Positions 1 to 35,857 of a stretch of 35,857 bases of DNA are shown one piece after another. The stretch spans positions 1 to 35,857 of the IMG/VR virus record IMGVR_UViG_3300031612_000028. One strand, given 5' to 3'. Source of the DNA: a virus. Positions within the stretch are counted from its first letter, which is position 1; every line of letters begins with the position of its first letter. Under the pieces are notes generated by a model. The model saw nothing but the letters and a program-made list of their open reading frames with translations. It had not been told where the DNA came from and made no database searches. The position numbers were made by a program, and so were the translations under genes.

Positions 1-51
1 ATGTATGTAGCGCTAACTCGAGCCACTACTAACGTATATATAAACTCATGA
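1..51 (+). CDS. C-terminal end of an SF1 (UvrD/Dda-like) DNA helicase, cut by the window edge
   Basis: The frame open from base 1 encodes 16 residues (MYVALTRATTNVYINS) and then TGA. The YVALTRA string is helicase motif VI of superfamily 1 helicases (UvrD/Rep/RecD2/Dda type), which normally lies close to the C-terminus; its Arg is the arginine finger that senses ATP. The real start lies upstream of the window. The stop overlaps the next start as ATGA, so the two genes look co-translated. N4-like phages encode a replication helicase in this neighbourhood, which fits. The motif is distinctive but very short, so the exact subfamily cannot be told. Confidence 0.7.
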   Translation: MYVALTRATTNVYINS

Positions 52-350
52 GCTATATTAAAAATTCATTACCCGATGATTGGGAACCTGAACGTAATTA
101 TCAATCTCCTAAAAACTATGTATGTATAGGAACTGAAGAAATAGAGGCTAAATGGTTACCTAGATGGTATGAAGTACCATTTGACGAATGCTGTTTTCCT
201 GGAGAAATACCTAGTAAACATATAAGAGACGATGTAATCAAAGCTACTCCTCTAATAAAATTAACATATAGACCAGATGGCGATTACGAAGAACATCTTA
301 AAATCCTTAAAACTGAAAGGTTACTAAATGGCTCTACAGTACACAAATAA
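48..350 (+). CDS. Hypothetical protein, 100 aa, in the replication operon
   Basis: I do not recognise this family. The protein is soluble-looking, rich in aromatic and charged residues (several Trp, Tyr, Asp and Glu), with no signal peptide, membrane segment or catalytic motif that I can see. Its ATG overlaps the stop of the preceding helicase fragment (ATGA), and no clear Shine-Dalgarno precedes it, so translation is probably coupled to the helicase. Its last codons overlap the start of the RecB/Cas4-like nuclease gene by 23 bases. The tight overlaps on both sides support a real gene and a role near DNA replication or recombination, but that role is inferred from position only. Confidence 0.7.
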   Translation: MSYIKNSLPDDWEPERNYQSPKNYVCIGTEEIEAKWLPRWYEVPFDECCFPGEIPSKHIRDDVIKATPLIKLTYRPDGDYEEHLKILKTERLLNGSTVHK

Positions 351-1314
351 ACATGACGTATCTCTCGCATTAGCAGTATTCCTAATGATGGATTCTTACG
401 ATCACGACGATAGACCTAATTCGGTAAGTGCTACTGGATTGCTTCGTCCTCTCCGTCAGCTAGTTCTATCCCAACAAAATAAAGAACTACTTAAGACAGT
501 AGATATTTCAGATCTAGTAGCCTCTAGAATGGGTACAGCTATCCATGATAGTTGTGAAGCAGCATGGACAGACCTTGCTAATGTTGCTCAAGCACTCAAA
601 GTACTAGGGGCATCTGAAGCAGCTGTAGATAGTATTGTGATTAATCCTACATCTCTGAAGCCTGGGCAAATCCCAGTCTATGTAGAACAGAGAGCTGAGA
701 AAAAGATACTCGATTTCTACGTCACTGGTAAATATGATCTAGTTCTAGACGGAACACTTAATGATTATAAATCTACCAGTGTCTGGACTTATATCTATGA
801 CAGCAACGCTGATAGTTACACTAAGCAAGGCAGTATTTATAAATGGTTAAATCCAGAAAAGATCACTAGTGATTATATTAATATTAATTATATATTCACA
901 GATTGGTCAGCTTCTAAAGCTAGGCAAGATCCTAAACAGTATCCACAGCAACGGGTACTTACAAAGAAGTATCCTCTCTGGGGTAATGATGCAACGGAAC
1001 AATGGATCATGAATAAGTTAGAAGCTTATCAAGTTCTCGCTGATTCTCCACAAGAAGTGCTACCAGAATGTACTGATGAAGAGCTCTGGGCTTCTAGGAC
1101 TGTACATAAATACTATAAGAATCCTAATGCCTTAACTAGATCTACTAAAAACTTCGACACTATGGATGAAGCACTAATTCGCAAAGCTAATGATGGTGAT
1201 GTTGGTACGATTGTAACTGTACCCGGCGAAGTGAAAGCATGCAGGTACTGCCCAGTTGTAGCTATCTGTAACCAAGCAGAGACTATGCTAGCAGATGGAA
1301 GACTAAATCTATGA
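328..1314 (+). CDS. RecB/Cas4-like PD-(D/E)XK exonuclease with cysteine cluster
   Basis: Predicted phage exonuclease of the PD-(D/E)XK superfamily (RecB/AddB/Cas4-like), expected to resect DNA ends for replication or recombination. Visible in order: the N-terminal SVSATGLLRP segment typical of these nucleases; His73 in GTAIHD; Asp137 in GKYDLV followed by Asp146-Tyr-Lys148 as the metal-binding D...(D/E)xK core; Gln167 with Tyr171 as the downstream Q-x3-Y motif; and four cysteines (Cys248, then CRYCPVVAIC at 305-314) placed like the Fe-S or zinc ligands of the family. The start at 328 has an AAAGG about 7 bases upstream. The gene overlaps both neighbours (ATGA with the next). Family call is strong; substrate polarity and the cofactor are not visible. 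Confidence 0.85.
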   Translation: MALQYTNKHDVSLALAVFLMMDSYDHDDRPNSVSATGLLRPLRQLVLSQQNKELLKTVDISDLVASRMGTAIHDSCEAAWTDLANVAQALKVLGASEAAVDSIVINPTSLKPGQIPVYVEQRAEKKILDFYVTGKYDLVLDGTLNDYKSTSVWTYIYDSNADSYTKQGSIYKWLNPEKITSDYININYIFTDWSASKARQDPKQYPQQRVLTKKYPLWGNDATEQWIMNKLEAYQVLADSPQEVLPECTDEELWASRTVHKYYKNPNALTRSTKNFDTMDEALIRKANDGDVGTIVTVPGEVKACRYCPVVAICNQAETMLADGRLNL

Positions 1315-1475
1315 GTGACAACTTTATATTAGTTGGTGCACTCAAAAGATATGTAAACATTCCATTCAAGAAAGCACAACTAACTCGCCTATCTACAGAT
1401 GAGTTAATTTGGCTTGCACAAACCTATAAACCACGTGGGTTAAAGTCGCTCATAATAGAACATCTGACTAAATAA
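1311..1475 (+). CDS. Small hypothetical protein, 54 aa
   Basis: A 54-residue frame that begins inside the stop of the nuclease gene (ATGA at 1311-1314) and has GGAAG upstream. It is basic and mainly helical in appearance. The C-terminal half (LSTDELIWLAQTY, then PRGLKSLIIEHL) has the helix-turn-helix spacing of SAP or Rho-N-type small nucleic-acid-binding motifs, but this is only a resemblance. The overlapping start, good ribosome site and codon pattern continuous with its neighbours support expression. It may be an accessory DNA-binding factor for the nuclease. Function is unproven. Confidence 0.6.
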   Translation: MSDNFILVGALKRYVNIPFKKAQLTRLSTDELIWLAQTYKPRGLKSLIIEHLTK

Positions 1476-1480
1476 TAATT

Positions 1481-1555
1481 AGATAGTAGAGGTTGGCTTA
1501 CACCGCAAGGCAAGCAAGAGAACTTCCAAAGCTCTGAACACGACCTCTATTATCT
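1481..1555 (+). ncRNA. Candidate structured RNA (three-way junction) in a 5' leader
   Basis: The untranslated gap before the gene at 1578 folds by eye into a closed domain. A 13-bp stem pairs 1481-1493 with 1543-1555 (one G-U). Inside are two hairpins: 1496-1515, with GCTT/AAGC and an inner CC-GCAA-GG element (a GNRA-type tetraloop), and 1517-1535, with AGAG/CTCT and CTT/AAG. The GGGAG ribosome site of the next gene lies 12 bases after the closing stem. I cannot match it to a known riboswitch or ncRNA family. It may be a cis-regulatory leader, a processing site or an independent phage RNA. It is not a tRNA: no T-arm consensus is present. Confidence 0.5.
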
Positions 1556-1577
1556 TTATTTACTTTGGGAGAAAACT

Positions 1578-2009
1578 ATGTCCGCACAGCAACTAAAAGC
1601 AAAAGCAGAAAGAATATTAAAAGAACTAAGTAAATCTACAAGAGCCCCGCAACATGCAGCTCATCAAATGAATTTAGGTAGTCTAATTAAAGCACTCTCT
1701 AGAGAAAGGACAGGACTATACGTAGTTACGAGTAACGGAGATTCTCCTGGTATGCCGCATATGTATCACGGCTACTATTCAGATATGGCATTCGAACCTT
1801 CTACTGAATTAATTACTGTCGTTGAATTTATACAGGTATGTGATGACGCTATGGCTATGCCATTCATGGGAGCTGAAGGTGAAGAGCAATTTATTAAACC
1901 AAATACTCCTGTATGGATTTCCAACATAGGTACCTATAGCGGAGATGCCATTATAGATCTCGTACCCTTGGACGGTGCTATCTCATTAACTATTAAAAAT
2001 ATGGACTAA
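1578..2009 (+). CDS. Hypothetical protein, 143 aa
   Basis: Not recognised. The first 45 residues are Lys/Arg-rich and likely helical (SAQQLKAKAERILKELSK at the start). The remainder alternates short hydrophobic beta-like strands with loops and ends in a hydrophobic stretch. There is no signal peptide or transmembrane segment. GGGAG lies 6 bases before the ATG, directly downstream of the structured RNA candidate at 1481-1555, so its translation may be controlled by that RNA. One base separates its stop from the primase start, and that start has no obvious ribosome site of its own, suggesting this gene delivers ribosomes to the primase. Confidence 0.75.
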   Translation: MSAQQLKAKAERILKELSKSTRAPQHAAHQMNLGSLIKALSRERTGLYVVTSNGDSPGMPHMYHGYYSDMAFEPSTELITVVEFIQVCDDAMAMPFMGAEGEEQFIKPNTPVWISNIGTYSGDAIIDLVPLDGAISLTIKNMD

Positions 2010-2010
2010 T

Positions 2011-4167
2011 ATGAAATTATACCATCCGTTCTCGGAACAGATTGTCGATATTCTAGTTAAGAAAGTTAACAATGATAATCGGCATTTCTTTCGTATTCTA
2101 GTGGGATATTACTTATCTAAAGTAGCCTCTATGATGCGATGCAATATACAGACTAATGACAGAGATGTAGTCCCTGTTAATACATATGTAATTAACTTGA
2201 TGGTATCAGGCACAGGTAAAGGGCACTCTACTAATATTATGGAGAGGGAGTTCGTAGCCTTCTTTAAGAAGGAATTCCTGAATACTGTATTCCCTCGTAA
2301 AGCTGAGGAGAATATTGAAAACCTAGCTCAAGAGAAAGCCACTTCAAGATGTTCGACTGGCCAATCATTACTCTCATTTCCTGAAGAAGTAGTTATCCAG
2401 AAAGATAAATTCAACCAGCAATTTGCTCGCCTAGGAGAACTAGCTTTTAGCTTCGATAGTGGGACTTCACCGGCTGTTAAACAGATGCGTGAAAAGTTAC
2501 TACTAGCCTCAGCAGGTTCTATGAATTTAGAACTAGATGAGATTGGATCTAATATGGCAGCGAATGTAGATGTACTAAATACATTCCTTGAGTTATACGA
2601 CGTTGGCTTAGTTAAGCAAAAGCTTATTAAGAATACGGCGGAGAATATTAGATCTGAAGAGCTGACTGGCGCTACTCCTACTAATCTTATGATGTTTGGT
2701 ACACCTACTAAGTTATTAGATGGTGGAAAAACTGAGGAAGAGTTTAAGACCTTTCTAGAAACTGGTTATGCTCGTAGATTACTATTTGGATATACGATAG
2801 ATAACCATAGGACTAAAGGCGCTACTGCTAAAGAACGCTATGCACAGATGGTGGATACCGGTCTAACTACAGAAATACATAATATTCAGCAGGTATTTGC
2901 TAGCTTTGCTACTAGACCTTTCAATCCTATTCTACAGATGTCCAGAGAGAACTCCATCTATTTGATTGAGTATCAGATCCGCTGTGAAGAGGCAGCTGAT
3001 GAGTTTAAAGATCATATGGCTGTTCATAAAGCTGAGATGATGCATCGTTACTATAAGGCTCTCAAGCTGGCTGGAGCGTATGCATTTGCAGACAACTCGA
3101 TGGAGATCACTCAGTTACATCTAGACTATGCTATTAGCGTAGTTGAAGATTCTGGAGAAGCCTTTCATACCCTTATGCGTAAGCAGGGCCCGTATGAACG
3201 GTTAGCTCACTATCTTGCGGACTGTGATAAAGAGGTTACTCAGCATGAACTGCTTGAAGAACTACCCTTCTACAAAGGCTCAGAGGCACAGCGTAAGGAA
3301 CTAATGACTCTGGCTATGTCCTTTGGTTACAAACACAATATTATTATTAGAAAACGCATGATGGATGATATTGAGTTTTTCACAGGAGAGACTCTTATAG
3401 AGACTGATCTAAATAAATTGACCGTCGGTGTTAGTACAGATATAGCATATCATTATCAAACCGAACATCCTCCATTTGATCAACTCCATAAACTCACTAC
3501 TGCCGAAGGGTATCATTATACTGCGCACGGTTTTGTTAATGGACACCGTAAGTCTGATAATGTTATCACTGGTTTCGATCTACTTGTCTTAGATTGTGAT
3601 GGTGATATTAGTATAGCTACAGCTAAAGTATTGCTGGAAGATTATACGTTTATGATCTCCACTACTAAACGGCATACTGATCAGTTAAATAGATTCAGGC
3701 TAATCCTACCGATTTCCCATAAGCTTAAATTGACTCCACAGGAATATTCTAAATTCATGACTAATGTATTTGAATGGCTTCCATTTCCTGTAGACGAAGC
3801 GGCTAAGGATATAGCTAGGAAGTGGGCAGCTCATCCAGGGCACTATGAATATAATACTGGAAGTATTATTGATGCCACTATGTTTATTCCAGAAACTAAA
3901 AGATCTGATGACACTAAGGCTCAGCTAACAGCTACTGGCGTGGGTAATATCGAGCGTTGGTTTAGAAATCACACGTCGAAAGGAAATAGAGCTACACACC
4001 TTTACAGGTATGGAATGGTATTAGTTGATGCTGGTTTACCATTAGGAGAAATCATAGAAAAGATGGAAGCATTCAATAATTCATTAGATGTGCCACTGCC
4101 TGAAGATCAATTCAGAAAGAGCACTATTACATCAATAAGTAAGGAAGTACAAAAACGAGGAAACTAA
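2011..4167 (+). CDS. Primase: N-terminal DUF3987-like ATPase, C-terminal archaeo-eukaryotic primase fold
   Basis: Probable replicative primase, possibly primase-helicase, 718 aa. The N-terminal half carries a P-loop, SGTGKGHST at 66-74, in a context like DUF3987-type ATPases of phages and mobile elements. The C-terminal half carries the archaeo-eukaryotic primase signature: LVLDCDGD with Asp528 and Asp530 as metal ligands, STTKRH with His555, and NRFRLILP around 560-567. A PriCT-type C-terminal domain follows from about residue 650 (GNRATHLYRYG onward). An N4-like phage has a primase of similar length at this position. The ATPase-first order is opposite to the common primase-then-helicase layout. 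The start lies 1 base after the previous stop without a visible Shine-Dalgarno, so coupling is likely. Whether the ATPase half unwinds DNA is unknown. Confidence 0.8.
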   Translation: MKLYHPFSEQIVDILVKKVNNDNRHFFRILVGYYLSKVASMMRCNIQTNDRDVVPVNTYVINLMVSGTGKGHSTNIMEREFVAFFKKEFLNTVFPRKAEENIENLAQEKATSRCSTGQSLLSFPEEVVIQKDKFNQQFARLGELAFSFDSGTSPAVKQMREKLLLASAGSMNLELDEIGSNMAANVDVLNTFLELYDVGLVKQKLIKNTAENIRSEELTGATPTNLMMFGTPTKLLDGGKTEEEFKTFLETGYARRLLFGYTIDNHRTKGATAKERYAQMVDTGLTTEIHNIQQVFASFATRPFNPILQMSRENSIYLIEYQIRCEEAADEFKDHMAVHKAEMMHRYYKALKLAGAYAFADNSMEITQLHLDYAISVVEDSGEAFHTLMRKQGPYERLAHYLADCDKEVTQHELLEELPFYKGSEAQRKELMTLAMSFGYKHNIIIRKRMMDDIEFFTGETLIETDLNKLTVGVSTDIAYHYQTEHPPFDQLHKLTTAEGYHYTAHGFVNGHRKSDNVITGFDLLVLDCDGDISIATAKVLLEDYTFMISTTKRHTDQLNRFRLILPISHKLKLTPQEYSKFMTNVFEWLPFPVDEAAKDIARKWAAHPGHYEYNTGSIIDATMFIPETKRSDDTKAQLTATGVGNIERWFRNHTSKGNRATHLYRYGMVLVDAGLPLGEIIEKMEAFNNSLDVPLPEDQFRKSTITSISKEVQKRGN

Positions 4168-4168
4168 T

Positions 4169-4588
4169 ATGTCTGTAACTAAGATAGATAAAGTAATAAA
4201 AGCACAAGGGAAACGTTATTTATATTCACTAATGGAAAAGCATTTAGTTACGCGTCCAGATGGTACTGTTACGTATATTCCCGGTGATTGTAATGATAAT
4301 AAGATTTTACATATGGCTGTAGCTGAACATCCTGCTGCAAAAATTACGTTATCCATGGTAACAGGTCTTCGTGCTAGAGCATGGGGGAAACTTTACTGTG
4401 AACCTGTTAAGACTGACGCAGAAAGAATTGCTGAATTAGAAGCACTAGTAGATAAACTTATTACAAGAGAAGAAGACACACTTGTAAAAGCATTTAAGTC
4501 TACTACTCAAACACCTGTACCAATCAAGCCAGAAATTAAGAAGCGCTGTGATCTCTCACTGCCTGATATGAAGGGCCTGTTTGGATAG
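4169..4588 (+). CDS. Hypothetical protein, 139 aa
   Basis: Unrecognised. The sequence has a basic N-terminal part (TKIDKVIKAQGKRYLYSLMEK), a central segment with several small beta-like strands, a Glu/Lys-rich probable coiled coil at about 88-115 (AERIAELEALVDKLI), and a Pro/Lys-rich C-terminus ending in DMKGLFG. That ending resembles the acidic or aromatic tail that replication-associated phage proteins use to contact partners, but this is a guess. It follows the primase by one base with a GAGGA ribosome site in the primase tail. Its stop is followed by the structured gap at 4589-4685, so it may be the last gene of this translational unit. A replication accessory role is inferred from context only. 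Confidence 0.7.
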   Translation: MSVTKIDKVIKAQGKRYLYSLMEKHLVTRPDGTVTYIPGDCNDNKILHMAVAEHPAAKITLSMVTGLRARAWGKLYCEPVKTDAERIAELEALVDKLITREEDTLVKAFKSTTQTPVPIKPEIKKRCDLSLPDMKGLFG

Positions 4589-4591
4589 TAC

Positions 4592-4667
4592 TACTTGACC
4601 TTTGACCTCCATTTTATGGACTGGCAAGTACCCAAAAGGGTGACAGCCGGGAATAGACCGGCAACCT
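4592..4667 (+). ncRNA. Candidate structured 5' leader with alternative pairings
   Basis: The gap between the 139-aa gene and the gene at 4686 contains three consecutive hairpins: TACTTG 4592-4597 with CAAGTA 4625-4630, holding a nested CCAT/ATGG near 4609-4619; ACCC 4630-4633 with GGGT 4638-4641 around an AAAA loop; and GCCGG 4646-4650 with CCGGC 4658-4662. The GGT at 4639-4641 can pair instead with ACC at 4664-4666, which would enclose the third hairpin, so two exclusive folds exist. A strong AAGGAG at 4675-4680 follows. This looks like a cis-acting leader (riboswitch or protein-binding site) for the gene pair 4686/4859. No known family matched by eye. Confidence 0.45.
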
Positions 4668-4685
4668 AATTACTAAGGAGTTGTA

Positions 4686-4862
4686 ATGGACATGATAAAT
4701 CTAAATGATAATCAAAGCTACATTGACCAGCTATTCGAAAACCTCCCTGCTCTATGTTCATTAGATAGAGAGGAAATGATAACTATCGCGTTAATGTTTG
4801 CAGTTAGACCAGAGAATCTGGATACATTAATAGAACATTATAAAGAGGAAGATCTGCAATGA
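4686..4862 (+). CDS. Small acidic hypothetical protein, 58 aa
   Basis: A 58-residue acidic helical protein with AAGGAG about 5 bases before its ATG. It overlaps the following ATPase start as ATGA (4859-4862). It has no recognisable domain. The strong ribosome site and the stop/start overlap support expression. It may act as a small partner or regulator of the Sak4-like ATPase, but nothing beyond position shows this. Confidence 0.65.
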   Translation: MDMINLNDNQSYIDQLFENLPALCSLDREEMITIALMFAVRPENLDTLIEHYKEEDLQ

Positions 4863-5593
4863 CAGTACAAGTTAATGATCATCTAATATTAGTATCCGGT
4901 AAAAGCGCTACTGGGAAAAGTGCTAGCTTGATGGCTATGGATAAGCCAGAAGGGATTATGTATTTAAATTGTGAGAATGGTAAAAAGTTACCATTCAAGA
5001 ATACATTTAAATGTCTCACTATCACAGATCCTACTATGGTCTATCAGGCGTTCACTGAGTCAGAGAAAATGCCAGAAGTGCACACTATCGTCCTAGATAC
5101 TTTAACGTATCTTATGGACTTGTATGAGAGTACTAAAGTACTGAATTCTGCAGACACCATGAAAGCATGGAGCCATTACGCTCAATATATGAAAGTACTT
5201 ATGTCTCAAGTGGTAGCTAAATCTACCAAAAACGTAGTCTTCCTAGCCCATACCTCAGATATCATGAATGAAACTGAATTGATATCCGAGACCATGGTTA
5301 AGGTTAAGGGCTCTTTGATGAATCAAGGTATTGAAAGCTTTTTCACTACTGTGATCTCAACAAAGAAAGTCGCTTTATCTAAGTTAACAGATAAAATTGC
5401 TAAGTCTCCTCTGTTTACTATTACTCCAGAAGAAGAAGCTATGGGGTTTAAATACGTATTTCAGACTCGACTTACTAAAGAGACTGTTAATGAAAGAATC
5501 CGCAGCCCTATTGGTATGTGGGCTATGGAAGAAACCTTTATTGATAATAACCTTCAGAACGTATTGGACCGCTTACACAAGTTCTATATTTGA
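4859..5593 (+). CDS. Sak4-like RecA-fold ATPase (phage recombination/replication ATPase)
   Basis: A 244-aa P-loop ATPase resembling the Sak4/AAA_24 family of phage RecA-fold proteins that work with a single-stranded DNA-binding protein in strand annealing or replication. Walker A is GKSATGKS at 14-21; Walker B is IVLD ending at Asp80; VVFLAH near 132 fits the sensor strand of RecA-like ATPases. The length is typical. GAGGAAG in the preceding gene provides the ribosome site and the start overlaps that gene's stop. A nuclease, SSB-like protein and RuvC-like resolvase in the same operon support a recombination role. An N4-like phage carries an AAA-type ATPase at this place. Alternative reading: a DnaB/KaiC-like replication factor. 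Confidence 0.75.
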   Translation: MTVQVNDHLILVSGKSATGKSASLMAMDKPEGIMYLNCENGKKLPFKNTFKCLTITDPTMVYQAFTESEKMPEVHTIVLDTLTYLMDLYESTKVLNSADTMKAWSHYAQYMKVLMSQVVAKSTKNVVFLAHTSDIMNETELISETMVKVKGSLMNQGIESFFTTVISTKKVALSKLTDKIAKSPLFTITPEEEAMGFKYVFQTRLTKETVNERIRSPIGMWAMEETFIDNNLQNVLDRLHKFYI

Positions 5594-5602
5594 TGTTAGA
5601 AT

Positions 5603-5708
5603 ACCGTGGTGGTACCGCAGTATTAGAGCCACGGTAAACTTATCTGCTGCAGGGTAGGACTGCTATCGCCTTACTTATGGGGCACTACCTCCTTATAGCA
5701 GGGCCTAA
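5603..5708 (+). ncRNA. Candidate structured RNA: two strong hairpins in a 294-base gap
   Basis: The gap between the Sak4-like ATPase and dCMP deaminase (5594-5887) holds a hairpin ACCGTGG 5603-5609 / CCACGGT 5629-5635 with a GGTACC palindrome in the loop. A second, longer hairpin pairs CTGCTAT 5660-5666 with ATAGCAG 5695-5701 and extends through TAGG 5655-5658 with CCTA 5704-5707. No reading frame of convincing coding quality spans them. They may be a regulatory leader, an RNase processing site, or an N4-type hairpin promoter. The last idea cannot be tested by eye. From about 5775 to 5880 I see nothing definite apart from a short ACTC/GAGT hairpin. Confidence 0.4.
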
Positions 5709-5737
5709 CTTAACTGAAGTGTTATAAAATCACTAGT

Positions 5738-5774
5738 CCTCCCTTTCCTTTGAGAGGGAGGCATTTTATTCTTT
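5738..5774 (+). terminator. Rho-independent terminator-like hairpin
   Basis: CCTCCCT at 5738-5744 pairs with AGGGAGG at 5755-5761, a GC-rich 7-bp stem with a 10-base loop, followed by a T-rich run (CATTTTATTCTTT). It lies 145 bases after the ATPase stop and 114 bases before the dCMP deaminase ribosome start. It would end or attenuate the recombination transcript before the nucleotide-metabolism genes. The T-tract is interrupted, so efficiency is uncertain. Confidence 0.55.
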
Positions 5775-5887
5775 GGAGCTGAGGTAGTCGTGTCTTAACT
5801 CTGAGTCTTAGGATTATGATCTCCCTCTGCCCTTTACTCCATTACTATCTTAGTACCAAAGAATCCAAACTTAACTAAAGGAGCTTT

Positions 5888-6337
5888 ATGCGTAAAGCAC
5901 ATAAGTGGGAAGGCCGTATGATTGGAGAAGCTAAACGATGGGCTTCCTATTCTAAAGACCCATCTACTAAAGTTGGTGCAGTGATCTATCATCCTGTTAG
6001 AAACTCCATAGTTACAACTGGCTACAATGGATTTCCTAGAGGTACCGTAGATGACCCTGAGCTGTACGCAGATAAATCTCGTAAATATCCTAGAGTTGTA
6101 CATGCAGAAGCTAACGCTATTGTAGATGCAGCTTACCAAGGCAAAAGTACGGGCGGTATGTACTTAGCCATTACTCACCCACCTTGCGCTGACTGTGCTG
6201 GCATTATCATTCAAGCGGGTATCAGACATATTGTGTTTGAACACTCTGATGATGATATGGCTAGGCATAATGCAGATGAAGCATTAGAACTATTCAATGA
6301 AGCCAAGGTACAAATAATAGGAGTCACTTTTAAATGA
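5888..6337 (+). CDS. Deoxycytidylate (dCMP) deaminase
   Basis: Converts dCMP to dUMP, feeding thymidylate synthesis and adjusting the pyrimidine pool for phage replication; cytosolic. The 149-aa protein has the zinc-dependent deaminase core: His72-Ala-Glu74 (the zinc ligand and catalytic Glu in HAEANAI) and PPCADC with Cys100 and Cys103 as the other zinc ligands. The N-terminal DPSTKVGAVI and GYNGFPRG segments are typical of the dCMP deaminase branch rather than free-cytidine deaminases. AAAGGAG lies 5 bases before the ATG. The stop overlaps the next start (ATGA). The length is close to that of phage T4 and bacterial relatives. No thymidylate synthase or kinase is in the window. Confidence 0.93.
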   Translation: MRKAHKWEGRMIGEAKRWASYSKDPSTKVGAVIYHPVRNSIVTTGYNGFPRGTVDDPELYADKSRKYPRVVHAEANAIVDAAYQGKSTGGMYLAITHPPCADCAGIIIQAGIRHIVFEHSDDDMARHNADEALELFNEAKVQIIGVTFK

Positions 6338-6549
6338 AAGAGGCCAAAACTATACTGTCAGAAAACTTAGTATTTGCTGCTACAGAATTAGGCTTATGTT
6401 TATCACATGAGTTAGTAGCAGAATCTCTAAAAATGAAACCAGGAATGTCTTTAAAAGAATTCGCAAAAGTACTAGATGAATACACAGCAAGAGCTAAGGC
6501 TGCTTGCGCAACTATTGAAGTGTACCCTACTAGTACGCCGTCTAGCTAA
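6334..6549 (+). CDS. Hypothetical protein, 71 aa
   Basis: Unrecognised small, mainly helical protein. Its start overlaps the deaminase stop (ATGA) and AGGAG lies about 10 bases upstream inside the deaminase gene. A Ser/Thr/Pro-rich tail (VYPTSTPSS) ends it. There is no membrane segment. Co-translation with dCMP deaminase is likely. The function is unknown. The 56 bases after it contain only the ribosome site of the next gene and a weak hairpin. Confidence 0.65.
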   Translation: MKEAKTILSENLVFAATELGLCLSHELVAESLKMKPGMSLKEFAKVLDEYTARAKAACATIEVYPTSTPSS

Positions 6550-6605
6550 TAGACACGAATCAGCAATATCGCTATTTTATAAATTAACAACATGAGGATC
6601 TAATT

Positions 6606-7334
6606 ATGAGTGAATGGGAATTACCCGCTAATGTACAAACAACTACTATCGAACGTGTCGGTGGTGGTTACGCTTGGGAGTCGGGTGTATACGACGCTGT
6701 TGTAAAGATGGTGTATATGAACCAATCCGCATCTGAAGCGGTAAGCTTCAATGTAATCTTGGAAAACTCTGCAGGTAAAGAATTAAAAGAGTCTTTCTGG
6801 ATTAAATCTGGTAAAGCCAAAGGCAATAAAACCTACTATACAAAAGATAAAAAGGACTATCCACTTCCTGGATATTCAGTCGCTAATTCTTTGTGTGTAG
6901 CTGCTACCGGTGACAGCTTAGCTAAATGTATGGCTACAGCTGAAAAGAAAACTATCAACATTTACAATCCAGAGCAGAAGAAAGAAGCTCCTACGGAACG
7001 TCCAGTGTTGATGGGTCTACAAGGTAAGCCTGTTAAAGTAGCTGTTCATCAAGTTACTGAAGACAAGACTGCTAAGAATGCAACGACTGGGACTTATGAA
7101 CCTACAGGCGCATCTAGAACTATTAATGAATGTAAGTTCTTCGGCAACATGGCAGGACAAACTGCTGAAGAAATTCTTTCAGGTACAGATGGTGTTATGT
7201 TTGATAAATGGGCCGAGAAGAATACCGGCAATGTTATTGACAAAACTACCAAGACTGTTGGTGGCGCTTCTGCGGCTGCCATTATGGGAGGGTCTCCTGA
7301 TCCTAAATCTGCAGGCTCACTATTTGGTGGGTAG
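6606..7334 (+). CDS. Probable single-stranded DNA-binding protein
   Basis: A 242-aa protein likely to coat single-stranded DNA during phage replication and recombination. I infer this from several signs together: beta-rich N-terminal two thirds compatible with an OB fold; aromatic-rich, Lys-rich central segment (FWIKSGKAKGNKTYYTKDKK); a disordered Ala/Gly/Ser tail ending SAGSLFGG; and a position next to the RuvC-like and Sak4-like genes. N4 encodes its SSB, of comparable length, shortly upstream of the vRNAP gene. GAGG lies 8 bases before the ATG. The fold is not certain from sequence alone; it resembles the DUF669-type phage SSB-like group only loosely. A recombination mediator would be the alternative. 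Confidence 0.55.
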   Translation: MSEWELPANVQTTTIERVGGGYAWESGVYDAVVKMVYMNQSASEAVSFNVILENSAGKELKESFWIKSGKAKGNKTYYTKDKKDYPLPGYSVANSLCVAATGDSLAKCMATAEKKTINIYNPEQKKEAPTERPVLMGLQGKPVKVAVHQVTEDKTAKNATTGTYEPTGASRTINECKFFGNMAGQTAEEILSGTDGVMFDKWAEKNTGNVIDKTTKTVGGASAAAIMGGSPDPKSAGSLFGG

Positions 7335-7789
7335 TGCGAGTATGCGGAATTGATCCAGGGACCAGTGGAGCTATGTGTGTGTTGGATTCAAAAGATCCAA
7401 CATACACTGCTCTCTTGGATTTAAAGAAAAATAGTATATATGAAGCTACTAAGTGGCTACATAATCAACAAGTAGATACTGCATGGTTAGAGAATGTTCA
7501 TTCTTTATTTGGAATGTCAGCTAAATCTAATTTTGGATTTGGTAGGAATTTTGGCATAGCATTTGCAATAGCCAAAGTGGGAACTTCCGATGGCTCTATC
7601 CAGCAAGTCACTCCTAAAATATGGCAAAAATATGTAGGCGTTACTGTTAAAGGTAAAGCTATTAAACAAGAAGTAGCTAATATAGCTCAGACTATCTACC
7701 CCTCTGTTGTGATCCATGGACCGCAAGGAGGATTACTAGATGGAAGATCTGATGCTTTAATGATAGCCCATTATGGACTTAACCATTAG
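7334..7789 (+). CDS. RuvC-like Holliday junction resolvase
   Basis: RNase H-fold endonuclease expected to cut four-way DNA junctions formed in replication and recombination, so that concatemers can be packaged. The 151-aa protein shows GIDPGTSGA with Asp7 as the first catalytic acid, WLENVH with Glu53 as the second, and LLDGRSDALMIAHYG with Asp136 and Asp140 near the C-terminus, the expected order and spacing for RuvC-type enzymes. Translation starts with GTG at 7334 and overlaps the stop of the SSB-like gene by one base, with only a weak GGTGGG ahead, so it is probably coupled. Length is slightly below bacterial RuvC. The call is strong. Confidence 0.88.
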   Translation: MRVCGIDPGTSGAMCVLDSKDPTYTALLDLKKNSIYEATKWLHNQQVDTAWLENVHSLFGMSAKSNFGFGRNFGIAFAIAKVGTSDGSIQQVTPKIWQKYVGVTVKGKAIKQEVANIAQTIYPSVVIHGPQGGLLDGRSDALMIAHYGLNH

Positions 7790-7797
7790 GAATAATT

Positions 7798-8454
7798 ATG
7801 AAAATTGAAATAGATATCGATATAGAAGCTATTGTCCGTGAGGAAATCCGTAGCTACATCAAAGATAATTTAGTTATTAATAATGTATCAAGTAATCCTT
7901 CTACAGTAGCAGATACGGTTACCGTAACTCTTAACGAAGAAACCCCTACACCAATTACTACTAGATCCCGGCCTAAATCAAGACCTAGAGGACCTCGTGT
8001 TAACTGGGAATTTTCTCAGAAGCCAGGACGTAGACGTACTACAGCTGAGATTGCTATGCATAAAGTAGAACGTGATCTAGGACGTACACTTACTCCAGAA
8101 GAGAAAGGACACGTCAGAGCTAATACAGAAATTGCCGAGTCGGCAGAAACTCAAGCTAAAGAGGATACCTTAAAGAAAGCTAAGTTTGATAAGTTAGCTC
8201 AAGCAGGAATGGCCGCAGCCTCTAAAGAATTAGCTGAGGAAGCTAAAATATCTGAAGCGCCTAGTCAGGGCATTAAGGAAAATATAGAACCTCGGGGAGA
8301 GGAGCTGGCTGCGCCCACTTCTACTCTGTTTGGTAAAGCACCAGTAGAACCCTGTGTCGAGTCAGAGTCTGCTGGCCAACCAGAGAATACCACAGAAGAG
8401 GCTACGATACCAAAAGCTGACGACTTAAAAATACTTAACTCATTATTCTCGTAA
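7798..8454 (+). CDS. Hypothetical charged protein, 218 aa
   Basis: Unrecognised. An acidic N-terminal helix (MKIEIDIDIEAIVREEI) is followed by a Ser/Thr/Pro-rich spacer. A basic patch at about 60-80 (RSRPKSRPRGPRVNWEF, then PGRRRTTAEIA) follows, then a long Ala/Glu/Lys helical region and an acidic, probably disordered C-terminus ending LKILNSLFS. The basic patch could contact nucleic acid. TAGGA lies 7 bases before the ATG. It sits between the resolvase and a membrane protein at the end of the plus-strand block. Low complexity and mixed charge suggest a flexible adaptor, but no function can be assigned. Confidence 0.7.
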   Translation: MKIEIDIDIEAIVREEIRSYIKDNLVINNVSSNPSTVADTVTVTLNEETPTPITTRSRPKSRPRGPRVNWEFSQKPGRRRTTAEIAMHKVERDLGRTLTPEEKGHVRANTEIAESAETQAKEDTLKKAKFDKLAQAGMAAASKELAEEAKISEAPSQGIKENIEPRGEELAAPTSTLFGKAPVEPCVESESAGQPENTTEEATIPKADDLKILNSLFS

Positions 8455-8472
8455 TTTGCGGAGATTTATTAT

Positions 8473-8658
8473 ATGTCAAAGTTATCTGAACGAGGAAAAG
8501 CTGCGTGGGTCACTACTAAAAGCTTATTGTATACCGCTATCGTTCTTGCTTTCATCGTAGCTTGTTTAGTAGGCGGGTTAGCGCTGTTCCCTATATTATT
8601 AATACTTACACTAGGTTTAGCGATATTTGCTTACTTTAAAAATACTAATAAAACTTAA
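8473..8658 (+). CDS. Small membrane protein, 61 aa
   Basis: Two hydrophobic segments (about 17-37, LLYTAIVLAFIVACLVGGLAL, and 39-55) joined by a Phe-Pro turn, with a basic N-terminus and a short polar basic tail, indicate a hairpin inner-membrane protein with both ends inside. CGGAG lies about 10 bases before the ATG. This is the last plus-strand gene of the block and its TAA overlaps the stop of the convergent vRNAP gene. Candidates are a superinfection-exclusion or membrane-modifying protein. The function is not visible. Confidence 0.65.
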   Translation: MSKLSERGKAAWVTTKSLLYTAIVLAFIVACLVGGLALFPILLILTLGLAIFAYFKNTNKT

Positions 8659-11600
8659 CCAAATACATCTTTAAAATACTTAGCAATTAAGTCTGCACCT
8701 GTAACATTATTTGCTTCATCCCATAAGTCATCTAATTGCATTACATTAGGTTTAATATCTCCAGTAACCCAGGCACTATTTAAATTACCTAGTGTAGGTA
8801 TCCCGGTTGCGTACTGTATGGCTGCTGATATACCTACACCTGTAGGACTAGAATGCACTAGCTGCCTAGACGCTCTTTGATTACGTAGGAAATAGGATAA
8901 GAACGACGTGGCTCCTATTGCATCTAAAGCTTCTAGTGCTGGTGCCAATGTTTCATCAAAGAGCACAAGAGCATTAAGAGAATCGTGCATTGCTACTGGG
9001 AAAGGAATATTGCGTACTTGCGTAGCATGTTCAATCATTACATACCTACCTAAGAAGTCTGTCATCTGAACAACTTTCCGAGACAGTTGGTAAGGAGCGC
9101 TTGATTTACTCATAAACATTACAGCTGCCACATCACTAAAGACAGTAGGAACTTTATTTAGATGCTTAGCATACTTTTCTGCTTTAAGCCCTCTTCGTAG
9201 TCGATTAACATACCCATCAATTTGCGCATCATTAATATCTTCTACAATTAATGAGTTTACTCCGGCAAGACTCATACGATGAATTTTGTTATTCTTAATG
9301 CGTATTTCTAAGGCTCTAATTTGAATTGCTTCCGGACTAGTATCAGATAATTTCTTAATAGATTTTCGATGCTTAAGTTTATCACGCTCTTCTGTGTCAT
9401 CACGGTAACGTTTGTATTCTGTATACCCTTCTAAAATCTTATAGGCTGTATACGATAAAGGAATTTTCTTCATCGTTAACTGAGCTATATTTGAATGTAT
9501 GTTATTGATAATTACTTGAGGCATAGCAATAACAATCCTATCTTTACCATACCCTACAATTTCTCTAATCAAGTAATGTATAAATCCAGCAAATCGTTTA
9601 TATTCAATCATATTTTCTGATTGTAAAAACGGCAGTTGTGATGCATCTTTTACTTTATATCCAAATACCTTTTCAATTATATCTAGTCTAACCATAAACT
9701 TTCCATCTACTGCAAACTTATCCATATACTCTCTAACTTGCCGAGGAAGTTTACGATAGCGATCAATGTATGGAGACTTTGGATTTAGGAAATCTATAAA
9801 TAGCTCAGGTTGCGCTAATAATAAATCAGACTGCTCACGTACTAATATCTTTACAGTCTCTATATCACTAGTAATTGTATTAACTCGATCAATATACGAA
9901 GACTGCATATGAGCAAATACATTCTGAATTTCCATATCAGGTTTCAACAACTTCTCTTTAGTAGCAGTACTGATCATTACTCGGTAGTCTGTAATACGAC
10001 GTTGCCCGTCTCTAACTGGTCGTAAGTTAAAGTCACGGTTTCTACGTACTGACTTAGCTCTTAAAGATTCTTCTTTAATAAAGGTTTTTATAGCTTTATT
10101 TATATCTGTAAAAATCGGATGTCCTTCAGGATCTTGAAATTTGGGATCTTTACTAAATATCTCTCGTAAAGTAGTTCCCATATTTTGATGATTAGTCGTG
10201 GACATAATCCCCGAAGCATCAGCCACCTCATGCATATTTCGAGTAATATACAAAGTATCATGAGTTTGATTTACTCCTATAATCTTACCTAATGGCACTG
10301 ACTCACTAAACCCTGCTTTCTTCATATTCTTTTTATCAGCAACTGTACCTGTTTTCATACTGGTCAGATCATCTAATCTTTCAATAATCCAGCCCTTAAA
10401 TAATTGACTACGATTCTCACTAAATAAGTTTACAAGTGATTTATCCTTAAATGCTAAATGACTATCTAGCATATCAATGATTCCATTTTCATCAGGGTTT
10501 TGAGCAAATTCATTTATAGATAACTCACTAACAATTTCCCTTTCTCTACTATCTGTATATTGCAAAGCAGTCAACGTGGCATAGGCATCTAATAATTCAA
10601 TCTGTAGTTCCCGCTGAGTTTCAGTAGTTGCCTGCAGATGCTCGTGTGCTAGCGTATAACTATTCATGTGCCCATTACGTAAGTTCACATTTCTTGTAAC
10701 TATGAACTCACCTAATTCCTCCGCATGCATTAACGCAGGATGATTCGGAGCCAAGTTACCTAATAGTTTTCGAAGTTTTAGTTTTTCTACTGTAATCGAC
10801 CTAGAATTTCCAAATAATTCCGTGATCGCTTTAGTAGATAACCCAACACTAGGAGCACGGAGACTAGACACATCAGTACGCAATAATATATTAGTTAAGG
10901 CAACTCTAGTTTCTACAGGCATTGCATGAACTTGCTTAGCGTTAAGTGATTTCCAAATTCCATCGAACCACTTAATAGTAGACCTTTCTTGCTCTTGTCT
11001 CGCTTTAGATATATTAACTTTAGAATGAAGTAATTGTTCAATTAGAGCTGGAGAAAGTACCCCATTGCCAATTTCACTAGCAATACCTCGTAAAGTTTGA
11101 TTCAGTAATTGATGAACTTTTTGCTGCTCTTGCAATACCTGAGCATTCTCACTTAATATAAAACCCGGCATACCTACTAGACTTCTAGCAATCTTTCTAA
11201 CTCGGCTATCTGTAGGTGAAAACTTTAACTCTTTTCCTTGCTTAGCAATAAATTGTCTTAATTTTTGATCAGAATCATCTAAGAACTTATAAGTTTTATT
11301 ATTGAATTTTTGTAAGCCGCTCTCATGTTTACTTTGAATTGCAACGAGATGCTCTACTACTGTTAGCATCTCGTGAAATGAATCAGTCTTCCCACTTCGA
11401 TGTACGGATTTGTTTAAGATTCTTTCAAAAGCTTGAACGATTAGGTCCAGAACTTTCATTAATTCTCCCATAAGACCGGGATTTCGTACACGGCGCCTAG
11501 TTGTAATATTTGAAAGATAACTAGTTAATGCTCTATTCGTCACCGCAAAAGCTAAGAACTCATCAAGGCGATGTTCTTCGTTATCGTTATTATTGAAGAT

Positions 11601-14600
11601 ATAAAGATATTGAGCCTTTGCTGCTGCAATATCCGCCGCCGATGGATTAGCAATATCCCCTAAAAAGATTCTGTACCCGCCATTACTAGCTATGTCTGCT
11701 TTAACCTGTTGAAATAATCTCTCAACTTTTTTACGCAGCAATGGTGTCTGAGCTAACGCTTTAGATACCATAGCATGCACCATCTCGTGCACATATACTT
11801 CTTGCGGAGACATGCCATTAGCAGAAACAGGTGCAAATCTGCTTACAGATATTCGCATATCCTGTCGTAAAGCTTCGTAATTACCATGTGTAATACTATC
11901 AATTTGCTCAGTACTTAAATGTATATCACCAGCTGCTTTCAATCCTTTAGATAATTCTTTTAGTACTTGAGCTAATATATTAGAATGGGCCGTTTCTGAT
12001 TGAGTATCTGCATAGTAATTACTAGACACAGCTCTCAGCTTATCAAATAGAAGGTTTACTGTACTTGGTGTAATGTCCCCAATCAATCCTGTTACTGGTT
12101 CCGGGTTTTCTCTAGGTATATCAGATAACGATCCAAACGAGTCTTTAATCTTTTTCTTAAGTTCTGTATCAATATTAGGATCTGTGTCAACTACGTTAGT
12201 ATCGCTTTCATCTAAAGCAACTTTAACGGATTCCTCTACCAGATGTTTTTGTTCTTCTACGAAAGTAGTAGAACTTTGCTCAGGCTGTGGTGGGATAAAT
12301 AGCTGTTGACTCTGTAACTTGAGTCCTTCAGTAGAGCCAACAGTATATATTTCATCTCTAGCTTTTTGTACTTCTATATTAACTTCTCTTAAGTCATCTA
12401 CAACATTCGTAATACTTTCTTTCAACGCTTCCTTCGTAATCCGTTTATTACTAAAACCATTTTCCTTTAACCAGCTATTAGCTTCTTCTAATATTTCTGG
12501 ACTACTATCCCCAATCACCTTATCCAGTCGAGCTAAAGTACTTCCAATAACGCTATGTTGTTTATTGAGTCTTAGATGCTCTATTCCATAAAATCGAGAC
12601 GCCTCAACTAATTGTTCCGGACTGGCCATAAAGGCATCATGTAACATGAGCATTAATGGGTCATTCTGAAGAGTCATAGTAAGTGCTGCCGAATCCATAT
12701 TAATGATCTGACGAATCAATGCACTAACACCAGGTAGTGTAAACTCATTCTGAGTACCTGTACTTTCAGCAGTGCCCTGTTTACCGTTACTCTTTTTATA
12801 AGTAAACTGGGATGTTTCTAATGCGTTATTTCCATCCTTTCGATTCTTACGTTTAGAGAGATCAGTAAAGGTTAAACTATCTGATAGTGGGCCACTAGAC
12901 TGTGGAAGCAAATCTCGTAATCCACTTGCGGGATCATTAACTAAATCATCGATTTCTCGTTTAGTTAGTCCTGTCCTAACTCCATTGTAAGTAGCTAATT
13001 TGGCATTGTATGCCCTCTTAAAATTCACTTCAAAAATAGCATGCAATACTTCAACACCTTTGATGACACTTTGTCTAGCAGCATTAGTACCACCTAGCAT
13101 GCCGTTCAAACCAAAATCAAACCTAGGTTTAACTACTCCAGCTATACTCTGCTTTAAGACAGCATCATTAAAATGAAAAGTCTGAGATTGCCCACCAGGC
13201 TTATTAGCTAGTTTTGCTTTAGTAAATAGTGTTAGCAGCTGTGCTCGTGTCCCTGTCTGTGAACTAAACCCACCAAGAAGATCTAAGTTATCTAAGAAAG
13301 GCACTAGCACTTCCTTTTTATACTTAAGCTTCCCTGCAGATCCTTCAGCGCTATTATAGGTATGTTGCATTGCACTTAACTGCGAGTACAGGTCAGCAAT
13401 GATCTCTTTAGCTACTCCTTCAGAAATGCTTTTAGGTTGCCCTCCGTATAGAAAGATCAAGAACGGGTACTTAACAAGATCACGTAAGTTCCCATCTTTC
13501 AAATCTGTAAATAGCTCCATCAAAGCATTATTCTTTTTCTCGTATATCTTTTCAGACTTAGTTAAAGGACCCTCAATATTAATACTATCCGGGTCATGAA
13601 CTACTGATGAGTCTGCGGCGTAAGCACTATTATATTTAGCTGAAGAGAATTTCTTAATTAAAGTTACAAGATCTTCATATACTCCAGGCTTCGTAGGATC
13701 ATGTTTGGTGTCTTCGCCATAATAGGTGCCCCCTTGTCCAAGGACTTTTTTAATATTATTAAATATAGGAAACTGAAGAACATTAATGGCAGCGCCATTA
13801 GAGATACCGTCAATCTCAAGAATTGCATCTGAAGTAAATGACATATTGGCATTGTCCTTGACAGGCATGTATTTTGACAATGCTGTTAATGCATTTAACA
13901 TAGACATGTTACCGCCAAACGTTGCCTTGATAAGCGGAAGTAGTGTAGCTAGCTCTGCAACGCGGCCTTCTTCCTTTATATTAATTATGGCATTCACTGC
14001 GGCTATCACATTTGGATCAGCAATAATCCTATTAAATTCCGTAACTGCTGCTTCAGACCTATTTTTATCTATAGAGAACCCCATATTGGCAGCTACAGAT
14101 AATTGAAATAAGAATATGTTATCAGCTGTGTATTTCTTACTAGCAAAACTACGTAATAGGAATCTACTTACTTTACTATTCTGTGGATTAATTTTCCCCT
14201 GCATCATAATTCGATGCTGAACTTGCAACTTATATCTAAAGAAGAACCTAGTAAGCTTCTTATCCGCTAAAGCCTCCATAATATTTTTAAGTGCATTAGT
14301 CTTATCACTATTAGAAGCGGTCAATCTTGCATGCTCTACTTCATGATCTTCTACAGTTGTAGGGATAACTTCCATAATGCCATTAAGAGTATCTTGATGA
14401 TCTGTATATAGCGCACTAACAGTATCCAATGTCTCAGCAGCAGTCCATATAACCGCTTGCAATGACTTCAGAACTGTTCTTACTTTTTCAGGAACATTAC
14501 CGAATGAGTTATTAATAAACTTAACAACAGTAGGGCTCTTCTCTTGTAATGGGTACTTAGAATCTGTATCTAAATCAGCGCCAATAACTGTAGTTAAGTC

Positions 14601-17600
14601 AGCAATGGCAGCATTGCCTTCTAAACTAATCTTACTATAGTCACTCATCTTGATATGTTTATACTTACGTCCATGAGTAAACGTACGAGTATCGCTATCT
14701 TTATCAACAAACTTCCAAATGTGAGGTGCTTGTATTTGAAAGAATGCCGTAGGATCGTTAGGAATTGCATTAGTTTGCCCTGCTTGCTCAGATGCTGATA
14801 TGTCACCAGTACCTATCTGTAAAGCTCCCAGTCCAAATGCTAATTTCAAATTATCAAAATAAGCTTCTGTATTTACGGCCTTTTTTCCCTCTACTAATTC
14901 ATTAATACTAGCTTCAAGTGGAATCTTTTTAGCAGACATTTTCAATATATTTGCTATATCAATGCCTATTCGTTGAACAACGTCTTGGTAACTATGGCCA
15001 AGTGGGGCCACTCTCTTAGCTCCTAAGAGGTTGTTTCCCATAAGTTGTATTTCTTCATCTGGGGATAAGGTACCATTGCCACCGTACATGAACATCTCTC
15101 GAGACATCTTGCTAGGAAATACTACATTATCTGGAGTCTGATGAACCCAATTCAAAGTACCAATCATCATTCCAAATATGACTTGAGCAGGTAAAACACC
15201 ATCTCGATGCAAAATCGATAAAGTCTCTCCTACAGCAAAGTTACCTTTCTTAGTGTCATTGCCATCAATAGATATCTTTTGATATCTCTTATTATAAGTT
15301 TCAAAGTATGCAGCTAAAATTACAGCTGATTCTTTTTTGGTACCTAGATCAATTAAAGCTTGAACTAAGTTACCGGGCAAAAATGCTGCATCTGGTAATG
15401 CCTGAATACCCTGAGCTGCTTTTATCTCAACTAGATCAGAAAAGGACTTACCAATTACATTTAATTGAAATTCTCTATTGCTATTCTTAACTTGCTCTAA
15501 AGTCTTTCCATCTGCAATAGCTTTAGCAGTAGCCCATATCTCAAAAGCAGCTTCCGTAATCACAGTAGGGAATTTAACTAATGCTTGATCGATAAAACTA
15601 ATAATACCTGTAGAGTTGATATTGGATTTTACTCTGTCACCTACTGGAGTACGTACAGAACTAGAAGCTGCCAAATCCCCCTCAAGCCGAGCTTTCTGTT
15701 CAGCAGATGTTTCACTACCAGGTTCTTCAAAACCTTCACCTGCATCTATTTCTTCAGAAAGCTGGGTGATGCCATCCGATTGGGTGGGTTCAATTGGGTT
15801 CGTAGGAACTTGGGTAGTTGAGGTTTGGGTTTGGCTGGTGGAGTCTCGTCCAGTAGTCCCTCCTTCTGTAGAAACCCCAGTAGTACTCGGAGTAGTTTGA
15901 GTCCCTGATCTAACGTTCGTAGTCTGCTCTTTAGGTGCTGAATCTGTGGCTGGAGACGATCCTTCTGCACTTGCGTTAGATTGAACATTAGGCTCCTTAT
16001 TAGTATTAAAGGCTGTCAATGCTTGTTGAGCTACGTTAAGCGCTTTAGACGCTGCATTCGCTGACGCTACTGCAGCTGAGAGAGTTTTCTGTATGTCAGT
16101 ATTAGGACTAGGTTGTACTGATCTAGAAGCAAGTAGCTTCTCTAAAACCGCTATTGCAGCCTTCTCATCTGTGCCTCCCTCTTCTGCAAAATCTTCTGTT
16201 ATCCCAAAATCTTCTTCACCCCGTTGCTGTGCTTCTTCCGATTCTTGTGCTTCTATTGCTTGCCTTGCTACATCCTGTTCTACAGTCAAAAGTAACTCTT
16301 GTAGAACCGTGTTAGCAAACGCAGGATCATCTATTAACCGTTGTAAATCATTCTCGAAAGGGGCATCCCCATCACGTGTAGTTAATGAATCCGCTCCGGA
16401 ATTAAAAAGAGCATTTTCTTCGGAATCATCAAACTCAAGTTTAGGAGTATACTTAGAAGATTGACTAAGTTCAGCTATCTTAGTTTTAATTCTTTTTAGT
16501 TCCGCTTTTGCTTTAGTTAGCAACCCCTTCTTGTTATCTACATCCTTGGTTAATTTGGTCTGCTCAGCGGTATCTACTTTTTTAGGAACAGGAGTAGATT
16601 CTACAGTTTTCTCTGGTGCAGTATCAATGTCATCCAGAAGATCAAGTTTTCTTGCTTTAAGAAGTGCCAATTCAACTACATCATCAGTATTTGCATCTGT
16701 ATCTGAAACAATTTCCTCAGTAGATATACTTGTCTCCTGTGCAGGCGCAGACGTAGTCGAAGCCGGAACAGGGACAGGAGCATTAGTTTCTAATGTAGCT
16801 TCAGATATACCTTCACTAGTAAGTGGATCTGTTTTTAATTTAATATTACTAGAACTAAACTCATCTAGAGACTCTGTAATTGCAGCATTTTCTAATGTAA
16901 TTTTAGAAGAGTTCTCAGCAAATTGACTATCTTTATATCCTAGAACGACAGTCAATAACTCTTTACTATAATCTACTTCTCTTGACAATGTAGCGATTAG
17001 TGCAGCAGAATTTGATGGGTCAATAGCGTTAATAAAATCGCCATTACTACGTAATTTTATATAGGCAGCCTCATCCATATAGGTTGGTTCAGAATACCTC
17101 ATTACGCGTCCAACACTACCAGTAACCGCGCTACCTTTTACAACGATAACTTGTCCTTTTTTAGAAGGCATATTCAGTGCAGATTTAAATTGAATAAGTT
17201 TCTTTTCAAGGTTAGCAGCATGCACTTCCATAGCGTCTTCAAGAACTTTAACTTGCGGGTCAGCTATACTAGCTTCACTTTCTTCTGTAATTACTTTTAA
17301 GATTGCATCAGCATACGTCTTGAGTCCTGTCCACCTACTAGACATAGTACCCACAGTGACATCAGTGTGCACTTCCCCTAACTCTTTGACCTGATTTGAT
17401 TCCTCTTGACTTAGCAGTTCTTCAGTTTCTTTTACTTTAATTTGTGCTTCAATAAGATCTGTATCTTCTGGAGACACCTCTTTAAGCTTTTCTAGTTCTT
17501 CAGGATTCTGTTCCATAAAACTACGCATATTATCTACTTTAGGCTTCTCTTGAGTTTTTTCACCTTCAGCCTTTCTGAATACGCGCAATGCTTTATCTAA

Positions 17601-19544
17601 TATATCCGTCTGAGGTCCTGTTAATACGCGGTCAATTAATTTACGTAAAGTAGTTCTTTGATCTTCCCGATCAGCAGGGTCCATACCAGCTAAAGTATCT
17701 TTTAATTCTTTATCTGAAATTTCCTGATTAGCTTTACTTTCCTGAGGAGTAGGGGGATTATCTAACTTATCTAATTGAGCTACAACATCAGCGTGTGCTC
17801 TGCGTAACATATCTTTATGAGCAGTAGATTCTTCCGGAGTTAATTCTGTGGCTAACTCTGCAGAGATTAGATCCCGCTCTGCTATATTCTGTAAGGTCTT
17901 TGGATTACCTGCTTCTTCATTAGAATCTTCAGCGGCTTTGATTTCAGCGTTTAATTCATCTAACCTGCTAAGGCCTGCGTTGCCAGCAGGAGTATCTCCT
18001 ACGGTAATTGGGTCATTAGACTCTATCTTCAGCCTTACTTCTTCTAAGAAGTCTTCAGCATCAGCTCTATTCTCCTCAGCTTCTGTTGGTGCAGTAGGTG
18101 ATACAATATTTTTAGCTATTTTAGCTGCAACGTTTGTGGCGTATAGACCTGTTAAACCACCTGGCATACCAATCGCTTCATTGAATGCACTACGTTTCAC
18201 ACTACTAATATCTGGTACTGCTCCACTCTGCCCATATTGATCAGTAATCTCTGTAAGACCGCCAGATACTGCCTCTGAAAGAAAAGCACTTATAGGTTTA
18301 ACTGCAGCTAAATTAAGTATTTTAGCTGGTGTATTAGCTGCGACAGCTGTGGCTACTTTTTTCATCCAAGTAGCTCGACCAGGAAGCATGTCAGCAAGAA
18401 CGCCAGCACTTCCTTTTTCAACAATCATACCCACTGTAGAAGCTATTTTAATTCTATTAACTACCTCAGCCGAGGGATCCTTCTTCTCTCGAAGAGTGTA
18501 TTCTTTAATAGCTTGTTGAGATTTACCTTTAGCTAAAGTCAGCAACGTTCCTAGTTGAGTGACCGGGCCTCCATACGTTAAAGCAACCATAAATAATGTA
18601 CTATCAAAGCCTCTAGCTACATGCGTACCCAAATCATTGGTTACCGCATATATCATAGATTCAAGATCTCCACTATTTTTAGCTACTGTTTTCATAGCTG
18701 CATCAGAAGCAGCTTGCTCTTTTCTATTTACTGGAGTAATCTTTTTAACCCAGTTAATTGCACCACTAATTACTTCAGAATCCTTTACATTTTCTGCAGC
18801 TTCACTATCTAATCTAGTGATAGTCTTGTATTTATCAGTTTTCTGGAATTCTATATCTGTAGGGGTTAGGTCTTTATCTGCTTTAATAATACGGCGATAA
18901 TTCTCGATATCTGTAGGGGAGATATCACTACCTTCTGCAGCAGGTTGACTAAAGCTAGTTAGCTTTCCTTCTTGGTTATCCTCATTAAAACTAATTACTT
19001 TCTCATTTAGAGTAGTTTTTCCTGTAAAGGCTTGAGCGCCCATTTCAAGGACATCTAGTCCTCCATGGAATAGCTGTCCTACTTTATTAATTACTTCATT
19101 ATCAGAAGCTCCTGCAGCGTCTGCAGCTGCATCCGTATCAGTATACGCTTTGAAGCGATTAGCAGTTACTTCATCTAAACCAACATGATTTTTCCCAAAT
19201 CTATCGGTTACTGAAAAAGTACCATTTTCATGTATCGTAGCTCCCTCCGCATTAGTACCTACTACAGGAGATGTACCTAATAAAACACTGGGATTGCTTT
19301 TACTAAAAGACTCAGCACTTAATGCCTCTTCTCCTAAATTAGAAAAAGCACTTGCACCAACCGCATCGTTACCTAATGCATTAAACTTAATACTATCATT
19401 AGCTATGCTGTTCCTAAATGCGCTACTACGAATACTATTTGCTTGGCGAAAAGCGGCTTTAGTTTCAGCAATCTGTGCAGCTTTTACTAATTTAGCGGAG
19501 TCAACTTCTGCTCTTACAGCTAATAGTTTTTCAGTTAAATTCAC
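8655..19544 (-). CDS. Giant virion RNA polymerase (N4 gp50-like vRNAP) with C-terminal zinc metallopeptidase-like domain
   Basis: Predicted single-subunit RNA polymerase packaged in the virion and injected with the DNA to transcribe early genes. Its 3,629 aa is close to the roughly 3,500 aa of the N4 enzyme. Catalytic motifs: T/DxxGR-like QVQHRIMMQG (Arg1778); motif A EIDGISNG (Asp1912); motif B RDLVKYPFLIFLYGG (Arg2021, Lys2025, Tyr2033, as T7 Arg627/Lys631/Tyr639); motif C LMLHDAF (Asp2303). The spacings match those I recall for N4 mini-vRNAP. The first ~480 residues include hydrophobic helices, then a charged, Ser/Thr-rich linker runs to about 1300. After the polymerase, HEMVH at 2586-2590 plus Glu2662 in DEFLAF suggest a zincin domain; the last 900 residues are helical and unassigned. 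Translation begins at GTG with GAGGAA nine bases upstream, five bases after the preceding stop. Confidence 0.93.
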   Translation of the reverse strand: MNLTEKLLAVRAEVDSAKLVKAAQIAETKAAFRQANSIRSSAFRNSIANDSIKFNALGNDAVGASAFSNLGEEALSAESFSKSNPSVLLGTSPVVGTNAEGATIHENGTFSVTDRFGKNHVGLDEVTANRFKAYTDTDAAADAAGASDNEVINKVGQLFHGGLDVLEMGAQAFTGKTTLNEKVISFNEDNQEGKLTSFSQPAAEGSDISPTDIENYRRIIKADKDLTPTDIEFQKTDKYKTITRLDSEAAENVKDSEVISGAINWVKKITPVNRKEQAASDAAMKTVAKNSGDLESMIYAVTNDLGTHVARGFDSTLFMVALTYGGPVTQLGTLLTLAKGKSQQAIKEYTLREKKDPSAEVVNRIKIASTVGMIVEKGSAGVLADMLPGRATWMKKVATAVAANTPAKILNLAAVKPISAFLSEAVSGGLTEITDQYGQSGAVPDISSVKRSAFNEAIGMPGGLTGLYATNVAAKIAKNIVSPTAPTEAEENRADAEDFLEEVRLKIESNDPITVGDTPAGNAGLSRLDELNAEIKAAEDSNEEAGNPKTLQNIAERDLISAELATELTPEESTAHKDMLRRAHADVVAQLDKLDNPPTPQESKANQEISDKELKDTLAGMDPADREDQRTTLRKLIDRVLTGPQTDILDKALRVFRKAEGEKTQEKPKVDNMRSFMEQNPEELEKLKEVSPEDTDLIEAQIKVKETEELLSQEESNQVKELGEVHTDVTVGTMSSRWTGLKTYADAILKVITEESEASIADPQVKVLEDAMEVHAANLEKKLIQFKSALNMPSKKGQVIVVKGSAVTGSVGRVMRYSEPTYMDEAAYIKLRSNGDFINAIDPSNSAALIATLSREVDYSKELLTVVLGYKDSQFAENSSKITLENAAITESLDEFSSSNIKLKTDPLTSEGISEATLETNAPVPVPASTTSAPAQETSISTEEIVSDTDANTDDVVELALLKARKLDLLDDIDTAPEKTVESTPVPKKVDTAEQTKLTKDVDNKKGLLTKAKAELKRIKTKIAELSQSSKYTPKLEFDDSEENALFNSGADSLTTRDGDAPFENDLQRLIDDPAFANTVLQELLLTVEQDVARQAIEAQESEEAQQRGEEDFGITEDFAEEGGTDEKAAIAVLEKLLASRSVQPSPNTDIQKTLSAAVASANAASKALNVAQQALTAFNTNKEPNVQSNASAEGSSPATDSAPKEQTTNVRSGTQTTPSTTGVSTEGGTTGRDSTSQTQTSTTQVPTNPIEPTQSDGITQLSEEIDAGEGFEEPGSETSAEQKARLEGDLAASSSVRTPVGDRVKSNINSTGIISFIDQALVKFPTVITEAAFEIWATAKAIADGKTLEQVKNSNREFQLNVIGKSFSDLVEIKAAQGIQALPDAAFLPGNLVQALIDLGTKKESAVILAAYFETYNKRYQKISIDGNDTKKGNFAVGETLSILHRDGVLPAQVIFGMMIGTLNWVHQTPDNVVFPSKMSREMFMYGGNGTLSPDEEIQLMGNNLLGAKRVAPLGHSYQDVVQRIGIDIANILKMSAKKIPLEASINELVEGKKAVNTEAYFDNLKLAFGLGALQIGTGDISASEQAGQTNAIPNDPTAFFQIQAPHIWKFVDKDSDTRTFTHGRKYKHIKMSDYSKISLEGNAAIADLTTVIGADLDTDSKYPLQEKSPTVVKFINNSFGNVPEKVRTVLKSLQAVIWTAAETLDTVSALYTDHQDTLNGIMEVIPTTVEDHEVEHARLTASNSDKTNALKNIMEALADKKLTRFFFRYKLQVQHRIMMQGKINPQNSKVSRFLLRSFASKKYTADNIFLFQLSVAANMGFSIDKNRSEAAVTEFNRIIADPNVIAAVNAIINIKEEGRVAELATLLPLIKATFGGNMSMLNALTALSKYMPVKDNANMSFTSDAILEIDGISNGAAINVLQFPIFNNIKKVLGQGGTYYGEDTKHDPTKPGVYEDLVTLIKKFSSAKYNSAYAADSSVVHDPDSINIEGPLTKSEKIYEKKNNALMELFTDLKDGNLRDLVKYPFLIFLYGGQPKSISEGVAKEIIADLYSQLSAMQHTYNSAEGSAGKLKYKKEVLVPFLDNLDLLGGFSSQTGTRAQLLTLFTKAKLANKPGGQSQTFHFNDAVLKQSIAGVVKPRFDFGLNGMLGGTNAARQSVIKGVEVLHAIFEVNFKRAYNAKLATYNGVRTGLTKREIDDLVNDPASGLRDLLPQSSGPLSDSLTFTDLSKRKNRKDGNNALETSQFTYKKSNGKQGTAESTGTQNEFTLPGVSALIRQIINMDSAALTMTLQNDPLMLMLHDAFMASPEQLVEASRFYGIEHLRLNKQHSVIGSTLARLDKVIGDSSPEILEEANSWLKENGFSNKRITKEALKESITNVVDDLREVNIEVQKARDEIYTVGSTEGLKLQSQQLFIPPQPEQSSTTFVEEQKHLVEESVKVALDESDTNVVDTDPNIDTELKKKIKDSFGSLSDIPRENPEPVTGLIGDITPSTVNLLFDKLRAVSSNYYADTQSETAHSNILAQVLKELSKGLKAAGDIHLSTEQIDSITHGNYEALRQDMRISVSRFAPVSANGMSPQEVYVHEMVHAMVSKALAQTPLLRKKVERLFQQVKADIASNGGYRIFLGDIANPSAADIAAAKAQYLYIFNNNDNEEHRLDEFLAFAVTNRALTSYLSNITTRRRVRNPGLMGELMKVLDLIVQAFERILNKSVHRSGKTDSFHEMLTVVEHLVAIQSKHESGLQKFNNKTYKFLDDSDQKLRQFIAKQGKELKFSPTDSRVRKIARSLVGMPGFILSENAQVLQEQQKVHQLLNQTLRGIASEIGNGVLSPALIEQLLHSKVNISKARQEQERSTIKWFDGIWKSLNAKQVHAMPVETRVALTNILLRTDVSSLRAPSVGLSTKAITELFGNSRSITVEKLKLRKLLGNLAPNHPALMHAEELGEFIVTRNVNLRNGHMNSYTLAHEHLQATTETQRELQIELLDAYATLTALQYTDSREREIVSELSINEFAQNPDENGIIDMLDSHLAFKDKSLVNLFSENRSQLFKGWIIERLDDLTSMKTGTVADKKNMKKAGFSESVPLGKIIGVNQTHDTLYITRNMHEVADASGIMSTTNHQNMGTTLREIFSKDPKFQDPEGHPIFTDINKAIKTFIKEESLRAKSVRRNRDFNLRPVRDGQRRITDYRVMISTATKEKLLKPDMEIQNVFAHMQSSYIDRVNTITSDIETVKILVREQSDLLLAQPELFIDFLNPKSPYIDRYRKLPRQVREYMDKFAVDGKFMVRLDIIEKVFGYKVKDASQLPFLQSENMIEYKRFAGFIHYLIREIVGYGKDRIVIAMPQVIINNIHSNIAQLTMKKIPLSYTAYKILEGYTEYKRYRDDTEERDKLKHRKSIKKLSDTSPEAIQIRALEIRIKNNKIHRMSLAGVNSLIVEDINDAQIDGYVNRLRRGLKAEKYAKHLNKVPTVFSDVAAVMFMSKSSAPYQLSRKVVQMTDFLGRYVMIEHATQVRNIPFPVAMHDSLNALVLFDETLAPALEALDAIGATSFLSYFLRNQRASRQLVHSSPTGVGISAAIQYATGIPTLGNLNSAWVTGDIKPNVMQLDDLWDEANNVTGADLIAKYFKDVFG

Positions 19545-19549
19545 TAGTA

Positions 19550-21688
19550 TTAGTTCCTCGGAGAGGTGTTCAATACAGGATCGCTATCTAATATATTGAA
19601 TAAGTTTGACCAATTTGTACTTTCATTCACAGGAATACCTCTCCTGTTAGCCGCCTCTATAAGAGTTTGAGGGGGCGTATTACCTGATGGCGACGGTGTT
19701 GCTTGTATATTATCACTAACTTCCTTTGGATTCATAGATTGCTTTTTGTCCTTCTTTCGTACTTCTTTCTCTTCTTTCGTCAATAATGAAAAAGGTAAAC
19801 TAGGAGCTATAGCCGCCATTAACTGATCATTGTCTAGCCGACTTAAACTACCATCTTTAGCTCCAAGAATCGCAGTATACATTGTATACGCTTTACCTGT
19901 TTGAGGAGTTTTAATATCTGCTTTGGTTCTATACCAAGGAAAGTCAACACTACTTCCATTAAATGTTTTAAATACTGCTCTAGCTAATTCAGCTAGTTTT
20001 GTTTCGTCACTACCTACTCTCCCGCCGTATAGTTTATTTACTCTATCTAATGTAGCAGTAACATCGTCAGTAAGGTCCTGATTAGAAATCTGATCAGTTC
20101 CAAATGCATTTGGGTTATCTTTTTGTAACTTCTGAACGATTGCTGCATACGGACCTTGACTTGCAACGGAAGTAGCAAAATCGCTTATTTCTGTCTCAAG
20201 TTTCACTCCTACCTTAGAACGATGTTTGCTAACAGCATTAACGGCTTCTTTTCTTAAAAATGATGCATCTCGTGCTGTACTGTAATTATTAGTACTACTA
20301 ATGATTTCCTGTACTTTAGAGTTTACAGTTTCAGAAGAGGCATGAGGATTGCCTTTAGAAATAGCTCTAGTCAAAGAAGATTCATACCGTTTAAACTCTG
20401 AAAAGGATGGAGAGTTGCCTGCATTAATAGTTAATGGATTTAAACGTAAGGTAGTAAACGGAACTGCTGTCTTACTATAGGTGGTGCTATCCATATCAGC
20501 ATCTGTAAGATTCCGATTCCATATTGGTTGAAACAGGGCTTTTGCACTTTTTAAGGTGACACCAGGTCTTCTTAAATAATTCTTAAATTCTATATCTGTA
20601 GCAGCAGTACGATCACCACCTAGTAATGCTAAGTTAGTTATACTGGTATTTAGTGCTATTTCATTCTCGCTATCTACTATTTCTTTCCGTTTGGTGTTTT
20701 CTAATGTTTCCCTAGTTAACTTAGTTAATGTAGTCTCTGATCCTCGTTTAAAACTTCTATCTAGCCCTTCATCCGAAATAGCTTTAGTAACTCTAGCTGA
20801 TATACCCGCTTCAGAAGCTAAAGGAAATTGCTCTGTTAGCATAGTTGTTAAAGTATTTACTAATTGGGCACGCCCTTTTATTGAGAAATCTGTTTTCCCA
20901 TTAACTTGTGCTAGCACTGTGTTATCTATTACAACTGGAGTCTGATTCAAAGACTTGTCATACTGCTCCTGCACTACAGAACTAGTCCTCCCTTGGGCCC
21001 TCGCTGTATTAAGAATATCTTCCATAATTGCGCCCTGATTTTCTGGCAGAGCACTTTGATACCGCGCAACATCAACTAATGCTAACTGTTTATTAGTTTC
21101 AATAGTTTGTTTATTATCAAGTTCTATCTTTTTTAAATCATTTGAAGTTTCCGCCAGCGTTTGAGCTGCGGTAGCAGCTTTAATCTTTGAGGCAGACTCT
21201 AATAGATTTTGACCAGCGGCATTACTATCACTTAAAGCTTTTTGTACTTTTCTAGTTTCTTCAGCAGTAGCCCTCTGTTCATTCACCTCTCTTTGCCCAA
21301 TGCCATATTCAAATGTATTTGCTAAACGTGCTTCAGCATCTTGTTTTATATCAAATAACTCGTTTGCACGAGTATTAGCATCTACATTAAAATCCTGATT
21401 CTGAGCAGCAGTAATAGCTTCACTAGCCCTACCTACATTTAAGAAATCTCTATCAGCAAGCTGTAGCATTTCATTACGTTGCTGATCATTATCTGCAGCA
21501 TTCAATGTAGCAATAAACGCATCCGTCTCAGTTTGACTTCGATTATCAGCGTATGCTTGAACACTATCCCCAGCATCTTGAAACCCTTGTTTAATGCCAT
21601 CAGTAGCATTAACTAATAAAGCATTAGCCGCTGCATTGCTTGGAGCAACAATATTCTGCCATGTAATAGGTGTACGGGCTCTAGCCAT
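19550..21688 (-). CDS. Putative internal virion / ejection protein, 712 aa
   Basis: A long, predominantly helical, Ala/Asn/Gln/Thr-rich protein without a signal peptide or enzymatic motif that I can see. Heptad-like stretches, for example residues 120-210, suggest coiled coils. The C-terminal ~60 residues are Pro/Ser-rich and basic (KEEKEVRKKDKKQSMNPKE). It lies immediately upstream of the vRNAP gene in the transcript; N4 places gp51, a virion protein, in the same spot. By analogy it may accompany the polymerase inside the capsid or form part of the ejection channel. AGGAG lies about 6 bases before the ATG. The role is inferred from position and composition. Confidence 0.65.
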   Translation of the reverse strand: MARARTPITWQNIVAPSNAAANALLVNATDGIKQGFQDAGDSVQAYADNRSQTETDAFIATLNAADNDQQRNEMLQLADRDFLNVGRASEAITAAQNQDFNVDANTRANELFDIKQDAEARLANTFEYGIGQREVNEQRATAEETRKVQKALSDSNAAGQNLLESASKIKAATAAQTLAETSNDLKKIELDNKQTIETNKQLALVDVARYQSALPENQGAIMEDILNTARAQGRTSSVVQEQYDKSLNQTPVVIDNTVLAQVNGKTDFSIKGRAQLVNTLTTMLTEQFPLASEAGISARVTKAISDEGLDRSFKRGSETTLTKLTRETLENTKRKEIVDSENEIALNTSITNLALLGGDRTAATDIEFKNYLRRPGVTLKSAKALFQPIWNRNLTDADMDSTTYSKTAVPFTTLRLNPLTINAGNSPSFSEFKRYESSLTRAISKGNPHASSETVNSKVQEIISSTNNYSTARDASFLRKEAVNAVSKHRSKVGVKLETEISDFATSVASQGPYAAIVQKLQKDNPNAFGTDQISNQDLTDDVTATLDRVNKLYGGRVGSDETKLAELARAVFKTFNGSSVDFPWYRTKADIKTPQTGKAYTMYTAILGAKDGSLSRLDNDQLMAAIAPSLPFSLLTKEEKEVRKKDKKQSMNPKEVSDNIQATPSPSGNTPPQTLIEAANRRGIPVNESTNWSNLFNILDSDPVLNTSPRN

Positions 21689-21703
21689 TACTATTCTCCT
21701 GAT

Positions 21704-22165
21704 TTATACAATTAATTTATCTAGCGTGTATCCACCTGTTCTCTTGCCTTTAGATACAAAGTTATTTCTAGCTGTAATATCATTATTAGCTAATTGTCTA
21801 CGTCCAGCAGCTGCTCTTTGAGCCTCAGCAAAGTTCAATCCAAATTGTCTTTTATTTTCCCCGAGCTGATCTCTCGCTATACCTAGATTCTTAAGCTGTG
21901 CAAACCCAGACATTAATCCACCAATACCTTGAATACCCTGACTAAGTACGCCTAGTTTACCCATTGTACTCATTCCCTGGGTAGGAGCACCAAATTGCTG
22001 ACCGCCTTGAGATAAATCGTATTGATTAACTATATCACCATTACCCCACTGAAGTTCATCAGTATTAGGTACAAGACCTTGCATAAACGACCTATTACCA
22101 ATACCTCCACCTCCCATTCGGGGATCTATAGGCGTTCCGCCATATCTATTATCTAATATTGCCAT
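21704..22165 (-). CDS. Putative internal virion protein, 153 aa (N4 gp52-like position)
   Basis: Gly/Gln-rich N-terminal third, then a hydrophobic Gly-rich helix (VLSQGIQGIGGLMSGFAQL, about 73-91) and an amphipathic Arg/Ala/Gln helix (FAEAQRAAAGRRQLANND). This layout of a glycine-rich hydrophobic helix plus a polar helix is common in small internal virion proteins next to ejection genes in podophages. AAGGAG is 9 bases before the ATG. The gene is 15 bases upstream of the 712-aa gene. A membrane-inserting ejection role is plausible but unproven. The 67 bases upstream (22166-22232) hold the ribosome site and a weak TAGTATA/TATGCTA hairpin only. Confidence 0.6.
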   Translation of the reverse strand: MAILDNRYGGTPIDPRMGGGGIGNRSFMQGLVPNTDELQWGNGDIVNQYDLSQGGQQFGAPTQGMSTMGKLGVLSQGIQGIGGLMSGFAQLKNLGIARDQLGENKRQFGLNFAEAQRAAAGRRQLANNDITARNNFVSKGKRTGGYTLDKLIV

Positions 22166-22232
22166 AATACATACTCCTTAAATAGTTGCTGTTCTGCATA
22201 GAGTTTACCCCTACTTAGTATAATTGTCTATG

Positions 22233-25007
22233 CTAGATATAGGAGGACTCTCCTGATACCTGCATATTAATAATGCCTTCAGGTTCATACATTGTATATT
22301 GCATCGTTGTTGTTCCTTCAAATACAACAAACATATGTTCAGGATACATTGGATTTAAACTAGCTCTTTTAACAGAAGTTAACCCATCGTAAGTCCGGTT
22401 ACCCCCTTCATATATTTCATTAAGATACATGGCGTTAAGAGTCTCTAATACACCCTTTGTTTCTTTATCGAATACTTCTACATCTGCTTTAAGCTCGGCT
22501 TCTGTATCTTTAATCACTTGAGTTTGGACTGTATTGATATTACTTATAGCTGATGCAGCTATTTGAGCATAATCCCAGCCAGTTAATGCACCATCGGATG
22601 CTCCTGGGCCATACATAGCCATCCCAACTGCAGCAACTATTCCAAGAACCATAGCTAATTCTGGACTAACCTTAGCTACTTCAGTCAAGATAACCTGAAT
22701 TAGCATTTGAATTAGAAGACCTTTTACGATTGCTACAAATGCCCCCCATACTAGCGCTGATGTAACTGTACCAGTTACTGCTGCTGTTATTAACGCCCCT
22801 ATTGGACCACCTCCTGCAGCTAAAGGAGGAAACATTATTATTAATACGATTACTACAATGATAATGATCAGAATTAACAGCGCTGTTAGAAAACTCATAC
22901 TAGCAGGCTGGATCACTTCATAATGGGCTATATAAATAGATACATGCGCGCCTGCTAAGAATAGCTGAGTAATATCTTTATTAGACCGATCTTTAAAGAA
23001 GGTATGAACGAATGGAGCCATTAGGTCATCTTTATTAGCTAGATTAAATCTAACAGTTTTAAAGACTCCACTATCTCCATCAACAACTTTAAGAGCTCCA
23101 CTTGGAGCAGTTACTGTATATGCATCTAAACCTGATTCAGTACACCTATAGTACGTAATCGACTGCCCTACTGTGGTTTGTTCTGCTGCCTCTTTAACAG
23201 CTTTCAGCCCTCCAGAACCATTGTTCTCAAATACCATGTCTCCAGTTAGGAATTTCAAAGCACTTGTGGTTCCATCTGAATCTTGTAAAACTGGGCTGGG
23301 ATTATTATAGGATAGCCTAGTAGTTACTTGTAACCAATTAGCTCCTTCTGTAGTAGTAGTACCTGGGTTTACTACCCCATTACCTGCTAAGAACGCAGCT
23401 ACTTCAGCTAGCGTATCGGCTTTATATCCAACGTTATAAGTACCTTTACCTGACGAAGTGTAATAATCATAAACTAATAAATTAGAGCTATTAAATTTAG
23501 ATAGATCCGAATAATACACTCCATTCTCGGTACTACCACTATTTCCAATAATAGTAGCTAATGGAGTAAAGGCATATGTGATATATGACCATTGAAAAGC
23601 ATACTTACTATCTGCGGTAGTAGTAATGATGTTATTTACCGGCTTATCGTTACCAGCAGCAGTGTTATTATATATTCCTTGAGAAACTGCTTGAGCTGCA
23701 TATAGATTCTCAAATGCCGTGTATAAGTACTGCATACCTACAGAACTGGTATCCCACATTCGTACGCCAAACTTAATATAAACATTATCTATATCACCGG
23801 CTAATGCTCCAGGAGCAGTCATTACTTTATCTAAAATCAATGCCGGATCTAAATCAACTAGGTCACATAGAGCTACAATTTTATCAGCTTTAGTTGCCCC
23901 AAATGTAGTGTAATCAGAATTACTAATTCTTAAAGGAATGTCAGGTAACGCTTTTACAGCACTTCCGTCTAGATTAAGAGGGGTTTCTACTGTATCTAGA
24001 TCCGTATAGACTCCTGTCCCTATTTTATATATGAATATGTACTGACGACTCGGCGCACTATCTCGGTAGTATTTAGAAATATAATGAAGGTTATTTGGCT
24101 TTGCAGGTATCGTATAAGACAGTGTTCTCGTTACACCAGATGCGTTATATACAGGAACTGAATAAGTACCCGGCGACACATTATAAACAACTGATGGAAA
24201 ATCTACTTGCCAGCGCTCATCTACTAATACTGAATCAGAAGTGGCTACTTCATTGGCTATAGATACCCTAAAATGAATACCTGTAACTAATAAAAATGTA
24301 GTTGTAGCGGGGGTAATAGGAGTAGTAACAACCGGTGCAGCAGAATTAACTACAACTGAATCTTCACTTGCAATTTCATCAGTAATTGTAATATTTAGAT
24401 GTACACCCGGAGTACCCACAGATGTGGTAGTTCCGGGTGTAATAGGAGAAGTAGACACTGAAACAAACTGAGTCCCTAATAAATTAGCTCCTACATCATA
24501 TTCTTTATTTTCTTGAAGCCAATAGGAAACCCATGAAGTAACATCTAGTGCGTAAACTGAAGATATTTCAGGAGTGCATGGAACACCATTAAGCGTATTT
24601 AATGCTGCTGTTAGCTCATCATAATCTACATATACAATATAAGATTCAATATCCGGAAACGATTCGAAATAGTTACCATCTTCAATGAAGGCCATAAAGG
24701 TACGTAAATTACCTTTAAGGCTGCGATATACTTGCGCATATGATAAATCTTTAGAAAGGTCACCGCCTTGTAAAATGCTTGTCAACGCTGCATTTAATAA
24801 AGGATTACTGTGATCTGGATCGTCAAATAGAATGACATTTCTAACTTCAAAATATTCAACAGTTTGGCTGTCTGGTTTCCAACCAAGAAGGATCATAATT
24901 AAATGTATGATCACTTCAACTATTTGAACAACAACATCAACAATGAATATAATAATCGCTACTACAATGTTGACAATAGCGCTTACAACACTAGATATAA
25001 ACCCCAT
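22233..25007 (-). CDS. Putative membrane-interacting virion protein, 924 aa
   Basis: Residues 3-42 form an uninterrupted hydrophobic segment rich in Val and Ile, able to insert in a membrane. The middle (about 180-690) is beta-rich and Thr/Ser/Val-rich, as in extracellular or virion-surface domains, and contains a tandem duplicated unit at 183-263. From about 706 there are strongly hydrophobic helices (TALLILIIIIVVIVLIIMF), then Gly/Ala-rich hydrophobic stretches to about 810, and a soluble C-terminus. The gene lies between the capsid group and the gp52-like gene, where N4 encodes further virion proteins. It may be an ejection protein making a channel through the envelope. It starts 10 bases after the preceding stop with AAGGT upstream. 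No enzyme motif was seen. Confidence 0.65.
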   Translation of the reverse strand: MGFISSVVSAIVNIVVAIIIFIVDVVVQIVEVIIHLIMILLGWKPDSQTVEYFEVRNVILFDDPDHSNPLLNAALTSILQGGDLSKDLSYAQVYRSLKGNLRTFMAFIEDGNYFESFPDIESYIVYVDYDELTAALNTLNGVPCTPEISSVYALDVTSWVSYWLQENKEYDVGANLLGTQFVSVSTSPITPGTTTSVGTPGVHLNITITDEIASEDSVVVNSAAPVVTTPITPATTTFLLVTGIHFRVSIANEVATSDSVLVDERWQVDFPSVVYNVSPGTYSVPVYNASGVTRTLSYTIPAKPNNLHYISKYYRDSAPSRQYIFIYKIGTGVYTDLDTVETPLNLDGSAVKALPDIPLRISNSDYTTFGATKADKIVALCDLVDLDPALILDKVMTAPGALAGDIDNVYIKFGVRMWDTSSVGMQYLYTAFENLYAAQAVSQGIYNNTAAGNDKPVNNIITTTADSKYAFQWSYITYAFTPLATIIGNSGSTENGVYYSDLSKFNSSNLLVYDYYTSSGKGTYNVGYKADTLAEVAAFLAGNGVVNPGTTTTEGANWLQVTTRLSYNNPSPVLQDSDGTTSALKFLTGDMVFENNGSGGLKAVKEAAEQTTVGQSITYYRCTESGLDAYTVTAPSGALKVVDGDSGVFKTVRFNLANKDDLMAPFVHTFFKDRSNKDITQLFLAGAHVSIYIAHYEVIQPASMSFLTALLILIIIIVVIVLIIMFPPLAAGGGPIGALITAAVTGTVTSALVWGAFVAIVKGLLIQMLIQVILTEVAKVSPELAMVLGIVAAVGMAMYGPGASDGALTGWDYAQIAASAISNINTVQTQVIKDTEAELKADVEVFDKETKGVLETLNAMYLNEIYEGGNRTYDGLTSVKRASLNPMYPEHMFVVFEGTTTMQYTMYEPEGIINMQVSGESSYI
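24219..24461 (-). repeat. Imperfect tandem protein repeat (two ~40-residue units)
   Basis: Within the 924-aa protein, residues 183-222 and 226-263 share the same skeleton: T-S/T-P-I-T-P-x-T-T-T, then G-x-H followed by an alternating hydrophobic strand, then E-x-A-x-x-D-S-V. At DNA level the units (24342-24461 and 24219-24332) have diverged, so this is an old internal duplication rather than a recent one. It probably represents two small beta modules. Confidence 0.6.
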
Positions 25008-25017
25008 TAGTTATACC

Positions 25018-25551
25018 TTAATTGGGTAGAGGTTCAGCATTAGTTATCTGAGTGTTTATATTACCTGTACCTGTTTCATTAATGGCGTCTACGCCTGTGG
25101 CTGCGACGCCAGCTGTGGAAATATTAATAGCCCATGCATCTAGAATAGTCTTAAGATACTTCTGATCAGCATTCCATTTAAAGCCTTTAGCCTGCTCAAT
25201 AGATAAGGCAGCCTGGGCTCCCATGACACTCGTAGCAGTAGGTACTGCTTTAGTAGACTTATCAGTTTGAGCAAATTCAGTGATTTCTTTCTGGAATAAC
25301 AATGAGCTTTCAGCATTAGCTTTTTCTTGACCTAATGTATACCCAACAGCTGCCGTCATAACGGACTGAATAGCCCCTAAATACACAGTTCCATACGCTG
25401 AGCCGGTAATGCGCCCTAGATCAAACTGTGCATTCAGATGCGCAGTAACAGTCTCCATAATATCATCAAATATTCCAGTACCTGTTACTACATAATTAGG
25501 TGAAGAAGAAGTAGCGATATTAGCGGTTAGATTAGCAACGGTAAGTGTCAT
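25018..25551 (-). CDS. Putative virion-associated protein, 177 aa
   Basis: An Ala/Thr-rich, likely helical protein with a Thr/Asn-rich beginning, a central region containing VTAHLNAQFDLGRITGSAYG, and a disordered tail (ETGTGNINTQITNAEPLPN). The middle has the look of small phage structural proteins that form long helices, but I do not recognise the family. The ATG overlaps the stop of the 217-aa gene as ATGA. It lies between the capsid genes and the 924-aa virion protein, which suggests a head-tail or internal structural role. No signal sequence or catalytic motif was seen. Confidence 0.6.
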   Translation of the reverse strand: MTLTVANLTANIATSSSPNYVVTGTGIFDDIMETVTAHLNAQFDLGRITGSAYGTVYLGAIQSVMTAAVGYTLGQEKANAESSLLFQKEITEFAQTDKSTKAVPTATSVMGAQAALSIEQAKGFKWNADQKYLKTILDAWAINISTAGVAATGVDAINETGTGNINTQITNAEPLPN

Positions 25552-26201
25552 ACCTGCATTCCTCCTTTAGCTTGCTGTGATGCTGCAAGGGCATCCATCT
25601 CACCTTGAGTGAGAGGATCTAAAACCTGTACATTAAACTTCTTAGCTATATAAGCCTGCATGCTCTTATTACCATCTGGCATTGTCACCTGACGAAACTT
25701 TTGCATTTCAGCAGCTTCCATCTGATCATAAATAATCTTAGGAACATGCCACCCTTCTTGATTATTAAAGGGTACATACTTCTTAATCATACGACCGTTA
25801 TTAACTGCTGAGCTACCTACAGTAAAAATCAACCCTTGATGTTGACTCATGAGTGGATCATTAGCAGTAACTATTACACGAACAAGCTTCATAGCGCGTT
25901 GTTCTTTAGTTTCCGTTGTAGCTTTACGCATAGCGGCTACTGCAGCTTCTGTAGGACCTGTATTTTTAACTACTGGAGTTGCAGGTGCTTTAGGTGCAGC
26001 AGGCTCTGGAGCTGTATAAGTACCAGCTCGTACTTTTACAAGAGTATCCGCTAGCTTGCCTGAGCCTGTTTTATGATGCAGGGTAACTCCATTGTCTTGA
26101 AGTTCCTGACGAATTTGGGTATCGCTTAGTTTTGCGATGGGAGTTTCAGTGGGCGTATCCATGATCTGTTTAGATTCGCCCTTATCAAAATTCATTACCA
26201 T
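25548..26201 (-). CDS. Putative virion/capsid-associated protein, 217 aa
   Basis: Soluble protein with an N-terminal segment resembling short SAP- or HeH-like helix-extended motifs (SDTQIRQELQDNGVTLHHK, then GKLADTLVKVRAG), a Pro/Ala linker (about 66-80), and a beta-rich C-terminal domain (LVRVIVTANDP to LDPLTQ). A conserved gene follows the major capsid gene in N4-like phages, and this one occupies that place. Possible roles are DNA- or capsid-binding factor or head decoration. AAGGAG lies 6 to 7 bases before the first ATG at 26201; a second in-frame ATG two codons later is less well placed. Function not established. Confidence 0.6.
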   Translation of the reverse strand: MVMNFDKGESKQIMDTPTETPIAKLSDTQIRQELQDNGVTLHHKTGSGKLADTLVKVRAGTYTAPEPAAPKAPATPVVKNTGPTEAAVAAMRKATTETKEQRAMKLVRVIVTANDPLMSQHQGLIFTVGSSAVNNGRMIKKYVPFNNQEGWHVPKIIYDQMEAAEMQKFRQVTMPDGNKSMQAYIAKKFNVQVLDPLTQGEMDALAASQQAKGGMQV

Positions 26202-26226
26202 TTAATTCTCCTTGTGTTCTCTTATG

Positions 26227-26264
26227 AAAAGGTATCCCCGAGAGCTCTAGAAGCTCCCAGGGAT
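26227..26264 (-). terminator. Terminator/attenuator-like hairpin after the major capsid gene
   Basis: On the minus strand a long interrupted stem pairs 26264-26260 with 26238-26234 (ATCCC/GGGAT) and, inside it, 26256-26252 with 26246-26242 (GAGCT/AGCTC, 5-base loop). A TTTT run follows (26230-26227). It sits 14 bases after the capsid stop codon. Such an element would lower transcription of the downstream structural genes relative to capsid, or stabilise the capsid mRNA end. The interior mismatches make full termination uncertain. Confidence 0.55.
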
Positions 26265-26277
26265 TGAAGGTATTAGC

Positions 26278-27570
26278 TTATACGGCTGCGAGAGCAGTCC
26301 AGATAATACCAAGCCGTTCTGGGCGCAATGCCAAGAAACCATAATACCATTTGATGGAGTAGAATCCTACCTCACCATATGGATCCGTAAGGTCTGCAGT
26401 TTCTTTGCCAGGCCCTTTATGATTAACCGTAAACTTAACGCTCTTACCATCAGTTTGAAAACCGATAGTCGTAAAGGCACCATCACCAACAACCAACATT
26501 GGGTAGATGTCTGCGCCATTATCACCAGTACCTGCAGTATCAGCACTAGCAGCACCGCCATTTTCGTCATATTGCATTTCTGGAACTACAACAATACGAA
26601 ATTGGTCAATAGATCCAATCTCACCATTCATAACATTACCAGCATCAGCATACTTTTCAACAGAGTTGAAAGCAGGCAAGCTATGTAAGTCCGTCATGGC
26701 TTTAAGAATTGGAATCAGCTCAGAGCCAACATACATGACACGACCACCATTAATGGTTTTCGTATCAATCATACGTGAACCGGAAATGATCTTAGTTTGC
26801 TTAGGAGTCTTGTTATTATCCAAAGCAATAGAAAGATTCATTAGATCGGTATAGGTAACTTTTTCATCAACTGTCAACTTAGTAGTTCCGCCCATGTAAT
26901 AAGCAGTACCATTAGCAGTTGCATTGGTAATCAGATCAGATTGAAGCTCAGCTTCTGTGATCTCATTAGCACCAACCAAAGCTTCCTCAGTAATATGAGA
27001 CAGCAATTCAGCATCTGAATCGAAATCCAAAGATTCCTGAGTATACTCAGTGAAGAAACCACGTTTAGACAGATCAGCTTGGATCTGAGTACGCGTAAAA
27101 CCAACTCGGTTAACTCGACCACCATTCTCAGTCAAAGCTGGAATCTTAGAAGTAATCGTACCTGTATCTTTACTAGAACCGTAAAGATTACCACCATTCA
27201 GTCCGACTTCTCCACCAACACCGGCACCAGTAGCAGCAGCGGCTCGGTTAGCATAAGCACTGCCCTGAAGGACACCAGATGCATTCCAACCAGAATATGT
27301 ACCATTTGTGAGAACTGTACCAGCAGCATCTAAGCCCTGATCAGATACGTTGAGTACATCCAACATAGGAACATAAACGTCTTGTTTAATACGTTTACCC
27401 ATATTCTTAGGCATTGCACGTACATCAGCCAAAGGCATGAAATACTGTTTATCCCGTACAGCAATAAGAGCTTTCTTAAAATAATAATCGGTACGTGCTT
27501 GTGCACCGATGTCCGATGCAGTTCCACTTGCGGAACTTAAAGGACCATTGTAAGTGTTTGGATTTGCCAT
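26278..27570 (-). CDS. Major capsid protein, N4 gp56 family
   Basis: Forms the icosahedral head shell. The 430-aa length fits N4 gp56 (about 400 aa), and the sequence has the traits of that family: an N-terminal helix with DYYFKKALIAVRDKQYF, the PLADVRAMPKNMGKRIKQDVY segment early on, a Gly/Ala/Thr-rich insertion at about 75-130, and later conserved-looking stretches such as RVGFTRTQIQADLSKRGFF and the AYYMGGTTKL loop. It lies between the scaffold-like gene (upstream) and small structural genes (downstream). GGAAA precedes the ATG by about 10 bases. A hairpin after the stop fits a highly expressed gene. There is no sign of a cleaved propeptide. Confidence 0.85.
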   Translation of the reverse strand: MANPNTYNGPLSSASGTASDIGAQARTDYYFKKALIAVRDKQYFMPLADVRAMPKNMGKRIKQDVYVPMLDVLNVSDQGLDAAGTVLTNGTYSGWNASGVLQGSAYANRAAAATGAGVGGEVGLNGGNLYGSSKDTGTITSKIPALTENGGRVNRVGFTRTQIQADLSKRGFFTEYTQESLDFDSDAELLSHITEEALVGANEITEAELQSDLITNATANGTAYYMGGTTKLTVDEKVTYTDLMNLSIALDNNKTPKQTKIISGSRMIDTKTINGGRVMYVGSELIPILKAMTDLHSLPAFNSVEKYADAGNVMNGEIGSIDQFRIVVVPEMQYDENGGAASADTAGTGDNGADIYPMLVVGDGAFTTIGFQTDGKSVKFTVNHKGPGKETADLTDPYGEVGFYSIKWYYGFLALRPERLGIIWTALAAV

Positions 27571-27609
27571 GATTTTATTTCCAATCTAAAAGGTAATTTA
27601 TATTACCGG

Positions 27610-28785
27610 TTAAGCATGCCTCTTCATAAATTCTTCATCTGAGAGACCTAAAAAATCCTTCTCAGCTGGAGCCTTCTTCGTAGTAGTCTGCTTGACCGGC
27701 GCCACTGCTTTGCGCTTCTTATCACGCTCGGCATTGGCTTGTGATTTATCAGTCTCGCTCGATACTTTGGATGTCCCCTGAGGACTACTACCTGTTTCAG
27801 TCCGTAGTAAACCCTGATCATACATGTATTCAGCCACTTGCTTATACGCTTCCACATCAGATACACCCTTTAAGTTACCTAAGGTTTTCTCTTGCTGCAT
27901 TAACGTATTAACCTTATCAAATACGCCATTAGACATATGGGTATTAATAATACCAATAATATCTGGGTTATCTGAAATGGCAGTTTTACTGGGATCATCC
28001 CACTGTTTAGTTAAAACATCAATTGTCTTACTAAATGTTTCAGTGTCTTTGATCTCATCAAGTACACGATCTAGGTTATACTCCTTATCCGTTACAGAAT
28101 AATCTGTAGGCTTGTAATCAACATTAGAATCCGTATCAATATCTAAAGGATCTATTCCACTTTCTTTAATAAGCTTAGCGACTGCCTTAGGATCCTTTTT
28201 AGATATATCAATAAGGTTAGATAACTTGGCTTCATCAAGAAGACCATTGTTTTCTAACATCTTAATCATCTTTAGATTAGGCTTCATTTGAGCCATCTTC
28301 TTCTGATAATTAGCGCCCATTTGCATGAGCTTGATCATATCATTTGGGTCCTTAACCTGCATATCAACGCCATTGGCTTTGAAAGGTTCAGATACCTTTT
28401 TATACGCACTTTCGTAATCAAACTCTTTTGTATCCTGGGTATCCCCTTTCGTGTCAGTCGAGTCTTTCTTACTAGTATCAAGAGATTCTGTTGCATCACT
28501 ATCATCAGAAGGTTCATGCTCCGTCTGGGTATCCCCATCAGGTTGGCTTACTTCTTCTTCGTTAGAGGTAGCGTCAGTTTGCTCCTGTGCTTTACTATTC
28601 CCTTCAGCTTCCGCTTCAGGGTCTATATCATCAGCAGTTTCGTCCGCTGGATCAATTTCTGGGTTGGCTACGTCTTCCGTATCTGTACTAGAATCATCAG
28701 ATAAGAATTTAGCAGGATCTTGTTCTAGGAATTCAGCGTCAGATAACCCTAGAGCAGTATCTTGTTCTGTTACTTCAACTGTCAT
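27610..28785 (-). CDS. Putative scaffolding protein, 391 aa
   Basis: Located directly upstream of the major capsid gene, where N4-like phages encode gp57. The first ~125 residues are extremely acidic and Ser/Thr/Asp/Glu-rich and probably disordered. The middle is helical with Lys/Asp/Met-rich segments (MIKLMQMGANYQKKMAQMK). The C-terminus is Lys-rich and basic (KKRKAVAPVKQTTTKKAP), then ends with DFLGLSDEEFMKRHA. Acidic body plus basic C-terminal capsid-binding tail is the standard build of scaffolding proteins. A near match of the ending to residues 12-21 (LGLSDAEFLEQ) gives a short terminal repeat motif. The start overlaps the previous stop (TAATG). Scaffold function is inferred. Confidence 0.7.
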   Translation of the reverse strand: MTVEVTEQDTALGLSDAEFLEQDPAKFLSDDSSTDTEDVANPEIDPADETADDIDPEAEAEGNSKAQEQTDATSNEEEVSQPDGDTQTEHEPSDDSDATESLDTSKKDSTDTKGDTQDTKEFDYESAYKKVSEPFKANGVDMQVKDPNDMIKLMQMGANYQKKMAQMKPNLKMIKMLENNGLLDEAKLSNLIDISKKDPKAVAKLIKESGIDPLDIDTDSNVDYKPTDYSVTDKEYNLDRVLDEIKDTETFSKTIDVLTKQWDDPSKTAISDNPDIIGIINTHMSNGVFDKVNTLMQQEKTLGNLKGVSDVEAYKQVAEYMYDQGLLRTETGSSPQGTSKVSSETDKSQANAERDKKRKAVAPVKQTTTKKAPAEKDFLGLSDEEFMKRHA

Positions 28786-29114
28786 TAGACCACCTCTAGA
28801 GCTAGGATTTCTGCGCGGGTTTCTTCACACTCTTCTATTTGCTTATCCATAGCCGAACCCCGTCGCATAACCATATCAATAAAATTAGCTAATCCACCGA
28901 TTCCTAACATCATACCATCAATGTTTCTCATTTGTGCTTCATCTAAGTTAGAACTTTTAGCCATACATAATCTAGCTGCTTCTACTTTAAAGTAACCTTC
29001 CTCAATGACATCTTTATAAGGTTGGCTATTAATTAGCATAGCGCAGTTATCTCGTATAGCTCTTAACTTATTAGCTTCTTCAATCTCTATCTCAACTGTT
29101 TCTAGATCTGTCAT
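28785..29114 (-). CDS. Hypothetical protein between portal and scaffold genes, 109 aa
   Basis: Helical, Glu-rich small protein, with a probable coiled coil in the N-terminal part (LETVEIEIEEANKLRAIRD) and a hydrophobic centre containing MLGIGGLANFIDMVM. N4-like genomes have a small gene (gp58 position) between portal and scaffold. It ends in an overlap with the scaffold start (TAATG). AAGGCAGGA precedes the ATG. It may be a small head-assembly factor. I do not recognise a domain. Confidence 0.65.
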   Translation of the reverse strand: MTDLETVEIEIEEANKLRAIRDNCAMLINSQPYKDVIEEGYFKVEAARLCMAKSSNLDEAQMRNIDGMMLGIGGLANFIDMVMRRGSAMDKQIEECEETRAEILALEVV

Positions 29115-29154
29115 ATTCCTGCCTTATGGTTAGATTTACTCATTAATAAACTCC

Positions 29155-31239
29155 TTACTGTTTATTTAACGCATCAAATGCTTTATTGTCAAGATTTGAT
29201 AGCCTATCATGCTCTTTACCTTCCATGTTCTGTTCATGTTTCTGATCTGCTGCATCCTGCTCTCGAGCGTTAGAAACCCCTGATTCTTTCTCAAGAAAAT
29301 CAAGATCACTAATATCAGACCCACTATTAAGCCCTCTTGCTTTAGCTTGTTCTGTTTGTGTTTTAGCAGTTTTGAGTCCGATGTCCACTTCATTCTCAGC
29401 GCCTTTAGCATTCTCGTTACGGATTTTAGCTTTCATCATTTCCATTTCAAGTTGATGCATTGCCTCAGCCATTGGATCAGGTTGAGGTTGATACTCTTCA
29501 ATACGCTTAGCTAGATCAGGCATCTTACGCAATTTAGCTATATCAGACAAAACCATATAACTCATTTCCGGCGGCATTGTATTACCCATAGTTTGTAACA
29601 TAAATGCCAGCTCGCTAGCTTTTTGTTCATCAGCCTCAGCTGTTGAGATATTAAGCTTGATATCATATTGTCCTCCTAGATCATTACGATCAATAGAGAT
29701 AAATTCTTCATTAGTAACACGAATGATTTCTTCATCTTCTAAGAACTCTGCATTCATAGAAATGATTTTACGTCCTATTTGAGTTAATCCATTAGAAAAC
29801 CTACGCAGGATACCCAATTCACGCTTAGAAGTAGCATCTAATGCCGATCTAATCCCAGTAGCCGTAGCTCCTAAAGCTTGACCAGAGATGCCATTAGTAA
29901 ATGCTTTAACACCTGTAAGAGCTTCTGCATCATTATTCTGCATCTGCAGTACTTCAATAGCTGAACGTGGAATCTCAGGATATACTTCCATATGAAATGC
30001 TTGCTTTGGATCTACGTTAGCATTAAACTTATAATCTTCCCCGCGTTCATACTTACGAGCATTCGTTACATCAAGAGCATCTTTACGAATACCTTGCTGA
30101 CCGTTAGCACTACGACCAATTACATCAATGATGCCTCTGGTAACAGCGCCTACGATCTTCTGGTTATCTTCAATAAGAGCTGCATCTGGCTCTCCATATA
30201 AATTCTTACGACGAGGCAAATACTGAACTAATACAAATGGCAATTTCTTGTCTGGGTAAGGATTCTCTTCCATCCTAATAAATGTACTTCCTATCCAAGT
30301 AGCTACAAAGGGCTTAAGTTCTTCCGTTCCATCAATGTCCCAGAATCCCCAATACTCTCGAGCAATAACTTTCTTACGAGCTTTATCTTTAAACGTAAAG
30401 TTACTATCATCTGTATTGATCTTATGATCAGGTTCAGACAATACAGACGCACTCTCGAAGTTAATATTATCAAGATTAGTGTATCGACCATCTTTCTTAA
30501 GCTCTGATAGAGAAGTTTCAAAACTATAAATAACAAAGTTAGCCTTATCAATATCACCTTCACAAGTAGGGTCTATAACTAAATTGTTATAATCACATAC
30601 GGTTAATACAGGTTGATTCTTAACTGTGATCTTCTTTTTTACTTTCTTCTCACCAACTTTAACTTCTTCTAGAATAGGTTGTCCAGATTGTGGATCTATA
30701 GCTGGTTGTCCTGTTTGAGGGTCTGGTACCATCTGTTGTTCCATAACAGGCTGGTATACTGTACGCACGGCCTCTTCAAATTCCCAACCAACACGAACAA
30801 CTACAGTACCTTCATCTACATTCGTACGTATATAGTTATCTATAAAGCTTACTTTATCCATTCGACAGTTAAACTGATAATTTAATACCATCCCATTTTG
30901 TTGGGCGGACTTCTTATCTTCAAAAGTCTTAGGAGCTGTATTAAACAAATCATCTGTAGATAAGAAAGGTTCTGATAAAGCAGCGTATCGCCATTCAGCT
31001 TGTTTACGAGCTAACTTAGGTACTAGCTTAGAACGCCCGCGCTTTACACTAATAGTTTGTTCAGCATTAAGGACTCTTAACCACCCATCTATCTCAAGGG
31101 TATGGACTCCATGCGCTACCTGAGCAGACTCAAGGTCTTGCTTAAGATCAGCAAGACTAGGGGGATTTTCCCAATCAACTAAAGTAGAGACGTCAGTTTC
31201 AGTTTTATCTAAGTCATCCTGATCTATAAGATCGCTCAT
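29155..31239 (-). CDS. Portal protein, N4 gp59-like
   Basis: Forms the dodecameric ring through which DNA is packaged and ejected. The 694 aa fits the large portals of N4 and P22 types. Seen in sequence: an acidic N-terminus, a core with IREYWGFWDIDG-like strands, the segment PFVLVQYLPRRKNLYGEPDA near 330-350, then IEDNQKIVGAVTRGIIDVIG and a MQNNDAEALTGVKAFTNGIS stretch typical of the P22/N4 portal stem and wing. A Gln/Lys/Glu-rich C-terminal coiled barrel-like region follows. A short duplication (DPQTGQPAIDPQSGQP, residues 173-188) lies in an early loop. The start has only GTGAG within the preceding gene's end, so translation may be coupled. The portal assignment rests on length, context and these segments. 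Confidence 0.82.
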   Translation of the reverse strand: MSDLIDQDDLDKTETDVSTLVDWENPPSLADLKQDLESAQVAHGVHTLEIDGWLRVLNAEQTISVKRGRSKLVPKLARKQAEWRYAALSEPFLSTDDLFNTAPKTFEDKKSAQQNGMVLNYQFNCRMDKVSFIDNYIRTNVDEGTVVVRVGWEFEEAVRTVYQPVMEQQMVPDPQTGQPAIDPQSGQPILEEVKVGEKKVKKKITVKNQPVLTVCDYNNLVIDPTCEGDIDKANFVIYSFETSLSELKKDGRYTNLDNINFESASVLSEPDHKINTDDSNFTFKDKARKKVIAREYWGFWDIDGTEELKPFVATWIGSTFIRMEENPYPDKKLPFVLVQYLPRRKNLYGEPDAALIEDNQKIVGAVTRGIIDVIGRSANGQQGIRKDALDVTNARKYERGEDYKFNANVDPKQAFHMEVYPEIPRSAIEVLQMQNNDAEALTGVKAFTNGISGQALGATATGIRSALDATSKRELGILRRFSNGLTQIGRKIISMNAEFLEDEEIIRVTNEEFISIDRNDLGGQYDIKLNISTAEADEQKASELAFMLQTMGNTMPPEMSYMVLSDIAKLRKMPDLAKRIEEYQPQPDPMAEAMHQLEMEMMKAKIRNENAKGAENEVDIGLKTAKTQTEQAKARGLNSGSDISDLDFLEKESGVSNAREQDAADQKHEQNMEGKEHDRLSNLDNKAFDALNKQ

Positions 31240-31245
31240 ATATTA

Positions 31246-31596
31246 TCACTCACTTTTAATGGGGACCTTTCTTTCCACATGTTTATCATAGTCACTGTAT
31301 TTCTGTTTAAGATAATTATCAACTTTATATATCTTAAGCCCATCTATTGTATCATAGTAATCTAGATAATTAGTAAACATAGAATTCTCAGCTCCTACTA
31401 GAATAGAGCAATAGATATCATCTGCTTGTACTACTTCGGATACAAAGTACTTCCATATCTTAGCAAAGTTCATTTTATCTATCAAATCGGGGCCTATAAG
31501 AGTTCCAGCTATCATGTAACCTTTCATCTTCTTTGTATGCCTATAGAATAAAGCAGCTTGCCCTTCTTGTATTAAACTAACATGTGCAAATACCAT
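31246..31596 (-). CDS. Hypothetical protein, 116 aa, coupled to the ketoacyl synthase
   Basis: Unrecognised compact alpha/beta protein. It begins with a hydrophobic strand-rich segment, has IAGTLIGPDLIDKMNF and ILVGAENSMF in the middle, and ends in a Lys-rich tail. There is no signal peptide. Its start overlaps the stop of the beta-ketoacyl synthase gene (TAATG, with GGAG 8 bases upstream), and the portal gene begins 6 bases after its stop. Co-translation with the synthase suggests a shared pathway, perhaps as an acyl-transferring or acyl-accepting partner, but equally it could be a head-assembly protein that happens to follow. Nothing in its sequence decides this. Confidence 0.65.
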   Translation of the reverse strand: MVFAHVSLIQEGQAALFYRHTKKMKGYMIAGTLIGPDLIDKMNFAKIWKYFVSEVVQADDIYCSILVGAENSMFTNYLDYYDTIDGLKIYKVDNYLKQKYSDYDKHVERKVPIKSE

Positions 31597-32609
31597 TAGA
31601 CTATCTCCACTACTGCAGATGAAAACACATTACCCATACCAGCGCCTAAACTAAGAAACCTACCAGATTCTTCTTGAATAGCTAAGGCTGTCTCTACAGC
31701 AGTAGAGGTACCCATGGTATGGCCAATACGTAATTTATAGTTAACTGTTCTAATATCCCCAAAGGTCTCTTTAAGTATAACTTCTTCAATCTGGTTATCT
31801 AACGAAAAGGTACTGTGGGTTTTAACAAAATCAATACCGTCTGTAAACACTCGATTAATAACATTTCTATACCCAGTGCCTTCAGGTGATATACCTAGAG
31901 GAGTGTTATGTACTTCCGCTCCAACATACATGTCTTCTATCTTAGCTAACGGCTTATGTTCATTACTCCAAGCTGAATAACCCGTCTCAAAGACTGATAT
32001 ATTACAAGCTTGTCCGCATCTAAACTTAACAATATCAGGGTTATTTTCTTCATCAACTAGTTTCGATAAGCCGTATTCCCCAAATATTGATAAGTAATCT
32101 TCTGAGGTTCCATCATCTACAGCGATAACTACTACTGTATCTAAGGCACCGGCTTTCATCATATTACGTGCAGTATACCAGGCTGAGTGGCCGCTTATAC
32201 AACTAGTCGCATCTGTAGAGATATATTCAAACTTACCAATCTTATTAGCTATAGAGCCCGCATATATCTGATTCTCGGCCATTACAGGTATTCTATATGT
32301 AGGGTATTGGTCCGACCATTTAACAGTAGTCAAATGGCCCATCCAATGGGTACCCCCTGCAGCTAATATCAGCCCTGTCTTACAGAATTCCGATTCAGTG
32401 CATTCACGTAAGAACTCAAATGTACCCTGAGTAGCTCCATGTTGACCTTTTAATACATAGTTCACTAACTCTTCACAGGCTGTTCTAATACCTTGTTTAA
32501 CTACCATACCTCCACCATTATTAACTAGATGGGCATACTGAGGGTAGGTTACATAGTCTAATAAAGTTGTAGCCTCAGAGTATACAGAGTTGGTATGGGT
32601 TAAAAGCAT
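31596..32609 (-). CDS. Beta-ketoacyl-ACP synthase-like (thiolase-fold) enzyme
   Basis: Condensing enzyme that would extend an ACP-bound acyl chain with malonyl-ACP. The 337-aa sequence keeps the active site of FabF/FabB-type synthases in order: Cys137 in TSCISGHSAW (nucleophile), His265 in KTHSTFSLDNQIE (matching the family NAHGTSTPLND motif), Lys292 and His297 in KLRIGHTMGTSTAVE. Spacings 128, 27 and 5 compare with about 140, 32 and 5 in E. coli FabF from memory. A Gly-rich LSLGAGMGNVFSS end also fits. It is shorter than FabF (about 413 aa), mostly by loss in the N-terminal half. The gene overlaps the ACP-like gene by 10 bases. A non-condensing thiolase-like relative remains possible, but the intact triad suggests activity. 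Confidence 0.82.
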   Translation of the reverse strand: MLLTHTNSVYSEATTLLDYVTYPQYAHLVNNGGGMVVKQGIRTACEELVNYVLKGQHGATQGTFEFLRECTESEFCKTGLILAAGGTHWMGHLTTVKWSDQYPTYRIPVMAENQIYAGSIANKIGKFEYISTDATSCISGHSAWYTARNMMKAGALDTVVVIAVDDGTSEDYLSIFGEYGLSKLVDEENNPDIVKFRCGQACNISVFETGYSAWSNEHKPLAKIEDMYVGAEVHNTPLGISPEGTGYRNVINRVFTDGIDFVKTHSTFSLDNQIEEVILKETFGDIRTVNYKLRIGHTMGTSTAVETALAIQEESGRFLSLGAGMGNVFSSAVVEIV

Positions 32610-32947
32610 CGTTTGCTGTATTCTACAGCCTCTTTAAAGGTATAGGTCTGAGTCGCTTCTTTCATTACAAATGCCTTCAGATCTGTACCGGTATTCTTAC
32701 CAGACATCATAAAATCATTAACTTTATCTTCTGGAATACCAAACAGTTGGGATATCCATATAAAGAAAACGACAGTACTTAAACTATCTAACTTCTCGAT
32801 AGTAATCTTCTCATCCATAGATTCAATAGGAACATACTCCTCACCCATAGGCGCATCGAGCTTGAATAGATGATTGATAATGATCAAGAACTGTTCATCC
32901 GTAAAGTCGAATGACGTAGTCTTAAAGTCAGATTCTTTGAATGTCAT
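32600..32947 (-). CDS. Acyl carrier protein-like protein
   Basis: Small (115 aa) protein with the acyl carrier architecture: helix I (EQFLIIINHLFKL, about 18-30), a loop, then LDSLSTVVFFIWISQLFGI at 53-71, where Ser55 in Asp-Ser-Leu is the expected 4'-phosphopantetheine attachment site at the start of helix II. PEDKVNDFM and TDLKAFVMKE match helices III and IV. About 15-20 extra residues occur at each end compared with AcpP (78 aa). AAGGA lies 7 bases before the ATG. It is the first gene of the minus-strand block and overlaps the synthase gene, so the pair is likely co-expressed. No phosphopantetheinyl transferase is visible, so a host enzyme would have to load it. Confidence 0.75.
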   Translation of the reverse strand: MTFKESDFKTTSFDFTDEQFLIIINHLFKLDAPMGEEYVPIESMDEKITIEKLDSLSTVVFFIWISQLFGIPEDKVNDFMMSGKNTGTDLKAFVMKEATQTYTFKEAVEYSKRCF

Positions 32948-33056
32948 AGGATTCCTTCCGTTATTAATGATCAGCAGAAAACTACAATTTCCACTATTTA
33001 ACTTATGATGCTAATATAAGTAAACTTAATAAGCAACAACAATAAAGGAACGATTT
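32948..33056. promoter_or_regulatory. Divergent intergenic region, likely promoter site for both directions
   Basis: This A+T-rich 109-base gap separates the minus-strand virion block from the plus-strand island. TATAAG at 33015-33020 (plus) and the overlapping TATATT at 33018-33013 (minus) resemble -10 boxes; on the minus strand TTGTTG lies 18 bases upstream as a poor -35. Plus-strand -35 match is weak. Late N4 promoters are known for poor -35 boxes, so this could be genuine, but the box calls themselves are weak. Ribosome sites AAGGA stand before both start codons. Confidence 0.35.
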
Positions 33057-33497
33057 ATGAGCAGTAAAGAAACTAATCCTAAAGATGCCATTGCTATTAA
33101 GAAACCTAGATTCCATTCAGGTATGCCGGCAAACGTAACTCGTGAAGTGAGTGTTGGCCTTATGGAAGGTAGTATGAAGTATGGACGACATAACTACCGA
33201 GTAGCCGGTGTTCGAGCTAGTGTCTACATAGATGCTACTATGGGCCACTTACTAGACTATTGGGAAGGCCAGGATATCGATCCAGATAGTAACCTTCATC
33301 ATATTACTAAAGCTATTGCATCATTATACGTATTGCGTGATGCACAGATGCGTGATATGTGTGAAGATGATCGTCCGCCTAAATCCGATGTTGAAGGGGA
33401 TAAGGAACGATTACAGGTAATAGTAGATCAACTGTTTAAGAAGTATCCTAATCCAGCCCCAGCTTATGTAGATGGGGATACAAATCTACGAAAGTAG
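33057..33497 (+). CDS. dATP/dGTP diphosphohydrolase-like protein (DUF5664 / MazZ-type N-terminal family)
   Basis: Likely a nucleotide pyrophosphohydrolase acting on purine dNTPs. The 146-aa protein matches, from memory, the phage family PF18909 (dGTP_diPhyd_N), which includes the MazZ enzyme of Z-genome phages. Signature residues: NPKDAI at the N-terminus, LMEGSMKYGRHNY (Glu37, Lys41-Tyr-Gly43), ATMGHLLDYWEGQDID with His64 and a Trp-Glu-Gly-x-Asp run, then HHITKAIASL (His81/82) and a C-terminal acidic stretch. AAGGA lies 7 bases before the ATG. No PurZ or DatZ accompanies it in the window, so it may serve general pool control or host DNA recycling rather than 2-aminoadenine synthesis. Confidence 0.7.
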   Translation: MSSKETNPKDAIAIKKPRFHSGMPANVTREVSVGLMEGSMKYGRHNYRVAGVRASVYIDATMGHLLDYWEGQDIDPDSNLHHITKAIASLYVLRDAQMRDMCEDDRPPKSDVEGDKERLQVIVDQLFKKYPNPAPAYVDGDTNLRK

Positions 33498-33509
33498 ACT
33501 ACATAACGT

Positions 33510-33743
33510 ATGGATTTACAAAACTTTAAAGTAGCATTGGTACAAGGGGTTATAGTATTAGTTCCTACATATACTATGGCCTTCTTAACTGATAAAATGG
33601 TCTGGACAATCCCTATGCTTGCTGCATCTGGATTTATAGCTGCTAGTCTTAAAAAAGATGATACTGACCGTAAGGTTGATGATGATGGAATGAGAAAAGA
33701 TAATGAATCTGGACATCACCATCCTGATCTAGAAGATGGATAA
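33510..33743 (+). CDS. Small membrane protein, 77 aa
   Basis: Two hydrophobic segments (about 8-25, VALVQGVIVLVPTYTMAF, and 32-47, WTIPMLAASGFIAASL), then a charged Lys/Asp tail ending in His-His-His-Pro and Asp/Glu, indicate an inner-membrane hairpin with a cytosolic tail. The ribosome site is weak (GAAAG about 18 bases upstream); no better start exists in the frame. It sits 12 bases after the diphosphohydrolase-like gene, so the two are probably co-transcribed. Function unknown; small membrane proteins of this kind act in lysis control or exclusion of other phages. Confidence 0.55.
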   Translation: MDLQNFKVALVQGVIVLVPTYTMAFLTDKMVWTIPMLAASGFIAASLKKDDTDRKVDDDGMRKDNESGHHHPDLEDG

Positions 33744-33753
33744 TAGCTTAATA

Positions 33754-33881
33754 CTCTGGGGCGCACCTGTGTAATCTCCTTCATGCTTGTGTGGTGAGTA
33801 CAGGCATACTACCCTGTAATGCTTTCTGGGCTTCTGACCCCAAGTAATCAACAGAACCAGAGCGTTAAAAACTTAGGTGCG
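33754..33881 (+). ncRNA. Candidate structured, possibly pseudoknotted RNA
   Basis: In the gap after the plus-strand island (33744-33975), CTCTGG 33754-33759 can pair with CCAGAG 33857-33862, and CGCACCT 33762-33768 with AGGTGCG 33875-33881. These two stems interleave, which defines a pseudoknot. Between them TACAGG 33799-33804 pairs with CCTGTA 33813-33818; an alternative is GGT-AGTA with TACT-ACC in the same place. There is no open frame of gene quality. The terminator at 33927 follows, so this would be the 3' part of the island transcript or a separate RNA. Pairings were found by eye and no known family was recognised. Confidence 0.4.
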
Positions 33882-33926
33882 GGCAACTTTCATTAAGTTA
33901 AATTACAGGAACTCACAGAAGGAAGG

Positions 33927-33965
33927 AACGGCCTACATTGAAATAACTCAGTGTAGGCCGTTTTA
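33927..33965. terminator. Bidirectional Rho-independent terminator
   Basis: AACGGCCTACA 33927-33937 pairs perfectly with TGTAGGCCGTT 33952-33962 around a 14-base loop. A T run (TTTT at 33961-33964) follows on the plus strand, and the reverse side is weaker in U but still usable. It lies between the plus-strand island and the convergent lysis cassette, whose endolysin stop is at 33976, so it would end transcripts from both sides. This is the strongest terminator in the window. Confidence 0.88.
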
Positions 33966-33975
33966 ATACAATGGG

Positions 33976-34350
33976 TTAATATCCCCACATAACCCGAGGA
34001 GTCTTGTTGACGTCTATATCAACATGCAACACTAGCTGACCCCCCATTTTCCCATACCCAATACGGTGAAACTTCTTAGTTGCAAATATAGCTTCCATTA
34101 TATCGTAAGCATAAGAAGAACTAGGAATAGCAATATCTGCTGCCCAGCCTTGTACGTGGCTAGAGGTATTTACGCCACCAACGGCCTTATTATGCTCTTC
34201 ACATCTATAACCAGAAGTTATAGACATAGGCTCTTCTAGAGAAGTTCTAACTTCTTGCAAAGCGTGAAGTAGCTCGATCTTTGTTTCATTCATTCCACAT
34301 CCACATGAACAACCAAACTCTGCGAGACTAAAATTAGCGGTTCCTGCCAT
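33976..34350 (-). CDS. Endolysin: M15-family peptidase (L-Ala-D-Glu or D-Ala-D-Ala type)
   Basis: Cuts peptide cross-links of peptidoglycan at the end of infection. The 124-aa protein is the Peptidase_M15_3 type found as endolysin in many phages. It shows FSLAEFGCSCGCG near the start (the Cys-rich segment common to this family), then SGYRCEEHNKAVGG, SSHVQGWAADI with His65 and Asp72 as zinc ligands, and VLHVDID with His109 as the third. AAGGAGG lies 6 bases before the ATG. There is no signal peptide, so a holin must release it. The neighbouring holin- and spanin-like genes make a standard lysis group. The exact bond cut is not visible. Confidence 0.9.
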   Translation of the reverse strand: MAGTANFSLAEFGCSCGCGMNETKIELLHALQEVRTSLEEPMSITSGYRCEEHNKAVGGVNTSSHVQGWAADIAIPSSSYAYDIMEAIFATKKFHRIGYGKMGGQLVLHVDIDVNKTPRVMWGY

Positions 34351-34361
34351 TCCATACCTCC

Positions 34362-34859
34362 TTATTGTACACGTTTTCTAGTCTTTTTCTTTTTAGGCTT
34401 GTTTACTGGTGGTTTAGTAGGTGGTTTACCATAAGCTCCTGCTATATTAGCCATCTCGTATACTCCTGTTAGTTTACGGCGATTCTTTATATGAGCTGAT
34501 TCAATAGCATCTTTACTCTGTCCAAAATAGGCAACAGCTAGATGCTCTTTAATCATCTGTTTATTCAAGTTGATCTTATCAACTATGATCTCACCAAGTA
34601 TTCTACCAAACTTACCCTTCTTATCTAAATAGGTCCTAAGCGTAATGTAAGAGCCCTTAGCACATCTATCCTTTAAGAACTGTGCTGATAGCTTACCGTA
34701 GAACTTCTCCTCTTTATCCCTAGTTCTAGACTCCGGTGTATCAATACCAAACAGTCTTATCCTCTGTTTAGAGAGGATAATGCTAAATCCTAGATCTATA
34801 TCTACATCAATAGTATCTCCATCAATTACTTTAACTACTTTTGCTTGATATTCATTCAT
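34362..34859 (-). CDS. Staphylococcal nuclease (SNase/TNase) homologue
   Basis: Calcium-dependent DNA/RNA nuclease of the thermonuclease family, 165 aa from the ATG at 34859. Visible: VKVIDGDTIDVDIDLG (acidic metal site), IRLFGIDTPE giving Arg35, Asp40 and Glu43, FGRILGEI giving Arg86, and a basic Pro/Lys-rich tail (PPTKPPVNKPKKKKTRKR). This matches the catalytic residues of the family. The frame also extends upstream to a GTG at 34895, but the ATG overlapping the spanin stop (ATGAATGA) with GAGGA upstream is the better start. No secretion signal. It lies between spanin and endolysin genes. It may degrade host DNA or RNA, or lower viscosity on release. The specific role is inferred. Confidence 0.85.
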   Translation of the reverse strand: MNEYQAKVVKVIDGDTIDVDIDLGFSIILSKQRIRLFGIDTPESRTRDKEEKFYGKLSAQFLKDRCAKGSYITLRTYLDKKGKFGRILGEIIVDKINLNKQMIKEHLAVAYFGQSKDAIESAHIKNRRKLTGVYEMANIAGAYGKPPTKPPVNKPKKKKTRKRVQ

Positions 34860-35166
34860 CTGGAGTAGTGTCCTCAGTATCTTTTTTAGGTTCACATACT
34901 TCTTTATAGATATCGTTATTTCTAGCTACTTTAGATAGATCCGTAATAACTATTTTAGGCGGATTATTATCTGTAAGCCATTGCTTAGTAGCAGGATCTA
35001 ACTTAATCTCTTCATACCAGGCACATTCTTTAGAGTAATATGTATCCGCGTTGTATAGCCCTAATGCAAAGTTAGCTGTTGGAGCTACTAACTCACCCAC
35101 CATACTACAGGCCGTCAAGGACATCAGGCATAGTGTTACGAACCCTAACTTTAGCTTTGGCTTCAT
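34852..35166 (-). CDS. Outer-membrane spanin-like lipoprotein (Rz1-type)
   Basis: Starts at 35166 (ATG with GGAG about 10 bases upstream), giving 104 aa. A signal peptide with a basic front (MKPKLKL), a hydrophobic core and a lipobox LTAC with Cys20 identify a lipoprotein, to be acylated and sorted to the outer membrane or periplasmic face. The mature part is 84 aa with paired cysteines (ECAWYEE, KEVCEPK) and a conserved-looking KQWLTDNNPPKIVI segment seen in phage lysis lipoproteins. The first 62 bases overlap the 3' end of the holin-like gene, as Rz/Rz1 genes often overlap. A longer frame upstream to 35232 lacks good features. No separate inner spanin was recognised; the XhlA-like gene is a weak candidate. 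Confidence 0.7.
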   Translation of the reverse strand: MKPKLKLGFVTLCLMSLTACSMVGELVAPTANFALGLYNADTYYSKECAWYEEIKLDPATKQWLTDNNPPKIVITDLSKVARNNDIYKEVCEPKKDTEDTTPDE

Positions 35167-35392
35167 CGATCTCTTTCTCCACATCTGCACTTGCGGCCAT
35201 CCCTTTAGGATGATTAATGTTATTAAATACATTACCAGCTAGCCAGTTAAATATAGGCCATACGGTTCCTAGTACAGGTATCTTCTGTACAAACTTATCA
35301 GGCAAAGCTCCGGTGAGTGCTGTGAACACAAGCACTACTTGTCCTGCTATTTCAAACCATCCTTGTCCTTCAAACATTGCAGCTATATCCAT
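35105..35392 (-). CDS. Holin-like small membrane protein, 95 aa
   Basis: Two hydrophobic segments (about 12-30, WFEIAGQVVLVFTALTGAL, and 38-56, IPVLGTVWPIFNWLAG) with a charged, helical C-terminal tail (EKEIDEAKAKVRVR) resemble a class II holin that would open the inner membrane for the endolysin. AAAGGAG lies 6 bases before the ATG. It lies between the XhlA-like gene and the spanin lipoprotein gene, and its last 62 bases overlap the latter. It could instead be an antiholin or another membrane protein of the cassette. Holin function is inferred from topology and position. Confidence 0.6.
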   Translation of the reverse strand: MDIAAMFEGQGWFEIAGQVVLVFTALTGALPDKFVQKIPVLGTVWPIFNWLAGNVFNNINHPKGMAASADVEKEIDEAKAKVRVRNTMPDVLDGL

Positions 35393-35402
35393 AATTACTC
35401 CT

Positions 35403-35654
35403 TTATTTGTGTAGTCCTACCCAAGCGAATACCGCAGTAACAGTGGTAAGTAGCATAAACCACATCTTATGTGCCGTAGATTGGGCTGTTTTTAGATTAC
35501 GAACTTCCCCTACCAAGCCGTTCATCTTATTTTCGCCTCTCAGAATTGTCTCATGATCGTGAATATCACCAATGACATGCTGTAATCTTTCATTTACTAT
35601 CTTAATATCCGTATGCATTGCTGTTAGTTTGTCGAGTACAACCTGGTCATTCAT
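35403..35654 (-). CDS. XhlA-like membrane-anchored coiled-coil protein, 83 aa
   Basis: The first ~60 residues form amphipathic coiled-coil helices (LDKLTAMHTDIKIVNERLQH, then NGLVGEVRNLKTAQS). A single C-terminal hydrophobic segment follows (MWFMLLTTVTAVFAWVGL, about 64-81). This coiled coil plus C-terminal anchor is the layout of XhlA-type holin accessories and of some inner spanins. AAGG lies about 11 bases before the ATG. The gene starts two bases before the stop of the truncated upstream gene in the transcript. Probably acts with the holin at the inner membrane. Specific role uncertain. Confidence 0.55.
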   Translation of the reverse strand: MNDQVVLDKLTAMHTDIKIVNERLQHVIGDIHDHETILRGENKMNGLVGEVRNLKTAQSTAHKMWFMLLTTVTAVFAWVGLHK

Positions 35655-35656
35655 CG

Positions 35657-35857
35657 TTATTTTACCTTATCATCAGGGTTTCTACCGATTCTCCGTTCAT
35701 CTGGAGCTAACCCATACCGTACTCTGATCATGGTATCAAGACGAATTAGATCTGATTGAGCTACAGTAGTCTTATCTATCAAAGCAATAACAATTCCTTT
35801 TAAATCCTTAATATCAGCTTCTGTCTGTGCCTGTGCTTCAGTTATCTTCTCAACTAT
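35657..35857 (-). CDS. C-terminal 66 residues of a coiled-coil protein, cut by the window edge
   Basis: A frame open from the right edge to TAA at 35659-35657. It begins IVEKITEAQAQTEADIKDLK, a coiled coil, then continues through a second helix (LIRLDTMIRVRYG) and ends RRIGRNPDDKVK. Heptad repeats are clear. The start lies beyond the window. The stop is two bases before the XhlA-like start, so it belongs to the same transcript. It may be a tail-fibre or virion-associated protein's end, or another small lysis-cluster coiled coil. Function cannot be assigned. Confidence 0.6.
   Translation of the reverse strand: MVEKITEAQAQTEADIKDLKGIVIALIDKTTVAQSDLIRLDTMIRVRYGLAPDERRIGRNPDDKVK

Follow-up and report, generated by a model that had tools for sequence, protein, structure and literature searches.

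Evidence for an N4-type virion RNA polymerase in a phage branch apparently without cultured members

The 3,629-residue protein encoded on the minus strand at positions 8655-19544 of the window, i.e. the whole 35,857-nucleotide stretch of viral DNA analysed here (IMG/VR record IMGVR_UViG_3300031612_000028), is almost certainly the virion RNA polymerase (vRNAP) of an uncultured N4-like (Schitoviridae-type) phage. This identity is supported jointly by a family profile, profile–profile alignment, a predicted fold, synteny, and sequence conservation, all of which concur with the single-subunit virion RNA polymerase proposed in an earlier sequence-only reading, and the coordinates and length given there for the open reading frame are correct. 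Since the protein belongs to a branch of a known enzyme family, its identity is in itself ordinary. The GTG start lies 5 bp past the stop of the upstream gene, with a GAGG 11 nt ahead of it, and the protein and its parts are located as follows:

8655..19544, minus strand: virion RNA polymerase gene (N4 gp50 homologue), 3,629 aa, GTG start, matching PHROG 2206
15498..19544, minus strand: N-terminal region, residues 1-1349, with an acidic low-complexity linker ahead of the core
12225..15497, minus strand: single-subunit RNA polymerase core, approximately residues 1350-2440, delimited by hhalign to N4 core residues 1023-2099, a fold search, and a core-only match to PHROG 2206
14211..14225, minus strand: T/DxxGR-equivalent QVQHR (1774-1778) with Arg1778, an arginine kept by all 23 clade members and all 8 schitoviruses compared
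13794..13817, minus strand: motif A, EIDGISNG (1910-1917), with predicted catalytic Asp1912
13440..13484, minus strand: motif B, R2021..K2025..Y2033-G-G, from alignment and conservation
12633..12641, minus strand: motif C, HDA (2302-2304), with predicted catalytic Asp2303; a T7-like HD where N4 has FD
8658..12164, minus strand: C-terminal domain, approximately residues 2461-3629, homologous to the N4 C-terminal domain and including the PHROG 2206 stretch 2495-3297
11775..11789, minus strand: zincin HExxH motif HEMVH (2586-2590), one HExxH being found here in 8/8 schitovirus vRNAPs examined
11547..11567, minus strand: Glu2662 of LDEFLAF, probably the third zinc ligand, with an xEFxA equivalent in all family members examined

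The whole protein matched PHROG 2206, annotated as “virion RNA polymerase” and including N4 gp50 itself, over three stretches (E = 4.8e-162). The earlier description of the protein as otherwise unlabelled is hence not accurate, as this curated vRNAP family matches it once the comparison is made. Because the best-scoring stretch (residues 2495-3297) lay in the C-terminal domain, the polymerase core was searched separately, and on its own matched PHROG 2206 with an E-value of 1.4e-64 and the T7-type RNA polymerase PHROG 414 with an E-value of 1.3e-4. A published screen for vRNAPs (PMC10654107) relied on the motif ExDGxxxG and a length of >2,500 aa, and reported reference vRNAPs of 2,842-3,820 aa; the window protein displays EIDGISNG at residue 1910 and is 3,629 aa long.

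The sequence-only reading had singled out Arg1778, Asp1912, Lys2025, Tyr2033, and Asp2303 as the signature of a polymerase active site. All five are found at these positions in the translation, where KYPFLIFLYGG holds Lys2025 and Tyr2033 and MLHDAFM holds Asp2303, and their spacings are indeed 134, 113, 8, and 270. The N4 mini-vRNAP residues given for comparison (424, 559, 670, 678, and 951, spaced by 135, 111, 8, and 273) agree with the N4 sequence at an offset of 997, and correspond to R1421, D1556, K1667, Y1675, and D1948 in full-length gp50. A single-sequence phmmer search of the protein against the PDB returned no match, and a five-sequence profile retrieved T7 RNA polymerase only (E = 0.33), the alignment falling on the arginine of T/DxxGR. 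A profile–profile comparison was needed, for which we used hhalign between 23 IMG/VR-derived clade cores, including the window protein, and 8 schitovirus cores (N4, VCO139, BUCT194, MS02, PT15-A5, RHph_N38, EcP1, and VLCpiP4b). The two profiles aligned with a probability of 100 and an E-value of 6.6e-46, pairing R1778 with R1421, D1912 with D1556, K2025 with K1667, Y2033 with Y1675, and D2303 with D1948 of N4 gp50, so that the HMM alignment to N4 vRNAP, which had been put forward as a check, recovered all five residues. For N4 motif C, misplaced by MAFFT, the hhalign placement was used. Against a T7/SP6/phiKMV profile, the same clade profile yielded an E-value of 7e-5 and matched four residues (T7 R425, D537, K631, and Y639), with motif C left unaligned, while control comparisons with the non-polymerase C-terminal domain gave an E-value of 0.14. 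Judged from the aligned sequences, the five-residue match to N4 is far beyond what chance would produce. The outcome confirms that a polymerase this divergent is identifiable from motif geometry by itself: identity to cultured vRNAP cores is about 18-24%, and tblastn of the core against cultured phages returned hits at 21-26% identity, the majority of them annotated vRNAPs of schitoviruses.

The catalytic R, D, K, Y, and D are invariant in all 31 sequences (23 clade and 8 schitovirus), in which the equivalents of K437, R440, and E557 are also nearly invariant. The T or D and the G of T/DxxGR are absent from the window protein (QVQHR), and the strong departure from T7 noted earlier is thus real, but not unique to it. 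Across the clade the motif reads Q..[HNLK]R, with Q first and, where read, one of H, N, L, and K in place of the glycine, and the GR pair is likewise missing from the cultured schitoviruses EcP1 (GVNYR) and PT15-A5 (NGRAR). Because these two cultured phages vary at the same positions, the missing T/D and G are compatible with vRNAP membership, and because the change is clade-wide as well, we consider QVQHR a lineage feature rather than a sign of an inactive enzyme. This variation suggests that, within T/DxxGR, the arginine alone is under strict constraint.

An AlphaFold model of residues 1350-2480, built from ten sequences (mean pLDDT 59, pTM 0.45), supports, with moderate model confidence, a single-subunit RNA polymerase fold closest to mini-vRNAP. 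When this model was compared with the PDB, N4 vRNAP structures took all of the first ten places (E = 8e-18 to 2.5e-14), ahead of the T7 and mitochondrial enzymes, and its top matches among viral models were schitovirus vRNAPs. VIA-align to N4 mini-vRNAP gave a Z-score of 17.2 over ~800 residues, with a large overall rmsd of ~13. In the model, Asp2303 of motif C is predicted to sit between two short strands (strand-turn-strand), as in a palm domain. The palm/fingers active site expected from the motifs is thus favoured at the level of the fold, by the top matches and by the strand-turn-strand of motif C, while the geometry of side chains lies beyond a model of this confidence.

Residues 1-1349, ahead of the core, displayed no Pfam or PHROG match; the N-terminal excess over N4, previously estimated at about 350 residues, amounts to 357 (position 1778 vs 1421 for the catalytic arginine). 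The C-terminal domain aligned to schitovirus C-terminal domains with an E-value of 1.6e-72 (hhalign), and shared 22-24% identity with cultured schitovirus vRNAPs over up to 97% of the domain length. From its sequence, this domain carries what would be a complete zincin motif, with the HExxH...xEFxA pattern common to 8/8 cultured vRNAPs examined; the HExxH of N4 was equated by motif pattern only, both MAFFT and hhalign having misplaced it. A zincin motif in the C-terminal half of vRNAPs was already known from Iyer et al. 2017 (PMC5512222). Another candidate zincin motif, HEVEH at residue 1734, was taken as a chance occurrence, since it sits inside the core and the relatives compared lack it. 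AlphaFold modelled the C-terminal domain poorly (pLDDT 48), and the conclusions make no use of that model. Clade members agree more closely in the C-terminal domain (43-54% identity) than in the catalytic core (35-39%), the two regions together spanning window positions 8658-15497.

The genomic neighbourhood follows the N4 layout. To the left of the vRNAP gene, the plus strand encodes an exonuclease, a primase, a Sak4-like protein, a dCMP deaminase, an SSB, and a Holliday resolvase; to the right, the minus strand follows the N4 order from gp51 to gp59, with the gp51-position protein, gp52 and gp53 homologues, structural proteins, major head protein, tape measure, and portal, so that the overall order is primase, SSB, resolvase, then inverted gp50-gp59. 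Among these neighbours are:

19550..21688, minus strand: protein in the N4 gp51 position (putative ejection protein), 712 aa, without any family match and placed from synteny only
21704..22165, minus strand: N4 gp52 homologue (ejection protein), PHROG 2646, E = 6e-6, the PHROG that includes N4 gp52
26278..27570, minus strand: major head protein (N4 gp56 homologue), PHROG 1357, E = 6e-119
29155..31239, minus strand: portal protein (N4 gp59 homologue), PHROG 1216, E = 2e-233

The Schitoviridae hallmark families inside the window, in N4 order, thus comprise the major capsid protein, portal, vRNAP, gp52, gp53, primase, and SSB. TerL, tail, and DNA polymerase genes were not seen in the window, so that the family rank is provisional. 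A short plus-strand gene amid the minus-strand late genes (33057-33494) matched PHROG 2252, “endolysin; inhibits RNA polymerase” (E = 9e-51).

Compared with coliphage N4 vRNAP (gp50; PDB 2PO4, 3C2P, 3C3L, 9PNQ, 9PNR), the window protein shares the architecture of N-terminal domain, core, and C-terminal domain, the catalytic residues, and the C-terminal HExxH, along with gene order and neighbours, but displays only ~18% core identity and the longer N-terminal part, reads QVQHR instead of TRVGR, has HDA instead of FDG in motif C, where it is nearer the HD of T7, and does not conserve the N4 hairpin-contact residues. Its closest cultured relatives are the vRNAPs of Vibrio and other schitoviruses (phi50-12, VCO139, BUCT194, PJN101), at only 22-24% identity. 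Two of these, VCO139 and BUCT194, share the motif C HDA and the zincin HE[LM]VH plus LHEF pattern, but are shorter (3,022 and 3,068 aa) and keep QGR. T7 and mitochondrial RNA polymerases belong to the same superfamily, with the window Arg, motif A Asp, and motif B Lys and Tyr falling on T7 425, 537, 631, and 639, but the window protein is much larger and multi-domain.

By analogy with N4, the vRNAP would be packaged in the phage head and, considering synteny as well, would be ejected into the bacterium together with the gp51- and gp52-like proteins, where it may transcribe the phage early genes. Asp1912 and Asp2303 would then support two-metal catalysis, and Arg1778, Lys2025, and Tyr2033 would position template and nucleotide. 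What sequence, predicted fold, and genomic context show directly is the set of catalytic residues, the class of fold, the order of the domains, and a late-gene order like that of N4. No conserved counterparts of the N4 hairpin-contact residues R119, W129, D901, and R904 are present in the clade, but these residues vary among cultured schitoviruses too, and the phage early region lies outside the window, so that the sequence speaks neither for nor against an N4-style hairpin promoter. When two longer relatives were scanned for hairpins with 3-nt loops, some stretches held more of them than shuffled sequences did, with no promoter-like set shared between the two.

We considered whether the protein could instead be a virion structural or ejection protein whose polymerase core is inactive and whose zincin domain is the functional part, as might be surmised from the replaced GR of T/DxxGR and from a C-terminal domain more conserved within the clade than the core (43-54% vs 35-39%). 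However, the catalytic residues are all invariant in 23 clade members which have diverged to ~35% core identity, and a dead enzyme would not keep them at such divergence, so that we reject this reading as very improbable. Even less credible is a counterpart of N4 RNAPII, the middle-gene RNA polymerase that is not part of the virion: membership of the single-subunit polymerase superfamily would be shared by such an enzyme, but the protein fits gp50 in its size, in its N- and C-terminal domains, in its place within the late operon, and in its match to PHROG 2206, and four relatives with larger contigs encode a separate, single-chain T7-like RNA polymerase of ~590 aa. N4 RNAPII is a two-subunit gp15/gp16 heterodimer. 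The separate polymerases of these relatives are located at:

G001:64761-66110, T7-like RNA polymerase
G002:2587-3909, T7-like RNA polymerase
G006:32180-33472, T7-like RNA polymerase
G007:22235-23710, T7-like RNA polymerase

A maximum-likelihood tree of the cores placed the window protein in a 23-member group apart from the 8 cultured schitoviruses (100/100 support). The most similar sequence in this tree is 38% identical to the window protein, whose position within the group is not resolved, and, the tree being unrooted, the sister relation of the group to cultured vRNAPs is a reading of it. No cultured phage fell in the group in the collection searched, with best cultured identities of 22-24%, and the vRNAP family thus apparently gains a new branch without cultured members, in a group whose phages are known to eject a transcriptase of their own. 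One relative (L101, JAJFHN010000039.1), 51% identical in the C-terminal domain, lies on a contig of 63 kb that binning had assigned to a Hyphomicrobiales MAG, possibly a weak hint of a host, or else a misbinned phage.

On balance, the window protein is probably part of a large, uncultured branch, sister to the known schitovirus vRNAPs, whose ejected polymerase gains further enzymes within a single chain, including one subclade that combines transglycosylase, RNA polymerase, SF1 helicase, and zincin peptidase in 4,900-5,960 aa. Uninterrupted vRNAP frames in the group reach 4,216, 4,509, 4,811, 4,933, 5,001, and 5,963 aa. An SF1 helicase lies between polymerase core and zincin domain in four relatives (L013, L035, L037, and L055, the last 5'-truncated in the sequence read) that form one clade with 100/100 support. 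This domain matched Pfam AAA_30 in the four relatives (E = 1e-16 to 1e-18) and the Dda-like PHROG 325 in L013 (E = 2e-41), with Walker A GRGGTGKT, DEAS, and GDNVQ in 4/4 and a motif VI-like LTRV in 3/4. Three of the four helicase-bearing relatives have an SLT transglycosylase at the N-terminus, and L053 has an N-terminal transglycosylase as well. The window protein, with RNA polymerase and zincin only, has no helicase, transglycosylase, AlkB-like oxygenase, or DUF7831, in contrast to the relatives that add such domains. A close parallel is offered by the polyvalent proteins described by Iyer et al. in 2017 (PMC5512222). The vRNAP-transglycosylase fusion was already known from that article; for a fusion of vRNAP with a helicase we found no earlier report, and the portion of the article searched mentions neither this fusion nor an AlkB-like oxygenase or DUF7831 with a vRNAP.

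The fused helicase of these relatives could open incoming DNA for the polymerase, a step for which N4 relies on the gyrase and SSB of its host, and helicase-fused relatives would make vRNAP access to single-stranded promoters directly testable. Helicase-fused vRNAPs, also designated L013 (IMGVR_UViG_3300034352_000094), L099, L100, and L055, span 4,933-5,963 aa where complete. In another relative (L012), with a vRNAP of 4,811 aa, residues ~1340-1910 hold DUF7831 and an AlkB-like 2OG-Fe(II) oxygenase between N-terminal domain and core.

Follow-up and report, generated by a model that had tools for sequence, protein, structure and literature searches.

Acyl carrier protein (ACP) genes encoded by phages are already known (PMC11705849, PMC5463345, PMC10152775). 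The Schitoviridae member Alteromonas phage R22Y encodes a phage ACP as auxiliary gene gp30 (PMC11705849), Erythrobacter phage vB_EliS-R6L carries an ACP gene (PMC5463345) and prophages of Rhodobacteraceae contain acpP-fabF-fabG clusters, with fabF beside the ACP gene in three (PMC8224337). The locus described here shares with R22Y a phage-encoded ACP, but the portal-containing first 50 kb of R22Y matches neither our ACP nor its two partner genes. The prophage clusters copy the host order fabG-acpP-fabF, including fabG, whereas fabG is missing from the phage module studied here. In the open-licence literature we found no paper describing an ACP and a β-ketoacyl synthase (KS) as a conserved module of the virion gene block; such a module thus appears to be undescribed.

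The window analyzed, a stretch of 35,857 nucleotides (IMGVR_UViG_3300031612_000028), derives from a marine virus of bacteria and carries the module directly ahead of the particle genes. On the minus strand the order is ACP-like gene, KS-like gene, a third gene of 116 aa and the portal gene. The features are:

32600..32947, minus strand: ACP-like gene, 115 aa, opening the leftward virion block (phrog_28189, E = 6e-14)
32783..32785, minus strand: codon of ACP Ser55, the presumed phosphopantetheine site (DSL), from sequence and alignment
31596..32609, minus strand: KS-like gene (KAS I/II type), 337 aa (phrog_35856, E = 3.7e-104), overlapping the ACP gene by 10 nt
32199..32201, minus strand: codon of KS Cys137, the nucleophile, invariant in 114/114
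31815..31817, minus strand: codon of KS His265, the first catalytic His, invariant in 114/114
31734..31736, minus strand: codon of KS Lys292, invariant in 114/114
31719..31721, minus strand: codon of KS His297, the second catalytic His (K-x4-H), invariant in 114/114
31246..31596, minus strand: third gene, 116 aa, predicted minimal GNAT-like fold (phrog_28689), overlapping the KS stop by 1 nt (TAATG)
29155..31239, minus strand: N4-like portal gene, directly following the module (PF23899, E = 5e-145; phrog_1216, E = 2e-233)
8655..19544, minus strand: virion RNA polymerase gene, 3629 aa (phrog_2206, E = 4.8e-162), marking N4-like identity

Judged by sequence, the giant virion RNA polymerase and the N4-type portal identify the window as a fragment of an N4-like phage (Schitoviridae), in agreement with the original prediction made from the DNA. 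The portal is ~52% identical to those of N4-like isolates and N4-type capsid genes are also present. The overlapping ACP-like and KS-like reading frames named in that prediction are where it placed them. It put the pair upstream of the portal, and the order is right, but the gene that adjoins the portal is not the KS gene; it is the overlapping third gene, which went unmentioned. Since the three reading frames overlap, their joint translation is probable. The suggestion that the pair opens the virion transcript comes from gene order only; a sigma-70 pattern scan found no promoter. Beside the ACP gene, a divergent gene (33057-33497) matches the N-terminal domain of dATP/dGTP diphosphohydrolase (PF18909, E = 5e-20); the tag of its family, PHROG 2252 ('endolysin; inhibits RNA polymerase'), looks like a mislabel. 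Immediately upstream of the virion RNA polymerase gene, a gene for a 712-aa protein (19550-21688) has no PHROG match and is a candidate virion protein specific to this phage group.

The ACP was identified by its motif, predicted fold, weak profile matches and constant place beside the KS. As had been predicted, Ser55 lies in Asp-Ser-Leu (LDSL); D54-S55 does not vary among 35 aligned relatives, and each of the 120 distinct ACPs uncut by a contig end has the serine. The AlphaFold2 model has helices at residues 17-30, 55-69, 73-81, 87-97 and 104-113, that is, the anticipated four-helix layout plus an extra C-terminal helix, and Ser55 is the first residue of helix II. Single-sequence Pfam and NCBIfam scans of the window ACP gave no usable match. 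Foldseek, which the original prediction had put forward as a check, did return ACPs as the best PDB matches of the model, but weakly (E of 0.28 and up). The best PDB match of the ACP profile is the peptidyl carrier protein 2my5 (E = 0.002) with the DSL aligned, and PF00550 (PP-binding) matches 6 of the 35 members weakly (best E = 0.0023). The protein thus has in common with type II ACPs (AcpP, PF00550) the DSL serine that begins helix II and the four-helix layout, and differs from them by N- and C-terminal additions and by similarity that is mostly below the Pfam level. By analogy, Ser55 would be phosphopantetheinylated.

The KS is more readily placed. A profile built from 37 relatives matches the structure of FabF (2rjt) with E = 4.2e-19 as well as 71 further PDB chains including 1ox0 and 5sxo, which bears out the original prediction in the comparison with known structures that it had called for. 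As a single sequence the window KS matches Pfam weakly (E = 0.11). Across the 37 relatives the Pfam KS domains PF00109 and PF02801 were detected in 31 (N-terminal) and 22 (C-terminal), with relatives reaching E = 1.4e-15 for the C-terminal domain and E = 9e-36 for NCBIfam fabF, for which the window KS itself has E = 1.4e-6. Against the TIGR03150 equivalog cut-off of 494 bits, the window KS scores 27 and that of locus L188 123; on sequence grounds the phage KS is therefore a relative of FabF, not an orthologous FabF.

Cys137, His265, Lys292 and His297, all correctly numbered in the original prediction, show no variation, nor does the K-x4-H spacing, among the 114 distinct full-length KS sequences of the two phage lineages described below, although no more than 18 of the 337 alignment columns are fixed. 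The dN/dS of the KS is about 0.06-0.10, equal to that of the portal, as expected from the claim that these are intact and not decaying genes. Because the tetrad is invariant and purifying selection acts on the gene, we regard the KS as an enzyme kept for catalysis, with decarboxylative condensation as its putative activity by analogy. Loss of the catalytic residues in most homologues, the outcome named beforehand as speaking against the prediction, did not occur for either protein. It is extremely improbable that we are dealing with chance resemblance or decaying genes: the poor single-sequence scores of the window KS and ACP would fit such a reading, but the KS profile match, the invariant active sites, the purifying selection and the recurrence in two lineages argue against it. 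Overall, we consider it almost certain that both proteins belong to their assigned families.

The usual C-terminal loop of FabF and FabB is GFGGTN. The phage KS has GAGMGN instead, is about 25-30% identical to the cellular proteins sampled and falls into a separate clade, in which 29 KS of N4-like phages and of phages unrelated to them group apart from 17 cellular FabF-like proteins with support 100/100 (the cellular set represents relatives of a single alphaproteobacterial genome, and a very long branch divides the two groups). Together with the sub-cut-off score, these features argue that it is not a recently captured FabF. It resembles FabF/FabB (KAS I/II) in the Cys-His-His plus Lys set, the K-x4-H spacing and a profile match across the catalytic half, and differs from them in length (335-380 aa compared with about 410 aa), in the loop, in scores far under the NCBIfam cut-offs and in forming its own clade.

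Scans of IMG/VR yielded at least 93 stretches encoding the N4-like KS, with ACP, KS, third gene and portal as the usual order. Among roughly 50,700 phage records, the window KS and ACP match solely Caudoviricetes sp. ctpbd312 (MW202545); hence the module was found in no cultured isolate, in a record set from which close relatives of the window may be missing. Its KS is already annotated as a 3-oxoacyl-ACP synthase. MW202545 in turn led to 66 relatives in IMG/VR, which like the window carry an ACP gene followed by a KS gene of the same clade right ahead of virion genes. Unlike the window, these are short-tailed phages that are not N4-like, with a portal annotated as head-to-tail connecting protein and a different family of ~150 aa after the KS. 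Here the pair lies between a virion structural or tail gene and the ~150 aa gene, after which comes a run of virion-type genes; one of these encodes an SLT lysozyme domain. Intact active sites were seen throughout this second lineage too, so that more than 100 environmental phage sequences from two unrelated lineages carry an ACP-KS pair with intact active site. This recurrence suggests that phages employ the pair late in infection to build an acyl chain or to attach one.

The ~150 aa gene is conserved directly after the KS in the second-lineage loci examined (L142 9118-9552, L188 9119-9577 and relatives). It was considered as a member of the same family as the third gene and set aside, having no detectable homology to it and no PDB match; by eye, its strand-helix layout looks GNAT-like. 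Second-lineage KS matches in Listeria, Enterococcus and Staphylococcus 'phage' records were excluded, as these records are unannotated and may be contaminated with host fabF. One N4-like contig with the full module (L092, JAJFHN010000039.1) was assigned to a metagenome-assembled genome of Hyphomicrobiales, which hints weakly at an alphaproteobacterial host.

The original prediction had remarked that neither a malonyl transferase nor a ketoreductase accompanies the pair, and the same is true of a larger genomic context. Seven related records of 54-75 kb yielded no malonyl transferase, short-chain ketoreductase or phosphopantetheinyl transferase (PF00698, PF13561, PF01648), in a search in which control genomes were positive. 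Host AcpS, FabD and probably FabG would therefore be needed. The missing companion genes argue against a self-contained pathway and fit a parasitic module.

A rival explanation is that ACP and KS are auxiliary metabolic genes that boost or redirect host fatty-acid synthesis for host membranes, for instance in chain length or unsaturation at low temperature. On this account the place in the virion operon would signify late expression only and the third gene would be unrelated. The enzymes are indeed FabF- and ACP-like, and ACP genes of marine phages and prophages have already been so interpreted (PMC11705849, PMC8224337); moreover, the KS can be missing. However, the KS is very divergent from the sampled cellular FabF and phage-specific, unlike recent host captures, boosting host synthesis needs no dedicated ACP, and placement at the head of the virion genes in two unrelated lineages is unexpected for a general metabolic gene. 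We thus hold this explanation to be possible but on balance unlikely.

The gene content upstream of the portal was compared across 75 distinct N4-type portal loci whose upstream sequence was long enough. ACP, KS and third gene occur together in 48, ACP and third gene without KS in 10, ACP and KS without third gene in 2 and the third gene alone in 3, while 12 have none of the three. The portal tree calls for 16 changes in the presence of the KS and the ACP tree for 3, and 11 of 13 KS-less ACPs have in common a related C-terminal tail, often NYxGNYFGG (L101, L105, L108, L109, L116, L126, L129, L132-L134 and L139, all upstream of the portal). From these two observations, ACP-KS and KS-less ACP appear to be interchangeable cassettes that move between closely related backbones, with third gene and portal constant. 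In KS-less records of 74 and 75.5 kb, which retain the ACP and the third gene, the KS was not found elsewhere, in a search that recovered its positive controls. The reading that fits best is an ACP which, charged by the host or extended by the KS, feeds acyl groups to something constant.

Conserved pairing in N4-like loci, proposed earlier as something to survey, was observed: where room existed, no KS was found without an ACP, in either lineage. On independent branches the association of KS with ACP is 6 vs 0 (p = 0.031) and that of ACP with the third gene 2-3 to 0, the latter being suggestive. The invariant KS active site and the pairing favor real acyl chemistry by ACP and KS, which we regard as likely, over a pure decoy. 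A decoy or regulator would have the phage ACP bind host ACP partners such as MukB, SpoT or acyltransferases, with the KS merely sequestering malonyl- or acyl-ACP. Although ACP has many host partners, with a link to MukBEF cited in PMC11705849, and some relatives drop the KS and keep the ACP, a decoy would need neither an invariant KS tetrad nor a KS that is always paired with ACP, and we find this explanation quite improbable. Among the purposes offered by the original prediction, an acyl group for a virion protein or membrane, a decoy ACP or a change of the envelope, those with real acyl chemistry are thus favored, and the pure decoy is disfavored.

The slot upstream of the N4-type portal looks, by eye, like a cargo site. 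Other loci have there an asparagine-synthase-like gene with two small genes (L253 1617-4887), a ParB-like gene (L235 2900-3358) or a small, possibly GNAT-like ORF (L265 1573-1827). As the pre-portal region of N4-like phages also holds such unrelated cargo genes, position alone is no proof of a virion role. A further variant was seen in L233 (3132-4902) and L240 (913-2704), in which the ACP gene is followed by a gap or, in L240, by a gene for a predicted membrane protein of 152 aa, and then by a divergent KS gene directly before the portal. A GNAT-like gene was not detectable in these two loci, and in their portal clade the module is wholly absent from 8 of 10 portals.

Sequence searches with the third gene against Pfam, NCBIfam, PDB and INPHARED were empty or at chance level, so the clues to its function are structural. 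AlphaFold2 modeled the protein with a pLDDT of 84 and a pTM of 0.76 and the strand order b-b-b-a-b-b-b. In Foldseek the top 50 PDB matches are nearly all GNAT proteins (NAGS, GCN5, AcrVA5) with E of 0.02-0.3 and TM of about 0.5, and annotated matches among the viral structures of BFVD are mostly GNAT or acetyltransferase. From these models we assign a GNAT-like fold with moderate confidence. The CoA-binding motif A ([QR]xxGx[GA]) is found in none of 36 third-gene proteins, which range from about 96 to 136 aa; they have no invariant His, and one Ser is present in 35 of 36.

The absent motif would fit a role of the third protein as partner of the phage ACP, because ApxIC and HlyC, GNAT-fold proteins that use acyl-ACP, are also described as without CoA-binding elements (PMC8339906). 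Like the RtxC/HlyC lysine acyltransferases treated there, the third protein combines a GNAT-like fold lacking the CoA motif with proximity to a source of acyl-ACP. Unlike them, it has no invariant catalytic His/Ser pair and is smaller, and no sequence similarity to them was found, so that the likeness concerns the way of working only. Membership in the HlyC family was rejected on account of the His and Ser pattern.

GNAT-fold synthases of small molecules that use acyl-ACP are known (LuxI- and FeeM-type). ACP, KS and the GNAT-like protein might likewise make an N-acyl compound, a signal or a membrane-active substance, instead of modifying a protein, and a GNAT-like fold without CoA motif adjoining an ACP would suit this. 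Yet with only about 96-136 aa the third protein is below the size of such synthases and has no family match, and a place among virion genes better suits a virion target. A small-molecule route is in our view improbable.

We tentatively prefer a late acyl module fed by the host. The host phosphopantetheinyl transferase would arm Ser55 of the ACP and host malonyl-/acyl-ACP enzymes would charge it. Following FabF/FabB enzymology, the KS would take an acyl chain onto Cys137 and condense it with malonyl on the phage ACP, the observed His265 and His297 presumably serving decarboxylation with support from Lys292. From the resulting acyl-ACP, or in KS-less relatives one charged by the host, the GNAT-like protein could then transfer the acyl group to an acceptor. 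The likeliest candidate is a virion or ejected protein from the same operon, modified by a reaction comparable to HlyC's transfer from acyl-ACP to a protein lysine. Loading and extension of a chain on the phage ACP form the well-supported half, though as putative activities deduced from FabF and ACP enzymology; transfer and target are less well supported. With the GNAT-like third gene, the idea of transfer to a target becomes more concrete, and we see an even chance that this gene encodes the transferase, as suggested by its modeled fold. The whole scheme, with a virion protein as the probable recipient, falls a little short of that, and a virion protein as the acceptor, taken by itself, slightly further. 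A virion role is considered mainly because the pair heads the virion genes in two unrelated lineages, which is circumstantial.

Several observations count against the transfer step. A few relatives have the GNAT-like gene but neither ACP nor KS, and the L233 and L240 types show the reverse; the GNAT assignment comes solely from similar folds (best E 0.02, TM about 0.5); and the second lineage has a different gene of ~150 aa after the KS, with no detectable homology to the GNAT-like gene. A bolder version of the scheme is doubtful. It holds that the ACP, with or without its dedicated KS, works with a minimal GNAT-like transferase dependent on acyl-ACP, and that a virion or ejected protein thereby receives a fatty-acyl or β-ketoacyl group, which confers membrane affinity for genome delivery. 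This would be a previously undescribed phage counterpart of HlyC-type acylation that arose a single time and passed between two or more unrelated lineages of short-tailed phages.

Lipid genes of phages are commonly taken as metabolic passengers. A KS with an invariant active site and its own ACP, lying beside the virion genes of two unrelated lineages, speaks rather for a dedicated acyl product that serves in making or delivering the particle. Functions can also be suggested for phrog_35856 and phrog_28189, two PHROG families so far listed as unknown. If a virion protein is acylated, lipid modification would join the few known modifications of virion proteins and would offer a concrete starting point for the question of how ejected proteins get into membranes.
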